A stretch of 64,000 bases of DNA from NCBI RefSeq assembly GCF_011398155.1, contig NZ_AP021888.1, positions 1,843,501-1,907,500 on the forward strand. The letters run 5' to 3'. The DNA comes from Thiosulfativibrio zosterae. Its GTDB lineage: Bacteria; Pseudomonadota; Gammaproteobacteria; Thiomicrospirales; Thiomicrospiraceae. Made by a program: the position numbers and the translations under genes. Position 1 is the stretch's first letter. Each line of letters starts with the position of its first letter. Below, one piece after another: positions 1-64,000 of this stretch. The notes beneath the pieces were generated by a model. The model had not been told where the DNA came from. It saw only the letters and a program-made list of their open reading frames with translations, and did no database searches.

Positions 1-303
1 CAAGGTATGCGGCAAAAAAACCATATCAACCGAATCGTTGCGAATGGGTAGATAATTTAGGTCGGCCACGATATAGGCATCAAAAAAATCTTCAACAATC
101 GAGTCATCCACTAAAATTTTTTGAGTTAAGCGGCAAGAATCCAATAAAGGACGCCAACTGGTTAACCCAATTTGCAGCACATACAACCCAAAGGATTTAC
201 GCAAGGCAAAGTCAATCAGACTTTTTTCATCCCGTAATAATCCCTGGCAGGTTTCAGTTTGATAAAGTCGCATTAAAAACTGTTGAAAGTGCTTGTATAT
301 CAT
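1..303 (-). CDS. YafS-like SAM-dependent methyltransferase, 3' end cut by window edge
   Basis: Reading leftward from an ATG at 303 gives 101 open codons running off the window edge, so only the N-terminal part is visible. The stretch NDSVDMVFLPHT near residues 90-100 matches the region of class I (type 11) methyltransferases that follows the acidic SAM-binding strand. No intact glycine-rich SAM loop is seen, as in the divergent YafS subgroup. In enterobacteria yafS sits directly beside gloB, transcribed divergently, exactly as here (gloB starts at 374), and this neighbourhood is half of the evidence. The methylated substrate is not known. An alternative is another member of the methyltransferase 11 family. 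Confidence 0.7.
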   Translation of the reverse strand, partial: MIYKHFQQFLMRLYQTETCQGLLRDEKSLIDFALRKSFGLYVLQIGLTSWRPLLDSCRLTQKILVDDSIVEDFFDAYIVADLNYLPIRNDSVDMVFLPHTL

Positions 304-373
304 GATTTATCGCAATTATTTAACTTGATATTTGCTAGAATATTGACCGATTATAACAACTTAAGAACCCTAC

Positions 374-1162
374 ATGAAAATCATTGGTCTTCCCGCTCTG
401 GTTGGCAGTTACGATAACTATATCTGGCTACTTGTCAAACAAGAAATGGTTTGGGTGATTGACCCTGGGCAAGCACAGCCGGTTCTTAACTATTTAGCAA
501 GCCACTCGCTAAATTTAGCGGGTATTTTAATTACCCACTATCATCACGACCATGTTGATGGCATTGCCGAACTCAAAAAACAATTTCCTGCCGCTAGGGT
601 TTATGGCCCGCAAAAAACACCTAATAACCTGATTGAGCAGCGTCTTGTAGACGGGGATGAGGTTAGCCTGTTTGATGATTATCATCTTAAGGTGATCGAA
701 ACACCAGGTCATACTTACGACCATATTGCTTATTATAATCAGCAAGACTTATTTTGTGGCGACACCCTCTTTGGCGCGGGATGCGGACGACAATTTGATG
801 GGGGTTATGATGCCTTTGCCAAATCTTTGTTGAAACTTCGCGCCCTACCCGATGGTTTAAATTTTTATTCTGCCCATGAATATACCCTAAGCAATTTAAA
901 GTTTGCCCAGTTTGCCGACCCATCGAATGTCGACCTGCAAAACCGCATCGCGACAACACACATTGAATATCCGCAGCCCCTAGTCGCACCGCAATCGACA
1001 TTAAAACTCGAAAAAGCAACTAATCCATTTTTGCGTTTCGATCAGTTGCCGATTCAAGAAACTTTATTGGCTCGCGGCGCCCAAAACACCCCAGAAAGTC
1101 TTTTTAAAACCTTAAGAGACTGGAAAGATCACATAGACCAAAAAGGCTATCCAGCAAAATGA
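374..1162 (+). CDS. gloB: Hydroxyacylglutathione hydrolase (glyoxalase II)
   Basis: This cytoplasmic enzyme hydrolyses S-D-lactoylglutathione to D-lactate and glutathione, the last step of methylglyoxal detoxification. The 262-residue protein is a metallo-beta-lactamase-fold hydrolase of normal glyoxalase II length. The metal-binding signature T-H-Y-H-H-D-H lies at residues 54-60. Further ligands are seen in TPGHTYDH, CGDTLFGAGCGR (bridging Asp) and YSAHEYT. The C-terminal glutathione-binding domain is present. The stop codon overlaps the mltD start by four bases (ATGA), so the two genes are probably translationally coupled. The gloB-mltD pairing is common in gammaproteobacteria. Confidence 0.95.
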   Translation: MKIIGLPALVGSYDNYIWLLVKQEMVWVIDPGQAQPVLNYLASHSLNLAGILITHYHHDHVDGIAELKKQFPAARVYGPQKTPNNLIEQRLVDGDEVSLFDDYHLKVIETPGHTYDHIAYYNQQDLFCGDTLFGAGCGRQFDGGYDAFAKSLLKLRALPDGLNFYSAHEYTLSNLKFAQFADPSNVDLQNRIATTHIEYPQPLVAPQSTLKLEKATNPFLRFDQLPIQETLLARGAQNTPESLFKTLRDWKDHIDQKGYPAK

Positions 1163-2835
1163 TATACCGCTTTATTTCCAAGACCACTTTCGACCAAATT
1201 TGGCCAACCAAAGCAAAATGGGTTATTTTGTCTTGCAGCCTGACTTTGTTGTCGGCTTGCCAAACTGTGCCAACCCAAACCGCGCAAAATGCAATCTCCG
1301 AACCAACCCTGACCACTGATGAATCTCCTAAACTGCCTATTTTGGACTTAGAAATTCACAATGCAGAATCTGACATACCTGAAGACCTTGCTTTAAGGGT
1401 TTTGCAAAACACCCAGCAAAATCTTAATTTATTGGCCGACACGACACCTGAAGAACCCTTATCGATTTTTGTTAAGCCAACTGAGGGCGCTAAAGATCTT
1501 TGGCCAGTATTGTCTGAACGTTTTTTTATTACGCCCGCTAATACTCATAACTTTCAGGACTATTTAAACTATTACACCAAAAACCCTAATTATCTCACCC
1601 GCATTTCAGATAGAGCACGGCCTTATTTGTATTTTATTTTGCAAGAAGTCAAAAGTCGTCAAATGCCCTACGAAGTGGCTTTATTACCGGTGGTTGAAAG
1701 TGGTTTTCAACCCTATGCCAAGTCTTATCAAAGCGCTGCCGGACTTTGGCAGTTTATGCCCAATACAGGTGAAATGTTTGGGCTAGAACGCAACTGGTGG
1801 TATGACGGTCGTCAAGACATACATCGCAGTACTGAAGCCGCTTTAAATTACTTGCAACAACTCTATGTACAAAACGAATACGACTGGCTTTTGGCCCTAG
1901 CCTCTTATAATGCTGGTTATGGCAATGTGCTTAAGGCAAAACGACTTTACTTAAATAAAAACCCGAATGGGGATGCCAATTTTTGGAACATTCGTAAATA
2001 TTTACCCAAAGAAACACAACATTATGTGCCGCAATTGCTAGCAGTAAGTTATTTGGTAAAGCACCGTCAGAGTTACCAAATCACTTTAAACCCCATTGAA
2101 AACCATGTGCATTTTGAAAAAGTCAACCTAAGCCAACAAGTGGACTTTATCAGCTTGGCTAAAATTACAGGGGTTGCTAAAGAACAATTAAAACTGTTAA
2201 ACGCTGGGTATCTTCAACCCACGACACCGCCTAAGGGTCCATTTGAAATATTATTGCCTGTCGCAGCCAGTCAAACCTTTAAAGCGGCATTGGATAAACA
2301 GCCCGAAATTTTGGCAGTACAATGGACTAAACATGTCGTTAAAAAAGGCGAAAGCCTAAGCGTTATTGCCGAAAAATATAAAACCAGAGCAGCTGCCATC
2401 CAACGCCTCAATGAGATGAAAAATACCAATATCCGCGTTGGCAAAACCTTATTAATACCCGTACCCGTTCAATATGCCAAGCAGCTTTTAAAACCCAAAG
2501 AACCGGTTAAATATCAAGGATCGGTTGTTTTTCACAAGGTTAAAACAGGCGAATCCTTATGGACAATTGCACGCTATTACGACATAACAACCAAAGAGTT
2601 ATGTCAATGGAATAATATCGGGATACGCGAGCCGTTATATAAAGGCCAAAACTTGAAAATTCGTTCCAATCAATATGGCAAACAAGTAACTTATACCCTG
2701 AAAAATGGGGATAGTTTATGGACTGTGGCTCAAAAATATAAAGTGTCAACCAATCAGTTAGCGCGATGGAATCAAATTTCGGAAGCCGAGGTGTTACAGC
2801 CTGGCCAAAAAATCAGCGTTTGGGTTAAAAGTTAG
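1159..2835 (+). CDS. mltD: Membrane-bound lytic murein transglycosylase D with three LysM domains
   Basis: This lipoprotein cleaves peptidoglycan glycosidic bonds to give 1,6-anhydromuropeptides. The N-terminus has a hydrophobic signal ending in a lipobox LSAC with the lipidated Cys at residue 34, so it should be outer-membrane anchored. The SLT catalytic domain spans about residues 160-300, with the likely catalytic Glu180 in VVESGFQPYA and the motif GLWQFMPNTG. Three LysM peptidoglycan-binding repeats follow at about 391-435, 458-502 and 510-555. The start overlaps the gloB stop, and the stop shares one base with the GTG start of the next transglycosylase gene, so two murein hydrolases are tightly co-expressed. 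Confidence 0.95.
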   Translation: MIYRFISKTTFDQIWPTKAKWVILSCSLTLLSACQTVPTQTAQNAISEPTLTTDESPKLPILDLEIHNAESDIPEDLALRVLQNTQQNLNLLADTTPEEPLSIFVKPTEGAKDLWPVLSERFFITPANTHNFQDYLNYYTKNPNYLTRISDRARPYLYFILQEVKSRQMPYEVALLPVVESGFQPYAKSYQSAAGLWQFMPNTGEMFGLERNWWYDGRQDIHRSTEAALNYLQQLYVQNEYDWLLALASYNAGYGNVLKAKRLYLNKNPNGDANFWNIRKYLPKETQHYVPQLLAVSYLVKHRQSYQITLNPIENHVHFEKVNLSQQVDFISLAKITGVAKEQLKLLNAGYLQPTTPPKGPFEILLPVAASQTFKAALDKQPEILAVQWTKHVVKKGESLSVIAEKYKTRAAAIQRLNEMKNTNIRVGKTLLIPVPVQYAKQLLKPKEPVKYQGSVVFHKVKTGESLWTIARYYDITTKELCQWNNIGIREPLYKGQNLKIRSNQYGKQVTYTLKNGDSLWTVAQKYKVSTNQLARWNQISEAEVLQPGQKISVWVKS

Positions 2836-4838
2836 TGTTTTTTTTTAACGCTTATTGCCTAAAAAACAGTCATCACTCGCTTATTTACTTAGGCTTGTTT
2901 TTGCTTTTTTTTTCAAACCCCAATTTTGCAAAACCGGATATTGCCAGCCTAACCGAACAACAGCGCTTATTTTTAGAGGCTTACGATGCCATTAATAAAA
3001 AAGACCGTGCGCTCATTGCTGATTACAAAAAACGTCTTTCCGGTTATGTACTTGCTCCCTACTTAAGCTTTTTTGATTTTTATAAAAACATCGACAGCAC
3101 GCCTAACAGCGCGATTGAACAGTTCGTTATCCAAAACAAAGACAATCATTTGTCTGGCCGCCTAAAATACTACTGGTTGAATCACTTAGGGCGAAGCCAA
3201 CAATGGCGCAGTTTTCTAGCCCATTATAATTCTGAAGATTTTACGGCTCAGAACCTTAAATGTTATGCCACTTTGGCTGAACTCAACACCCAACCCAAAC
3301 CAGAATCTTCAGACAAGGCTAAAGCGCTTTGGCAAACTGGCAAACCCCTGTCAAGAGCTTGCCAACCCCTAGAAAACTATTTAATCAAAAACAAGCTATT
3401 AACAGGCTCTATGGTTTGGGAAAATATCAATATGGCCATGGGTCGTGATGAAATCACCTATGCGACCAAGTTATCCAAACACTTATCGCAAAACGAGCGC
3501 AATATTTTCCAGGCCTGGTTAAAAATTCACAAAGATCCAAGCCAATTAACCCAGCCTTTACCCTCAGAGTATCCGGGGCAAGTTCGCCAAAATATTTTTA
3601 TTCAAGGTATTAAAAAGCTTTCTAAAAAAGACCCTAAACTTGCCCAAAAATTGGTCACGCAAGACGCTAAGCGTTATGGGCTGAACCAAGCTGAAGAATT
3701 GAGTTTAATGAGAATTATCTCTTTACGCTTAGCAAGAAATTACCAGCCAGATGCTAAGTCCTTATTAGACCAGGTCAATGAAACAGACAGCTCTGAAAGC
3801 ACGCTTCGTTGGCAGTTACAACTGGCTCTGCGCCATTCTGACTGGGCAAGTGTTCTTGAAGTCTATGAAAAACTAGAAGATGATGAAAAGACCACCGAAA
3901 AATGGCAATACTGGCTAGCAAGGGCACTCGATAACACCCAAGAACCCAAAAAAGCCCAGCAAATTTATAAAAACCTAGCCACAAAAAGAAACTTTTATGG
4001 TTTTTTAGCCGCGGATAAACTCAAGCAAGATTATCAATTTAACCCTAGCCCCTCTAAAAAAATAGATGTTAATGAATTAATTCAAAAATATTCACAACTT
4101 CCCAGAATTAAAGAGTTGCTGGCGATTGACTGGCTTTTGAATGCGAATCGAGAATGGTACCATCTGCTTCAAACGGCCAAAAATGATGAATTAGAAGCCA
4201 TCAGTTATTTAGCGACCGACTGGCAACAACATAACATAGCGATTCGTGGACTGGCGATGGCAGAAAACTGGAATAATATTGAACTGCGCTTTCCGACACC
4301 CCATAAAACACCTGTGCTGCAAGCTGCTAAACAACATGCCGTTGACCCTGCATGGATTTATGGCGTTATGCGCCGAGAGAGTGCGTTTGCCACAGACATT
4401 CGCTCACCCGTAGGCGCAACTGGGTTAATGCAACTCATGCCCAATACGGCGCGATTTATTGGTCAGAAAATTGGGGTCAAACCACAGACCTACAAAAACC
4501 TAACCAATGCAGAATCTAACATTGAATTAGGGTCGGCCTATTTAAGTTATCTCAATGAGAAATTCCAAGGTAATCGTATCCTTGCAACCGCGGCCTATAA
4601 TGCAGGGCCTAACCGCGTAGAAGATTGGATTCCAGATGATCAACAACTCCCCGCTGATCAATGGATTGACAGCATTCCCTTTAACGAAACGCGCCGTTAT
4701 GTAAAAGCCGTTTTAGAATACACGATTATTTTTCAGTCATTATTGAATCAAAAATATGACCGCTTAGAAAATTACTTGCTACCGATTGGTCAATTGCAAA
4801 GTGCAAAATCTGATTCGTCAACTTTGGTAAAAAATTAA
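2835..4838 (+). CDS. slt: Soluble lytic murein transglycosylase (Slt70 family)
   Basis: This is a periplasmic exo-lytic transglycosylase acting in peptidoglycan turnover. The protein has 667 residues, close to the usual Slt70 length. It shows a hydrophobic signal peptide ending near FSNPNFAKP, a long alpha-helical superhelical U/L domain, and a C-terminal SLT domain with catalytic Glu515 in RRESAF followed by GATGLMQLMPNTA. The start is a GTG that shares one base with the mltD stop TAG; no ATG lies early enough to keep the signal peptide. A copy of the dispersed CCAGGCCTGG palindrome at 3509-3518 encodes Gln-Ala-Trp in the helical domain. Confidence 0.92.
   Translation: MFFFNAYCLKNSHHSLIYLGLFLLFFSNPNFAKPDIASLTEQQRLFLEAYDAINKKDRALIADYKKRLSGYVLAPYLSFFDFYKNIDSTPNSAIEQFVIQNKDNHLSGRLKYYWLNHLGRSQQWRSFLAHYNSEDFTAQNLKCYATLAELNTQPKPESSDKAKALWQTGKPLSRACQPLENYLIKNKLLTGSMVWENINMAMGRDEITYATKLSKHLSQNERNIFQAWLKIHKDPSQLTQPLPSEYPGQVRQNIFIQGIKKLSKKDPKLAQKLVTQDAKRYGLNQAEELSLMRIISLRLARNYQPDAKSLLDQVNETDSSESTLRWQLQLALRHSDWASVLEVYEKLEDDEKTTEKWQYWLARALDNTQEPKKAQQIYKNLATKRNFYGFLAADKLKQDYQFNPSPSKKIDVNELIQKYSQLPRIKELLAIDWLLNANREWYHLLQTAKNDELEAISYLATDWQQHNIAIRGLAMAENWNNIELRFPTPHKTPVLQAAKQHAVDPAWIYGVMRRESAFATDIRSPVGATGLMQLMPNTARFIGQKIGVKPQTYKNLTNAESNIELGSAYLSYLNEKFQGNRILATAAYNAGPNRVEDWIPDDQQLPADQWIDSIPFNETRRYVKAVLEYTIIFQSLLNQKYDRLENYLLPIGQLQSAKSDSSTLVKN
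3509..3518. repeat. Dispersed palindrome, 10-bp core, copy 1 (inside slt)
   Basis: CCAGGCCTGG followed by TT. The left outer base is T instead of A, so only the right half of the 12-mer is complete. It is read in frame as F-Q-A-W-L. Confidence 0.6.
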
Positions 4839-4860
4839 CCAGACTCATTTTTGCTAGACG

Positions 4861-4886
4861 AAAAAAAACCCTAGGGACAACTAGGG
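4861..4886 (-). terminator. Rho-independent terminator, leftward
   Basis: CCCTAG (4869-4874) pairs with CTAGGG (4881-4886) around a six-base loop. On the minus strand the stem is followed by eight T (A run at 4861-4868). It would stop leftward transcripts coming from the phosphatase gene. Confidence 0.6.
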
Positions 4887-4944
4887 CTTAAATAAATTAC
4901 TTCAAATTCACTTATGAACTAGAAATAATCAGAGGAGGATACTC

Positions 4945-5001
4945 ATGAAGAAACATGAATGGTTGCAGTATATTAGCAACTCCTTATCTTGTCAAATATA
5001 A
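4945..5001 (+). CDS. Possible 18-residue small protein or leader peptide
   Basis: An ATG at 4945 is preceded by a very strong Shine-Dalgarno sequence (AGAGGAGGA, 4931-4939) at ideal spacing. It opens 18 codons (MKKHEWLQYISNSLSCQI) before TAA at 4999-5001. It lies in the 278-bp gap between the convergent slt and phosphatase genes. No convincing promoter is seen and the family is not recognised. The ribosome-binding site is the only real evidence. It could also be a chance match or a remnant of a larger gene. Confidence 0.3.
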   Translation: MKKHEWLQYISNSLSCQI

Positions 5002-5073
5002 TTTTTAATATTTTTATGAGCCCCAAATTTTTTTTATGACAACTTAAGCGCTTGTTATTACTATAAATCCTTA

Positions 5074-5100
5074 AAAAAACAACCAGGCCTGGTTATTTTT
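5074..5100. terminator. Dispersed palindrome copy 2 acting as bidirectional terminator
   Basis: The 12-bp palindrome ACCAGGCCTGGT at 5082-5093 is flanked by an A-rich left arm and ATTTTT on the right. Both strands therefore show a GC-rich stem followed by a T run. It sits 16 bp past the end of the leftward phosphatase gene and between convergent genes, where a terminator is expected. Confidence 0.55.
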
Positions 5101-5116
5101 AATTCAAAAATTCGAC

Positions 5117-5602
5117 TTATTTGTGTAAGTATTTCTGCTCTATATCCGCCAATAGCCCAACTGAAGCGGCTTCTACCAAATCAAATACAAAATTAAATCC
5201 ATCTGCACCGCCATAATATGGATCTGGCACTTCTTTCTGATTAAATTGCGGCGCAAACTCTAAAAATAAACGAATTTTATGACGATGCTCTGGCAATGCC
5301 ATTTCTAATAGGTCAGCATAATTAGTTTCGTCCATCGCTAGAATATAATCAAACTCAATAATATCTCCCAAATCCACTTTTCTAGCGCGCAAATCATCCA
5401 TGGCTATGCCACGCTGCTTGGCCACACTGCGCGAGCGTGCATCCGCCTGTTTGCCCACATGATAGGCTGCCGTGCCTGCCGAATCAATTTCAATATGATT
5501 CGCCCAACCCTTATCATTGACTAACTGTCTAAAAACACCATGCGCTGTTGGCGAACGGCAAATATTGCCCAAACACACAAATATTACAGATACCTTTTTC
5601 AT
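5117..5602 (-). CDS. Low-molecular-weight protein tyrosine phosphatase family protein
   Basis: This 161-residue cytoplasmic phosphatase has the P-loop C-L-G-N-I-C-R-S at residues 10-17 (CX5R, nucleophile Cys10 and Arg16) and the general acid Asp127 in VPDPYYGG. Family members dephosphorylate tyrosine in proteins, often exopolysaccharide kinases (Wzb/Etp type), or low-molecular-weight phosphoesters. No polysaccharide kinase gene is adjacent, so the substrate is unknown. Arsenate reductases share this fold but usually carry extra redox cysteines near residue 80, which are not seen. The gene is divergent from the pseudouridine synthase gene (56 bp apart). Confidence 0.9.
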   Translation of the reverse strand: MKKVSVIFVCLGNICRSPTAHGVFRQLVNDKGWANHIEIDSAGTAAYHVGKQADARSRSVAKQRGIAMDDLRARKVDLGDIIEFDYILAMDETNYADLLEMALPEHRHKIRLFLEFAPQFNQKEVPDPYYGGADGFNFVFDLVEAASVGLLADIEQKYLHK

Positions 5603-5658
5603 ATCACTGACTCTTTAAAGTTAAAATAATGTTTTGTTCATTATAAAGCCAAGCCACA

Positions 5659-6378
5659 ATGAGTACAAAAGCGTCCACTGAAAACTTTTTATTCTCTGAG
5701 GATTGGATTATTTTCCAAGATGACGATATTTTAGTGGTTAACAAACCTTCTGGACTCTTATCCGTGCCCGGACGCTTAACGGATCCAAGTTTTTGTTTAG
5801 TTGGCCGCCTACCCGACAATTTGCAACACTGTTTAATCGTGCATCGCTTAGACATGGACACTTCGGGCATCATGATTTTAGCCAAACACAAAGACGCTCA
5901 TAAACATTTGAGCATGCAATTTCAAAACCGAGAAACACAAAAACATTATCATGCATTGATAAGCGGCTATCCATCCTGCCATCAAGGACAAACAATGCTC
6001 CCAATGCGCTGCGACTGGGAAAACCGACCTTTACAAATGATTGATTTTACACATGGTAAAACCGCCCGCACCCTTTGGTCAATTGAAGAAACTCATCGAA
6101 TACCGCAAACAAACACTTTTTATTCACTGGTTAAATTAACCCCTATTACGGGACGCTCTCATCAACTGCGATTACATATGAAAATGCTAGGACACCCCAT
6201 CTTAGGTGATAACTTATACTCAGACAACTTAAGCTATCAGCTGACTAAACGGCTTTGCTTGCATGCAACAGAACTCACGATTCAACACCCAGCCACACAC
6301 GCAACACTTACCTTTAATCAACCTATTAATTTGAACGAATACATTAACCCCATACTCAATGGCACAAATCATGCTTAG
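5659..6378 (+). CDS. rluA: RluA-type pseudouridine synthase
   Basis: This enzyme isomerises uridine to pseudouridine in structured RNA. The signature VHRLDMDTSG at residues 61-70 holds the catalytic Asp65, and ITGRSHQLRLHMKMLGHPILGD gives the second conserved block. The protein has 239 residues and lacks an N-terminal S4 domain. It therefore matches the short RluA class (23S rRNA U746 and tRNA U32 in Escherichia coli) rather than RluC or RluD. The exact target is inferred from length and architecture. Alternative: an unassigned RluA-family enzyme such as TruC. Confidence 0.85.
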   Translation: MSTKASTENFLFSEDWIIFQDDDILVVNKPSGLLSVPGRLTDPSFCLVGRLPDNLQHCLIVHRLDMDTSGIMILAKHKDAHKHLSMQFQNRETQKHYHALISGYPSCHQGQTMLPMRCDWENRPLQMIDFTHGKTARTLWSIEETHRIPQTNTFYSLVKLTPITGRSHQLRLHMKMLGHPILGDNLYSDNLSYQLTKRLCLHATELTIQHPATHATLTFNQPINLNEYINPILNGTNHA

Positions 6379-6440
6379 TGTCCAACAACCCATTTTATAA
6401 GCCGACTTAATACGGTTCTAGTGTCAAAAGGAAGAATTCT

Positions 6441-7757
6441 ATGTCTATCAATACTGAAAAAGATGATCAGGCCACTCAAGAAATGATGGCGATGTTGGGC
6501 GTTCCCGAAGATGATAATAGCCTATCAGAAGTAGATGATTTATTAGATGCCATTGATGACTTAGATGCATTTGATACCGAAACCACCGCAGAAGTCGATA
6601 ATGATGCTAATGACCCAACCGCAGAGCTTACTAAATCAGCGGATTTGTCTGCGTTTGATGCAGTGGAATCTGATGACACAGATATAGATTTAGACGAAAT
6701 TGAACTCGACGCAGATGGACTCATCCCAGAGTTAACCGATGACCAACAAATCAGCACAGATGAAAGTGAATTAGAAGCCTTAGGTGTGTTAGATGACTTA
6801 GATTCCTCTACAGAAGTGCCCGACCTTGAAACGCCAGAAGCAGATAATTTACTTGATGACTTAGATGCATTAATCGATACGACAGAAGCCAGTGACGAAA
6901 TACCTGAAGTTGAAGATTTAGAAATTGCTGACAACGCATCTGAAGAGCCAGAAGAAATTTTAGAAATCCCTGAAGATCATGATTCTATTGAACCTACTGA
7001 ATTAAATGACTCTGAGATTGAAAATGAGCCTGAAACTCCTGAGGATGATCTTTTAGCATTAGATGAAGAAACTGGTGAAAATATTTCCGAAGATATTGAC
7101 GAGAATATAGCTGAAGATGAACCCGAAACATCAATCGAAGATTTAGTAGAGGAAATTCCTTCATCAGATGATCAAATAACAGCGGAAGACGAAGAAGCCA
7201 ATCTTGAGGCCGTTCGAGCAGAGCTACCAGATACCCTAGATGAAATTCCCCAAGATTTCGAAGACACTATTAATCAAGAAGAATCCTCACTTGATGACGA
7301 ACTTGAGCTGGTCAACATTGAATTACCAGAGGTGCCTGAAGTGCCAAGTGTTAAATTACACAGTGAAACAGATCATCAACCAGATTTAGATCAAACAGCC
7401 GATGCAATTGATGAAATGAGTAAAGCGATAGCGGCGGATCAAGAGATTAAAGAAATTGCTCAAAAGCTGCACCAAACCGCACAAGAAGCCACTAAAATTG
7501 CATTAGCAACTGCCTTAGAGGCCCAAATTTCTGCCGAAAAAACTCAGGCAGCGATAAATGCGACCTTTGAAGCAACAGAAAGAGCTTTTAATGCTGCTAA
7601 AACAGCTGGATATGACATTGATTTAGAATCACTGAAACTTCCAGTAGACAACGAAGAATTGGCAACCAAAATTCAACAAATTAAAGCCAAAAATGACAGT
7701 ATTAAACATCAAAATCTTGCGATAAAACAACGCGTAGATGCGTTACAAAAACCATAA
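6441..7757 (+). CDS. Highly acidic low-complexity protein with C-terminal Ala-rich coiled coil
   Basis: I do not recognise this family. The first 330 or so of its 438 residues are dominated by Asp and Glu with repeated LDDLDAL/DLDAF-type motifs, and the region is probably disordered. A 19-bp exact DNA repeat (TTGATGACTTAGATGCATT at 6553 and 6853) lies exactly 300 bp apart in frame, so part of the acidic domain may have grown by duplication. Residues from about 330 to 438 are Ala/Glu/Lys/Gln-rich and predicted helical (AQEATKIALATALEAQ). There is no signal peptide or membrane segment. The start has a good Shine-Dalgarno AAAAGGAAG. Ten bases separate it from the next gene, which carries a similar helical segment. 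Confidence 0.85.
   Translation: MSINTEKDDQATQEMMAMLGVPEDDNSLSEVDDLLDAIDDLDAFDTETTAEVDNDANDPTAELTKSADLSAFDAVESDDTDIDLDEIELDADGLIPELTDDQQISTDESELEALGVLDDLDSSTEVPDLETPEADNLLDDLDALIDTTEASDEIPEVEDLEIADNASEEPEEILEIPEDHDSIEPTELNDSEIENEPETPEDDLLALDEETGENISEDIDENIAEDEPETSIEDLVEEIPSSDDQITAEDEEANLEAVRAELPDTLDEIPQDFEDTINQEESSLDDELELVNIELPEVPEVPSVKLHSETDHQPDLDQTADAIDEMSKAIAADQEIKEIAQKLHQTAQEATKIALATALEAQISAEKTQAAINATFEATERAFNAAKTAGYDIDLESLKLPVDNEELATKIQQIKAKNDSIKHQNLAIKQRVDALQKP
6553..6871 (+). repeat. 19-bp direct repeat pair, 300 bp apart, inside the acidic gene
   Basis: TTGATGACTTAGATGCATT occurs at 6553-6571 and 6853-6871, in the same reading frame, encoding DDLDA. A shorter related stretch (TAGATGACTTAGAT) lies near 6790. 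This suggests internal duplication of the acidic motif. Confidence 0.8.
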
Positions 7758-7767
7758 AGGTCTTATC

Positions 7768-9129
7768 ATGAACGACTTAACTGACGACATTCTCAGCGAT
7801 TTAGCAGATCTAGAATCAAGCACTGAAGAATTAACACAGAAAACGAGCATGGCAAAAAATAAACATCATACCCTTGAAGGTTTAGATTCTGCGCAACGAA
7901 TTGATTCTGCAACCTTAGTCTTAGAAGCCGCTAAAGCAGCCCAAGAAGCTGCAACGCAAAGCCAGCATGCGGCCGAATCTGCCATAAAACTTTCAAATGA
8001 CTTCAAAGCGCAAATTATTGAACTCTCTGACTCAAATGCGTCATGGCGCCAAACAGCCAGAAGTACTTCGCAAGACATCTTAAAAAGTCGCAACGCAATG
8101 CTCGTTACCATGTCAATTACTGTGGTCATGGGCGTTATCACCACTAGCTTATCCGCATGGTTTTTATACTACAACAGTAAAAAACAAGAAATGTTTAAAG
8201 GTGAAGTGCTTGATTTAATACAAACTGAAAATGCGCTCAATAATAAAGGGATTACCCTAAAAGTAGACCAACTATCTTCTTTGATAGAAGCCCTTTCAGC
8301 CGATATTCAAGCGCTAAAAATTCCCAACATGACAACCAGCACCAGTGCAAAAGAACCTACTCACGCGCCAGTCAATATTCATGCCGTTAACGACGATGAG
8401 CCAATTGAAACGCCTGAAACTGCCAACGCACATGACAACGGACACAATGAGCACGCCCTACCAGATGCACACGCCGGTCACGCCCCTGTTGAAAATCATG
8501 TCAATCACAATGAGCAAATGCACCACCAAGATACACATGCGACAGAAAATAAACCTATAGCCCACAACTCTCCAACATCGCATGATAATCATGCAGCTGC
8601 TGAAGAGCATCAAGATACTCCTCATGCCGTGGCGCCAAAACAACATGAAGAGCATGCAAGCAACCCTATTGTGTCTGTAATGAACAATCAAAGTTATGAA
8701 GAACTTAAAAATTTAGTGAACTTGATTTTAGATAAGCAACAAAAACTTGAAGCGGCTATTTTGACGCAATCTCAATGGTTGCAAAAAAATAAAACCATGA
8801 CAACCACACAACCCATTTTAGCCGAAAACTCAAACCTGTCTGATAAACAAGTAAAACAGTTGGACGGCATTGGTTGGTTAGTCAGAAAACAAGAAAAAAC
8901 ACTCAATGAAATTCAAGCAATTGTAAAAAGCTCTGGTAAAACAAGCGGTACGACAATTAGTAACGACCAAGGAATTCAAAACATCGAAAAATCACTGAAT
9001 GAATTGAAAGCCCAAATACATAATTTAGCAGCGCAACAAAGAGATATCGAATCACAAGTAACCGACCTACAAGCGCAAACCAAAAAATTATCAGAGTCCC
9101 CTAAACCCTATAGCTACCAATCCAGATAA
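7768..9129 (+). CDS. Single-pass membrane protein with His-rich linker and coiled-coil ends
   Basis: I do not recognise this family. I start it at ATG 7768 (MNDLTDD) because AAAGG lies at 7756-7760; an upstream in-frame start would overlap the acidic gene. The 453-residue protein has an N-terminal acidic/helical segment and an Ala-rich helix (AKAAQEAATQSQHAAESA) like one in its neighbour. One membrane helix follows at about residues 110-135 (AMLVTMSITVVMGVITTS), then a His-rich region at about 199-296 with 19 histidines mixed with Asp, Glu and Asn. The C-terminal half is a long coiled coil. The His/acid content suggests metal binding or pH sensing, which is inference only. A strong terminator follows, so it ends a two-gene operon. 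Confidence 0.85.
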   Translation: MNDLTDDILSDLADLESSTEELTQKTSMAKNKHHTLEGLDSAQRIDSATLVLEAAKAAQEAATQSQHAAESAIKLSNDFKAQIIELSDSNASWRQTARSTSQDILKSRNAMLVTMSITVVMGVITTSLSAWFLYYNSKKQEMFKGEVLDLIQTENALNNKGITLKVDQLSSLIEALSADIQALKIPNMTTSTSAKEPTHAPVNIHAVNDDEPIETPETANAHDNGHNEHALPDAHAGHAPVENHVNHNEQMHHQDTHATENKPIAHNSPTSHDNHAAAEEHQDTPHAVAPKQHEEHASNPIVSVMNNQSYEELKNLVNLILDKQQKLEAAILTQSQWLQKNKTMTTTQPILAENSNLSDKQVKQLDGIGWLVRKQEKTLNEIQAIVKSSGKTSGTTISNDQGIQNIEKSLNELKAQIHNLAAQQRDIESQVTDLQAQTKKLSESPKPYSYQSR

Positions 9130-9135
9130 AAAATA

Positions 9136-9162
9136 AATCCCCGAATAGTTGGGGATTTTTTT
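9136..9162 (+). terminator. Rho-independent terminator after the His-rich gene
   Basis: AATCCCC (9136-9142) pairs with GGGGATT (9151-9157) around an eight-base loop, and the stem runs into a T tract (9156-9162). Confidence 0.85.
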
Positions 9163-9235
9163 ATGCATCAACATTAATCTAAAAAGTCAATTGGGGCCAA
9201 AACTGTATGACAAACACTACACTTATTTTGGACAT

Positions 9236-9270
9236 AAAAAAAGCGCTGAAACCAATATGATTTCAACGCC
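9236..9270 (-). terminator. Terminator of the initiator tRNA, leftward
   Basis: On the minus strand a stem formed by GCGTTGAAA and TTTCAGCGC (plus-strand arms 9243-9251 and 9261-9269) is followed by seven T (A run 9236-9242). It lies just past the 3' end of the tRNA gene. Confidence 0.75.
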
Positions 9271-9278
9271 TTAGAATT

Positions 9279-9355
<77 letters not shown>

Positions 9356-9445
9356 TCAATTTGAATTATCAAAACAACTTGTTGTTTCGATGTGGCGTAT
9401 TATAGGTTGTTACAGAATTATTGCAAGCCTTATTTAAGCGTTTTC

Positions 9446-9763
9446 TTATTTATTTTTAAAGATAAAACTGCGTAAATTATATCGATAAATAAACCCCGGA
9501 AACGCAAAGATGACAAACATAAAGAATGTCACCGCATAAAATTCCCAATCTTGTGGGGCAACATTACCCATACTTTTATTTTCTAATAAATATGCCAAAA
9601 TGCCTGTGAGCATAAAATACAAAAACCACTCGGTTAAACCTATCAAAAAACTCTTATTTGGTGCAGGAACAAAGATAAACACCTTATGCATCATAATCCA
9701 TGGAATATTCGCCAGAACGATAGCTGTTAGCAGTAACAACCAAACCGCTTGATCTAATGACAT
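9446..9763 (-). CDS. DUF2818 family membrane protein
   Basis: This 105-residue protein has about three hydrophobic membrane segments (near residues 5-22, 40-60 and 73-92) and ends in a basic tail. It matches the DUF2818 family, whose genes are typically found immediately after nuoN in beta- and gammaproteobacteria, as here. Its role is unknown; an accessory function in complex I assembly is a guess from synteny. The ribosome-binding site AGGAGAAAG precedes the ATG. A terminator-like hairpin at 9782-9808 separates it from nuoN, so its expression may be lower than that of the operon. Confidence 0.85.
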   Translation of the reverse strand: MSLDQAVWLLLLTAIVLANIPWIMMHKVFIFVPAPNKSFLIGLTEWFLYFMLTGILAYLLENKSMGNVAPQDWEFYAVTFFMFVIFAFPGFIYRYNLRSFIFKNK

Positions 9764-9781
9764 TCACTTTCTCCTAGGAAT

Positions 9782-9808
9782 AAAAAAAGCCCTATTATAG
9801 GGCTTTTT
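9782..9808 (-). terminator. Terminator-like hairpin after nuoN
   Basis: AAAAAGCCCTA and TAGGGCTTTTT form a symmetric stem with a three-base loop, so it works on either strand. It lies between nuoN and the DUF2818 gene and probably ends most nuo transcripts. Confidence 0.75.
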
Positions 9809-9821
9809 GAGTATTGAAATA

Positions 9822-11261
9822 TTAAGCTAAACTTGAATAACAAAGACTGATTAGCGATGACGGTAAAATACCCATTACCAATAAGGCGATGGCAACCAGG
9901 CTGACCGCCCAGTTGAGTTCACTACTAATGGTATCTACCTTAGATTTATCTTCATTGTTATCAAAGTACATGGCTTTAACAACTTTTAGATAATAGAAAG
10001 CACTGATAACTGCAGTTATGACCGCTACGACCGCAAGCCATGTAAACCCAGCGTTTACAACTTCTTCTATGACTAATAGTTTTGCATAGAATCCAACAAA
10101 CGGTGGAACACCAGCCATAGAGAACATGATGAACAACATCATTAACGCCATCCAAGGATTGCGCTGATTTAGGCCAACAAAATCTGAAATTTTATCAAAC
10201 TCATTACCTGTTTTCGCCAAGGCAACGATCATACCAAACCCAGCGACACCCGTGATAGCGTAGATAATCACATAGAACATGGCTGATGAATAACCTTCTG
10301 GGTTAGCCGCAATGAATCCTAATAAGATGAATCCAACATGCCCAATCCCCGAGTAAGCCAACATACGCTTCAAGTTATCTTGAACAATGGCTACAAATGC
10401 ACCGACCACCATAGATAAAATTGAAATCATGATTAGCAAACCTTGCCAATCATGAACTAAACCGGGCAGACCATCAATCAAAATACGGTACATCATTGCA
10501 AAACCAGCAATTTTAGGCGCTGTTGCTAAATATAAAGTAACCGCAGATGGCGCACCTTGATAAACATCAGGCATCCACATGTGAAATGGAACTGCACCTA
10601 ATTTAAACGCCAGACCTATGACTATAAAAACTAAGCCAAAAGATAACACGACCTTATCAGCATTACCCGCTTCGATAATTTTTGCCATCTCAGTAAAGGT
10701 AATTGAACCTGTTGCGCCATAGATCATTGAGAATCCATACAACAACATACCCGTAGCCAAAGCACCTAATACAAAGTACTTCATTGCAGATTCAACTGCA
10801 TGAGCAGAGTCTTTACGCATTGCTATCATGGCATATAAAGATAATGACATGATTTCAAGACCCAAATACATAGTGATTAGATTATTGGCCGAAACCATAA
10901 CAAACATACCCAATACACCAAAAAGTCCTAAAGAGAAAAATTCTCCAGCAAAGAACTTAAACTGTAATAGATACTCACGAGAAAATACAAAAATTCCGAT
11001 TGTCGTTAAAACAATAAACAACTTCAAGATATCGGCAAAAGAATCTCTAACAAAACTTCCATCAAAAGTTATGACGGTTGACGTTGTGAAACTGGAAATA
11101 ATTAAATAACCAACAAAAACTAATGATAGCTGAGCAGCGTAATAGGTAGCAAACTGGTATCTTTTAGACCAAAAAGTATCTGCAACCAAAATCAATGAAG
11201 TCAGCGCTAAAAGCACCATCTCCGGGATAGCGGGGGCAAAACTTGGAATGATAAAATTCAT
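9822..11261 (-). CDS. nuoN: NADH-quinone oxidoreductase subunit N
   Basis: This is one of the three antiporter-like proton-pumping subunits in the membrane arm of complex I. The 479-residue protein is almost entirely transmembrane helices (about 14). It shows conserved features such as the Lys-bearing helix around KLGAVPFHMWMPDVYQGAPS and the segment LKRMLAYSGIGHVGF. Length is typical. It is the last gene of the nuo operon, 25 bp after nuoM, and is followed by a hairpin terminator. Confidence 0.97.
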   Translation of the reverse strand: MNFIIPSFAPAIPEMVLLALTSLILVADTFWSKRYQFATYYAAQLSLVFVGYLIISSFTTSTVITFDGSFVRDSFADILKLFIVLTTIGIFVFSREYLLQFKFFAGEFFSLGLFGVLGMFVMVSANNLITMYLGLEIMSLSLYAMIAMRKDSAHAVESAMKYFVLGALATGMLLYGFSMIYGATGSITFTEMAKIIEAGNADKVVLSFGLVFIVIGLAFKLGAVPFHMWMPDVYQGAPSAVTLYLATAPKIAGFAMMYRILIDGLPGLVHDWQGLLIMISILSMVVGAFVAIVQDNLKRMLAYSGIGHVGFILLGFIAANPEGYSSAMFYVIIYAITGVAGFGMIVALAKTGNEFDKISDFVGLNQRNPWMALMMLFIMFSMAGVPPFVGFYAKLLVIEEVVNAGFTWLAVVAVITAVISAFYYLKVVKAMYFDNNEDKSKVDTISSELNWAVSLVAIALLVMGILPSSLISLCYSSLA

Positions 11262-11286
11262 AAATTAACTCTCTACTCTTCTGCTG

Positions 11287-12801
11287 TTATAGTTTTGATG
11301 TGGTTGCTTGTACTAAAAGTTGAGCAACTGAAGAATGCATTACATCAATTAAAGGCGCAGGATAAACCCCTAAAACCACAATCGCGATTGCCAATGTCCA
11401 CATAATCATCATTTCACGCTTGTTGAGGTCTTCTAAAACCGCAACATTATCATTGGCCACTGGACCAAAGAAAACGCGTTTTACCATCCATAAGGTATAA
11501 GCAGCACCAATAATAAGTGTAGAGGCCGCAACAAAACCATACCAAATATTTGCTTTAAATGACGCAATGATAACCATGAACTCACCTACAAACCCTGAAG
11601 TTCCAGGTAAACCAGCATTTGCCATGGCAAATAAAACCGCAAAGAATCCAAACCATGGCATTTTATTAACAACACCACCGTAAGCACTGATTTCACGAGT
11701 GTGCATTCGATCATATAGAACACCTATTGCCAAGAACATTGCTCCAGAGATGAATCCGTGAGATACCATCTGAATCATGGCTCCTTCTAAACCAATCATG
11801 GCACCTTGTGTTGATCCTGTATTTTGAACGATGTCATACACTAAGAACATACCAAGCGTTACAAAGCCCATATGAGAAATAGACGAATAAGCAACCAGTT
11901 TCTTCATATCATTCTGAACCAAGGCAACAAGCCCGATATACAGAATTGCAATTAGGGAAAGAATAATGACCAACCAGTCAAGTGTCATTGATGCGTCAGG
12001 GGTAATTGGCAAACTAAAGCGAACAAATCCGTAACCACCCATTTTCAACATAATTGCCGCTAGAACAACTGAACCAGCCGTTGGTGCCTCAACGTGAGCG
12101 TCTGGCAACCAAGTATGAACTGGAAACATTGGAATCTTCACCGCAAAAGCAACCAAAAAGGCTAAGAAGATGAAAATTTGTGCCGTCATAGCAATTGGCA
12201 TATTTTGGAAGTCTAAGATAGAAAAACTTCCTGATTGGTAATGCATATATAAGAATGCAACCAACATAAATACCGAGCCTAGGAAGGTATACAAGAAAAA
12301 CTTAAGCGTTGCATAAACTCTTCTTGGCCCACCCCACTTACCAATGACTACAAACATTGGAATTAATAAGGCTTCCCAAAAAACATAGAACAAAATTGCA
12401 TCAAGGGCAGCGAAGACCCCGATCATGACGCCCTGCATAATCAGAAACGCACCCATATACTGCTCAACGCGCTCTTTAATAACTGTCCAAGCAGACAGCA
12501 CAACTAAAACCTGTGTAAAGGTCGTTAGTAAAATTAAAGGCATAGATAAACCGTCAACACCCAAATAATACTGGATGTTAAATGTAGGGATCCAAGGCGT
12601 TTTTTCAACAAACTGCATGGCTGCAGTCGTTGTGTCAAACTGAGTCCATAATGGTAATGACAACAAGAAAGTTAAAACAGCGATTGCCAATGAAAACCAC
12701 TTAGCAAAGTTATCACGATCTCTTCCTAAAAACAGAACCAGCAAACCACCAATAATCGGCAGCCAAATCAAAGTACTTAAAATTGGTAAACCCAGTGTCA
12801 T
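11287..12801 (-). CDS. nuoM: NADH-quinone oxidoreductase subunit M
   Basis: This is an antiporter-like proton-channel subunit of complex I. The 504-residue polytopic protein contains the signature VKIPMFPVHTWLPDAHVEAP and the segment KKLVAYSSISHMGFV, both diagnostic of NuoM. The conserved Glu in the FYVFWEALLIPMFV helix is present. Length agrees with the family. It sits between nuoL and nuoN in the canonical order, 34 bp after nuoL. Confidence 0.97.
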   Translation of the reverse strand: MTLGLPILSTLIWLPIIGGLLVLFLGRDRDNFAKWFSLAIAVLTFLLSLPLWTQFDTTTAAMQFVEKTPWIPTFNIQYYLGVDGLSMPLILLTTFTQVLVVLSAWTVIKERVEQYMGAFLIMQGVMIGVFAALDAILFYVFWEALLIPMFVVIGKWGGPRRVYATLKFFLYTFLGSVFMLVAFLYMHYQSGSFSILDFQNMPIAMTAQIFIFLAFLVAFAVKIPMFPVHTWLPDAHVEAPTAGSVVLAAIMLKMGGYGFVRFSLPITPDASMTLDWLVIILSLIAILYIGLVALVQNDMKKLVAYSSISHMGFVTLGMFLVYDIVQNTGSTQGAMIGLEGAMIQMVSHGFISGAMFLAIGVLYDRMHTREISAYGGVVNKMPWFGFFAVLFAMANAGLPGTSGFVGEFMVIIASFKANIWYGFVAASTLIIGAAYTLWMVKRVFFGPVANDNVAVLEDLNKREMMIMWTLAIAIVVLGVYPAPLIDVMHSSVAQLLVQATTSKL

Positions 12802-12835
12802 GTAATCTAAATCCTTATCTTCTTATTCTGTTTAA

Positions 12836-14809
12836 TTACCACAATACCCAAACCAGCATGCCGAGCAAACCGAAGATCATGACAAATGCATAATGGTATA
12901 AAAACCCTGTTTGACCTTGACGCAATACACCTGCAGCATTGTATACAGACATAAAGGTATTCGTCACCATACCAACATCAATGATTTTACGGTCAACGCT
13001 GCTAGAGAAAAATGCACCTAATTTACGACCACCGTCAACAAAAACAATTTCATTTAAGCGGTCAAAACCATAAGCATTATCCAGTATGTACTTACCTCTA
13101 GGGCATGCATTAGCCAATTTAACCGGTAAATCAGGGCGCTTCATATAGAAGAACCAAGCCAAACCTAATCCACCCAAGGCTAACCAAACAGGCGGAGACA
13201 TAAAGCCATGCAAAATCATTCCAAAGACACCATGGTAAGACTCATAAACTGCTTTCATAACATCATGTTCAGGCAGAACTGTAATTGCATTTGCAAAATA
13301 CTCACCTGACAAAATAGGTCCAATCATTGGTAGCCCCATTATTGCGGCGGGAATAGCCAACATAATCAAAGGCACAGTAACAACCCATGGAGATTCCTTA
13401 ATCTGATGGGTACGGACATATTCACTTTCTTGACCATGGAAAACGATAAAGAACATTCTAAAGCTATAGAAAGCCGTTACGAAAACGCCAATCATTAATA
13501 AAGTCATTGCATAGGTTGAACCAAATAACTCACTTTGACCGACTGACAATAAGATCCCGTCCTTAGAGAAGAATCCTGAAAAGCCTGGGAATCCTATTAA
13601 TGCTAGAGATCCAATCAATAAAGACCAGTAAGTGATGGGCATATACTTCTTAAGCCCTCCCATCTCACGAATATCTTGTTTATGGTGCATTGCAATGATG
13701 ACAGAACCTGCCGCAAGGAAAAGCAGTGCTTTAAAGAATGCATGTGTTAATACATGGAACATTGCCATTGAATAGGCTGACACACCTAATGCAGCGGTCA
13801 TATAACCCAACTGAGATAAGGTTGAGTAAGCAACTACACGCTTAATGTCATTTTGAATTAAGCCTAACATCCCCATCATGAAAGCTGTTGTTGCGCCCAC
13901 AATTAAAACCACACTCAAAGCTGTTTCAGATAATTCGTAAGCGGGCGACAAACGCGCAACCATGAAGATACCCGCTGTAACCATTGTTGCCGCGTGAATC
14001 AAAGCAGAAATTGGGGTTGGACCTTCCATTGATTCTGGTAACCACACATGCAAAGGCATTTGCGCAGATTTACCCATAGCACCAATAAATAACAAGATGG
14101 CCATTACCGTAATCATAGACCACTCAACGCCTGGCCATACAGTAATCATCGTACCCTTATGATCATTGAGTCCTGCAAAAAACTCTTGATAATCCATCGT
14201 ATTAAAGTAAACGAATACCACGGCAATACCTAAGATAAAACCAAAATCACCCACACGGTTCACCAAAAAGGCCTTTAAATTAGCCTGAATAGCCGATTCG
14301 CGCTTCATGTAGAAACCAATCAACAAATAAGACACTAAGCCTACTGCTTCCCAACCAAAAAACAGCTGCAAGAAATTGTTTGCCATAACCAATGACAACA
14401 TTGAGAAAGTAAACAAAGAAATATAACTGAAGAATCTTTGGTAATAGGCATCGTGGTGATCATAATCTTCATCGTGATCCATATAACCAATCGTATAAAT
14501 ATGAACCATTAAGGATACAAATGTTACCACCAACATCATCGTCGCTGACAGGCTATCAATCATGTAACCTATCGAAAAATGAACTCCATCGCTCACAAAC
14601 CAATGATAAACATTAACATTGTAGGGCTCTGCATTTTGCAGCACGAACAAATAGAACACATACATTGATAACACAGTAGAAACCGCAACACCAAAGATTG
14701 TTACGACATGCGCACCTTTACGACCAATTTGACGACCAAATAATCCCGCAGCCATCGCACCAAATAGTGGGGACAAAAGGATAATGGTTAAAATAAATTT
14801 TAAAAACAT
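12836..14809 (-). CDS. nuoL: NADH-quinone oxidoreductase subunit L
   Basis: This is the distal proton-pumping subunit of complex I. Its C-terminal extension forms the long lateral helix along the membrane arm. The 657-residue protein has the expected motifs, including FFGWEAVGLVSYLLIGFY, GAMGKSAQMPLHVWLPESMEGP and the segment IKRVVAYSTLSQLGYM. The extended C-terminal region after the antiporter-like core (about residue 500 onward) matches the lateral helix. It lies 7 bp after nuoK and 34 bp before nuoM. Confidence 0.97.
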   Translation of the reverse strand: MFLKFILTIILLSPLFGAMAAGLFGRQIGRKGAHVVTIFGVAVSTVLSMYVFYLFVLQNAEPYNVNVYHWFVSDGVHFSIGYMIDSLSATMMLVVTFVSLMVHIYTIGYMDHDEDYDHHDAYYQRFFSYISLFTFSMLSLVMANNFLQLFFGWEAVGLVSYLLIGFYMKRESAIQANLKAFLVNRVGDFGFILGIAVVFVYFNTMDYQEFFAGLNDHKGTMITVWPGVEWSMITVMAILLFIGAMGKSAQMPLHVWLPESMEGPTPISALIHAATMVTAGIFMVARLSPAYELSETALSVVLIVGATTAFMMGMLGLIQNDIKRVVAYSTLSQLGYMTAALGVSAYSMAMFHVLTHAFFKALLFLAAGSVIIAMHHKQDIREMGGLKKYMPITYWSLLIGSLALIGFPGFSGFFSKDGILLSVGQSELFGSTYAMTLLMIGVFVTAFYSFRMFFIVFHGQESEYVRTHQIKESPWVVTVPLIMLAIPAAIMGLPMIGPILSGEYFANAITVLPEHDVMKAVYESYHGVFGMILHGFMSPPVWLALGGLGLAWFFYMKRPDLPVKLANACPRGKYILDNAYGFDRLNEIVFVDGGRKLGAFFSSSVDRKIIDVGMVTNTFMSVYNAAGVLRQGQTGFLYHYAFVMIFGLLGMLVWVLW

Positions 14810-14816
14810 TCGACGA

Positions 14817-15122
14817 CTACCCTTTTAGAGAACCAATATCATCAACATTGATGCTATTTTGTTTACGGAAGACTAATACAATAATAGCCAAACCTATCGC
14901 TGCTTCTGCCGCGGCGACCGTTAAAATGAAAAACACAAATATTTGTCCAGTGACATCATTCAAGTAACTTGAAAAGGCAACAAGATTGGTATTAACCGCT
15001 AACAACAATAATTCGATAGCCATTAATAAAATAATAATATTCTTACGATTTAAGAAAATGCCTGCCATGCTGATCATAAACAACACTGCGCCAAAAATAA
15101 GATAATCCGATAATGCAATCAT
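14817..15122 (-). CDS. nuoK: NADH-quinone oxidoreductase subunit K
   Basis: This small membrane-arm subunit of complex I has 101 residues and three transmembrane helices. The conserved Glu residues within [11 protein letters not shown] and [11 protein letters not shown] lie in helices 2 and 3 and take part in the proton path in the family. Its ATG overlaps the nuoJ stop by one base (TAATG), which implies translational coupling. Confidence 0.97.
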
Positions 15123-15757
15123 TATGCTTTCTCCTGCGCTTCAATGGACTTTTCAACCGTTGCGTCCATCTTGACCATACGGAAACGATCTTTTGCAAGC
15201 GTCTTAACTTGTTTATCAATGTCTTGGTATAGCACTTCACTGTTTGGACGACGACGAAGTGTTAAGGTAATCGCCGCTACAATACCAACTAATAGCAATA
15301 CAGCTGCCAAAATAAAGGCATAAGCATGAGTTGTATATAGAGGAATACCCAAGGCTTCAGTATTACTAAAATTAGCCGCAACTCTTTCTGGTGCTGCATA
15401 ATGCTCTAAACCAAACCGCTCAGGACCAAGCACTAGCATCATCAAACCAAATATAGCTAATGACGCCACCACGCCAAGGGGTAAATAACGTGTAAAACCT
15501 TCTTTCATGACCGCTAAATTAATATCAATCATCATGACAACAAACAAGAATAAAACCATAACAGCGCCAACATACACCAGAATCAACACAAGCCCTAAAA
15601 ATTCAGCTTGAGCCAAAATCCAAATACCCGCTGTTGATATAAATGCCAACACCAACCACAAAGCAGCTTTAACAGGATTTTTAATACTAATCATCATCAA
15701 ACCTGAAACAACTGCTACAAATGCCAGTAAATAAAAAACAATTTGTTCAAAACTCAT
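15122..15757 (-). CDS. nuoJ: NADH-quinone oxidoreductase subunit J
   Basis: This is a membrane-arm subunit of complex I (211 residues, five predicted helices). The helix-3 region [21 protein letters not shown] is the typical NuoJ signature. The C-terminal tail of about 50 polar residues is cytoplasmic. Its stop overlaps the nuoK start by one base. It follows nuoI after 18 bp. Confidence 0.96.
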
Positions 15758-15775
15758 AAATTTTCTCTTTCTAGA

Positions 15776-16267
15776 TTAGCGATACTTAGCATCTGCAGCT
15801 CTATCTGCTGCTATTTGAGCCTCATGCTCGTCACCAAACGCTAACAAGTGTTCTTTAGTAACAATATGTGGTCCTCTTTCATGGAATTCATATTCGAAAA
15901 CACGGGTTTCAACGATGGCATCGACTGGGCAGGCTTCTTCACAAAAACCACAATAGATGCATTTGAACATGTCGATATCATATTGCGTTGTTCTACGAGT
16001 TCCGTCTGAACGCTCTTCAGCTTCGATGGTAATGGCATTCGCAGGGCAAACCGCCTCACACAATTTACAAGCGATACAACGCTCTTCACCATTTGCATAG
16101 CGGCGTAACGCGTGATGACCTCTGAATCGATTCGACAAAGGGGTTTTTTCTTCTGGGTAACGAACCGTAATCTTTTTCTTAAAAAGATACTTACCAGTGA
16201 TAGCCAAACCTTTAAATAATTCAATTAATCCAAAGGTCTTTACTTGATGTTTGATAAAAGTAATCAT
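15776..16267 (-). CDS. nuoI: NADH-quinone oxidoreductase subunit I, 2x[4Fe-4S]
   Basis: This ferredoxin-like subunit passes electrons through clusters N6a and N6b toward the quinone site. Two complete CxxCxxCxxxCP motifs are visible, at Cys64/67/70/74 and Cys103/106/109/113. The 163-residue length is normal, with an amphipathic N-terminal helix that contacts NuoH. It lies 12 bp after nuoH and 18 bp before nuoJ. Confidence 0.97.
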
Positions 16268-16279
16268 TGATAAAAGCCC

Positions 16280-17341
16280 TTAATTAAACCAAGGTCCAAG
16301 TTGGACATATTGCATGATGCCCACTACAAACACCCATAGAATCGTGAGAGGAATAAATACCTTCCACCCTAAACGCATAATCTGGTCATAACGGTAGCGT
16401 GGGAAAGTCGCACGGAACCATAAAAACAAGAACAATAAAAATGCGACTTTGATAGACAACCATGCTAATTGCGGTACCCAAGAAAACAAGGCCTCTAAAA
16501 ATGGAATACCTTCAAAAGGAGACAACCATCCCCCCAAGAACATTATAGATGTCATGAATGAAATGAGAATCATCATGGCGTATTCTGCCAACATGAAGAC
16601 CCCAAAAGTCATCCCTGCATAGTCAACATGGAAACCGGCAACAATTTCAGCTTCACCTTCAACAACGTCAAAAGGCGTACGGTTAGTTTCTGCAAAACCT
16701 GAAATGAAATAAACAAAAAACATAGGCAGCAAAGGCAACAAATACCAGTGCCAAATGCCGCCTTTTTGTCCATTGACGATATCGGTTAAATTCATGCTGC
16801 CTGCAATCATTAAAACAGTAACCAGCGCAAAGCCCATGGCGATTTCATAAGAGATTTTTTGAGCTGAACCACGCAAGGCACCTAAAAATGCATATTTAGA
16901 GTTAGATGCCCACCCCGCAATGATAACACCGTAAACTAGAATTGATGAAACAGCCAATACATATAAAATGCCTGCATTAATATCAGCAACAACCACACCC
17001 TCAGAAAAAGGGATTACTGCCCAAACGGCTATGGCTGGCACTATGGCTAAAATAGGGGCTAGAATAAATAAAAATTTATTAGATTGCGCAGGAAAAATGA
17101 TTTCCTTAGTCATTAGCTTTAAAGCGTCAGCAATCGGCTGCAGCCAACCACCTGGCCCAACTCGGTTAGGACCCATACGCACCTGCATATACCCGATGAC
17201 CTTACGCTCAGCATAAGTTAACCAGGCAACCGTTAACATAATCGGCAACACAACCGCTACAGCCTGAATAACCAAAGTGATTAAAATAGCCAACCAATCA
17301 AATAAAAAGCCAGCCAACCAAGATTGTAAAGAATTAAACAT
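16280..17341 (-). CDS. nuoH: NADH-quinone oxidoreductase subunit H
   Basis: This subunit links the membrane and peripheral arms and forms part of the quinone-binding chamber. The 353-residue protein has about eight transmembrane helices. Its signatures are the loop [20 protein letters not shown]-type (here [20 protein letters not shown]), [17 protein letters not shown] with its conserved acids, and [17 protein letters not shown] near the C-terminus. It lies 13 bp after nuoG. Confidence 0.97.
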
Positions 17342-17354
17342 ATATTTCTCTCTA

Positions 17355-19460
17355 TTACTGAGTTACAGGCACAGCTTGTGCATCTGGCGTAGCAAGCAAC
17401 GCAGGTGATCTTCTGACTAAAACATCTACACTATAAATACCGTATAAACGATAACTTGGCATAACAGGTGCATGATTTACCAACTCTGTTTTTAATTCAG
17501 CAAAATTTACTGTCTTAGCTTGACCATTAACTTCTGCAAAGATTTGGTTAGTATGGGTATAATCAAATCCTTCAAAATTCAACATATTACCTAAAACACG
17601 CAAAATCTTCCAAGCCGGTTTTGAATCACCAATCGGTGTTGCAGCTGGTTTAAAAGACTGTTTTAAACCTTGAGCATTTACAAAAGTACCGGCAGTTTCA
17701 GCAAAAGTTGCTATCGGTAACAACACATCTGCATATTCTCTTTGAGTCGGCGTATCAAAAGCCGTAAAGTTAATAACTAAATCAGCGTTTTGCATGGCTT
17801 TTAGAGCCAAATCCCCTTCTTGGCAATCGTGTTCTGGCTCAATGCCGAAATTAATATAAGCTGGCAATTGTTTTGAAATCATTTGAACCGTATTCAAACC
17901 GTCTTTTGGCAAGAATTCAACCAGATGTGAACCCACTTCATTCGCGGCAAAAGGTAATACACTTAAGACAGCGCCTGTAGCCTTAGCAATGACTTGCGAT
18001 AACTTCAAAATCAAACCATATTGCAGATCAGAAGACGCAATTTGACCCACCATAATAGAAGCTTTAGCCGCATTGGCTTTCAAATGTGCGGCTATGGCAT
18101 CAGATTCTGCACTCACAGTCACGGAATTTAACCAGGCCTGGTCATTTTTAGCCGCATTTGCAGCAGATTTAGCCACTTGTGCCAATAAGCCTATGTAGTC
18201 CTGTGCAAATAACTCATGTTTTAAATCAAAGTTAACATCAAACTTTTCAGGATTAATCGTGAAAACCTGAGCACCATTTAGCTGAGCCTTGCGCACGCGA
18301 TGGTTCAATAAAGGTAATTCTTTTCTAAGATATGAACCCACTAATAAAACCGACTTTAGTTGCTCAACTTCTGGGAAAGTATGATTTAACTTAGGGGTAA
18401 AGAAACCTAGAGAATCCATACTGAAATCGACTTGCTTTAGTCGTGTTTCGGTATTTTTAGTCCCAAGCGTATTAGTAAACTTCTTCAACAACGCTAATTC
18501 TTCAAGAGTTGAATTTGGAGACGCTAAAACGCCAATCTCTGATTTATCTGCAACTGTATTCAGTTTATCAACGGTAAAGGCTAGAGCCGTTTCCCAATCT
18601 ACTTCGGACCAAACGCCATTCTTTTTAATCATAGGTTGCTTTAAACGCGATTCAGAATTAATGGCTTCATAAGAAAAACGATCGCGATCCGATATCCAAA
18701 CTTCATTAATCGCTTCGTTTTCGTCGGGCACGACACGCTTCACTTCTCCATTTTTGCAATGCACGATAATGTTTGACCCCACCGAATCATGCGGAGCAAT
18801 GGATTTGTGAGCTGTTAATTCCCAAGATCTGGCTGTGTAACGGAATGGCTTAGAAGTTAATGAACCTACTGGGCAAATATCAATCATGTTACCTGATAAT
18901 TCAGAAACAATCGCACCCTCAATAAAAGTACCAATTTGCATAAACTCGCTACGACCAGTTGCCCCCAGTTCCATCATTCCGGCAATTTCTTGGCCAAAAC
19001 GGACACAACGAGTGCAGTGAATACAACGGGTCATATCTGTTTGAATCAGCGAGCCCACATTACGATCACCTAAAATTCTCTTAGGTTCGCTGTAACGCGA
19101 TACATCATCGCCATAATCCATAGCAACATCTTGCAATTCACACTCACCACCCTGATCGCAAATCGGGCAATCCAATGGATGGTTGATTAGTAAAAACTCC
19201 ATAACAGACTTTTGCGCTGCAATCGCCTTAGCAGATTTGGTATGAACTTTCATACCGTCAGTAACCGGTGTTGCACAGGCTGGCAAAGGTTTCCAAGCAC
19301 CTTCAACTTCAACCAAACACATACGGCAATTACCAGCGATGGACAGTTTTTTGTGGTAACAAAAACGCGGGATAGAAATCTGTGCTTGATCAGCAACATC
19401 TATCAACATATCGCCTTCATGCGCTTCGACAACTTGTCCATTAATCTCTATTTTGACCAT
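17355..19460 (-). CDS. nuoG: NADH-quinone oxidoreductase subunit G
   Basis: This is the largest peripheral-arm subunit, carrying clusters N1b, N4 and N5. The N-terminal [2Fe-2S] cysteines lie in [17 protein letters not shown] and LPACATP. The N5 region is [17 protein letters not shown], and the N4 region follows ([13 protein letters not shown] and [12 protein letters not shown]). The C-terminal molybdopterin-type domain lacks the extra N7 cysteines. At 701 residues it is shorter than the Escherichia coli protein but normal for this lineage. The palindrome copy at 18131-18142 encodes KNDQAW in the variable C-terminal domain. Its start lies 57 bp after nuoF. Confidence 0.96.
18131..18142. repeat. 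Dispersed palindrome ACCAGGCCTGGT, copy 3 (inside nuoG)
   Basis: Exact 12-bp palindrome with the right flank CATTTTTAG shared with the folC and mgtE-upstream copies. It is read on the minus strand as K-N-D-Q-A-W. Confidence 0.8.
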
Positions 19461-19517
19461 ATCTAAAACCTAATTTATTGTGGATGGGGCTTTACACCCA
19501 TTTTCGCCAGTCTTTAC

Positions 19518-20798
19518 TTACTGCTTATCAAAAATGCTACAACCGTGCTCTATGTAATGCAGGAACTCATTTTCAAATTGTTCTATGAAACTAGAGACAG
19601 GAATGGTCGCTGCATCACCGAGTCCGCAAATAACATGACCCATGATTTTGCCAGTCGTTCCTTTCAGTAATTCTAAATCTTCTGGGCGACCTTTACCTTG
19701 CGCGATACGATGCACAACACGATACATCCAGCCAGTTCCTTCACGACAAGGGGTACACTGACCACAAGACTCTTCATGATAAAACCAAGATAAGCGCTCT
19801 AGCACTTTAACCATATCGGTGGTTTCATCCATGATGATGACTGATCCAGCCCCCAAGAAAGACCCTGCTTTGGCAATGGAGTCATAATCCATATTCATGG
19901 CCATGGCTTTGTCAGCCGGTAAAACCGCTGTTGAGGCACCACCAGGAATAACCGCCTTTAGTTTGCGGCCCTTCCAAACGCCACCTGCCAGTTCCAAGAG
20001 GTCTTTAAAGGGGGTACCCATACGAACTTCAAAGTTACCTGGATTATTAACATGCCCAGAAACTGCATAGCATTTAGTGCCGCCTGCATTTTGAACACCT
20101 AAATCATTAAACCATTCACCACCTTTTGCCAAAATCATTGGGATAGAAGCAAGCGTTTCAGTGTTGTTAATGGTGGTCGGTTTACCGTATAAACCATAAC
20201 TGGCTGGGAAAGGCGGCTTAAATCTTGGCAAACCTTTCTTACCTTCTAAAGATTCAATTAAAGAAGTTTCTTCACCACAAATGTAAGCACCCGCGCCCAA
20301 ATGGGTATAAAGATCAAAATCGAAACCTGAACCTAATATGTTCTTACCCAACAAACCTAATTCACGGGCTTGGTTAATCGCATTGTCAAAACGCTTGTAA
20401 GGTTCCCAGAATTCGCCGCGAATGTAGTTATAACCTGCACAGGCACCAATGACATAGCCAGCAATCATCATCCCCTCAACCAATTGATGAGGGTTATAGC
20501 GAATAATGTCACGATCTTTGAAAGTACCAGGTTCACCTTCATCTGAGTTACACAGAATGTATTTGGGGCCTGGCGCATTACGATTCATAAAGCTCCACTT
20601 CAAGCCTGTTGGGAAACCTGCTCCCCCACGGCCACGAATACCTGAGGCTTTAACTTCTTCAATAATTTCTTGAGGCGTAATTTCACCTGCTAAAACTTGT
20701 TTCCAAACAGCGTAACCGCCATTGGCCATGTAGGTTTCAATATCCCAAGAGTTTTCTAAATGGTTTAGACGATAACAACATTCATTTTGTGGAATCAT
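19518..20798 (-). CDS. nuoF: NADH-quinone oxidoreductase subunit F (NADH-binding)
   Basis: This subunit binds NADH and FMN and carries cluster N3, where electrons enter complex I. The glycine-rich loop [10 protein letters not shown] (residues 56-65) binds NADH, and the [12 protein letters not shown] motif supplies three cluster cysteines, with a fourth in [10 protein letters not shown]. Length is 426 residues. The start overlaps the nuoE stop by four bases (ATGA). Confidence 0.97.
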
Positions 20799-21286
20799 TT
20801 TGCTAACGCCTCCAACAATTCATCAACAGAAGCTTCTGTTAGATTCTCGTAATAATCTTTACCCACCATCATGGCAGGTGCGCCACCGCAGGCACCTAAG
20901 CATTCAACTTTTTTAATTGAGAAAAGTCCATCTTCAGTGACTTCACCCACATGAACACCTAATTTCTTTTCTAGGTACTCTAAAATTTCATCACTACCAC
21001 GCAGCATACAAGAAATATTGGTACACAAGGCCAGTTTGTGTTTACCGACAGGCTTGTGTTCATACATTGAATAAAAGGTTGCCACTTCATAAACCGCAAT
21101 TGGGCGCATGTCTAGATAAGCAGCCACTTCATTCATCAATTCAGTGGTTAAGTAACCACCATTTTCTTCTTGCACAATACGCAATGCTGGCATCACTGCA
21201 GAAACTTTTTGATCTGCAGGATAATGCGAAATCCAACGATCGATTCTTTCTTTGACGGAACCTTGGATCATAGCTTCTGAACTCAT
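20795..21286 (-). CDS. nuoE: NADH-quinone oxidoreductase subunit E, [2Fe-2S]
   Basis: This is a thioredoxin-fold peripheral subunit holding cluster N1a. The four cluster cysteines are visible as the pair in [12 protein letters not shown] and the pair in [11 protein letters not shown]. The protein has 163 residues, normal for the family. It overlaps both neighbours by four bases (nuoD upstream, nuoF downstream), so the three genes are translationally coupled. Confidence 0.97.
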
Positions 21287-22536
21287 CGATCTACCTCTCC
21301 AAATACGATATCTTGTGTACCAATAATGGCAACCACATCTGCAATCATATGCCCTTTAGCCATTTCATCTAAAGCAGCAAGATGTGCAAAACCGGGCGCA
21401 CGAACTTTCATGCGATAAGGTTTATTTGCCCCATCTGAAACCATATAAATACCAAACTCACCTTTTGGATGTTCAACAGCAGAATAAACCTCGCTGTTAG
21501 GTACGGTATAACCTTCTGTGAACAATTTGAAGTGGTGAATTAAGGCTTCCATATTTGACTTAGCATCTTCACGAGAAGGCGGAGCCACTTTATGGTCAGC
21601 GCTCATCACTGGTCCTGGATTGGCCTTTAACCAAGCAACACACTGTTTAATGATTTTATTAGATTCACGCATTTCAGCAACACGAACCAAATAACGATCA
21701 TAACAATCACCGGTAACCCCGACAGGAATATCAAAATCTAGACGATCATAAACTTCATAAGGTTGTTTTTTGCGTAAATCCCAAGCAATTCCAGAACCTC
21801 TTAACATAGGCCCCGTGAAACCAAGTTGCAATGCACGCTCAGGGGAAACAATGCCAATATCCACAGTTCTTTGTTTCCAGATACGATTATCAGTTAAGAG
21901 TGTTTCATACTCATCAATGTAACCTGGGAAACGCTGCGTAAAGGCTTCAATAAAATCCAACAACGATCCTTCACGGGTTTCATTAAGTTGGTCTAAATTT
22001 TTACCAGAATGCCATTTAGACTCTTGATATTTCGCCATGGTGTCTGGTAAATCACGGTAAACCCCACCCGGACGGTAATAGGTAGCATGCATACGCGCAC
22101 CAGAAACAGCTTCATAGCAATCCATTAAGTCTTCACGCTCACGGAAAGCATACAAGAATACCGTCATCGCCCCAATGTCCAATGCATGAGCGCCCAACCA
22201 CATCAAATGGTTTAGTACACGAGTAATTTCATCGAACATGACACGAATATATTGAGCACGCTCAGGGACTTCAACGCCCAACATTTTTTCAATGGCCATA
22301 ACATAAGCATGTTCGTTAGCCATCATAGAAACATAATCTAGACGGTCCATATAACCAATGGATTGATTAAACGGCTTATACTCCACAAGCTTTTCAGTGC
22401 CTCTATGAAGCAAACCGATATGCGGATCGGAGCGAACAATAGTTTCACCATCCAACTCTAGTACAAGACGCAACACACCATGCGCAGAGGGATGTTGCGG
22501 ACCAAAGTTAAGCGTATAGTTACGAATTTCAGACAT
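21283..22536 (-). CDS. nuoD: NADH-quinone oxidoreductase subunit D
   Basis: This 49-kDa-type subunit forms the quinone-binding pocket with NuoB and NuoH. The 417-residue protein begins with the conserved [16 protein letters not shown] segment and contains [20 protein letters not shown]. It is a separate gene from nuoC, unlike the nuoCD fusion of enterobacteria. The C-terminus ends in [13 protein letters not shown], typical of the family. Confidence 0.97.
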
Positions 22537-22565
22537 AATGTTTTCCTATAGTCTCCGTTCTTGCA

Positions 22566-23228
22566 TCAAACTTCGTTCGCGCGAATCACGCGTGGGACAT
22601 TAACACGGTTTTCAATTGAAACAGGTTCATAGACAACGCGCTCTTTTTCAGCGTCATAACGCATTTCGACATGACCAGTCAACGGGAAATCTTTTCTGAG
22701 TGGGTGTCCGACAAAACCATAGTCTGTCAAAATACGGCGCAAATCAGGGTGTCCACTAAAAATAATACCAAACAAATCAAATGCTTCACGCTCAAACCAA
22801 TTTGCGCAATTCCAAACAGAAACCACTGACGGAACGACTGGCATAGCCGTATCATCAGGATAGACTTTCACACGAAGTCGTAAGTTTCTTTCAACGGACA
22901 ATAAATGATACACAACCGCAAATCTTCGAGGTTGCATTAAGTCCTGATCAGACTCCTCTTCTGCAAAATCGAACACGCCACGGCTGTAACCAGTATTGGC
23001 GGCACCAAAGGTTTCCCAATTTGCTTTTCCGTAGGCTAGATAATCAACACCACACAAATCAACCATCTGTTCAAACTTTAATTGCGTTTTAAGCGTATCC
23101 ATCGCTTCTAAGGCCATATCTGGCTTTAGTTCAATGGTCAATTCATCCAAATTAACCACTGAGTTAACAAGCGAGCTTGCTAGCACACTGGCAACTTCTT
23201 TCTGTAAATCTAAAATCGACTGTTTCAT
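22566..23228 (-). CDS. nuoC: NADH-quinone oxidoreductase subunit C
   Basis: This is the 30-kDa-type peripheral subunit of complex I. The 220-residue protein carries the signature [19 protein letters not shown] (around residues 146-168) followed by [15 protein letters not shown], both diagnostic. It is a stand-alone gene, 15 bp after nuoB and 29 bp before nuoD. Confidence 0.97.
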
Positions 23229-23243
23229 AGCAAATCTCTTTCT

Positions 23244-23720
23244 CTAGCGGGCGATTGTATTGGTACGCTTTATCTTATTTTGCAACTGAACAATACCATA
23301 TAAAAGGGCTTCAGCCGTTGGAGGGCATCCTGGCACATAGACATCAACAGGCACGATACGATCGCATCCACGAACAACAGAGTAAGAATAATGATAGTAA
23401 CCCCCGCCGTTCGCACAAGATCCCATGGAAATTACCCATCTAGGCTCAGCCATCTGATCGTAAACTTTACGCAATGCAGGCGCCATCTTATTCACCAAAG
23501 TTCCTGCAACAATCATGACATCAGACTGACGCGGACTGGGTCTAAAAATAATCCCAAAACGGTCTAAATCGTAGCGTGAAGCACCCGCATGCATCATTTC
23601 AACCGCACAACATGCCAATCCAAATGTCATGGGCCACAAAGAACCTGTACGCGCCCAGTTAATTAGTTTGTCAGCGGATGTGGTGACAACACCTTCCTTT
23701 AAAACGCCTTCTATTCCCAC
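23244..23720 (-). CDS. nuoB: NADH-quinone oxidoreductase subunit B, [4Fe-4S] N2
   Basis: This subunit carries cluster N2, the last redox centre before quinone. Tandem Cys37-Cys38 in [10 protein letters not shown], the Cys in [11 protein letters not shown] and the Cys in [12 protein letters not shown] are the cluster ligands. I place the start at the GTG at 23720 ([10 protein letters not shown]), preceded by AAAGGAG at good spacing, giving 158 residues and a 10-bp overlap with nuoA. An ATG seven codons upstream (23741) is also in frame but would overlap nuoA by 31 bp and has no better ribosome-binding site. Confidence 0.94.
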
Positions 23721-24067
23721 TCTAGCGCTCCTTTCTTCCACTCGTAAATAAATCCAACGACAAGGATGGTTAAAAACACACCCATAGCCAACAAGCCAAA
23801 AGTTCCGATTTCATCGAGAACAATGGCCCATGGAAATAAAAATGCGATTTCCAAGTCAAAGATGATAAATAAAATTGCAACAAGATAGAAGCGCACGTCA
23901 AACTTCATACGCGCATCTTCAAAGGCTTCGAAGCCACACTCATAAGGTGAGTTTTTTTCTGAGTCAGGTTTGTTAGGTCCTAGAATGAATCCAATGATAA
24001 TTGGACCAAGACCAAAAAGAGCACCAAGCACGATAAACACGAGAACTGGTAAATAATTTTCTAGCAT
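23711..24067 (-). CDS. nuoA: NADH-quinone oxidoreductase subunit A
   Basis: This is the first gene of the nuo operon, encoding a 118-residue membrane subunit with three helices. The conserved [23 protein letters not shown] loop contains the Cys whose exposure changes between active and resting enzyme in the family, and [14 protein letters not shown] follows in helix 2. The leader between this gene and tRNA-Leu is 105 bp and holds inverted repeats. Confidence 0.97.
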
Positions 24068-24087
24068 TGGTTTTCGACCTCATCTAG

Positions 24088-24163
24088 CTAGGAGCGTTCC
24101 TAGGTGTTAACAAATTACAATCACTGTAATCGATTGAGATAAACCCCTAGTATAACAACTAGG
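24088..24163. promoter_or_regulatory. Inverted repeats in the nuo leader
   Basis: Three inverted repeats are packed between tRNA-Leu and nuoA. They are CTAGGA/TCCTAG (24088-24103), ATTACA-N5-TGTAAT (24114-24130) and CCTAG-N8-CTAGG (24146-24163). The middle one resembles an operator. The outer two could be RNA hairpins that end or process the tRNA transcript. No clear sigma-70 promoter is seen, so nuo may also be read through from upstream genes. Confidence 0.35.
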
Positions 24164-24172
24164 AGCAATGTA

Positions 24173-24258
24173 TGGTGCCGATGGCCGGACTCGAACCGGC
24201 ACAGCCTTAAGCCACTACCACCTCAAGGTAGCGTGTATACCAATTTCACCACATCGGC
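24173..24258 (-). tRNA. tRNA-Leu (GAG)
   Basis: This 86-nt class II tRNA has a long variable arm, encoded CCA, a perfect seven-base-pair acceptor stem (GCCGATG with CATCGGC) and anticodon loop TTGAGGT, so the anticodon is GAG. It lies directly after secG, as leuU does in Escherichia coli. Confidence 0.96.
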
Positions 24259-24272
24259 TTTAAAATTAAATT

Positions 24273-24587
24273 TTATTCTGGAACCACTGGCGAATTAGAT
24301 TTCGCTGGTTCAACAGGTTGTTCTATTTTCTTAATAACACTTTCATAACCCTTGGCTTGTTCCGCACCCAAATAGGCAAGTGTCAGACTGGTTACAAAAA
24401 ATAATGACGCCACTAAAACGGTGACTTTCAGCATAAATGAGCTGCCACCGCTACTGCCGAAAACACTCTGTGAAGATCCACCACCAAAGTTAGCACCAGC
24501 GTCAGCGCCTTTACCCTGTTGCAGCATTACTAACACAACCAATACAAAAGCAATTATTAAATGAATTGCCAAAATAATTTGAAACAT
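24273..24587 (-). CDS. secG: Protein translocase subunit SecG
   Basis: This is a small membrane subunit that supports SecYEG protein export. The ATG at 24587 ([11 protein letters not shown]) gives 104 residues and lies one base after the tpiA stop; a longer in-frame start would overlap tpiA. Two hydrophobic helices flank the characteristic [26 protein letters not shown] loop. The C-terminus is a short charged tail. The order tpiA-secG-tRNA-Leu is conserved in many proteobacteria. Confidence 0.93.
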
Positions 24588-24588
24588 C

Positions 24589-25347
24589 TTAAGCCCCTGC
24601 TGCTTGACAGATGGCCATAAAGTCATCTGCGTTTAGTGAAGCCCCACCAATTAAACCACCATCGATATCTGGCTGACCAAATAACTCTTTGGCATTATCT
24701 GGCTTTACGCTACCACCGTATTGAATTATAACTTTTTCTGCTACTGCTGGATTTAACCCAGCTAATTTACCACGAATAAATGCATGCACCTCTTGAGCCT
24801 GAGCAGAAGAAGCTGTCTTACCTGTGCCAATGGCCCAAACAGGCTCGTAAGCGATGACAATTGCAGAAAACTTATCAATACCTACTTTATTTAAAACCGC
24901 ATCTAGTTGACGACCAATCACTGACTCAACCTGATTAGCTTCACGCTCTTCCAGCGTTTCACCTACACACAAAATTGGGGTTAAACCAGAATCTAATGCA
25001 ACACTTACTTTTTCCGCTATTAGAGCATCTGTTTCGCCATAAATAGCGCGTCGTTCCGAATGTCCTAGAATAACATATTGACAGCCACAGTCTTTCAACA
25101 TGCTTGCCGACAGTTCGCCAGTATAAGCACCTTGCCCTGGAACTTGGCACATATTTTGAGCTCCGACAAAAATTCCATCACCTGCTAAACATTTATGGGT
25201 GTAATCCAAATAAACCGCAGGTGGACAAATAGCCACAGTCACATCACCAATTAGGCCAGACTTTGCATTTAAACCTGTCATTAAATCTTTAATAGAGGCT
25301 TTTGAACCATGCATTTTCCAGTTTCCAGCTACAAATGGTTTTCTCAT
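24589..25347 (-). CDS. tpiA: Triosephosphate isomerase
   Basis: This enzyme interconverts dihydroxyacetone phosphate and glyceraldehyde-3-phosphate in glycolysis and the Calvin cycle. The 252-residue TIM-barrel protein has active-site Lys11 in GNWKMHG, electrophile His96 in ILGHSERR and base Glu168 in [11 protein letters not shown]. The phosphate-binding [11 protein letters not shown] loop is present. It lies between glmM and secG, all leftward. Confidence 0.97.
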
Positions 25348-25417
25348 GAGTTTGTCTCCGACACAAAAATTCCCGCTATATTAGCTTTTAATTTTATAAA
25401 TTACAATATTGACAAAT

Positions 25418-26746
25418 TTATGAAAATTCTGTTTCAACCAATTTAGCCAATCTTTCTGCTAAATTTTGTATCAGTTTTGCATCCTCACCCTCAATCATCA
25501 CTCGAATTAAAGATTCAGTTCCAGACGCTCTTAACAACACCCTACCCTTGCCCAACATCTCTGCTTCAACTTGCTCAACTGCAGCTCGTAATGCTTGATT
25601 ACGCTCAAAGCCAGACTTATCTTTAACATGAACATTGATCAAAACTTGCGGATAAACTTGCATAGGTGCAATGAGTTCATCCAAGGTTTTGGACTGATTC
25701 ACAATAATTGCCATCACCTGCAAGGAAGCAATAATGCCATCGCCTGTTGTTGTTTTATCCAAAGACAGTACATGTCCTGAAGATTCTGCACCCAACTGCC
25801 AATCCCGAGCCATTAAGGCTTCCATGACATAACGATCCCCAACCTGGGTACGAACAAAGTCTATATTTTTTTCTTTAAGGGCATTTTCTAAACCCATATT
25901 CGTCATCAGGGTTCCAACAACACCCCTAACTGGTTTTTTGGCATACACCGCCAAAAGATATAACAAGGCATCGCCATCCAAAATTCGACCTGAACCCGAA
26001 ACCATCATGACGCGATCTCCGTCGCCGTCATAAGCAATGCCAAGATCAGCAGAACTGGACAACACTTTTTGTTGCAAAGCCGCCAAATCAGTCGCACCAC
26101 ACCCCAAATTGATATTTAGACCATTGGGGGAAACACCCATTTCGATGACTTCCGCACCCAACTCTTGAAACACCGAGGGGGCCACATGATAAGTCGCACC
26201 ATTGGCACAGTCTAATACAATTTTAAAACCATCCAGTTTTCTTTGCGCATGATAGGTACTTTTACAAAATTCAATATACCGCCCCGCAGCATCGTCAATT
26301 CTTCGCGCTTTTCCAAGAAGCTCTGAAGACACGGTTTCTATTTCGCCTTCAAAAGCTGACTCAACCTCTAATTCTATCTCATCTGAAATTTTTAATCCCT
26401 TCGCAGAAAAGAACTTAATACCGTTATCATAATGCGGATTATGTGAAGCACTGATGACTATGCCGGCATCACAATGAAATGTTTGGGTTAAGTAAGCGAT
26501 TGCAGGGGTTGGCATAGGACCCACCAAATAAACATCTATGCCTGCCGAAATAAAGCCTGCTTCAAGAGCTGATTCAAACATATAGCCAGATATTCGAGTA
26601 TCTTTGCCGATTAGGACTGATTTTTCACCGTGTTTTTTAATGACTTTACCCGTAGCCCATCCCAGCTTCAAAATCTGGTCTGGACGAATCATTCCCTTGC
26701 CCACACGATTACGAATACCGTCTGTGCCAAAATATTTTTTTTTCAT
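25418..26746 (-). CDS. glmM: Phosphoglucosamine mutase
   Basis: This enzyme converts glucosamine-6-phosphate to glucosamine-1-phosphate for UDP-GlcNAc and cell-wall synthesis. The 442-residue protein carries the phosphoserine loop [16 protein letters not shown] (Ser101), the metal loop DGDGDR and the sugar/phosphate-binding [13 protein letters not shown] near the C-terminus. It lies 16 bp after folP, in the conserved ftsH-folP-glmM order. Confidence 0.97.
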
Positions 26747-26762
26747 AACACCCTAATTTCTG

Positions 26763-27590
26763 TTAATTATGCAAACCCAACGCCGAAGCTACTCTTAGAG
26801 CTTGCAAGGTTTCTGGCACATCATGCACCCTTAGAATCTGAGCGCCTTTTTGCATGGCAACTATGGCTGCCGCAAGCGAACCCGCTAACCTTGATTCATT
26901 GAGATCCATCTTTTGGAGCGCGCCAATCATAGACTTTCGTGAAACCCCGACCAAGACAGGGCAATTTAACTGCTGAAAAACTTCTAAAGAGCCGAATAAT
27001 TCTACATTATGTTGTAATGTTTTACCAAAGCCAAATCCAGGATCTACACAAATGTTACTGAGTTGAAGCCCTGATTCCTGACATTTTTCCAGTCGATTCT
27101 TCAGAAAACTCATCACCTCTTCAACCACATTTTCATAAGAGGGGCTTGCCTGCATGGTCTGTGGCGTGCCCTGCTTATGCATTAAACAAACTTTAACATC
27201 ATGCTGAGCCAATAACTCTAGCGCTCCTGGAGCTTGCAAAGCATTGACATCATTAATCATCCAAACACCCTTAGAAAGCACTTCACGCATCACTTCTGTT
27301 TTGTAGGTGTCGATAGAAATCGGTAAATCACAAGCTTCTCTAATCCAATCCATCGCCGGTAAAACCCGCGCTAATTCTTCGTCTACTGAAACAATATTGG
27401 CACCAGGCCTGGTTGATTCTCCACCTATATCAATCAAATCAGCACCTGATTTTGCCATCATTTCTGCTGCTCTAATCACCGAGTCTCGATCGACAGTTTT
27501 ACCACCATCCGAAAAGGAATCTGGCGTGACATTCAGGATTCCCATTACCAAAGGTAAAGCTTGCTTGTTATTATGCATCTTGAATTTCAT
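26763..27590 (-). CDS. folP: Dihydropteroate synthase
   Basis: This enzyme joins p-aminobenzoate to dihydropterin pyrophosphate in folate synthesis. The 275-residue TIM-barrel protein contains the family signatures MGILNVTPDSFSDGG (residues 16-30) and GGESTRPGAN (56-65). The ATG at 27590 lies directly after the T run of the ftsH terminator hairpin, so its ribosome-binding region overlaps that structure; Met5 is an alternative start. A copy of the 12-bp palindrome at 27402-27413 encodes the conserved TRPG with an AGG arginine codon. Confidence 0.95.
   Translation of the reverse strand: MKFKMHNNKQALPLVMGILNVTPDSFSDGGKTVDRDSVIRAAEMMAKSGADLIDIGGESTRPGANIVSVDEELARVLPAMDWIREACDLPISIDTYKTEVMREVLSKGVWMINDVNALQAPGALELLAQHDVKVCLMHKQGTPQTMQASPSYENVVEEVMSFLKNRLEKCQESGLQLSNICVDPGFGFGKTLQHNVELFGSLEVFQQLNCPVLVGVSRKSMIGALQKMDLNESRLAGSLAAAIVAMQKGAQILRVHDVPETLQALRVASALGLHN
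27402..27413. repeat. Dispersed palindrome ACCAGGCCTGGT, copy 4 (inside folP)
   Basis: Exact 12-bp palindrome, read on the minus strand as T-R-P-G. This differs in frame from the Q-A-W copies, and the AT-rich flanks are weaker. Confidence 0.75.
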
Positions 27591-27594
27591 CCAT

Positions 27595-27617
27595 AAAAAA
27601 GCCCCATTGCTGGGGCT
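27595..27617 (-). terminator. Terminator-like hairpin between ftsH and folP
   Basis: On the minus strand AGCCCCA pairs with TGGGGCT around a short loop, followed by six T (A run 27595-27600). It ends four bases before the folP ATG, so it may attenuate folP rather than simply end ftsH. Confidence 0.7.
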
Positions 27618-27638
27618 AAATTGCTAACGCTAAAAGGT

Positions 27639-29603
27639 TTAGCTTAATTTAACATCTGTCGCGCCGTCAATATCCACCGTTTTAGGAGATTCGACTTCAG
27701 TTTGAGTTGCTTTCTCATCTTGAGCAGCAACACTGCCGCTATCATTCTTATCAGAATGATCTTCACGATTCATTTCATGCCATTCTTTAGGTTCACCGGG
27801 TGGCTGTCTGTTCATTAAGTTCTTGACCTGATCTGCATCAATCGTTTCATAGGTCATCAAAGCGTCTGCCATTGCATGCAAGATATCAATATTATCTTCC
27901 AGGAGCTTTTGTGAGCGCTGGTAGTTACGATCAATAAACTTACGAATTTCTAAGTCAATTTCTTTAGAAATTTCACCAGATACATTGGCGTTACGAGATG
28001 ACCCCATAATTGAACCATTGTCATCTTCTTCGTACATCAATGGACCTAAAGACTCAGACAAGCCCCACTTGGTCACCATATTACGAGCAATGTGAGTTGC
28101 ACGCATAATGTCGTTGCTGGCACCGGTGGTTACGGCTTCTGCACCAAAAATCATTTCTTCTGCAATACGACCGCCATACAAACTTGAGAGCTGGCTTTCT
28201 AGCTTACGCTTAGAATACGAATAAGAATCTTCTAAGGGCAAATACATGGTGACACCCAAGGCTCTACCACGCGGCATAATACTGACTTTATAAACGGGAT
28301 CATGCTCTGGCACTAAGAAACCGATAATGGCGTGCCCAGCTTCATGATAGGCCGTTAACTTTTTCTCTTCTTCGCTCATGACCATCGATTTACGCTCGAC
28401 ACCCATGAGGATTTTGTCTTTCGCTTTTTCAAAGTGAGCCTGAGTCACTATCTTATCGTTATTTCTGGCTGCAAATAACGCCGCTTCGTTAACTAGGTTA
28501 GCCAAGTCAGCACCCGAAAACCCTGGGGTTCCTCGAGCAATCATAGCGGGTTTGACACCAGGATCTAAAGGTACTTTTCGCATATGTACTTTTAAAATCT
28601 GCTCGCGACCACGCACATCGGGTAAACCAACAGTGACTTGACGATCGAAACGACCAGGGCGCAGTAAGGCAGGGTCTAAAACGTCTGCACGGTTAGTCGC
28701 TGCGATAACGATAACCCCTTCATTTCCTTCAAAACCATCCATCTCAACCAACATTTGGTTTAGCGTTTGTTCACGCTCATCATTACCACCGCCCATGCCA
28801 GCACCACGACTACGACCTACGGCATCGATTTCATCGATAAAGATGATGCAAGGCGCATGGGCTTTAGCCTGTTCAAACATGTCACGAACACGAGAAGCCC
28901 CAACCCCAACAAACATTTCTACAAAGTCTGAACCTGAAATACTGAAGAAGGGCACTTTCGCTTCACCCGCAATGGCTTTTGCCAAAAGTGTCTTACCAGT
29001 TCCTGGTGGTCCCACCATCAAAACGCCACGCGGAATATTTCCGCCTAGGTTTTGATATTTTTCGGGGTCTTTTAAGAAATCAACAATTTCACCCACTTCT
29101 TCTTTGGCTTCATCAGCACCAGCAACATCATCCAAGGTGACTTTAACTTGATCATCCGTCAGCATTTTGGCTTTTGACTTACCAAACGACATTGGGCCGC
29201 CCTTTCCACCCAGGCCGCCGCCCATGGAGCGCATAAAGAATATCCATATTCCAATCAATAACAACATTGGGAACCATGAAATGAAAATCTGCATCAAAAC
29301 ACTTTGCTGCTCAGGAGGCTGAGCATTAACGACGACTTTATTATCCAGTAGATCACCCATCAAACCTGGGTCACCTGGATTGTAAGTGGTGAATGCTTGA
29401 CCGTTCGTGTAGGCACCACGAATGGTTGAACCTTCAATTGACACTTGACTCACGCCACCTTGACGAACTTGATCAATAAAGTCCGAATAAGCTAACTGAG
29501 AGCGTGACGATAATTGTTGGCCACTGAAATGATTAAAAATGGACATCATCACTGTTGCGACCACAGTCCAAATCAAAATGTTTTTCAACATATCATTTTT
29601 CAT
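27639..29603 (-). CDS. ftsH: ATP-dependent zinc metalloprotease FtsH
   Basis: This inner-membrane AAA+ protease degrades misfolded membrane proteins and short-lived cytoplasmic regulators. The 654-residue protein has two membrane helices (about 9-25 and 104-124) around a periplasmic loop. The AAA domain follows with Walker A at 198-205 (GPPGTGKT), Walker [10 protein letters not shown] and the pore loop [15 protein letters not shown], then the zinc motif His420-Glu-Ala-Gly-His424. Members of the family regulate LpxC turnover. A possible promoter lies at 29669-29698. Confidence 0.98.
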
Positions 29604-29668
29604 AGAATTCCTTTCAAAAATTCAATTTCAATAAATTGAAACTTTACCATAATTTAAGATAAATTTTA

Positions 29669-29698
29669 CTTATAGTTCATTAGAGTTTACTAATACAA
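29669..29698 (-). promoter_or_regulatory. Possible sigma-70 promoter for ftsH
   Basis: On the minus strand TTGTAT (29693-29698) and TATAAG (29669-29674) are separated by 18 bp, upstream of the ftsH ATG. No heat-shock (sigma-32) consensus was seen. Weak evidence. Confidence 0.3.
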
Positions 29699-29735
29699 TG
29701 CTGAATATATTATGAACTGGCCTCAAGGGTTGACT

Positions 29736-30353
29736 CTACAGTTTACGCCTTGCCAACACATAAATCTCTTTACTGCGAGGACGCGAAGCTTTAGGCTTGC
29801 GGGTAATGACCGTTTGATACTTCTGCTTTAAATCTTTCAGCAAAGCATCATACCCTTCACCTTGAAAAACTTTCATCAGTAAATCTCCACCTGTTTTCAA
29901 TACTTGATCTGCCAAATCGACTGACAACTCCACCAAGTACATCGCTCTGGGGATATCCACGCCCGGATTACCGCTCATATTGGGCGCCATGTCCGACATC
30001 ACCAAATCCACTTCACGGCCACCCAAGCTGTCAATTAAGTTTTGAAACACCTCATCTTCTTGAAAATCGCCTTGAATAAAGGTCACACCCGCAAAAGGTT
30101 CAACCGGCAAAATATCCAGTGCGAACACCTCGCCTTTGCTACCCACCTTGTGACTGGTCCATTGCGACCAACCGCCTGGCGCAGCGCCCAAATCTATGAC
30201 CACCATCCCTGGTTTAAATAAATGGTCTTTCTCGTCTATTTCTTGTAATTTATAAATGGCTCGAGAACGCCAACCCTCTTGCTTGGCTTTGTTGACATAA
30301 TAGTCATCAAAATGCTCTTTTAGCCACCCAGCACTCGATTTACTTCTCGCCAT
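29736..30353 (-). CDS. rlmE: 23S rRNA 2'-O-methyltransferase (U2552), RrmJ/FtsJ
   Basis: This enzyme methylates the 2'-hydroxyl of U2552 in 23S rRNA, a late step of 50S assembly. The 205-residue protein shows the SAM motif [15 protein letters not shown] and the K-D-K-E catalytic residues in [25 protein letters not shown] and SKEIYVLA. It is divergent from yhbY (54 bp apart), the classical arrangement. It lies 132 bp upstream of ftsH. Confidence 0.97.
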
Positions 30354-30407
30354 AATGAGATTTTCCTATAGAATATTATTTTTATAACGACTTACTTTGG
30401 AATTTCA

Positions 30408-30713
30408 ATGTCGAATCAAAAAAACCTTACCCCGTCCCAAGTTAAATTTTTGCGCGGTATCGCCCACGGTTTAAACCCTATTATTATCATTGGGAGTAAA
30501 GGGGTGACTGAAAGCTTAATGGAAGAATTAGAATCTTCGCTTGAGCATCATGAGCTTTTAAAAATTAAAATTGCCATTGGCGAAAAAGATGACCGTAAAG
30601 AAATCATCGAACATATCGTTGCTCAAACACAATCGCAATTGGTTCAAAGCATCGGCAAAACTTGTGTCATCTTCAGAGCCAAAAAACAAACTGAAATCCA
30701 ACTGCCTAAATAA
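30408..30713 (+). CDS. yhbY: YhbY/CRS1 family RNA-binding protein
   Basis: This 101-residue protein is a single CRM domain that binds pre-50S ribosomal particles. The typical core LTPSQVKFLRGIAHGLNPIIIIGSKGVTES-type sequence is present with the GxxG-like loop (GSKG) near residues 31-34. It is divergent from rlmE, which also acts on the large subunit, and is followed by a terminator. Confidence 0.95.
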   Translation: MSNQKNLTPSQVKFLRGIAHGLNPIIIIGSKGVTESLMEELESSLEHHELLKIKIAIGEKDDRKEIIEHIVAQTQSQLVQSIGKTCVIFRAKKQTEIQLPK

Positions 30714-30738
30714 CTTAATCGTTTTGTAGTTGGTTTAC

Positions 30739-30770
30739 AAAAAAAGCGCCGGCAAGGCGCTTTTTCTTTT
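30739..30770. terminator. Bidirectional terminator between yhbY and metZ
   Basis: GCGCC (30746-30750) pairs with GGCGC (30756-30760). An A run lies to the left and a T run to the right, so it can end both the rightward yhbY and the leftward metZ transcripts. Confidence 0.85.
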
Positions 30771-30780
30771 TACACCAAGA

Positions 30781-31980
30781 TTATTGGCTGATTAAATCTA
30801 ATCCACGCTGAATATCTGCCTGAATATCCACAAAAGATTCTAATCCGACAGAAATACGCAATAAATTTTCGGTGATTCCCGAACGCTCTCTTTCGTCTGG
30901 TGAAATTCGACTGTGCGTTGTGGTTGCCGGATGGGTAATACTGGTTTTTACATCACCCAAGTTAGCGGTAATCGACAACATCTGAGTCGCATCCACCACT
31001 TTCCAGGCTGCTTCACGCCCACCTTTTACTCGAAAACTGACCAGGCCACCCGCAGCGGTTTGCTGTTTCTTCATTAACTCAAACTGGGGATGCGAAGGCA
31101 ATCCGGGATAAAAAACTTGCTCAACTGCCGGATGCTGCTCTAACCACTCTGCCAAAGCTAGGGCTCTATGGCAGTGTGCTTCCATTCTAACGGGCAAAGT
31201 TTCCAAGCCTTTTAAAAACATCCAAGCATTAAATGGACTCATAGTAGGGCCAGCGGTGCGCATAAACCCACGGATTGGCTCTTCAACCAATTCACTAGAG
31301 CCAACCACTGCACCACCAATACCACGCCCCTGACCATCTAAAAACTTAGTTGCTGAATGAATTACCAAATCGGCACCTAAGGCTAAGGGCTTTTGTAGTA
31401 CAGGTGTACAAAAACAATTATCAACCACCAATAAAACACTCTTGCCCTTAGCCAATTTAGACAAAGCAGATAAATCTGCAATTTCCGTTAAGGGATTAGA
31501 AGGTGTTTCACAAAAAAACGCTTTGGTATTGGGACGAACGGCTGCTTCCCATGCTTGCAAGTCAGTTAAAGCGACAAAGGTTGTTTCAACCCCAAATTTT
31601 GCCAAATACTTGGTAAACAAAACTTTAGTCGTGCCGAAAATACTTTGCGAAGAAACAATATGGTCACCAGCTTTTAAGTGCCCCATAAAGGTACTCAAAA
31701 TAGCCGACATGCCAGAAGCCGTTGCAACACAAGACTCTCCACCTTCCATCGCGGCTAAACGATTTTCAAACGCTCGGACGGTTGGATTGGTAAAACGAGA
31801 GTAAACATTGCCCTTTTCAGCGCCGCTGAAACGATCGGCCGCCTGCTGAGCTGAGGCAAATCTAAAGCTCGATGTTGGAAAAATAGCCTCGCTATTTTCT
31901 AGCTCGGCCGTTTGCGTGTATCCAGCGCGAATGGCGAGCGTTTCTAACTCAAACGCCTCAGTCTTCATCTGAATCGCCAT
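30781..31980 (-). CDS. metZ: O-succinylhomoserine sulfhydrylase
   Basis: This PLP enzyme of the Cys/Met metabolism family makes homocysteine from O-succinylhomoserine and sulfide in methionine synthesis. The PLP lysine is in HSATKFLDGQGRGIGG. YSRFTNPTVRAFE and ATASGMSAIL are family motifs, and the long insertion pattern resembles MetZ rather than MetB. I place the start at 31980 (MAIQMKTEAF), which overlaps the purF 3' end by 23 bp; 31968 is also possible. A much longer in-frame extension into purF is unlikely to be real. The purF-metZ pairing is also seen in pseudomonads. Confidence 0.9.
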   Translation of the reverse strand: MAIQMKTEAFELETLAIRAGYTQTAELENSEAIFPTSSFRFASAQQAADRFSGAEKGNVYSRFTNPTVRAFENRLAAMEGGESCVATASGMSAILSTFMGHLKAGDHIVSSQSIFGTTKVLFTKYLAKFGVETTFVALTDLQAWEAAVRPNTKAFFCETPSNPLTEIADLSALSKLAKGKSVLLVVDNCFCTPVLQKPLALGADLVIHSATKFLDGQGRGIGGAVVGSSELVEEPIRGFMRTAGPTMSPFNAWMFLKGLETLPVRMEAHCHRALALAEWLEQHPAVEQVFYPGLPSHPQFELMKKQQTAAGGLVSFRVKGGREAAWKVVDATQMLSITANLGDVKTSITHPATTTHSRISPDERERSGITENLLRISVGLESFVDIQADIQRGLDLISQ

Positions 31981-33481
31981 TATGAATACCAACGGATTCT
32001 TGAGCAACTTGTTGCTTTTTGGCTTGAGCATGATCATTTCGAGAAGAATCAATCGATGCTAAATATTCAGGTGTAATGTCGCCCGTAATGTAACAACCAC
32101 TGAAACAACTGGTATCAAACTCTTTAATGGCTTTGTTGCCAAAACCAACGGCATCAACCAAATCATCTAAATCTTGGTAGAACAAACGATCTGCCCCAAT
32201 AAACTCTGCTATTTGTGCGGTATCTCGTCCATTCGCCACCAACTCCGAGGCAGAAGGCATATCAATACCATAAACATAAGGAAAACGAACCGCAGGCGCG
32301 GCAGAAGCAAAATACACTTTCTTAGCACCCGCATCTCTGGCCATTTGCACGATTTCACCCGAGGTGGTTCCGCGCACAATAGAATCATCTACCAATAATA
32401 CATTTTTACCCTCAAACTCTAAGGGCACAGGATTTAACTTTTGACGCACAGATTTTTTACGCAGGGTTTGCCCAGGCATAATAAAAGTTCGGCCAATATA
32501 ACGATTTTTAATAAAACCTTCGCGGTAAGGTTTATTGAGAATAGTGGCCAACTCTAAGGCAGAAGTGCGGCTGGTGTCGGGAATGGGCATAACCACATCT
32601 ATGTCATTATCTGGAAATTCTTTCATGATTCGATAAGCCAGCTTCTCGCCCATTCTTAGACGAGATTTGTAAACTGAAACACCATCAATCATGGAATCCG
32701 GACGAGCAAAATAAACATATTCAAATATACAAGGCGTTAATTGTGGTTTTGCCGCACATTGTTCAAATTGAATCAATCCTTCATTGGCAATCACCACCGC
32801 TTCACCAGGGTCTAGGTCACGCATTAACTGATAACCTGCCGCATCCAAAGCCACCGACTCTGAAGCCACCATATAATCAACACCCATTTCAGTGACGCGT
32901 TTGCCCACCACAATCGGACGCAAAGCAAACGGATCACGGAAAGCAAAAACACCAATACTGGGGATAATTCCCACAGCAGCATACCCACCTTTTGCGCGTT
33001 TATGAACACCGCGCACGGCGTTAAAAATATCTTCCGCATCAATGAATAATTTTTTCTGCTTCATAAGTTCATGAGCAAACACATTCAACAGGACTTCTGA
33101 ATCAGAATTGGTATTTAGATGGCGTAAATCTTGTTCGTAAATTTCTTTAGTCAGTTGCTCGGCATTGGTTAAGTTACCATTGTGCCCCATGACTATTCCA
33201 TAAGGAGAGTTTACATAGAAAGGCTGCGCTTCTGCACTAGAACTAGAGCCCGCAGTGGGATAACGGACATGCCCAATCCCGACCACGCCATGTAAATCGC
33301 GCATATGTCGAGTTCTGAAAACATCTTTAACCATGCCATTATCTTTTCTTTGATAGAGACGGCCTTTTTCACAGGTAACGATACCCGCTGCATCTTGACC
33401 ACGATGCTGAAGCACCGTTAGCGCATCATATATCTCTTGATTGACAGGTGTATTTGCAACGACCCCAACAATACCGCACAT
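31958..33481 (-). CDS. purF: Amidophosphoribosyltransferase
   Basis: This enzyme commits PRPP to purine synthesis by adding an amino group from glutamine. The protein starts MCGIVGVV, so Cys2 becomes the N-terminal glutaminase nucleophile after Met removal. The PRPP-binding loop VLLVDDSIVRGTTSGE is present. Length is 507 residues, normal for the family. The usual upstream partner cvpA is absent; a 123-bp gap separates it from the SPOR gene. Confidence 0.97.
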   Translation of the reverse strand: MCGIVGVVANTPVNQEIYDALTVLQHRGQDAAGIVTCEKGRLYQRKDNGMVKDVFRTRHMRDLHGVVGIGHVRYPTAGSSSSAEAQPFYVNSPYGIVMGHNGNLTNAEQLTKEIYEQDLRHLNTNSDSEVLLNVFAHELMKQKKLFIDAEDIFNAVRGVHKRAKGGYAAVGIIPSIGVFAFRDPFALRPIVVGKRVTEMGVDYMVASESVALDAAGYQLMRDLDPGEAVVIANEGLIQFEQCAAKPQLTPCIFEYVYFARPDSMIDGVSVYKSRLRMGEKLAYRIMKEFPDNDIDVVMPIPDTSRTSALELATILNKPYREGFIKNRYIGRTFIMPGQTLRKKSVRQKLNPVPLEFEGKNVLLVDDSIVRGTTSGEIVQMARDAGAKKVYFASAAPAVRFPYVYGIDMPSASELVANGRDTAQIAEFIGADRLFYQDLDDLVDAVGFGNKAIKEFDTSCFSGCYITGDITPEYLASIDSSRNDHAQAKKQQVAQESVGIHNGDSDED

Positions 33482-33604
33482 TTTAACTCTCCAGTTCCTA
33501 GAACTTTATTCAACAGACCTTGCCAAGGGCAGCGATTTGTTGAAAAAAGTTAACTCATTGATAGGGAAAATATCCATACCAGCCACTTACCAATCACACG
33601 CATC

Positions 33605-34255
33605 TTACAACGAGGAAGGTGTAATTTTAACCAATTCTGACTTCACGCGTAAGAGTCGATTCAACTCATTTTGATCTTTCTTAGCCTGAGCTTCATCCAA
33701 ATAAGGTCCAATCCGGACTGAATAATAGTCAGTTTTTGGAAAATACTTGATAAATGCCTCATAGTCATAACTTAAACGCGATCGCATTTCTTCGGCCATC
33801 TCTTTGTTTTTATAGGCAACAAGGCGCAAAATCCAAATAGATTGCTGTTTCTTGGCTTGAGTTTTAATAACACCCTGCTGTTCTTTGGCCTGAGTTGACT
33901 CAGTTGCTTGAGCGTCACTCTTTTTGTCGTCAGCCTTAGGTTTGGCAGATTTTTCAGCCGATTGCTTGGCCAAATCAGCTTCAACAAGCTTTGCAGGCTC
34001 TTCTTTTGACTTGGGTGAAGTGGTTTGAACCGGTGTTTTTGGCACAACCGCATCTTGCGGTAAAACAAACGCATGACTGACAACTGGCGTAGCCGGTTGT
34101 GAGGCATTCAGAGTATTTGAGGGATGAAAATCGACCGGATCGTTATACCAGATAGGTACCACAACCACCAACAGCAACAGCCAAACCACTGAACCGATTA
34201 AACGATTGCGACTGACAATGGCGTCTTGTACAGAATCGTCTTCAGCCTGGCTCAT
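33605..34255 (-). CDS. DedD-like SPOR-domain cell-division protein
   Basis: This is an inner-membrane protein with a C-terminal SPOR domain that binds denuded septal peptidoglycan. With the ATG at 34255 (MSQAEDDSVQ) it has 216 residues and overlaps the folC stop by four bases (ATGA); a longer start would lie inside folC. One membrane helix (about 20-36), a Lys/Ala/Glu/Gln-rich linker and the SPOR domain (about 135-216, WILRLVAYKNKEMAEEMR, YYSVRIGPY) are visible. The folC-dedD-purF context supports the DedD assignment. Confidence 0.88.
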   Translation of the reverse strand: MSQAEDDSVQDAIVSRNRLIGSVVWLLLLVVVVPIWYNDPVDFHPSNTLNASQPATPVVSHAFVLPQDAVVPKTPVQTTSPKSKEEPAKLVEADLAKQSAEKSAKPKADDKKSDAQATESTQAKEQQGVIKTQAKKQQSIWILRLVAYKNKEMAEEMRSRLSYDYEAFIKYFPKTDYYSVRIGPYLDEAQAKKDQNELNRLLRVKSELVKITPSSL

Positions 34256-35532
34256 TGTTCTAAAACCGCTAAGGCTTGCGCAACCGTAATAAACGACCCC
34301 CAAACCAATACTCTAGAAGATTTAAGCCGTGCTGCTTTTACCGCTTGCGCGATCGACTCAAAACCACGCACTGCTTGTTCAGTCACCCCTGCGGTTTTCA
34401 GTAGTTTTTGCAGGTTCTCTAGGCTGGTTGCTCTAGGCACTTTTAAATCTGCAATCAACCACTGCGAAGCAAAAGGTTGAATGGCTTTTACCATTGGCAA
34501 CATATCCTTGTCACTCAGTGCTGAGAAAATAACGCTGTCAAAATGCAATGTTTGACTCGCTAAATATTGTCCCAAAACGGCTGACGACTGGGGATTATGA
34601 GCAACATCGATTAACCATTCTTGCCCCTCAATCGTCAACCATTGCAAACGACCTGGGTGCTTGGCTTGCGCCAATCCTTGTGAAATTTGAGCGGGCGTAA
34701 CTGGCAAAACCGCTTGCAAAGTTTGCACCACTGCCACAACGCCAGCGGCATTTTGAAATTGAAACTCTCCTGACAAACTGGGATTATCGAGCGTTAAAGT
34801 GGGGGAATTTTGGGCTAAAAACAACCAGGCCTGGTCATTTTTAGGCATTTTTTCGAACCCAAAATCTCTACCCAATAAACTTAAAGAAGTCGGTAATTGA
34901 TTGGCAAAATCAATCAGGGTTTGTGGGACAGTGGGGTCAGAACAAATCGCTGGCTTACCAGCACGCATAATGCCCGCTTTTTCTAAGGCAATTTGATTTT
35001 TATCACTGCCCAACCAATCAATATGATCCACATCAATCGCAGTGACCAGTGCAATATCGGCATCCACAATATTTACCGCATCTAAACGACCGCCTAAGCC
35101 GACTTCCAAAACAATCACATCTAAGGGTTGCTGTGCAAAAACCCATAAGCCCGCCAAGGTGGCGAATTCAAAATAAGTGAGCTTGGTGGTGCCACGAGCC
35201 GCTTCTATCTCGGCAAAAGCCTCAACAATCGCTGAATCCGCTACAGGAGCGCCATTGATTTGAATGCGTTCATTAAAGCGTAAAATATGGGGAGAAGTGT
35301 AAGCGCCGACACCATAGCCAGCGGCTTGATAGATAGATTGCAAAAATGCAACACTTGAACCCTTGCCATTGGTACCGGCAACGGTAATGACTTTAGCTTT
35401 AGGCTGTAATAACCTTAAACGCTGACCCACTTCGCGCACACGCGTTAGACCAAGATCAATTTCTTGAGCGTGTAAGCTGAGCAACCAATCTAACCAATGG
35501 GTTAGGCTTGAATGTCGTGTGGGCTTTTCCAT
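34252..35532 (-). CDS. folC: Bifunctional folylpolyglutamate/dihydrofolate synthase
   Basis: This enzyme attaches glutamate to dihydropteroate and extends folate polyglutamate tails. The 426-residue Mur-ligase-fold protein has the P-loop VAGTNGKGSS, EVGLGGRLDAVN and DIALVTAIDVDHIDWLG motifs. The accD-folC-dedD-purF order is typical of proteobacteria. An exact copy of the 12-bp palindrome at 34824-34835 encodes KNDQAW in a variable part of the central domain. Confidence 0.96.
   Translation of the reverse strand: MEKPTRHSSLTHWLDWLLSLHAQEIDLGLTRVREVGQRLRLLQPKAKVITVAGTNGKGSSVAFLQSIYQAAGYGVGAYTSPHILRFNERIQINGAPVADSAIVEAFAEIEAARGTTKLTYFEFATLAGLWVFAQQPLDVIVLEVGLGGRLDAVNIVDADIALVTAIDVDHIDWLGSDKNQIALEKAGIMRAGKPAICSDPTVPQTLIDFANQLPTSLSLLGRDFGFEKMPKNDQAWLFLAQNSPTLTLDNPSLSGEFQFQNAAGVVAVVQTLQAVLPVTPAQISQGLAQAKHPGRLQWLTIEGQEWLIDVAHNPQSSAVLGQYLASQTLHFDSVIFSALSDKDMLPMVKAIQPFASQWLIADLKVPRATSLENLQKLLKTAGVTEQAVRGFESIAQAVKAARLKSSRVLVWGSFITVAQALAVLEQ
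34824..34835. repeat. Dispersed palindrome ACCAGGCCTGGT, copy 5 (inside folC)
   Basis: Exact palindrome with the flanks AAAAACA on the left and CATTTTTAGG on the right, nearly identical to the copy at 54954. Read on the minus strand as K-N-D-Q-A-W. Confidence 0.85.
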
Positions 35533-35560
35533 AAAATTTTAAATCACTAAAACGCAAGCC

Positions 35561-36415
35561 TTAGGCACTGCGTTTTAACAACATTTTGCAAAGGGCGGCT
35601 AATTCACTGCTAAGCTGATGGCGATGCACAATCATATCAATCGCACCATGCTCTAACAAAAACTCACTGCGTTGAAAGCCTTCTGGTAATTTCTCGCGCA
35701 CCGTTTGCTCAATAACACGCGGACCGGCAAATCCAATTAAGGCTTTCGGTTCGGCGACATTAATATCACCTAGCATCGCAAAACTCGCCGATACGCCACC
35801 CATGGTCGGATCTGTTAAAACAGAGATAAATGGCAAACCTTCGGCACGCAATTTACCTAAAGCTGCGGAAGTTTTAGCCATTTGCATCAACGAAAACAAA
35901 GCCTCTTGCATACGCGCGCCACCACTGGCCGAAAACACAATTAATGGGCATTGTCTGGCTATCGCTTCGTTGACCGCACGCACAAATTTCTCGCCCATCA
36001 CCGAGCCCATCGAACCGCCCATAAAATTAAACTCAAAAGCACCGGTGACGACTTCTAATCCTTGAATTTTACCTGTCATGGTAATGAATGAATCTTTTTC
36101 GCCGGTAACTTTTTGCGCTTGCGCCAAACGCGCCTTGTAGGCTTTGATGTCTTTAAATTTTAAACGATCAACGGGTGACACTTCTGCACCGATTTCAACG
36201 GCAGTTTTGTCATCCAAGAAATTCCACAAACGTTGACGGCCACCCAAACGCATATGATGATCACATTTTGGACAGACTTCTTGATTACGCGCCACTTCAG
36301 AACGATAAAGTGTACTTTCGCACTTTGGACATTTAGTCCATAGACCTTCAGGCACAGACTTTTTGCGCTCAGTCACTTGTTTAATACTCGGTAAAATTTT
36401 TTCAAACCAGTTCAT
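35561..36415 (-). CDS. accD: Acetyl-CoA carboxylase, carboxyltransferase subunit beta
   Basis: With AccA this subunit transfers the carboxyl group from biotin to acetyl-CoA, the first step of fatty-acid synthesis. I start at 36415 (MNWFEK) because GGAG lies six bases upstream, giving 284 residues; an ATG four codons earlier is weaker. The N-terminal zinc ribbon has Cys29, Cys32, Cys48 and Cys51. The crotonase-fold body carries [21 protein letters not shown] and the glycine-rich [17 protein letters not shown]. Confidence 0.96.
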
Positions 36416-36503
36416 ATTGTTCTCCATTCAAGAAGCTTAGCACAATAGTGCCTCTGCGAAATCTAATGCGCGCATTCTACTGCGTAATGCGCCAGAAACC
36501 AAA

Positions 36504-37325
36504 TTATGCTTCAGCGTCTGCTTTATCCAGTGCCGAACGAAACTCTTTCATTTTGTGGCTGATTAAATTCGCTAAGGTTTCATAACTGGCACCTGGCTGG
36601 TCTTCTACTAGGCGAACTAAAGCAGACCCCACAATAATGGCATCACCAATTTTGGCCATTTCATAAGCAATTTCACCGCTTGAAATCCCAAACCCTATGC
36701 CTACTGGTAAATTAGTTTTTGACTTTAAATGTGCCACATGGCTTTCAACATCTTTAACATCCAAAGCTTTTGAGCCGGTCACGCCTTTTAAAGAAACGTA
36801 ATAAACAAACCCAGACCCTTTTTCGTTGACGGCTGCTAAACGACCATCGGGCGTGGTTGGTGAAACCAAAAATACTCTATCCAAACCATGATTCGATACC
36901 GACTCTAAATAACCCATAGTTTCTTCGGGTGGCATATCGACTGTTAAAACGCCATCGGCACCCGCAGCTTGTGCTTCTTGAGCAAAGGTTTCAAACCCTT
37001 TGGCTTCAATCGGATTTAAATATCCCATGAGTACAATCGGCGTGTGATGATCGGTAATACGAAATTCACGCACATAATTTAAAACGTCATCTAAGCTGAC
37101 ATTGTGCGCCAAAGCACGCTCAACGGCTTTTTGAATTACTGGGCCATCCGCCATAGGATCTGAAAACGGCACACCCAACTCAATGATGTCTGCGCCCTCT
37201 GACACCAATAAATGCATCAGCTTAACCGTCATGTCTGGATGAGGATCACCTGCGGTAATGTAAGGAATTAAAGCTGTTTTGTTTTGTGCTTTAAGGGCAG
37301 CGAGGGTTTTTTGTAGTTTGCTCAT
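36504..37325 (-). CDS. trpA: Tryptophan synthase alpha chain
   Basis: This TIM-barrel subunit cleaves indole-3-glycerol phosphate to indole and glyceraldehyde-3-phosphate. The catalytic Glu is in IIELGVPFSDPMADGP and the catalytic Asp in YITAGDP. The ATG at 37325 (MSKLQKTL) follows the trpB stop by 16 bp and gives 273 residues, while a longer start would overlap trpB. Order trpF-trpB-trpA is canonical. Confidence 0.96.
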   Translation of the reverse strand: MSKLQKTLAALKAQNKTALIPYITAGDPHPDMTVKLMHLLVSEGADIIELGVPFSDPMADGPVIQKAVERALAHNVSLDDVLNYVREFRITDHHTPIVLMGYLNPIEAKGFETFAQEAQAAGADGVLTVDMPPEETMGYLESVSNHGLDRVFLVSPTTPDGRLAAVNEKGSGFVYYVSLKGVTGSKALDVKDVESHVAHLKSKTNLPVGIGFGISSGEIAYEMAKIGDAIIVGSALVRLVEDQPGASYETLANLISHKMKEFRSALDKADAEA

Positions 37326-37341
37326 AGTCGTTTTATTTCCG

Positions 37342-38547
37342 TTAAATCTCGTAGCCTTCAATTTTAGCGATGGTGTTCATATCCTTATCGCCACGCCCTG
37401 ACAAATTCACAATAATGGTTTGATCTTTACGCATGGTTGGTGCCAGCTTGGTGGCATAGGCCAAGGCATGACTGGTTTCCAAAGCTGGGATAATGCCTTC
37501 ATAACGCGTTAAATCGCGGAAACCTTGCAAAGCTTCATCATCATTAATCGCCACATAGTTAGCACGACCAATATCCTTTAACCAAGAATGCTCAGGACCT
37601 ACACCAGGATAATCTAAACCTGCTGAAATGGAATGGGTTCCTAAAATCTGACCGTTAATATCCTGCATTAAATAAGTACGATTGCCGTGTAAAACGCCAG
37701 GCTTACCTTTGCACAAAGGCGCGGCATGCTGCCCTGTTTCAAGACCCAGTCCACCGGCTTCAACGCCATAAATGGCCACACCTTCGTCAGGTAAGAAATC
37801 ATAGAATAAACCAATCGCATTAGAACCACCGCCCACACAGGCGATTAAAGCATCGGGCAATTTGCCTTCTTTTTCTAAGATTTGTTGACGCGCTTCACGC
37901 CCAATAATCGCTTGAAAGTCACGCACCATCGCAGGGTAAGGATGAGGGCCCGCTACGGTGCCGATAATGTAGAAAGTATCATCCACATTGGTAACCCAGT
38001 CACGCATGGCTTCGTTTAACGCATCTTTAAGCGTGCGAGTACCCGAGGTGACTGGCACAACGGTTGCACCTAGCATTTTCATGCGCATGACATTAGGGGC
38101 TTGACGAACCACATCATCCGCACCCATATAAACCACACACTCCAAGCCTAAACGCGCCGCAACGGTGGCAGAAGCAACACCATGTTGACCCGCACCCGTT
38201 TCGGCAATAATGCGGGTTTTACCGAGGCGCTTAGCCAGCAAGGCTTGCCCAATGGTGTTGTTAATTTTATGAGCACCGGTATGATTGAGGTCTTCACGCT
38301 TTAAATAAATTTTGGCACCACCCAACGCATCTGACCAACGCTTGGCGTAATACAAAGGACTTGGACGACCCACATAATCTTGAAAATCGGCAGTCATTTC
38401 ATTCAAAAATTCAGCATTGTCTTTCATCGACTCATACTGCACATTGAGATCTTCCAAAGCTGCCATTAAAGTTTCGGGTGCAAAAATACCACCGTGAATG
38501 CCAAAATGTCCGTTCTTATCGGGAAATTGCGAATAATCGATGCTCAT
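37342..38547 (-). CDS. trpB: Tryptophan synthase beta chain
   Basis: This PLP enzyme condenses indole with serine to make tryptophan. The PLP lysine lies in [15 protein letters not shown] and the phosphate-binding loop is [13 protein letters not shown] place the start at 38547 ([10 protein letters not shown]), four bases after the trpF stop, giving 401 residues; an ATG six codons upstream overlaps trpF. The C-terminal [10 protein letters not shown] segment is typical. Confidence 0.96.
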
Positions 38548-38551
38548 AAGC

Positions 38552-39175
38552 TTAAAAAGTTCCATTTATAAATTGTTGTATTTTTTGTAAAGATTTCTTT
38601 CCAGGTGCGGCTTCAACCCCGCCACTCACATCCACCGCAAAAGGGCTCACCTGCGCTATGGCTTGTTGAACATTGTCTGGGGTCAGACCACCCGCCAAAA
38701 TAATCGGCTTATTAAAATCACTGGGCAAATGGGCTAACCAATCCCAATTAAAAGACTCGCCTGTTCCACCAGGCACGCCTTTCACATAGGTATCCAACAA
38801 CAAGGCTCTGGCAGACGCATAGGTTTTTGCCAAAGCCACCAAGTCGGTTTGGGCCTGCATACGGATTGCCTTAATATACGGACGATTAAACTGCTCGCAA
38901 TACTCAGGCGTTTCATCGCCGTGGAACTGCAACAGGTCTATTTGGGTTTGATCAATCACCTGCTGCACAAACTCGGCATCAGCGTCTACAAACAAAGCCA
39001 CAGAGGTCAAAAAAGCTGGGATTTGGCCTAAAATTGACCAGGCCTGGTCAATTTTGACATTCCTAGGGCTTTTTTCATAAAACACAAAACCGATAGCATC
39101 CGCACCCGCATGCGCCACAGCCATAGCATCCTCAAGACAAGTGATTCCACAAATTTTGACGCGTGTGCGACTCAT
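38552..39175 (-). CDS. trpF: Phosphoribosylanthranilate isomerase
   Basis: This enzyme converts N-(5-phosphoribosyl)anthranilate to the carboxyphenylaminodeoxyribulose form in tryptophan synthesis. The 207-residue TIM-barrel protein starts with [12 protein letters not shown] (catalytic Cys) and ends with the phosphate-binding [10 protein letters not shown] and DVSGGVE motifs. The palindrome copy at 39037-39048 encodes KIDQAW in the first half of the barrel, without lengthening the protein relative to the family. Confidence 0.96.
39037..39048. repeat. Dispersed palindrome ACCAGGCCTGGT, copy 6 (inside trpF)
   Basis: The symmetric match extends to AAAATTG on the left and CAATTTT on the right, the longest perfect arms of all copies. 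Read on the minus strand as K-I-D-Q-A-W. Confidence 0.85.
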
Positions 39176-39205
39176 TCTATTCCTTTTTAATCCCTAGCCT
39201 GGCGC

Positions 39206-39997
39206 TTAAGCCCAAAGCAAAGCCGTTAAATCGTTGGTTGGCAAATTCCATTGCGCTGGATACAACGCATTCACAAAATACAAACCCTCAGCTGGCGCTG
39301 TTATGCCGGCTTGCGTGCGATCTTGTAAATCAAGCAAGGTCTTCATATAACCGTCAGACTTTTCACCGCGCCCCACCTGCAACAACGAACCGACAATATT
39401 GCGCACCATGTGGTGTAAAAACGCATTGGCTTGAATATCGACAAACACAAAATCATCATGACGGCTCACCGTGATCGCCTGAACTTCTCTACGAGCATGA
39501 CTGGACTGACAACTTGACGCGCGAAAAGACGAAAAATCATGCTCACCAATTAACGCTTGTGCCGCCTTGTGCATAGCATCTGCATTTAGAGGATGCATTT
39601 CCCAAGTCACTCGTTGATACAAAACCGCAGAATGAACTTTGCGATTGAAAATGACATAACGATACTGCCGAGCAATGGCTGAAAATCTGGCATGAAAATC
39701 ACTTTGCACATCCAAAAGTTTCATCCAAACCACTCGAATATCACCAGGCAAATGGGTATTGACACCTTGCACCCAGGCGCGCTCGGGTCGAATGGCTTGG
39801 GTATCAAAATGCACCACCTGACCAATCGCATGCACACCAGTATCTGTTCTACCGGCACAATGAATCGAAATGGGTTCATTGGCAATCGCGCTTAACGCAG
39901 TTTGCAAATGTTTTTGCACCGTCTCGCAATGCTCTTGAAGCTGGTAACCGCAATAAGCAGTTCCCTGATATTCAATCCCTAAAACAATGCGTTGCAA
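39206..39997 (-). CDS. truA: tRNA pseudouridine synthase A (positions 38-40)
   Basis: This enzyme makes pseudouridine at positions 38-40 of the tRNA anticodon arm. The 263-residue protein has the catalytic Asp52 in AGRTDTGVHA and the motif FLHHMVRNIVGSLLQVGRG. It lies 12 bp after asd and before trpF, an order known from many gammaproteobacteria. Confidence 0.96.
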   Translation of the reverse strand: MQRIVLGIEYQGTAYCGYQLQEHCETVQKHLQTALSAIANEPISIHCAGRTDTGVHAIGQVVHFDTQAIRPERAWVQGVNTHLPGDIRVVWMKLLDVQSDFHARFSAIARQYRYVIFNRKVHSAVLYQRVTWEMHPLNADAMHKAAQALIGEHDFSSFRASSCQSSHARREVQAITVSRHDDFVFVDIQANAFLHHMVRNIVGSLLQVGRGEKSDGYMKTLLDLQDRTQAGITAPAEGLYFVNALYPAQWNLPTNDLTALLWA

Positions 39998-40009
39998 GTG
40001 TGGTCCTTG

Positions 40010-41032
40010 TTACAAATAATCGCGAATTAAAACTTCTGCTATTTGCACCGTATTGGTAGCAGCACCTTTACGAACATTGTCCGCAACCACCCAAAGATTA
40101 ATACCATTGGCAGTCGAAATGTCTTCACGAATACGCCCGACATAAACAGGGTTAGTATCAGCAGCATCAGAAACCGCAGTAGGGTATCCGCCGTCAACCT
40201 GCTTATCAATTAAAACAATCCCTTCTGCTTTTTCCATCAAAGCCTTCACTTCGGCAGCGGTAATTTTGCGTTCGGTTTCAACATGCACCGCTTCGCTATG
40301 ACCAAAAAATACCGGTACACGCACCGCAGTTGGGTTAACCAAAATTGAGTCATCACCCATGATTTTTTTGGTTTCCCATACCATTTTCATTTCTTCTTTG
40401 GTGTAACCGTTTTCCATAAAGACATCAATTTGTGGAATACAGTTAAAAGCGATTTGCTTAGGGTAAACTTTGGTTTCGATAGGCTTCATATTTAAAAGAT
40501 TTGCCGTTTGAGATGCTAACTCTTCAATGGCTTCTTTGCCCGTTCCAGAAACTGCTTGGTAAGTCGCCACATTGATACGCTTAATACCCACCGCATCATA
40601 GATCGGCTTTAGAGCCACTAACATTTGAATAGTTGAACAGTTTGGATTGGCGATAATGCCACGATTTTTGTAATCGGCAATCGCTTGAGGATTGACCTCT
40701 GGGACGACCAATGGAATATCATCGTCATAACGGAACTGTGAAGTATTATCAATAACCACACAGCCAGCTGCAGCGGCTTTTGGCGCATAAATCGCCGAAA
40801 CGCTGGCACCTGGCGAAAATAATCCAATTTGCACTTTGGAAAAATCAAAAGTATCTAAGTCCAAGACTTCAATCCATTTTCCTGCAAATTCAACTTTTTT
40901 ACCTGCTGAACGGCTACTCGCTAAAGGATAAAGATTTCCAACCGGAAAATTTCTTTCCTCTAACACCTTCAACATTGTTTCGCCAACAGCACCTGTTGCA
41001 CCCACCACCGCAATATCATATAACTTCGACAT
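40010..41032 (-). CDS. asd: Aspartate-semialdehyde dehydrogenase
   Basis: This enzyme reduces aspartyl phosphate to aspartate semialdehyde for lysine/diaminopimelate, threonine and methionine synthesis. The 340-residue protein starts with the NADP loop VVGATGAVGETML, and Cys132 in ANPNCSTIQM is the active-site thiol. The later QIDVFMENGYTKEE and VPVFFGHSEAVHVET blocks are typical. It is 12 bp upstream of truA. Confidence 0.97.
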   Translation of the reverse strand: MSKLYDIAVVGATGAVGETMLKVLEERNFPVGNLYPLASSRSAGKKVEFAGKWIEVLDLDTFDFSKVQIGLFSPGASVSAIYAPKAAAAGCVVIDNTSQFRYDDDIPLVVPEVNPQAIADYKNRGIIANPNCSTIQMLVALKPIYDAVGIKRINVATYQAVSGTGKEAIEELASQTANLLNMKPIETKVYPKQIAFNCIPQIDVFMENGYTKEEMKMVWETKKIMGDDSILVNPTAVRVPVFFGHSEAVHVETERKITAAEVKALMEKAEGIVLIDKQVDGGYPTAVSDAADTNPVYVGRIREDISTANGINLWVVADNVRKGAATNTVQIAEVLIRDYL

Positions 41033-41100
41033 TTCTTAACCTTCTAAATGTGTGTTTTCACACGTTAAACTTTAAATTCTATTCGACTCAAACGAGTCTG

Positions 41101-41586
41101 TTATTTTGAGCCACTGGCTTTTTTATTCTGGAAGTCTTCAGGGGCTTCATCGATGTTTGCATCAACCAATTTTGCCACTCGGCTATCAGACAGTCTTTCG
41201 GCTTCGGCAAGGCTTACAATCATGGCACCATCGGTTAATTCACGGCTCTCACCAATGAATTTACCACCTGCTTCAATCATCAAAGCACCACAGATGACTT
41301 CTCCCATGACTTTGCCGGTACTGAGAATATCTATCGACTTACAGGTGACCTTACCTTCTAAGATACCACTGACCACAATGTTTTCGGCTTTGATGAGGCC
41401 ATTAACAACGCCGGTTTCACCAACGGAAATATCAAACTCTGTTGAAACCGTGCCTTCAATAAAACCATCGACATGTAAAGTGCCTTTAAGGTCTGCTAAT
41501 TCACCGCTGATTCGACATCCCTGAGCGATAATTGTTTTTCCACCCTCTTGACGCGTTCTTGCACTTTTTGAGTTAAAGATCCCCAT
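41101..41586 (-). CDS. Bactofilin (polymer-forming cytoskeletal protein)
   Basis: Bactofilins polymerise without nucleotides and act as scaffolds for local cell-wall synthesis. The 161-residue protein has the beta-helix bactofilin core (about residues 18-125: IIAQGCRISGEL, GTLHVDGFIEG, VVNGLIKAENIVVSGILEGKV) flanked by short disordered ends. The ATG at 41586 has a strong AAAGGAAG ribosome-binding site. The gene overlaps the 3' end of the upstream M23 peptidase gene by 91 bp in another frame, an unusually long overlap. The bactofilin/M23 pairing is known to control cell shape in other bacteria. Confidence 0.93.
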   Translation of the reverse strand: MGIFNSKSARTRQEGGKTIIAQGCRISGELADLKGTLHVDGFIEGTVSTEFDISVGETGVVNGLIKAENIVVSGILEGKVTCKSIDILSTGKVMGEVICGALMIEAGGKFIGESRELTDGAMIVSLAEAERLSDSRVAKLVDANIDEAPEDFQNKKASGSK

Positions 41587-42458
41587 GGAACTTCCTTTAC
41601 TTTGTTAAATATTGGACTGTAGTTTTTTAAATCCCAATTGACAAAGTCAGCCGGATTAAGCTTTCTTTGAATAAATGAAACTTCATAATGCAAGTGTGGT
41701 CCAGATGACACACCGGTTGAGCCAATTAAACCGATTGGCTGCCCCTTAGTCACCACATCACCGGCCTTAACAGTCACTTCACTCATGTGTCCGTAGAGCG
41801 TTTTAAAACCATACACATGGTCTAAAATAATCAAATTGCCATAACCACTGGTTTTATGAAAACCCGCATATTCAACCACCGCATCTGCGGTCGCGATTAC
41901 CACATCCCCAACCTTGCCACGATAATCAATGGCGCGGTGGAAATCTTTCTTGCCCGTGACCGGATGCGTTCGCCATCCATATCCACTTGAAACGCCTTGA
42001 TAATCTTCTACGGGACGACCATTAGGCAATTCAGACAACATAATCTTTTTTTCTAAGGAGGTCAGTTGGGCAATGGCCACCCGATCTTGCACTGGCTGAT
42101 TTTCAGTGGTTTGCACCCCAACCAGCTCCTCAAGACCTTGAAGTGTCTGGTCTAAAAATTGTATCTCTTTAGACTTATCATCCAGCTCTTGCTCTAATTG
42201 ACGCTTAGCGTCATCTAGTGCCATATATTGCAATTGTTTTTGCGTTAAGGCTTCTCTGTGCTTCAGTTCTACCTGAACACTTTTTAACTCAACCGCTTGC
42301 GCTTGCTCGGTTAACCACCAAATCACGGCGCTGCCTGAAAACAGCACCAACAACAAAAGCAAAGCCAAATACCAAACAAACTTACGAATAAATTGATTAA
42401 ATGAAAAACTTTTGGCGCCATGCACATCCGTGATGGTAATCGTAAAGTGGTTTTTCAT
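41496..42458 (-). CDS. Membrane-anchored M23 peptidase
   Basis: This is a predicted zinc endopeptidase cutting peptidoglycan stem or cross-link peptides. The 320-residue protein has a cytoplasmic N-terminus, one membrane helix at about 31-50, a coiled coil (about 55-115), and an M23 LytM domain with its zinc ligands in HRAIDYRG (His and Asp) and SGPHLHYEV (HxH). The last 30 codons are shared out of frame with the bactofilin gene. Members of this pair in Helicobacter and others set cell shape by local trimming of the wall, so that role is likely here. Confidence 0.92.
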   Translation of the reverse strand: MKNHFTITITDVHGAKSFSFNQFIRKFVWYLALLLLLVLFSGSAVIWWLTEQAQAVELKSVQVELKHREALTQKQLQYMALDDAKRQLEQELDDKSKEIQFLDQTLQGLEELVGVQTTENQPVQDRVAIAQLTSLEKKIMLSELPNGRPVEDYQGVSSGYGWRTHPVTGKKDFHRAIDYRGKVGDVVIATADAVVEYAGFHKTSGYGNLIILDHVYGFKTLYGHMSEVTVKAGDVVTKGQPIGLIGSTGVSSGPHLHYEVSFIQRKLNPADFVNWDLKNYSPIFNKVKEVPWGSLTQKVQERVKRVEKQLSLRDVESAVN

Positions 42459-42509
42459 GGTTTACTCCGTTTTGCTGTCAGCACTGGCAGGCGCCCGGTA
42501 GATTAAATT

Positions 42510-43583
42510 TTATAGCGCTGCAACCACCGCATCGCCCATTGCAGAAGTGGTTACCTTAGTGCAGCCGGCTTGCCAAATATCACCGGTACGCAACCCTTGA
42601 TCCAAGACTTTACCAACCGCATTTTCAATTTTAATGGCCAAATCTTCACGGCCTAAGCTGTAACGCAACATCATGGCTGCCGATAAAATGGTCGCCAATG
42701 GGTTAGCAATGTTTTGCCCCGCGATGTCTGGCGCTGAGCCATGACTTGGCTCGTACATGCCTTTGTTATTGGCATCTAAAGAGGCCGATGCCAACATACC
42801 AATTGAGCCAGTCAACATAGAGGCTTCATCTGACAAAATATCCCCAAACATATTGCCGGTGACCATGACATCAAACTGTTTAGGGCGTAAGACTAACTGC
42901 ATCGCCGCATTGTCCACATACATATGGTTAACCGTGACTTCAGGGTAATCTTTGGCCACTTCATTGACCACTTCGCGCCAAAGCTCTGTTACTTCTAAAA
43001 CATTAGCCTTGTCAACTGAGGTTAATTTTTTGTCGCGTTTCATTGCGGCTTGGAAAGCCACATGCGCAATACGCTTGATTTCTGACTCTGAATAGACATA
43101 GGTGTTATAACCTTGGCGCTCACCATTTTCTAAAACGCGAATCCCACGAGGCTGACCAAAGTAAATACCACCGGTTAACTCACGCACAATCAAAATATCC
43201 AAACCCGCAACCACTTCTGGTTTTAAGGTTGAGGCATCCGCTAATTGTGGAAACAAATAAGCTGGACGCAAGTTGGCAAACAAGCCCATTTCTTTTCGCA
43301 AACGCAACAAGCCTTTTTCAGGGCGCACTGAAATATCCAACGATTCCCACTTATATCCACCCACCGCGCCCAATAAAACGGCATCTGCTGCATGGGCTTT
43401 AGCCATGGTTTCGTCCGCTAAGGGTACACCGTGTACATCATAAGCTGCTCCGCCCACCAAATCTTCGGTCATGGCAATATCTAAACCATCTGATTTTTTT
43501 AAGGCTTCTAAAACTTTTACTGCTTCAGCCGTAATTTCAGGACCGATGCCATCACCTGGCAGAATAAGAACTTGTTTTGTCAT
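42510..43583 (-). CDS. leuB: 3-isopropylmalate dehydrogenase
   Basis: This enzyme oxidises and decarboxylates 3-isopropylmalate in leucine synthesis. The 357-residue protein has [10 protein letters not shown] at the start, [15 protein letters not shown], the NAD/metal motif [14 protein letters not shown] and the dinucleotide-binding [15 protein letters not shown]. It follows leuD in the leuC-leuD-leuB order. Confidence 0.97.
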
Positions 43584-43613
43584 TGTCGTTTTCTCTAAAC
43601 TTTTTAATTAAAA

Positions 43614-44255
43614 TTATTTTGCAAATAGCCAAGGGTTTTTGGCTTTATAGGCAGCTTCGAAAGCTCTTATTTCGGCTTCGTGCACCAGTGTCAAACCGAT
43701 ATCATCCAAACCGTTTAACAGACAGTGGCGTCTAAACTCATCCACCTCAAATGCAAGCGTTTCACCATCCGGTTTGACTACTTGCTTAGCCTCTAAATCG
43801 ATGGTTAGCTCATAGCCTTCTTGGGCAAAAACTTCTTGAAAAAGGCCATCTACAACCGCTTCATCCAAAACGATCGGTAAAATCCCATTTTTAAAACAGT
43901 TGTTAAAAAAGATGTCAGCATAGCTTGGCGCAATCACACAATCAAAACCATAATCTTTTAAAGCCCAAGGGGCGTGTTCACGACTGGAACCACAACCAAA
44001 GTTTTCGCGCGCCAATAGAATCTTAGCACCTTGATAGCGTGGTTGATTCAACACAAACTCTTTGCGCAAAGGGCGCTTAGAGTTATCAGCATCTGGTTGA
44101 CCAACATCTTCATAGCGCCATTCGTCAAATAGATTGGGGCCAAAGCCAGAGCGTTTAATTGATTTTAAAAACTGCTTGGGAATAATGGCATCGGTATCAA
44201 CATTGGCACGATCCATCGGTGCCACGATGGCGGTTAATTTTAAAAACTTTTCCAT
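43614..44255 (-). CDS. leuD: 3-isopropylmalate dehydratase small subunit
   Basis: With LeuC this subunit isomerises 2- to 3-isopropylmalate. The ATG at 44255 ([13 protein letters not shown]) begins directly after the leuC stop and gives 213 residues; a longer in-frame start would read 58 codons through leuC in another frame. The substrate-binding [13 protein letters not shown] motif and [11 protein letters not shown] are present. Confidence 0.96.
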
Positions 44256-44256
44256 C

Positions 44257-45681
44257 TTAAGCTCCCATTTCCAACATTGGACGCACATCCACAAAGTGAC
44301 CGGCAACTGCGGCCGCGGCGGCCATTTCTGGGCTAACCAAATGTGTACGCCCACCTGCGCCTTGACGCCCTTCAAAGTTACGGTTGGATGTCGATGCGCA
44401 ATGCTTACCATTGGGTAAACGGTCAGCATTCATCGCCAAACACATGGAGCAGCCTGGATTGCGCCATTCAAACCCAGCTTCGATAAAAATCTTATCTAAA
44501 CCTTCTTCTTCCGCCTGTTTTTTAACCAGGCCTGACCCAGGCACCGCCAAGGCTTGCTCCACAGTTGAAGCCACTTTACGACCTTTTAAGACTTGTGCAG
44601 CCGCTCTAAAATCTTCAATACGCGAGTTGGTGCAAGAACCAATAAACACATAATCTACTGGAATATCTTGAATGGGCATATCCGCCTTTAGCCCCATGTA
44701 GGCTAGAGCGCGTTTGATACCCTCGGCTTTAACCGGGTCTTTTTCATTGGCCGGATTAGGCACTTTGCCATTCACATCTGTGACCATTTCCGGTGAGGTC
44801 CCCCAAGACACTTGTGGCTCAATCGCCGAGCCATCTAAGGTGACAACCTTATCAAAAACCGCATCTGCATCCGATTTTAAATCCATCCAAGCGGTTACGG
44901 CGGCATCCCATTCGTCACCTTTCGGGGCAAATAAACGACCTTGAACATATTCAACGGTTTTTTCATCGACCGCCACCAAGCCAACACGCGCACCAGCTTC
45001 AATCGCCATATTACAAACCGTCATACGGCCTTCAATCGACATATCACGGAAAACTTGGCCACCAAACTCAATCGCATGGCCATTGCCGCCAGCGGTGCCG
45101 ATTTTGCCGATAATCGCCAAAATGACATCTTTAGGCGTCACGCCTGGACGCAATTTGCCATCCACTTGAATCAGCATATTTTTCATTTTTTTCTGGATAA
45201 GACATTGAGTTGCCAAAACATGCTCAACTTCGGATGTTCCAATACCGTGGGCTAAAGCACCTAAAGCACCGTGCGTGGCGGTGTGAGAATCACCACACAC
45301 CAAAGTCATACCCGGCAAGGTTGCACCCTCTTCTGGGCCAACCACATGCACAATACCTTGGCGAATATCGCCAATTCCAAACTCAGTGATACCAAATTCT
45401 TTGGCATTCATATTGAGAGTTTGCACTTGAATACGCGACACAGGGTCAACGATGTCATCGACCGAATTAAAGGCGGTGGTTGGCACATTATGATCAGGCG
45501 TTGCCAAGTTGGCATCGGTGCGCCACGGCTTACGGCCAGCCAGTCTTAACCCTTCAAAGGCTTGCGGTGAAGTCACTTCATGTAACAATTGTTTATCCAC
45601 ATAAATCAACGCAGTACCGTCTTCTTCCTGACGCACCACATGACTGTCCCACAATTTATCGTAAAGAGTCTTGGCTGACAT
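44257..45681 (-). CDS. leuC: 3-isopropylmalate dehydratase large subunit, [4Fe-4S]
   Basis: This aconitase-family subunit holds the catalytic [4Fe-4S] cluster for leucine synthesis. Cluster cysteines are visible in FIGSCTNSR and in NPGCSMC. Length is 474 residues. The gene begins the leuC-leuD-leuB run and is divergent from queE (114 bp). A minus-strand TATAAT at 45723-45728 may be its -10 element, although the -35 is poor. Confidence 0.97.
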
Positions 45682-45722
45682 TGCTATAATTCCATCCAGT
45701 TTAAAATTTTGAATAACGCAGA

Positions 45723-45728
45723 ATTATA
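45723..45728 (-). promoter_or_regulatory. Possible -10 box for leuC
   Basis: A perfect TATAAT on the minus strand lies 42 bp before the leuC ATG. The matching -35 region is poor and no leucine-rich leader peptide is visible. Low confidence. Confidence 0.2.
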
Positions 45729-45795
45729 ACAATTTAATGACCATGAATACTGAAAATTCATGGGGCGTTGTCATTAATCGTGTAAAGGCCGGTCT

Positions 45796-46437
45796 ATGGG
45801 TTATCGTGTTAAAGAAGTGTTTTATTCGGTACAAGGTGAAGGCTTTCATGCCGGGCGCCCTGCCATTTTTTGTCGTCTGAGCAACTGTAATCTTTGGACA
45901 GGTCGTGAGGAAGACCGTGACGATGCCGTTTGTAAATTCTGTGATACAGACTTTATTGGCACTGATGGCCAAAATGGCGGCAGCTTTGCCAGTGCAAATG
46001 ACCTAGTACAGCACTTGCTTAACTTCTGGCCAGATGCGTCCGTTGCTCCCTTTGTGGTGCTGACCGGTGGAGAACCGCTTTTGCAGGTTGACCAAACCTT
46101 GGTGGACGCCCTTCATGCGGCTCAGTTTGAAATTGCCATCGAAACTAACGGTACTAAACGCCCTCCCAAGGGCATTGACTGGATTTGTGTTAGTCCCAAA
46201 GCCAATGCGCAAGTTATTTTGACACAAGGCCACGAACTGAAGTTGGTCTATCCGCAACTAGAGAATCAACCCAGTGACTTTAGTGATCTCGATTTTAGTT
46301 TTTTTTATCTTCAACCGCTCGACACAGGCGAGCCTAAAACACAACATGCCAACCTAAAAGCCTGCTTAGCCTATTGTCTAAAGCACCCCAAGTGGCGCTT
46401 AAGTTTGCAAACCCATAAGATTTTGGGTGTAGACTAA
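45796..46437 (+). CDS. queE: 7-carboxy-7-deazaguanine synthase (radical SAM)
   Basis: This enzyme forms 7-carboxy-7-deazaguanine in queuosine biosynthesis. The 213-residue protein has the unusual radical-SAM cysteine spacing CX14CX2C (Cys31, Cys46, Cys49), diagnostic of QueE. FYSVQGEGFHAGRPAIF at the N-terminus and VLTGGEPLLQVD are family motifs. No other queuosine gene is in the window. Confidence 0.96.
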   Translation: MGYRVKEVFYSVQGEGFHAGRPAIFCRLSNCNLWTGREEDRDDAVCKFCDTDFIGTDGQNGGSFASANDLVQHLLNFWPDASVAPFVVLTGGEPLLQVDQTLVDALHAAQFEIAIETNGTKRPPKGIDWICVSPKANAQVILTQGHELKLVYPQLENQPSDFSDLDFSFFYLQPLDTGEPKTQHANLKACLAYCLKHPKWRLSLQTHKILGVD

Positions 46438-46489
46438 TTTATACAAAACCTATACAATCAAGCCAACATAACATTCACAGGAACTTCGC

Positions 46490-47608
46490 ATGAAATACCA
46501 AGGCATAGAAAACTTCCAACACGGACAAGAAGCGGCAACCGGCATTTTAATCACCAATCTAGGCACCCCAGACGACTGCACTAAACAAGCGCTGCGTCCT
46601 TATTTAAAAGAATTTCTCAGCGACCCTCGTGTGGTAGAACCGCCACCAGCGCGCTGGGTGTGGTGGTTGATTTTGAATGGCATTATCTTAAATGTGCGTC
46701 CAGCCAAATCAGCCGAAGCCTATGCGTCAGTGTGGAACTCCGAAGGTGATGGCGCACCTTTACTCAATATTTTGCAACGCCAGGTAGCCGCCATTGCCGA
46801 AAAAGTGCGTCCGCACTTTCAAGGTCGCGTGGAATTTGAAGCCGCCATGCGTTATGGCAATCCATCCATCGCCTCAGGCCTAAAAAAACTGCAAGAAAAA
46901 GGCTGTGAGCGCATTTTGGTTTTACCCCTTTACCCACAATATGCTGCCGCCACCACCGCCTCTACTTTTGACGCCGTTACCGCCGAGTTGCAAACTTGGC
47001 GTTGGATTCCTGAATTGCGTTTTATCAACAAATATCACCGCAACACTGGATACATCAAAGCGCTGGCCAACTCCATTCGCGAATACCAAGCAGAACATGG
47101 CAAGCCACAATTATTGGTCATGTCATATCATGGCGTGCCCAAACGCTATTTAGACAATGGTGACCCTTATCACTGCGAATGCCATGTCACCTCGCGTTTA
47201 GTGGCGCAAGAGCTGGGATTAAAACCCGACGAATACAAAGTCACTTTTCAATCGCGCTTTGGTCGCGAACCTTGGTTGCAACCTTACACCGATGAAACCA
47301 TGAAAGCCCTACCCGGGCAAGGCATTAAAAACATTCAAGTCATCTGCCCAGGATTTTCAGCAGACTGCCTTGAAACCATTGAAGAAATTAGTGAAGAAAA
47401 CCACGAGTATTTTATGCATGCCGGCGGAGAGCAATTTGGCTACATTAAATGTCTAAACGACCGTGAAGACCACACCCAAGCCCTAGCCGACTTGGTATTG
47501 CAACATACCCAAGGTTGGTACGAACGCGACGGATTTAATAGCGAAGCCGATATCGCAGAACGCAAAACAGTGAACGCCAACGCCAAAGCAATGGGTTGTC
47601 CTTTCTAA
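46490..47608 (+). CDS. hemH: Ferrochelatase
   Basis: This enzyme inserts ferrous iron into protoporphyrin IX, the last step of heme synthesis. The 372-residue protein has GILITNLGTPD and LRPYLKEFLSDPRVVE at the N-terminus, the active-site His in VMSYHGVPKRY, and YKVTFQSRFGREPWLQP followed by CPGFSADCLETIEE. The first hairpin copy of the duplicated element begins 31 bp after its stop. Confidence 0.97.
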   Translation: MKYQGIENFQHGQEAATGILITNLGTPDDCTKQALRPYLKEFLSDPRVVEPPPARWVWWLILNGIILNVRPAKSAEAYASVWNSEGDGAPLLNILQRQVAAIAEKVRPHFQGRVEFEAAMRYGNPSIASGLKKLQEKGCERILVLPLYPQYAAATTASTFDAVTAELQTWRWIPELRFINKYHRNTGYIKALANSIREYQAEHGKPQLLVMSYHGVPKRYLDNGDPYHCECHVTSRLVAQELGLKPDEYKVTFQSRFGREPWLQPYTDETMKALPGQGIKNIQVICPGFSADCLETIEEISEENHEYFMHAGGEQFGYIKCLNDREDHTQALADLVLQHTQGWYERDGFNSEADIAERKTVNANAKAMGCPF

Positions 47609-47638
47609 AAGGCATCTTCAAACCCATCCATAAACGCC

Positions 47639-47702
47639 AAAAAGCCGCTAAATTTGACCAGCACCCTAAAGGGCGTAAAACCTGGTTAAGTTTTGCAGCT
47701 TA
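47639..47702 (+). repeat. Long imperfect hairpin, copy A, left border of the Mrr segment
   Basis: The first 49 bases from 47640 match copy B (48877) at all but three positions. The inner half-sites ACCAG and CCTGGT flank a small CCCTAAAGGG stem. The outer right arm has decayed (GCAGCTT against AGCGGCTT), so it is a weaker terminator than copy B. Confidence 0.8.
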
Positions 47703-47899
47703 TTTTCTTCGAAAAAATTGTACGCTCCCCAAACACCCCAATCAACAGAGGCAACCAATTAAAATTTTAAATTCAACGAAGATTTTAAGAATATAATTTT
47801 TAAAAATTTAACCCTAAAATCTAATCACGACAAGCTTATTGAATAGCATGAAAAACAATCGATTACTATTAATCAAACGTCATACCAAAGAGAAAAAAT

Positions 47900-48769
47900 A
47901 TGAAAACAATGCCAACATTTGATTCATTAATGAATCCTCTTCTGCAAGCCCTAGCTGAACTTGGGGGTTCTGGCTCGATTGATGAAATTTATAAGAAAGT
48001 GGCAGAAATTCAAAATATCAACGATGAAATATTATCAATCCCACACAACCCTGATAAAAGCAACCAAACAGAAGTTGCATATCGATTAGCTTGGGCAAGA
48101 ACATATCTAAAAAAATATGGGCTATTAGAAAATTCAAGCAGGGGTATTTGGACACTAACTCAAAAAGGCAAGGAACAAAAAAAAGTTGATACTTCTGAGG
48201 TACTAAAGATCGTAAGGGAATTAGACAAAAAAGAACCACACTTAAAAAATAAAAAAGAAAGTGAAAATATCGAATTAGAGGACGACGATGCGCCAGAAGA
48301 GGTAAAAGCTTGGAGAGAAGAATTGCACCATCTACTGACACAAGAAATAACACCAGATGCTTTTGAAAGACTTGCTCAAAGGCTATTAAGAGAAAGTGGC
48401 TTTGTTCAGGTAGAGGTTACAGGAAAAACTGGCGATGGCGGCATAGATGGTAAAGGCATAGCAAGAATTAACGGTCTAATGAGTTTTCACGTTATTTTTC
48501 AATGTAAAAAATACCAAGGTTCAGTATCTGCTGGAGAAATCAGAGACTTTCGTGGCGCAATGGTTGGTCGCGCTGATAAGGGACTGTTTATTACAACGGG
48601 CACATTTACATCTGCAGCCATTAAAGAGGCAACTAGAGATGGCGCACCTCCAGTTGATCTTATTGACGGAGACAATCTGGCTGAAAAATTAAAGGAACTA
48701 AATCTTGGTGTAAAAACTAAGATGATTGAAGAGGTTAACTTAGATAAAGAGTGGTTCTTAAATCTTTAA
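47900..48769 (+). CDS. Mrr-like type IV restriction endonuclease
   Basis: This 289-residue protein has an N-terminal winged-helix Mrr_N domain (about 5-90) and a C-terminal Mrr-cat nuclease domain (about 150-270). The PD-(D/E)xK-type active site is seen as Glu156, the TGDGGIDG loop with Asp183, and Gln201-x-Lys203 in FQCKKY. KGLFITTGTFTSAAI is also diagnostic. Family members cut methylated or otherwise modified foreign DNA. The gene is AT-rich and uses AGA and AGG arginine codons repeatedly, unlike hemH and the surrounding genes, which favour CGC and CGT. It is bracketed by duplicated hairpins, so it was probably acquired by transfer. No methyltransferase gene accompanies it, fitting a stand-alone type IV enzyme. 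Confidence 0.92.
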   Translation: MKTMPTFDSLMNPLLQALAELGGSGSIDEIYKKVAEIQNINDEILSIPHNPDKSNQTEVAYRLAWARTYLKKYGLLENSSRGIWTLTQKGKEQKKVDTSEVLKIVRELDKKEPHLKNKKESENIELEDDDAPEEVKAWREELHHLLTQEITPDAFERLAQRLLRESGFVQVEVTGKTGDGGIDGKGIARINGLMSFHVIFQCKKYQGSVSAGEIRDFRGAMVGRADKGLFITTGTFTSAAIKEATRDGAPPVDLIDGDNLAEKLKELNLGVKTKMIEEVNLDKEWFLNL

Positions 48770-48876
48770 GTGGAGTGACAAGCAACTGGTGCAGAAATCA
48801 AAAGGGTCGGACTCGATTGATTCCACTTTAAATTAAGCCACTAATGTCTTAGGCAAAACTGAATCACTTTGAAAAC

Positions 48877-48941
48877 AAAAGCCGCTAAATTTGACCAGTA
48901 CCCTAAAGGGCATAATACCTGGTTAAATCTAGCGGCTTTTT
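48877..48941. terminator. Long hairpin, copy B: bidirectional terminator and right border of the Mrr segment
   Basis: AAAAGCCGCTA (from 48877) pairs perfectly with TAGCGGCTTTT (ending 48941). Inside lie ACCAG and CCTGGT half-sites and a small CCCTAAAGGG stem. A runs and T runs on both sides make it a terminator for both strands, between the Mrr gene and the leftward DUF1704 gene. It is a near duplicate of copy A, about 1.24 kb away. Confidence 0.85.
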
Positions 48942-48954
48942 GGCTTTGTATTGG

Positions 48955-50970
48955 TTAAAAAACCAAGTGCGATGGATGTGATGAATGCATTAAATATTCC
49001 AAAATTGGATTATGCTTAACATTCATATCTTTCTGCATATACATTGGCAAATGGGTTGGTTTTTGCACCATGCCGCGTTCAATCATTTCGTTGATGGTTT
49101 TGAGATAAGCAAAGCTGGTTTTTCCGACATACAGCCCTTCTAGCGATTCTTTTTTATAGTATTGCAACGCATCTTTCACGCCACGCAAATATAAGAAATC
49201 TTTGGTAAATCCACCGCCACGATAAACGCGCGCCGTTAATCTAAAGGCTTCATCTTTATCAATACCATAGTCATTCATCAGCGTTTTATAGGTGTGTCCA
49301 AAATCATAGTGACTCACCATCATTTTGACCGCAATCACGCGCATCGCTAAGGTTTTTAAACGCGGCAAATTCATATTGCCCGTCATATATTCCGACAAAA
49401 TCGCCAGCCCTTCTTGGGTATAGGTATTGCCCGGCAATCCCAGTTTAAAGACTTTTAAATCCTGTTGTTCAGCGTTCATGGTGGTGACCATGTGCACCCC
49501 CAATTCATGATGAATCAGCGCATCAATTTCGATTTGGTTCATGCGCATCGACTTGTTGATCATAATGGTTTTACGACCATTATCCACCATGGCACTGGCA
49601 ATGATTTTGTCGGTCACTTCAACTTTACATTGAATTTGATAGTCGTCTAAAGCGGCCAAGAAATGTTGCTTGGCTTGTTTGGCGTCAATTGTGCGCTCTT
49701 GGGATTCTTCGTAGGGTTTGGCATACAATAAAAAATGCGCCATTTGAATATCGTCATCACTCGGCTCGCCGTAATAGCGCAGAGAGTTGTATAAAAACTT
49801 TTCTGTGCCCACGGTTGTTAAGAGGTCAATTTTGGTGGCATAGGTGTCAATAACATCGCGATACATTTGTTGAATCGACACATCGGTCACCTGACTTTCG
49901 GGCAAGCGATACAATTTCTCACGAAACTCAAACGGGTTAATTTCTAACTGTCGATAGGTAAATTGCGGCGTATAACTGCCACCACTTTCAAAAAAACGTT
50001 TCTTTTCGGTGATGATGTTACGCGGATTAATGTAACCCAGCGTTTGAATACCGCGGGCTAACTTGTGAAGTTTTTGATCTAGCTTTAAAACCGCCGGCTC
50101 AATTTTAGAGGACAACAACTGAGTACGATGATGACGCGTTTCGGGGGAAAAGTGTTTGGAAAAAAACAAAGCATTGGCCAGAATAATTTCTTTGAGTGCC
50201 GCTTTAAGTGGATTCAACACCAACGGATAGGCTTCACCGCTGAGCTCATTCATAAAGACTTTTTTGACTTCAGTGGGCAATACCAGTGTATGGACAAAAT
50301 GTTTTTTGACATAGGTCGCTAGATAACCACGCCCAAAAAAAACTTCGTTTTCAGCCGAACGAGATACCAAATTTGGCAGAGTTACCATGGCCAAACTTTT
50401 ATTCCAATGTTTAATCACTCGCCCCCAACGCACTTTATTGAGTTGTTCAGTGCCAATGTTAAAAGTAGGGGGTGGCGTGTCTTGATTCATACGTAAATGA
50501 TTGTAAGAGTGCAAATCATAAACCAAACAACTGCCATGCAATTTTTCAAGCTTTTTAATCAATGCGCCCAGCACCTTATAAAAGCGCGAATGCTTAAGCT
50601 GACTGGCACCCTCTTCTTCAATCGACAAAGGCTGTGCCCAGACTTGTTTGCCCCAGGCCTCTTTGTACACGCAGTTTTCTGGGGCACGATTCAGGTCATA
50701 TTCGTAACGCGAATCCTTGCCAATCAGCGTGATGGGCAAGGATGAAATCATTTCTCCAGTAAACGGGTCTTCTTCATACAAACGCTCTGATTCAGTGAGT
50801 TGACATTTTTCTAACAAATCGGGGCGCAGTTGATGGCCATCATGAATGGCGGTACAGATAAAAAATCCATAGTCTTCAATTTTAAGCTCAAACATCCCAT
50901 CGACCAAGGCGTGAAACAACTCGCCTTTTTCGATGGCTTTAACGCACTCTTTTATAGTTAAATTAATCAT
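48955..50970 (-). CDS. N-formylglutamate-amidohydrolase-like/DUF1704 metallopeptidase fusion
   Basis: This 671-residue protein joins two hydrolase domains. The N-terminal half (about 1-270) resembles N-formylglutamate amidohydrolase, with AIHDGHQLRPD, the SRYEYDLNR block and YDLHSYNH. The C-terminal half (about 300-660) is DUF1704, with the zinc motif HExxxH (His488, Glu489, His493 in HHELGVH) and QEGLA at 519-523. DUF1704 proteins are named after flavohemoglobin expression, and eukaryotic relatives are tyrosine carboxypeptidases acting on tubulin. The start overlaps the upstream GshB-like gene by 8 bp, so ligase and hydrolase are co-translated. Substrate unknown; trimming of an amino-acid tag is an inference. 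Confidence 0.9.
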   Translation of the reverse strand: MINLTIKECVKAIEKGELFHALVDGMFELKIEDYGFFICTAIHDGHQLRPDLLEKCQLTESERLYEEDPFTGEMISSLPITLIGKDSRYEYDLNRAPENCVYKEAWGKQVWAQPLSIEEEGASQLKHSRFYKVLGALIKKLEKLHGSCLVYDLHSYNHLRMNQDTPPPTFNIGTEQLNKVRWGRVIKHWNKSLAMVTLPNLVSRSAENEVFFGRGYLATYVKKHFVHTLVLPTEVKKVFMNELSGEAYPLVLNPLKAALKEIILANALFFSKHFSPETRHHRTQLLSSKIEPAVLKLDQKLHKLARGIQTLGYINPRNIITEKKRFFESGGSYTPQFTYRQLEINPFEFREKLYRLPESQVTDVSIQQMYRDVIDTYATKIDLLTTVGTEKFLYNSLRYYGEPSDDDIQMAHFLLYAKPYEESQERTIDAKQAKQHFLAALDDYQIQCKVEVTDKIIASAMVDNGRKTIMINKSMRMNQIEIDALIHHELGVHMVTTMNAEQQDLKVFKLGLPGNTYTQEGLAILSEYMTGNMNLPRLKTLAMRVIAVKMMVSHYDFGHTYKTLMNDYGIDKDEAFRLTARVYRGGGFTKDFLYLRGVKDALQYYKKESLEGLYVGKTSFAYLKTINEMIERGMVQKPTHLPMYMQKDMNVKHNPILEYLMHSSHPSHLVF

Positions 50971-51991
50971 CTAATAATGCCTTTACAAATTCTGTTCTAC
51001 GCGCCTCGTTAAAGGTTTTGGTTTTAACCATCTGCTCTACAAAATCAATGACTTTGGTTTGCAACTTCACCCGATTCAATTTATTAATCCGCATAATACC
51101 GCCAGGACTGAGCACATTCACTTCTATCAATTTGCCATTGATGACATCGATGCCTACAAAAAACAAACCATCCCTGACCAATTTGGGCCCAATTAAAGCG
51201 CATAGGTCTTTTTCAACTTGGGTGAGCGTGTGTTTAACCACCGTACCCCCCGCATGCACATTGGAGCGCATATCGCCCGCCGCAGGTATGCGTTTCATCG
51301 CACCAATGGCTTTTCCATTGAGCATTAAAATCCGCACATCGCCCAATTCTGCGCCCTCAACATACTCTTGCAGAATGACATAGTTGCCGTCTTTGCTGCT
51401 GTTGATGTAAAAATCTAGCAGAGATCGAAAGCTGGCAATGGCTTGTTTTTCGACCAAAATGACGCCATGGCCGCCATAGCCATCTAAAGGCTTCATAATC
51501 ATTTTTTCATTCGGCGAATGGCGCAACACCTTTTCTAAGTAATCGGGCGTTTTGGACACATAGGTTTTTGGAATAAAACGATTTTCAGGGTCATCAAAAG
51601 AAGAGGTATAGAGTTTATTATTGGCGATGCGTAAACCATCGATGTCGTTCATGATAAAAACATCATGGCGCACCGAATCTAAAAAGTTAAGCGCCGTCAC
51701 ATTAAGTGGTGGATTAGAGCGCATGATAATGGCGTCAAATCCGCCCAAAGGTAATTTAACCTGGCGAAAGCGCGCTTTTTTGTAAAAGGTGTTAATAACG
51801 CCAGGCACCTTGTCTGTTTCGATAAACACATTACAAAATGCCATGGCAGTAGATTCACGCATGGTGAGATTATGCACTGTGGCCAAAGCCACTGTGTGTT
51901 TGCGTGCCACACACTCGTGAATCATCCGCAGCGTCGAATCATTATTGGGATCGACTCTGTCCCATGGATACATCAAAAATAAAATATTCAA
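50963..51991 (-). CDS. GshB/RimK-like ATP-grasp amide ligase
   Basis: This 342-residue ATP-grasp protein resembles glutathione synthetase and RimK. Visible blocks are the N-terminal pre-ATP-grasp domain (MNILFLMYPWDRVDPNNDST), MRSNPPLN, MIMKPLDGYGGHGVILVEK (ATP-binding loop), LQEYVEGAELGDVRILMLNG and GIDVINGKLIEVNVLSPGG (metal and ATP ligands). It differs from true GshB in its downstream partner, a DUF1704 hydrolase fused to an amidohydrolase-like domain. It probably joins an amino acid or small amine to an acid or peptide, with substrate unknown. No gshA is nearby. Confidence 0.88.
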   Translation of the reverse strand: MNILFLMYPWDRVDPNNDSTLRMIHECVARKHTVALATVHNLTMRESTAMAFCNVFIETDKVPGVINTFYKKARFRQVKLPLGGFDAIIMRSNPPLNVTALNFLDSVRHDVFIMNDIDGLRIANNKLYTSSFDDPENRFIPKTYVSKTPDYLEKVLRHSPNEKMIMKPLDGYGGHGVILVEKQAIASFRSLLDFYINSSKDGNYVILQEYVEGAELGDVRILMLNGKAIGAMKRIPAAGDMRSNVHAGGTVVKHTLTQVEKDLCALIGPKLVRDGLFFVGIDVINGKLIEVNVLSPGGIMRINKLNRVKLQTKVIDFVEQMVKTKTFNEARRTEFVKALLDD

Positions 51992-52024
51992 GCCACACCT
52001 CTCATCAAAATGGCAACTGACCTA

Positions 52025-52744
52025 TCAACCCGAAACGCCAAATGCCAAGCCCACAAAGGTGGTCATGGCCATGGCAATAGAACCCCAAACAAACATTCGA
52101 ATTGCACCCGTCATCATCGGACTGCCGCCAGTTTTAGCCGCCAAAGCGCCTAAGATGGCTAACAAAATCAAAGAACTACCGGCCACAATCCAACCTAAAT
52201 TTTGCATCGGCAAAAAGGCCACCAACACCACAGGCAATCCAGCACCTGCCACAAAAGATGCGGCCGAGGCAAAAGCCGCTTGCAAAGGTTTGGCGCTGTG
52301 TACTTCGCTTAAACCCAACTCATCCCTAGCATGAGCGCCTAGCGCATCATGCGCCATTAGGTCTTCGGCAACTTTTTGAGCAGTTTCTGGCGACACGCCT
52401 CGCTGCTGATAAATGGCAGCCAACTCAGACAACTCGTTATGCCAATCATCTTCTAAGGCTCTGCGCTCCAATTCTAAATCCGCTTTTTCGGTATCTGACT
52501 GAGAACTGACCGATACATATTCGCCTGCTGCCATGGATAACGCCCCTGCCACCAAAGCCGCAACAGCCACCACCAAAATATCTTCACGCGCGGCACCGGC
52601 GGCGATGACACCTACCAATAAACTCACCACCGAAATAATGCCATCATTTGCACCCAATACGGCGGCACGCAACCAGCCCATGCGATGAGAGTAATGCTTG
52701 TGGGCTAAATGGTCGTCGATATGTGCTTCTGAATAATGACTCAT
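52025..52744 (-). CDS. VIT1/CCC1 family divalent metal transporter
   Basis: This 239-residue membrane protein belongs to the VIT1/CCC1 family, which moves Fe2+ or Mn2+ out of the cytoplasm. It has about five membrane helices. The first carries GANDGIISVVSLLVGV, the conserved region of the family, and AAGEYVSVSSQSDTEKADL follows with the helical metal-binding hairpin (residues about 85-150). A His-rich N-terminus (HYSEAHIDDHLAHKHYSH) may bind metal. It lies 33 bp before the ATP-grasp gene. Confidence 0.9.
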   Translation of the reverse strand: MSHYSEAHIDDHLAHKHYSHRMGWLRAAVLGANDGIISVVSLLVGVIAAGAAREDILVVAVAALVAGALSMAAGEYVSVSSQSDTEKADLELERRALEDDWHNELSELAAIYQQRGVSPETAQKVAEDLMAHDALGAHARDELGLSEVHSAKPLQAAFASAASFVAGAGLPVVLVAFLPMQNLGWIVAGSSLILLAILGALAAKTGGSPMMTGAIRMFVWGSIAMAMTTFVGLAFGVSG

Positions 52745-52767
52745 GGTGCTCTCCGATTTTTAATGAA

Positions 52768-53535
52768 TTAAAAGTTTACCTGAATACCAAACTGATAGGC
52801 TAAATCTTCTTTCTTAGCACTGGCCAAAGGACTGGATTCATAGCCATAAGAAGTGCCCAACGACAAACTGATGCGTTGCGTTAATTTAGATTCAGCGCCA
52901 AGGGTCGCTATGGCTCGGTAATGATTCCACGCATCCAACTGCGGTTGATAATAGGCTGAACCAAACCAACTGGCATGATCATTGAGTTGCTGTTTAAAAG
53001 TGGTATAAAAATTCCCACGCCCCAAATCGGTCGTTAGGTCGGTATTATTTAAAATGGCGGTTTCATGCTCATAAAAAGCGCCCATTCCAAAATGCCATTT
53101 TAATGTTTTAGCTTGTACACTTTTGCGCAAACCGGCACCCAGCAAACTGCGCTGTTTGTCATAAACCAAAGGTTCGGCTTCGTATTGTGTGAAAGCCTCC
53201 CATGCCCAAGTGGGAATTAAATCATGGGTGTGGCGTAAATGGGCAAAATAAGATTCATCATCTTTTTGCTGATTGGCTTCGCCATATTCAACAGACCCAA
53301 TTAAAAAGGTGCGCGAGTGTTCTTCTACAAACTGTACACCAAACCCAACTTTCACAGCATCTTTATCGGTATTGCCTTTTTTACCTTGCCCACTCAAATT
53401 CAAACTACTGGACCAGCCCAATTGCTCGGCATCCATTCTTAAAGATTCTATATTAACAATGGCTTGCGCCGAAGTGGACAACACCAAACCAGACGCCAAA
53501 CCAAAACTGAATACACTTTTCTTAATACACTTCAT
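52768..53535 (-). CDS. DUF481-like outer-membrane beta-barrel protein
   Basis: This 255-residue protein has a signal peptide ending near STSAQA and a body of alternating beta strands ending in Phe (QFGIQVNF), typical of small outer-membrane barrels. The pattern (LNLSGQGKKGNTD, FLIGSVEYGEAN, SLLGAGLRKSV) resembles DUF481/YdiY-like proteins linked to salt stress in other bacteria. It lies 24 bp from the VIT1 gene and 18 bp from mgtE. Function unknown. Confidence 0.75.
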   Translation of the reverse strand: MKCIKKSVFSFGLASGLVLSTSAQAIVNIESLRMDAEQLGWSSSLNLSGQGKKGNTDKDAVKVGFGVQFVEEHSRTFLIGSVEYGEANQQKDDESYFAHLRHTHDLIPTWAWEAFTQYEAEPLVYDKQRSLLGAGLRKSVQAKTLKWHFGMGAFYEHETAILNNTDLTTDLGRGNFYTTFKQQLNDHASWFGSAYYQPQLDAWNHYRAIATLGAESKLTQRISLSLGTSYGYESSPLASAKKEDLAYQFGIQVNF

Positions 53536-53553
53536 GCAACTTTTTCTCTTACT

Positions 53554-54915
53554 TTACTTCAAAATTAATAGGGTAGCCAAACCTAAGAATGACATAAAAC
53601 CAACCACATCAGTCACGGTTGTCAAGATAACCGCGCCTGATAAGGCTGGGTCAATTTTCATTTCTTTTAAGACCAAAGGCACCGCAATACCTGCAATATT
53701 CGCCACGGTCATATTTATGAGGATGGCCAAGGCTATGACTAAGCTGATCATGGTATCTTCAAACCACCATTGTGCGATCACGCCAACCACGATTGCCCAA
53801 AGCAATCCATTCATCGCGCCTACCCATAATTCTTTATTGAACAACCACCAACGGTTGTTACCCCCAACCTGCCCCATGGCTAAACCCCGAATAATGACCG
53901 TGAGGGTTTGGCTGCCCGCTATCCCGCCCATGCTGGCGACCACCGGCATCAGCACCGCTAAAGCCACCACTTGCGACAATACCGCTTCAAACTGACCGAT
54001 GACATAGGCGGCTAAAAAAGCGGTCGCAAGGTTAATGCCCAGCCAAATACCGCGGCTTTGCGCACTGCGCATAATGGGCGCAAATAACTCTTCATCTTCA
54101 CTCACCCCCGACATATTCATCATGGTGGCTTCTGAATCATCACGGGTAATTTCTAAAATGTTTTCAATATTGAGCTGACCGACTAGGATGCCACACTCAT
54201 TCACAACCGGTGCAAAGTGTAAGTCTTTAGAGCGTAAAATCATGGCGGCTTCATGGACATCCATTTCATCCAACAATGAAAAAGAGTTATACATAAAATC
54301 TGACACCAAAGCTTCTTGATTATTTTTAACCAAATCCACCAAACTCAAAGTACCTACCAGGCGATTTTCTTTATCAGTGACCATGATTTCTTGCGAATGG
54401 TCATCCAATAAATGCAGGATGCGAATATAGCGTTGCACCGTTTCTAAAGTCACATCGACCTTAACATTCACTGTTTCAGGGTTCATGTAGCGCCCAACGG
54501 TGTCGTCTCCGTAGGCCTGCAGGGCTTCTACCTGCTCACGAGTGGAGTCATCTAATTGCTCGATAACCGCATCTTTAACATCGTCTTCTACTGTATCTAA
54601 TAATTCGGCGATGTCCTGAGCATCTAGGTCTTTGGCCAACTCAGAAACTTCTTCTGCGGCCATTTCCGACATCAGGTCTTCACGAATATCTTCACTAACT
54701 TCGGCTAACACTTCCCCTTTAATCGCTTCGGGCACACATTGCCAAATCAGTTCACGATCATTCGGCGGAAAAGACTCCAGTAACAAGGCGATTTCTGTAT
54801 CGCTTTTGTCTTCAAAAAAAGCACAAACCGCTTCGGAGTTTTCGGCAGAAACCAAGGCTTGTAACTGCAGTAACTTGTCTTCTGAAGTGCTATTCACTTC
54901 TTCGTTTTGGCTCAT
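53554..54915 (-). CDS. mgtE: Magnesium transporter MgtE
   Basis: This channel-like Mg2+ transporter has a cytoplasmic N domain (about 15-120), two CBS domains (about 130-255) that sense Mg2+ and a C-terminal domain of five membrane helices (about 275-453). I start at 54915 (MSQNEEVNS), preceded by AGAG, giving 453 residues. The conserved membrane segments PVVASMGGIAGSQTLTVIIRG and ANIAGIAVPLVLKEMKIDPA are present. A palindrome copy lies upstream at 54954-54965. It is next to a CorC-type gene, also linked to Mg2+ homeostasis. Confidence 0.94.
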   Translation of the reverse strand: MSQNEEVNSTSEDKLLQLQALVSAENSEAVCAFFEDKSDTEIALLLESFPPNDRELIWQCVPEAIKGEVLAEVSEDIREDLMSEMAAEEVSELAKDLDAQDIAELLDTVEDDVKDAVIEQLDDSTREQVEALQAYGDDTVGRYMNPETVNVKVDVTLETVQRYIRILHLLDDHSQEIMVTDKENRLVGTLSLVDLVKNNQEALVSDFMYNSFSLLDEMDVHEAAMILRSKDLHFAPVVNECGILVGQLNIENILEITRDDSEATMMNMSGVSEDEELFAPIMRSAQSRGIWLGINLATAFLAAYVIGQFEAVLSQVVALAVLMPVVASMGGIAGSQTLTVIIRGLAMGQVGGNNRWWLFNKELWVGAMNGLLWAIVVGVIAQWWFEDTMISLVIALAILINMTVANIAGIAVPLVLKEMKIDPALSGAVILTTVTDVVGFMSFLGLATLLILK

Positions 54916-54953
54916 AAGTTTCTCTTTTTTGGGGAATTTCGACCTCAAAAACA

Positions 54954-54965
54954 ACCAGGCCTGGT
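54954..54965. repeat. Dispersed palindrome ACCAGGCCTGGT, copy 7 (upstream of mgtE)
   Basis: Exact palindrome with AAAAACA on the left and CATTTTTAGG on the right, lying between the end of the CorC-type gene and the start of mgtE. The symmetric A and T runs could make a hairpin terminator or a leader structure of mgtE. Confidence 0.85.
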
Positions 54966-54987
54966 CATTTTTAGGGGCATTTTAAGC

Positions 54988-56337
54988 TTAGATTTCTAAG
55001 TTTTCAGAATTGTTTTCGGGTTTCGTTGGCAAACGCTTAACAAAAACTTTCTCTGGGCGATATTGAGCTAAGCTTTCAACTTTAAAAACCCAACCTTGAT
55101 AGGTCACGGTTGCACCCACCTCTGGCAATCCATTTAATTGCATCATGATTAATCCAGATAAGGTGCTGACATCCAGCGACCCCTCAAATTTCTCATTAAC
55201 ACGCTTTTCAAAATCATGTAACGCCATTAAACCATCTACTTCAAAACCTGCATAAATATCAATGGCTGCTTGAGTTTCTTGAATATTAGGCTCTTCGTCG
55301 TCTAACTCATCCGAGATTTCACCCACAATTTCTTCAATTAGATCTTCCATGGTTAAAATACCCACAAAGGCACCATGCTCATCTATTACAAAAGCCATGT
55401 GGTTTCGACTTTTGCGCAGTTCGTCAAAGGCTTTTTGAAGGCTCATCACCTCAGGCATAATGACCGCAGGTCTTGCCATTTCTCGCAACGCTGACTCATC
55501 TAACGATTCGTTATTTAAGATTTTATTGGTCACATCTTTTAACAATAAAAAACCCAAGGCCTTATCCAAAGAACCATCTACTAAAGGGTAGCGAGAATGG
55601 CCAAGCATTCTGATGCGTTCAACCGTTTCTTGCCATGGCGTACATACATCGATGCAATCTACTTTACTGCGAGACATCATCACATCTCTTGCAATTCGTG
55701 AATCAAATGCAAACATATTTTGAATCATGTCGGCTTTGCTTAAATCCATTTCACCGCTTTCAGAGGAGGCTTCAATCAGCTCACTGATTTCTTCAACACT
55801 GAAAATTTCTTCATGTGACGCTTCTTTAACACCCATCAATTTCAAAATACTTGAAGCAGACCAATTTAACGCGCGAGTTAAAGGGTAAGTCATTAAGTAA
55901 AAACCATGCAGCGGTAAAGCAACCCAAATGGATACCTTTTCAGGTTTGCGAATGGCATAGGTTTTAGGAACCTGTTCACCAATAACAATATGCAAGGAAG
56001 AAAAAATAATAAATCCCACTAAAAATGCACTAATATGCAACATTTCGTCAGAAAGCCCAAAAGACGCAAACAAAGGCTGCAATAACTTTGCAACGGCGGG
56101 CTCCCCAACCCAGCCTAATCCTAGCGAAGCCATGGTAATCCCTAATTGGCAAGCCGCTAAATAGGACTCTAGATTGCGTTTAATCATCAGCATCAGTTTA
56201 TTGCTCAACCCGCCCTCTTTGGCCATGCTTTCAATGCGGGTCATTCTCACTTTAACCAAAGCAAACTCTGCCGCAACGAAAAAACCATTCGCTATCAATA
56301 AAATAACGATGACTGCCAAACTGGTACTACTTTCCAT
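54988..56337 (-). CDS. CNNM/CorC-type protein with DUF21 and CBS domains
   Basis: This 449-residue protein has an N-terminal DUF21 membrane domain (about 1-200, four helices, GEQVPKTYAIRKPEKVS), a CBS pair (about 215-340) and a C-terminal CorC_HlyC domain. Bacterial homologues take part in Mg2+ or Co2+ efflux; some are annotated as hemolysins, which is historical. It lies upstream of mgtE on the same strand, so the two may balance Mg2+ uptake and efflux. Confidence 0.92.
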   Translation of the reverse strand: MESSTSLAVIVILLIANGFFVAAEFALVKVRMTRIESMAKEGGLSNKLMLMIKRNLESYLAACQLGITMASLGLGWVGEPAVAKLLQPLFASFGLSDEMLHISAFLVGFIIFSSLHIVIGEQVPKTYAIRKPEKVSIWVALPLHGFYLMTYPLTRALNWSASSILKLMGVKEASHEEIFSVEEISELIEASSESGEMDLSKADMIQNMFAFDSRIARDVMMSRSKVDCIDVCTPWQETVERIRMLGHSRYPLVDGSLDKALGFLLLKDVTNKILNNESLDESALREMARPAVIMPEVMSLQKAFDELRKSRNHMAFVIDEHGAFVGILTMEDLIEEIVGEISDELDDEEPNIQETQAAIDIYAGFEVDGLMALHDFEKRVNEKFEGSLDVSTLSGLIMMQLNGLPEVGATVTYQGWVFKVESLAQYRPEKVFVKRLPTKPENNSENLEI

Positions 56338-56368
56338 AAAAACTCCTGAGCTAACCGCCTAAGCCGTA

Positions 56369-56374
56369 TATAAT
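56369..56374 (+). promoter_or_regulatory. Possible -10 box ahead of the ECF sigma gene
   Basis: A perfect TATAAT lies in the 101-bp gap between the divergent CorC-type and sigma genes. The -35 candidate (CTGAGC, 56346-56351) at 17 bp is weak. Confidence 0.35.
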
Positions 56375-56415
56375 ATTTTAACTACGAACCCCTTTGAGGC
56401 TTAAAGTTGTTCAAG

Positions 56416-56440
56416 AGTCACTTTTAAAGTGACTTTTTTT
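56416..56440 (+). terminator. Intrinsic terminator/attenuator just upstream of the sigma gene
   Basis: AGTCACTTTTAAAGTGACT (56416-56434) is a near-perfect palindrome followed by a T run to 56440. It has no upstream plus-strand gene to terminate and lies between the possible promoter and the sigma-factor start. Confidence 0.7.
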
Positions 56441-56456
56441 GTTAATCCTCACTCAA

Positions 56457-57059
56457 ATGCCCTACATGACTCATAAATCATCTATCAATACCCAACAAGA
56501 CACTGCAAAACATGACATGGCAACTTGGTCAGACAGCCAATTAGTCGAAGCCGCGCAACTTCAATTGCCGCATGTGACCCAGGCTTTTGAAGCGTTGCTG
56601 CAGCGCCATGAACAAAAGATTTATCACCTTTGTCTGAGGTATTTAGGCGATGAAGGGACTGCACAGGACATTTCTCAAGAAGTGTTTTTAAAAGTGTTTC
56701 AGCAGCTTAAAAACTTTAGAGGTGAGGCGCAGTTTAGTACTTGGCTGTATAGAATTGCCCTGAATGCCTGCCATACCCAACATGGTAAAAAAACCTTGGG
56801 CACGGATGATATTGACAATTGGTTAGATGACATACAACTGTCTATGGAAAGCGACTGCTCGGATGAAGCTGATTGCATTCAACATTGTTTAAACCAACAA
56901 ACCGAACAAGAAAGAGCCGTACTTTCGATGCGATTTAATGCCGATTTATCCATTCAAGAAATTGCGGATATTTTAAGCATTAAATTGAGTGCTGCCAAAA
57001 TGAGGTTATATCGTTCTATTGAGACTTTAAAAAAACATTACGAGACTTTTTGTTTATGA
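56457..57059 (+). CDS. ECF sigma-70 family factor
   Basis: This about 200-residue protein directs RNA polymerase to alternative promoters. Region 2 (YHLCLRYLGDEGTAQDISQEVFLKVFQQLKNFRGEAQ-type, split here by the core-binding helices) and region 4 (LSIQEIADILSIKLSAAKMRLYRSIETL, a helix-turn-helix) are clear. No region 1 or 3 is present, as in ECF factors. The start is uncertain: ATG 56457, ATG 56466 and a TTG at 56439 all lack a good ribosome-binding site. A 4-bp ATGA overlap with the next small gene suggests that gene as the cognate regulator. Confidence 0.88.
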   Translation: MPYMTHKSSINTQQDTAKHDMATWSDSQLVEAAQLQLPHVTQAFEALLQRHEQKIYHLCLRYLGDEGTAQDISQEVFLKVFQQLKNFRGEAQFSTWLYRIALNACHTQHGKKTLGTDDIDNWLDDIQLSMESDCSDEADCIQHCLNQQTEQERAVLSMRFNADLSIQEIADILSIKLSAAKMRLYRSIETLKKHYETFCL

Positions 57060-57316
57060 CCCCTCAAACCCCCCAAAAAGAAGCGCTTCACGAATTTGAT
57101 GTGAAGCTTGAAAAACTTTTAAAAGTTGACTCTGCCAAACAAAACCCTAAGGTGCGCCAACAGCAAATTTTACAAGGTGTGCGATGGCTAGCCACTTTAC
57201 AAGCGTTTTTGCAGCTTTATTTGGTATTGTTGCCAAAAGCATTTTTAGATATTGCCAGCAAACTCACCCATAAAAACAACACCCTCAACAAGGAAAATCA
57301 TCATGGAAATGAATAG
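57056..57316 (+). CDS. Small protein encoded with the ECF sigma factor
   Basis: This 86-residue protein is not recognised. It starts at the ATG that overlaps the sigma-factor stop (ATGA), so it is translated from the same message. It has a charged N-terminal half (about 1-45) and a hydrophobic or amphipathic helix (WLATLQAFLQLYLVLLPKAF, about 46-68), then a polar tail. No HxxxCxxC zinc motif of ZAS anti-sigma factors is seen. Position suggests a sigma-factor partner, but this is inference. Its 3' end overlaps the next gene by 14 bp. Confidence 0.65.
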   Translation: MTPQTPQKEALHEFDVKLEKLLKVDSAKQNPKVRQQQILQGVRWLATLQAFLQLYLVLLPKAFLDIASKLTHKNNTLNKENHHGNE

Positions 57317-58148
57317 TGTCAAAGACCAAATTTTATTTACCTGGGATAATTTAAGCGCCAGCTTAATGGCTATTTTGCCAAACCTAGGCATGGCCATTTT
57401 TATGCTGGCAACCGGTTTACTGATTGCGTTTTTGGTTAAAAAAATTACCTACAAATTGTTAAAAAAATTCAAATTAGATTGTGCCGCAGACCGCATCGGT
57501 TTATCGGAGACTTTAAAAAAAGCATCTATCAATCAAACGCCCTCCATGCTGGTCGCCAATTTGCTCTTCTGGCTGATTATTATTTTCAGTTTTATGACCA
57601 TGGCAGACTCCGTTGGGCTGACTGGGTTCAGTGAAACTTTGGCCAAGGTTGCTTTTTACATACCCAATTTAATTGCGGCCATCGTTATTTTAATTGCAGG
57701 TCTGCTCGGCGCGCATTTTGCGCGTATCACCACAAAAGCAACACTTAAACACTTTATACCCGCTGTGAGTAATATTATTGCAAATCTCATTTATGGCATC
57801 TTGGTGGTGGTGATTGTACTCACCTCACTCGAACAGCTATCCATCGACACCTACCTGATTCAAATGGTGGTTTTAATTACATTTAGTGCCTTTGCGGTCG
57901 CCATAACGCTTTCACTCGGTTTGGGCAGTCGCCACCAGGTTCGTAAACTGTTAGCGGGCTACTATATTAAAGAGCAAGTTTCTATTGGTCAAACCGTGAC
58001 CATTAATGAAAAAACCGGCAAAATCATCGGATTTAATGCCAATAGCGTTATCATTAAAACCTCAGAAGGCAAATTGATTATCCCCAATGACCAATGGCAA
58101 GAAAACACCCTACTGATTCATGAAACTCATACAGAAGCGAAAAAATAA
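57303..58148 (+). CDS. MscS-type channel with conserved TM helices (CmpX-like)
   Basis: The 281-residue protein begins at ATG 57303, preceded by AAGGAAA; a longer in-frame start would run through the small gene. About five membrane helices occur (residues about 20-45, 75-100, 105-130, 140-165 and 170-195), followed by a short soluble MscS beta domain (QTVTINEKTGKIIGFNANSVIIKT). The C-terminal large cage of MscS is missing, so it is shorter than classical channels. It overlaps the upstream gene by 14 bp and lies 2 bp before a second MscS gene. Confidence 0.85.
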   Translation: MEMNSVKDQILFTWDNLSASLMAILPNLGMAIFMLATGLLIAFLVKKITYKLLKKFKLDCAADRIGLSETLKKASINQTPSMLVANLLFWLIIIFSFMTMADSVGLTGFSETLAKVAFYIPNLIAAIVILIAGLLGAHFARITTKATLKHFIPAVSNIIANLIYGILVVVIVLTSLEQLSIDTYLIQMVVLITFSAFAVAITLSLGLGSRHQVRKLLAGYYIKEQVSIGQTVTINEKTGKIIGFNANSVIIKTSEGKLIIPNDQWQENTLLIHETHTEAKK

Positions 58149-58150
58149 AC

Positions 58151-59230
58151 ATGACTGAATGGATAAACACCCTCTATCAATCTGATAATCTCTGGCTAGA
58201 AAGCGCTTTTATTCTGGCGCTTTTTTTCATCTCTGTGTTGTTGATCAATGGTTTGATTTATTGGGGGCCGCAACTGTGGGCTAAAAAAACCCAGAATATG
58301 CATCTATTGTTCGCATTTAATGCTTTAAAACTGCCACTTAATTTAACGCTGTTGTTACTGGCCATCAGTCAAATATTGGCTTTGTTTAATTTGCCTCAGG
58401 CAGTTACCGACTTGATTCCCAGTCTATTTTCGAGCATAGACATTATTATTTGGGGTCAGTTTATTTACCGAACTTCCCAGTTCAGCTTAAAAAATCTCAG
58501 TCGCCAAGCCAAAACCGGTTCAATTATTCAACCGCAAACCTTGCCACTGTTAGAAAACGCCTCAGCCGTCATCATCATTTTACTGATCATTTATCTATTG
58601 TTCATTACATGGAATATCGATATGACCGCTTGGTTGGCTTCGGCGGGGATTATCGGGATTGCCATAGGTTTTGCGGCCAAAGACACTATTGCCAACTTAT
58701 TGTCAGGTGTGTTTATTTTGGCGGATTCGCCCTATAAAATTCATGACTATATCGTTCTGGATTCTGGAGAACGAGGCATGGTGACCCATATTGGCTTACG
58801 CTCTACCCGCATCCTGACGCGCGATGATTTAGAAATTAATATTCCAAATGCGATTATTGCCAATGGCAAAATAGTGAACGAATCCTCTGGGCGTCATGTA
58901 AAATCTCGCACCCGCATTAAAGTGGGCGTGGCTTATGGCTCAGATATCGATTTTGTGAAAAGTCTTTTACTGGATGAAGCGGCTCAAGAAACCCAAATTT
59001 GCCAAGACCCAGAACCCCGCGTGCGCTTTAGGACCTTTGGACCATCCAGCCTAGATTTAGAACTCTTGGTTTGGATTGATAACCCAGAAATTCGCGGGCG
59101 CGTCATTGACAGCCTTAACACCAAAATTTACAAACGCTTCGCGCTAGAAAAAGTCGAAATCCCTTACAGCAAGCACGACCTTTACATTAAATCATTCCCA
59201 AAACTTTCCGTTGAACAGGACCCCTTATGA
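58151..59230 (+). CDS. Small-conductance mechanosensitive channel (MscS family)
   Basis: This 359-residue protein has about four N-terminal helices, then the pore-lining TM3 ([22 protein letters not shown]), the beta domain ([23 protein letters not shown]) and the alpha/beta C-domain ([29 protein letters not shown]). It opens under membrane tension to release solutes. The stop overlaps the rimK start by four bases (ATGA), so channel and ligase are coupled. Confidence 0.93.
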
Positions 59231-60132
59231 AAATCGCCATTTTATCGCGCAACGCCAACCTCTACTCTACTCGCCGCCTTATTGAAGCCTGTGAAGCTCG
59301 CGGTCACGAAGTTAAAGTCATTGATGTTTTGCGTTGTTATATGAACATCACCTCTAATAACCCACAAATTCACTACAAAGGCGAAATTTTAGAAGGTTTT
59401 GATGCGGTGATTCCGCGTATCGGAGCCTCTGTCACCTTTTACGGTACCGCGGTATTGCGCCAATTTGAAATGATGGGGGTTTACCCTTTAAACGAGTCGG
59501 TAGCTATTTCGCGTTCGCGTGACAAACTGCGCAGTTTGCAACTTTTGTCACGCCGTGGCGTGGGGTTGCCAGTGACTGGATTTGCCCATTCACCGGATGA
59601 TGTTGACGACTTATTGGCAACCGTCGGCGGTGCGCCAGTGGTCATTAAGTTATTAGAAGGTACACAAGGTGTTGGGGTGGTTTTAGCCGAAACCCATTCA
59701 GCAGCCACTTCAGTTATCCAGGCGTTTAACGGTTTAAAAGCCAACATTCTTGTGCAAGAATTCATCAAAGAAGCCAAGGGCGCAGACATTCGTTGTTTTG
59801 TGGTGGGTGGCAAGGTCATTGCCTCGATGAAACGCCAGGGTCAAGAAGGCGAGTTTCGCTCTAACTTACACCAAGGCGGTTCGGCATCACTCATAAAAAT
59901 CACCCCAGAAGAACGCGCCACTGCCATTCGTGCGGCGGCGATTATGGGATTGAATGTGTGCGGTGTTGACTTACTGCGCTCTAATCACGGCCCTGTGGTC
60001 ATGGAAGTGAACTCTTCTCCAGGGATTGAAGGGATTGAAGGCGCAACTGGCAAAGACATAGCATCGCAAATCATTGCTTTTATTGAAAAAAATGCCAAAC
60101 CGAATAACACCAAAACGCGTGGCAAAGGCTAA
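59227..60132 (+). CDS. rimK: RimK-type ATP-grasp alpha-L-glutamate ligase
   Basis: RimK adds glutamate to the C-terminus of ribosomal protein S6 and can make poly-alpha-glutamate. The 301-residue protein has the RimK N-terminal domain ([20 protein letters not shown]), [12 protein letters not shown], the ATP-binding [15 protein letters not shown] and the metal ligands in [23 protein letters not shown]. It overlaps the MscS gene by four bases and the aspartoacylase-family gene by one base, forming a compact operon. Confidence 0.95.
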
Positions 60133-61262
60133 TGGATTCGCCCGCTACACCCAAACACGCAACGGCATCTGCCGTCACTGAAACGGTTGCCAGAAAACCC
60201 AGAGTTTTGCGTAATAAAGCCATTACCATTGGCGAGCAAATCATTCTGCCGGGCGAGCGCAAAACGGTAGATTTGCAAGTGGGTAAACTCTATACCCACG
60301 GCGAACTCAATATGCCGGTGCAGGTGATTAATGGCAAACAAAAAGGCCCGGTGTTATTTGTATGCGCTGCCATTCATGGCGACGAACTCAATGGCGTTGA
60401 AATTATTCGCCGTCTGCTTAAAGTCAAATCTATGAACCGTCTTAAGGGCACTTTAATTGCCGTGCCTATTGTCAATTTATATGGTTTTATTAATCAAAGT
60501 CGCTATCTGCCCGATCGCCGTGATTTGAACCGCAGCTTTCCGGGATCGCAGTCTGGCTCTTTAGCCAGTCGTATGGCCTATTTGTTTTTAAATGAAATTG
60601 TTAAACAATGCTCTCATGGCATAGACCTGCACACAGGTGCCATCAACCGTACTAACTTACCGCAAATTCGTGCCAACTTAGAAGACCCAGAAACCCTAGA
60701 AATGGCCAATGCGTTTGGCGCACCTTTAATGATGAATGCCCCCTTAAGAGCCGGGTCTTTGCGAGCATCTGCCGTTAAAAGAAATATCCCCATTTTGCTT
60801 TATGAAGCTGGCGAAGCCTTACGCTTTGACGAATTAGCGATTCGTGCAGGGGTCAATGGTATTTTAAATGTCATGAAATCTTTAAGCATGATTCCTTCTA
60901 GCCGTAAAAAAACCACCCCCATTAAACCTGCCATTGCCAAGGCCAGTTATTGGGTGCGTGCGCCCCACAGTGGTATTTTTCGTTCCGTGGTTAAGGACGG
61001 TGATCGCGTGCAAAAAAACTCAACTTTGTTAGGCGTCGTTTCCGATCCGTTTGGTGAGGCCGAGTTTGAAATTTACCCACCTTACAGTGGCATAGTGGTG
61101 GGACAAATGGTCATGCCCTTGGTGAATGAGGGCGAAGCTTTATTCCACATTGCGCAGTTTGCTCGCACCGACATTGCCGAAGAGCGCGTAGGTACCTTTG
61201 CCGAAGAACTGCAAATGGATGATAACTTGCCTTACAGCAGCGATGATATTCCATCGGTATAG
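60132..61262 (+). CDS. Succinylglutamate desuccinylase/aspartoacylase family zinc hydrolase
   Basis: This 376-residue M14-like zinc hydrolase has ligands His82 and Glu85 in AAIHGDELNG and His167 in GIDLHTG, plus the DRRDLNRSFPGS block. It also carries a C-terminal beta domain, including the biotinyl-like segment RAPHSGIFRSVVKDGDRVQK (about residues 277-296). The family removes acyl or amino-acid groups from N-acyl amino acids. Adjacent RimK suggests it hydrolyses the ligase product or a peptide tag, which is inference. It shares one base with rimK. Confidence 0.9.
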   Translation: MDSPATPKHATASAVTETVARKPRVLRNKAITIGEQIILPGERKTVDLQVGKLYTHGELNMPVQVINGKQKGPVLFVCAAIHGDELNGVEIIRRLLKVKSMNRLKGTLIAVPIVNLYGFINQSRYLPDRRDLNRSFPGSQSGSLASRMAYLFLNEIVKQCSHGIDLHTGAINRTNLPQIRANLEDPETLEMANAFGAPLMMNAPLRAGSLRASAVKRNIPILLYEAGEALRFDELAIRAGVNGILNVMKSLSMIPSSRKKTTPIKPAIAKASYWVRAPHSGIFRSVVKDGDRVQKNSTLLGVVSDPFGEAEFEIYPPYSGIVVGQMVMPLVNEGEALFHIAQFARTDIAEERVGTFAEELQMDDNLPYSSDDIPSV

Positions 61263-61269
61263 CGTTGAG

Positions 61270-61773
61270 TCACAAACGACAGTCTGTCGAAACCAGATGC
61301 GTTTGATGAGGATTAACCAGCCAGCCTTTCGGCATATCGGCTCGACCAATCAAAACCGGCACCTTTAAGTGTTGGCGATTGACCAGATTAAATTGCACAA
61401 CCCTTTTTTGCCCCGCAAAACACAGCTGCAACGCAATCACCGGGCGAACACTGGCTGCTTGTAGCGCCGTTTTGGCTTTGATAACACTGTTTTTTAACAC
61501 CGGGCGCTCTAGCGTTTTTTGACCCAATAACTCAAAACGCACCCAGGCCTGGTCGTTTTTTTCAAAGGGTTCAATGTTTAGGGCGTGCAATGAAGAATGA
61601 TCAGCGCCTGTATCTATTTTGGCCTCAGCAAACAGTTGCTCGTCGGTAAAGTAAACGGTTTCTTGCCAACCCAACACTTGGGGGTCTGCGCTAGCGATTT
61701 GGCAAAAACTCATTAAAATACTCAATAGAATGAGCTGTGGCATTGGGTTTAAACAACTATTTGAGTGCGTCAT
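61270..61773 (-). CDS. Secreted retropepsin-like (Zn_protease/RimB family) aspartic protease
   Basis: The 167-residue protein has a single retropepsin motif Asp54-Thr-Gly-Ala-Asp58 in KIDTGADHSSLHA, then VLIGRADMPKGWLVNP. It matches the family annotated as ATP-dependent zinc protease, related to RimB of Pseudomonas. I start at 61773, giving a signal peptide (PQLILLSILMSFCQIASA); in-frame upstream codons would only extend the N-terminus. Export separates it from cytoplasmic RimK, which makes a direct S6-trimming role unlikely. A palindrome core at 61543-61552 encodes KNDQAW. It is convergent with the hydrolase gene (7 bp gap). Confidence 0.87.
   Translation of the reverse strand: MTHSNSCLNPMPQLILLSILMSFCQIASADPQVLGWQETVYFTDEQLFAEAKIDTGADHSSLHALNIEPFEKNDQAWVRFELLGQKTLERPVLKNSVIKAKTALQAASVRPVIALQLCFAGQKRVVQFNLVNRQHLKVPVLIGRADMPKGWLVNPHQTHLVSTDCRL
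61543..61552. repeat. Dispersed palindrome, 10-bp core, copy 8 (inside the retropepsin gene)
   Basis: CCAGGCCTGG with a complete right half (GGTC) and a C instead of A at the left outer base. T-rich right flank as in other copies. Read on the minus strand as K-N-D-Q-A-W. Confidence 0.65.
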
Positions 61774-61921
61774 TGACAAGGTTTCTCTTTGTTGAGTGGA
61801 ATGATACGATGTGATTATCAGTGACTTTTGACCAGCAAGCAAAGTCTATTTATTTGTACCCAATTTGATTATTTGCAATACACTTCTGAAACCCTTTAAG
61901 GATTCGGTATCAGCCTAGGAG

Positions 61922-62653
61922 ATGTTTTCACCCATGAATCTTTTTTTAAAAAAATTACTGTTAATTTGGTTATTTGTTTTTCCCATACAAACCTATTCTG
62001 CTACGCCCTCTTTGCCCGACTTCTCGCAATATAAAGATGTCAAAGAAAAGAAAAAAGCCTTTTTTCAGTGGATGCTTCCCAAGATTGAAAAAGCCAATCA
62101 AGATATTTTGCAAGAGCGCGCTTTTATAGAAAGAAGTACCCCCAAGAAACCTTTGTCTGCTAAATGGCAAGCACTGGTCGAAAAATATCGAATCGACCCC
62201 AAAAATAAATCCCCGCAACAAATCAAATCTCTTTTGCTAAGACGCGTTGACATTATTCCGCCTTCTTTAGCGTTAGCACAAGCCGCCAATGAATCTTCTT
62301 GGGGCACATCGCGTTTTGCCAAAAAAGCTTTTAACTTTTACGGGCAATGGTGTTTTACGCAGGGTTGTGGCCTGGTGCCTAACCAACGCTCGGCGGGCCT
62401 AAAACACGAAGTACGCAAGTTTGAAAACCCCACCGCTTCGGTGAAAAGTTATATGCGTAACCTCAATAGTCACCCTTCGTTTAAAGCACTGCGAGATATC
62501 CGCCTCAGTTTGCGCAAAGCAAACCAGCCTTTAGAGGGCAAAGCTTTGAGTGCGGGATTGTTAAGTTATTCGGAGCGTAAACAAGACTATATCAAAGAAC
62601 TGAACGCCATGATTCGAGTCAACAAGCTCTCAAAATACGACTTGAAACCTTAA
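61922..62653 (+). CDS. Bax-like glucosaminidase-domain protein
   Basis: The 243-residue protein has a hydrophobic signal sequence (LFLKKLLLIWLFVFPIQTYS) and a C-terminal glucosaminidase domain with the probable catalytic Glu124 in AQAANESSWGTSRF, followed by NFYGQWCFTQGCG. This matches the Bax family of Escherichia coli, a predicted peptidoglycan hydrolase. The first ATG (61922) is immediately after AGGAG; a second ATG at 61934 also keeps the signal peptide. It lies 25 bp before an MscS gene. Confidence 0.88.
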   Translation: MFSPMNLFLKKLLLIWLFVFPIQTYSATPSLPDFSQYKDVKEKKKAFFQWMLPKIEKANQDILQERAFIERSTPKKPLSAKWQALVEKYRIDPKNKSPQQIKSLLLRRVDIIPPSLALAQAANESSWGTSRFAKKAFNFYGQWCFTQGCGLVPNQRSAGLKHEVRKFENPTASVKSYMRNLNSHPSFKALRDIRLSLRKANQPLEGKALSAGLLSYSERKQDYIKELNAMIRVNKLSKYDLKP

Positions 62654-62678
62654 AATAACACGCCTAAAAGCGACACTT

Positions 62679-63992
62679 ATGACCATTACCTATCTCCAAA
62701 ACTTTTTTAACACTCAGCTAACGGCAGTATTAAGCTGGGCGCAAAGCCCCAATTTTTATCTGCAGCTGGGCGCTTTAATGACAGCTTTGCTAATCGCCTG
62801 GCTCACGGCAAAAGGCTTGTCCTCTAAATTAAAGTCTAGGTTTCCCGCGAGCGAGACCTCACCCGAGAACCCCGCAAATCGTCGTTTGGCTTTTTTACCG
62901 CTGCCCAATATTCCAAAGCTACCTGCTCTGTTTTTACCCTTAAGCAGTCTTTTGGCTTTTGCGCTGGTGATTCACCTGTTAAATGAAAACCAAGAAGCGA
63001 GTTGGTTGATTAAGATTGCGCAAGGTTGGGCCATGATTGCGTTAATTTTTTTGATCGTGCGCGACCATGTTCAAAACGAATTTGTCAGTTTTATGCTCAA
63101 ATGGGTCGGCATACCTGTGGTGGCCTTGTATATTTTTAATATTTTAGGCCCGACCATTGGCTTGCTAGAAAGTTTTGCGGTGGATATAGGCGAAATCAAA
63201 ATTTCTTTGTATGCCGTTTTAAGATTGTTTGTATTTGGCGCCATCTTGTTTTGGTTAGGACAAATGCTCAATCGTTATGGGCAAGGGTTGATTCGCGAAA
63301 AAGGCAACCTAGACATTCGCACCAAAGAAGTCTTTGCCAAGCTGTTTGAAATTGTTCTTTATATCGTTATTTTCTTGGTTTTACTGCAAGGCGTCGGCAT
63401 AGACTTAACGGCCTTGGCGGTATTTGGTGGCGCTTTGGGGGTTGGAATAGGGTTTGGTTTGCAACAAATTGCATCCAACTTCATCTCGGGGCTGATTATT
63501 TTATTGGATAAATCCATGGCGATTGGCAACTACATCGAAATGGAAGATGGCAAAGCCGGCATCTTACGCAAACTCAATATGCGTTCTTCGTCACTGGAAA
63601 CCTACGATGGCAAAATCATCGTAATCCCCAATGAAAAATTCATCACCTCTTCTTTTACCAATTGGACGCATGACGACCCAAGACAACGCTACACCCTGAA
63701 TTTTTCGGTGGCTTATGATTCTGACATTCCGGCAATTCCTAAGTTGATATTGGATGCCATCAAGCAACACCCCCAAGTCTTGTTAGAACCAGAACTGCCG
63801 GATTGCGAAATTACCGAGTTTGCCGACTCTGGGGTTAACTTTCAGCTGGAATATTGGATGAGTGGCATTGATGATGGGCCTAATCGAGTGGGGTCTGATT
63901 TATTGATGATTATTTGGAAAACCCTACACGAAAATAATATTCAAATTCCTTTCCCACAAAGAGAAGTGCGAATTCTCAATCCTCAAAATTGA
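62679..63992 (+). CDS. MscS family mechanosensitive channel
   Basis: This 437-residue protein has about six membrane helices, an MscS pore helix (FGGALGVGIGFGLQQIASNFISG), the beta domain (NYIEMEDGKAGILRKLNMRSS) and the C-terminal alpha/beta cage (VIPNEKFITSSFTNWTHDD). It is longer than MscS of Escherichia coli and resembles the YnaI/YbdG class in helix count. The coding region ends eight bases before the window edge. Confidence 0.93.
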   Translation: MTITYLQNFFNTQLTAVLSWAQSPNFYLQLGALMTALLIAWLTAKGLSSKLKSRFPASETSPENPANRRLAFLPLPNIPKLPALFLPLSSLLAFALVIHLLNENQEASWLIKIAQGWAMIALIFLIVRDHVQNEFVSFMLKWVGIPVVALYIFNILGPTIGLLESFAVDIGEIKISLYAVLRLFVFGAILFWLGQMLNRYGQGLIREKGNLDIRTKEVFAKLFEIVLYIVIFLVLLQGVGIDLTALAVFGGALGVGIGFGLQQIASNFISGLIILLDKSMAIGNYIEMEDGKAGILRKLNMRSSSLETYDGKIIVIPNEKFITSSFTNWTHDDPRQRYTLNFSVAYDSDIPAIPKLILDAIKQHPQVLLEPELPDCEITEFADSGVNFQLEYWMSGIDDGPNRVGSDLLMIIWKTLHENNIQIPFPQREVRILNPQN

Positions 63993-64000
63993 CCTGTAAA

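Follow-up and report, generated by a model that had tools for sequence, protein, structure and literature searches.

The window, i.e. the whole stretch of 64,000 nucleotides of Thiosulfativibrio zosterae DNA under analysis, contains an mrr-type gene with a product of 289 amino acids (47900-48769, + strand), which is preceded by the ferrochelatase gene hemH (46490-47608, + strand) and is convergent with a gene encoding a MATCAP (DUF1704) plus FGase protein (48955-50970, - strand). Two terminator-like hairpins bracket mrr. Hairpin A (47640-47709), directly 3' of hemH, has a decayed stem, and hairpin B (48877-48946), which occupies the convergent gap between mrr and the DUF1704 gene, has an intact, bidirectional one. 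Neither is assigned to a strand, and both belong to the long form of a palindrome that is described below.

The assignment of mrr to the Mrr-type Type IV restriction endonucleases is a prediction from sequence, based on domain matches. Mrr_N and Mrr_cat are recognised with E values of 9e-22 and 5e-31 (107.6 and 77.5 bits, against curated cut-offs of 21 and 29.5), a D...QxK-like motif is present (GDGGIDG...FQCKKY), and the PADLOC models for Type IV restriction also match the product. A single-sequence search for the solved structure of an Mrr relative gave none at an E value of 0.001. In the plasmid collection, the top match (65.6 % identity over the full length) adjoins mcrC on pR997 of Proteus mirabilis, which also carries mobH and traD; R997 presumably belongs to the integrative elements of the SXT/R391 group. 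Unlike this counterpart, the host gene stands alone between hemH and the DUF1704 gene.

No ortholog of mrr was found in the 62 other genomes of the family, where the best match attains at most 40 % over part of the protein and 34 % over its length, whereas hemH matches reach 85 %. The first-pass annotation had described the gene as rich in AGA/AGG codons unlike its neighbours, and the counts bear this out: these codons account for 10 of the 13 arginine codons in mrr, as opposed to none among the 20 of hemH and one among the 30 of the DUF1704 gene. Similarly, GC3 is 0.26 in mrr compared with 0.48 in hemH and 0.46 in the DUF1704 gene, and the 190 bp 5' of mrr have a GC content of 28 %. Since a family ortholog is missing, the top plasmid match is the gene on pR997, and both codon usage and GC3 diverge, acquisition is well supported, and mrr is probably a foreign, defence-type gene obtained by horizontal transfer.

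The DUF1704 gene may itself have been acquired, as it occurs in none of the 23 family relatives tested, yet is found in three more distant genomes. It overlaps an ATP-grasp neighbour related to glutathione synthetase (48955-51991 for the two genes), with which it is probably co-transcribed. In general, the sequence 3' of hemH varies between species. Among the hemH matches listed from the genome collection, in which Thiomicrorhabdus and Thiomicrospira are the closest named relatives, there was no further genome of the host's genus that could show an empty site.

The paired hairpins

A and B form a direct repeat with 86 % identity over 70 bases and a start-to-start distance of 1237 bp, a similarity that is far beyond chance. 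Their first 49 bases differ by exactly three mismatches (C/T, G/A, A/T), in agreement with the initial description of near-identical direct repeats about 1.24 kb apart, and a comparison of the letters revealed no sequence common to the two sites beyond the hairpin itself. In A, the motif ACCAG (47657-47661) is separated from CCTGGT (47681-47686) by an insert (47662-47680); in B, CCTGGT is located at 48918-48923. The arms of B are 22 nt long and 91 % complementary, enclose a loop of 20 nt and fold strongly compared with shuffled sequence (z = -4.6/-4.9 for the two strands). The corresponding values for A are -0.3/-0.4, its right arm having decayed as previously remarked. B had also been called an excellent bidirectional terminator, and the strong fold on both strands fits this description; that B, and likewise A, terminates transcription is something we infer from structure. 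A simple terminator scan, whose loop limit of 8 nt is shorter than the loop of B, omits this hairpin. Rfam returned a match of B to an animal microRNA at 25.3 bits, below the cut-off of 93, which was taken as chance.

An iterated palindrome in the host genome

A search with hairpin B against the 2.65-Mb genome recovered 68 matching pieces at ~40 scattered places. When folded, many of these matches form terminator-like hairpins with a constant palindromic core, ACCAGGCCTGGT, and variable outer arms, which include AAAAGCCGC, AAAAGCCCC, AAAAGTCCC and others. The 12-mer ACCAGGCCTGGT is found 384 times in the genome with at most one mismatch, 289 of the copies being exact, and the reversed-pattern control gave none. 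A and B represent a long form of this palindrome, present in 15 copies and split by an insert of ~19 nt (18-19 nt, consisting of C/T plus a ACCCTAAAGGGCATAAAG-like sequence). The insert has 16 matches in the genome, 15 of which lie inside a split or degenerate palindrome.

Most copies of the palindrome are single and are situated within or next to ordinary genes such as nuoG, folP, folC and trpF. In the window, core copies, none of them assigned to a strand, are found inside the genes for a lytic transglycosylase (core 3509-3518, of the form CCAGGCCTGG, in 2835-4838), NuoG (18132-18141 in 17355-19460), FolP (27403-27412 in 26763-27590), FolC (34825-34834 in 34252-35532), TrpF (39038-39047 in 38552-39175) and a retropepsin-like peptidase (61543-61552 in 61270-61842). 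Another CCAGGCCTGG copy is intergenic (5083-5092), and a further core coincides with the start of an mgtE-like ORF (54955-54964), between 53554-54954 and 54988-56337.

The counts that concern flanks, reading frames, QAW codons, convergent genes and new dialects come from genome samples and not from whole genomes. Of 70 copies sampled in the host, 37 fall within ORFs, where two reading frames (QAW and PGLV) predominate; the remaining 33 show a ~4-fold enrichment in the 12 % of the sequence that lies outside ORFs. No enrichment is seen between convergent genes (7/48 against a background of 78/459 in a 744-kb host sample). In the host, AT tracts are most pronounced at distances of ~5-8 and 16-19 bases on leaving the core. 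The tripeptide QAW is encoded as CAGGCCTGG in 31 of 46 cases in the host sample, compared with 3.7 expected from codon usage, and samples of other carriers exhibit a similar or stronger bias. The palindrome is thus maintained at the DNA level.

Dialects in the family and origin of the copies

At least one exact copy of ACCAGGCCTGGT is present in 41 of the 63 family genomes, with counts between 0 and 718 and sharp differences even inside a genus. A second dialect, ACCGGCCGGT, reaches 1,025 copies in one relative, G051, versus at most 15 in every other genome; in G051 the usual ACCAGGCCTGGT form is absent and the ACCGGCCGGT copies have AAA-TTT flanks. A ACAGGCCTGT-type core, seen in genome samples of G017 and G012, is probably a third dialect. 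Overall, the core is accompanied by AT-rich flanks in five of the six genomes sampled. Among genomes without known dialects (G002, G008, G040, G041, G044, G054, G055 and others), samples of 20-200 kb yielded no clear iterated palindromes, and in the sample of G041 the most extreme repeats came from one tandem-repeat region.

The origin of individual copies can be followed at two genes, nuoG and hemH. The site within nuoG reads CAGGCCTGG in 18 of 18 carriers in the alignment (genomes with at least 16 exact copies) and in 0 of 12 non-carriers (0-2 copies), a distribution that ignores relatedness. The nuoG alignment is gap-free at the core, and the non-carrier G054 retains DQAWL, encoded by other codons. 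One orthologous site in hemH reads ACCAGGCCTGC in G050, G052 and G057 and CCCGGCCGGC in G051, i.e. one dialect has been swapped for the other. Judged by these two genes, the coding copies arose by substitution and not by insertion.

Possible readings of the hairpins and the palindrome

The first-pass annotation suggested that a defence cassette had entered at, or had carried, a hairpin repeat, which would have left direct repeats on both sides. The foreign, defence-type nature of mrr accords with this idea and is the part of it that stands. The pairing of A and B also speaks in its favour: of the 15 long forms, each is the other's best match, and together they are the sole intergenic pair around exactly one whole gene in 744 kb of host genome. 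However, the margin of their similarity is trivial (a score of 48, compared with 46 for the runner-up, an unlinked copy; the top-scoring long-form pair of the genome, at 53, is also unlinked), and their spacing is not improbable, with p = 0.09 for any pair at or below 1,237 bp when 15 long forms are placed randomly. Over the same 744 kb, the motif family has 14 pairs of neighbours no more than 2 kb apart. Neither a transposase nor an integrase was found between A and B. Moreover, the hairpin family extends over the whole genome, and the ~40 places at which it was found are mostly unrelated to cargo genes, a situation that the first-pass annotation had named as evidence against its own model; with 384 cores, mostly single, neither entry at the hairpin nor its carriage by the cassette is supported, and such an insertion is unlikely. 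As to the original finding, paired hairpins on either side of a gene say little about mobility in genomes of this kind, and A and B are most likely ordinary gene-end terminators and not a landing site of mrr. Nine of the 15 long forms lie within 370 kb (1608459-1977893, a region picked post hoc that includes the window; p = 0.002) and, because of this clustering and of the mutual best match, local duplication may be the source of the similarity between A and B. Mobility could also be attributed to the palindrome itself, as a REP/MITE/RPE-like repeat that inserts into genes and intergenic DNA. The dispersed copies would agree with this, as would the split long form with its constant 18-19-nt insert at 15 places, but a mobile core is hardly tenable: it is contradicted by the gap-free nuoG alignment and rejected because orthologous sites differ by substitution, and the outer arms differ between copies. 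The long-form insert could itself be mobile. Integron attC sites, which are defined by R boxes (RYYYAAC / GTTRRRY) at fixed hairpin-end positions together with an IntI integrase, were considered as well. Some copies do contain letters that suit such boxes (ATTTAAC...GTTAAAT), yet this reading is rejected because the boxes have an internal position and are not conserved from copy to copy.

Other explanations concern the agent that maintains the signal. The core resembles HIP1 and the alternate HIPs, iterated palindromes of cyanobacteria (PMC4390886), in being a short, GC-rich palindrome of high frequency that is patchy among relatives and swapped for other palindromes in some of them. A signal made and kept by methyltransferase-linked repair, as proposed for HIP1, is nevertheless improbable here. 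Methylases of the C5 type (PF00145), the type covered by the search, are missing from the host and from most carriers, among them G051 and each of the nine genomes sampled from genus g5, which also makes Dcm-type methylation unlikely. In addition, the core has 12 bp compared with 8 bp in HIP1, and its AT-rich flanks, which extend to 19 bases out, are more than one would predict for just a methylase site. A palindrome that occurs about once per 7 kb, with close neighbours scarce (in the host sample, 2 spacings out of 72 are at or below 1,237 bp, versus ~10 expected), could also be the binding site of a protein for chromosome organisation or segregation. Yet genomes of one genus differ in having or lacking it and the consensus exists as dialects, both of which are unusual for essential architecture, and the strong use in gene-end hairpins also argues against this function, so that we consider it decidedly improbable.

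In the explanation that we prefer, A and B would be two intrinsic terminators of the host, both built on the long form of ACCAGGCCTGGT. A would be the terminator of hemH, now decaying, and B would be common to the convergent mrr and DUF1704 genes, with mrr as a separate, acquired gene of the Type IV restriction type that came to stand between them. The ACCAGGCCTGGT motif, iterated up to hundreds of times by the host and many relatives (Thiomicrospira, Hydrogenovibrio, Thiomicrorhabdus and others), would be a self-recognition signal for DNA uptake which a competence receptor reads as two half-sites and which has been co-opted into terminators, as with USS and DUS. The structural part of this explanation is very probably correct. 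The identification of the palindrome as an uptake signal is evenly poised between right and wrong, and we lean towards the explanation as a whole. That the signal is iterated, maintained and divided into dialects is far better supported than any particular reader of it.

The palindrome is best read as a signal of the uptake type because it resembles the signals of Pasteurellaceae and Neisseriaceae in its AT tracts, its bias towards certain reading frames and its putative use in terminators. USS originate by substitution and not by insertion, possess AT-rich segments about one helical turn apart and occur as subclade types (PMC1626085); dialects are also documented for DUS (PMC3630211), and paired uptake signals serve as terminators (PMC1852404). 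Likewise, the palindrome is a short motif repeated hundreds of times in genic and intergenic DNA, far above the reversed control, with AT-rich flanks spaced by roughly one helical turn, clade-specific dialects and, at nuoG and hemH, an origin by substitution. Many copies lie in terminator-like hairpins and the motif is enriched outside ORFs but, contrary to what use in terminators would lead one to expect, not between convergent genes. ComEC is encoded by the host and by 57 of the 63 family genomes, palindrome-free ones included. On the other hand, the Thiomicrospiraceae core is a perfect palindrome, whereas the established USS are non-palindromic (PMC12616744), and its copies are less dense, at 0.1-0.4 per kb versus ~1 per kb for USS and DUS (PMC1626085). 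The family is also a different one. Palindromic uptake signals would imply a symmetric, perhaps dimeric, receptor; in Simonsiella, overlapping dyad pairs of DUS were taken as a hint of a dimer-based reader (PMC3630211). That the Thiomicrospiraceae possess uptake recognition outside the two established families, with palindromic signals of the ACCAGGCCTGGT, ACCGGCCGGT and ACAGGCCTGT types as species dialects, is a tentative conclusion, which we place a little short of even.

If it is true, sequence-specific DNA uptake would have evolved in a further family, one of sulfur-oxidising bacteria, with symmetric signals, and the dialects, comparable over ~60 sequenced species, would allow the receptor to be sought through co-variation. 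If the uptake reading is false, there is still a strongly maintained genome-wide signal in a well-sequenced family. Among the matches listed from the open-licence literature, no published account of the palindrome, or of an uptake signal in Thiomicrospiraceae, was found.

Two other kinds of repeats were seen in the course of the analysis. A second dispersed repeat of the host, GGGGCG(C/A)AGGCTTTAGCCT(G/T)C paired with its reverse complement ~40 bp away, is arranged in small clusters, for example at 77.7-78.3, 228.6-229.1 and 2407.9-2408.4 kb (L133, L139 and L278, outside the window), and looks like REP/BIME elements. The sample of genome G047 (L110-L116) contains ~38 copies of a GC-rich repeat ending in GTGGATTGAA, which looks like a CRISPR repeat.
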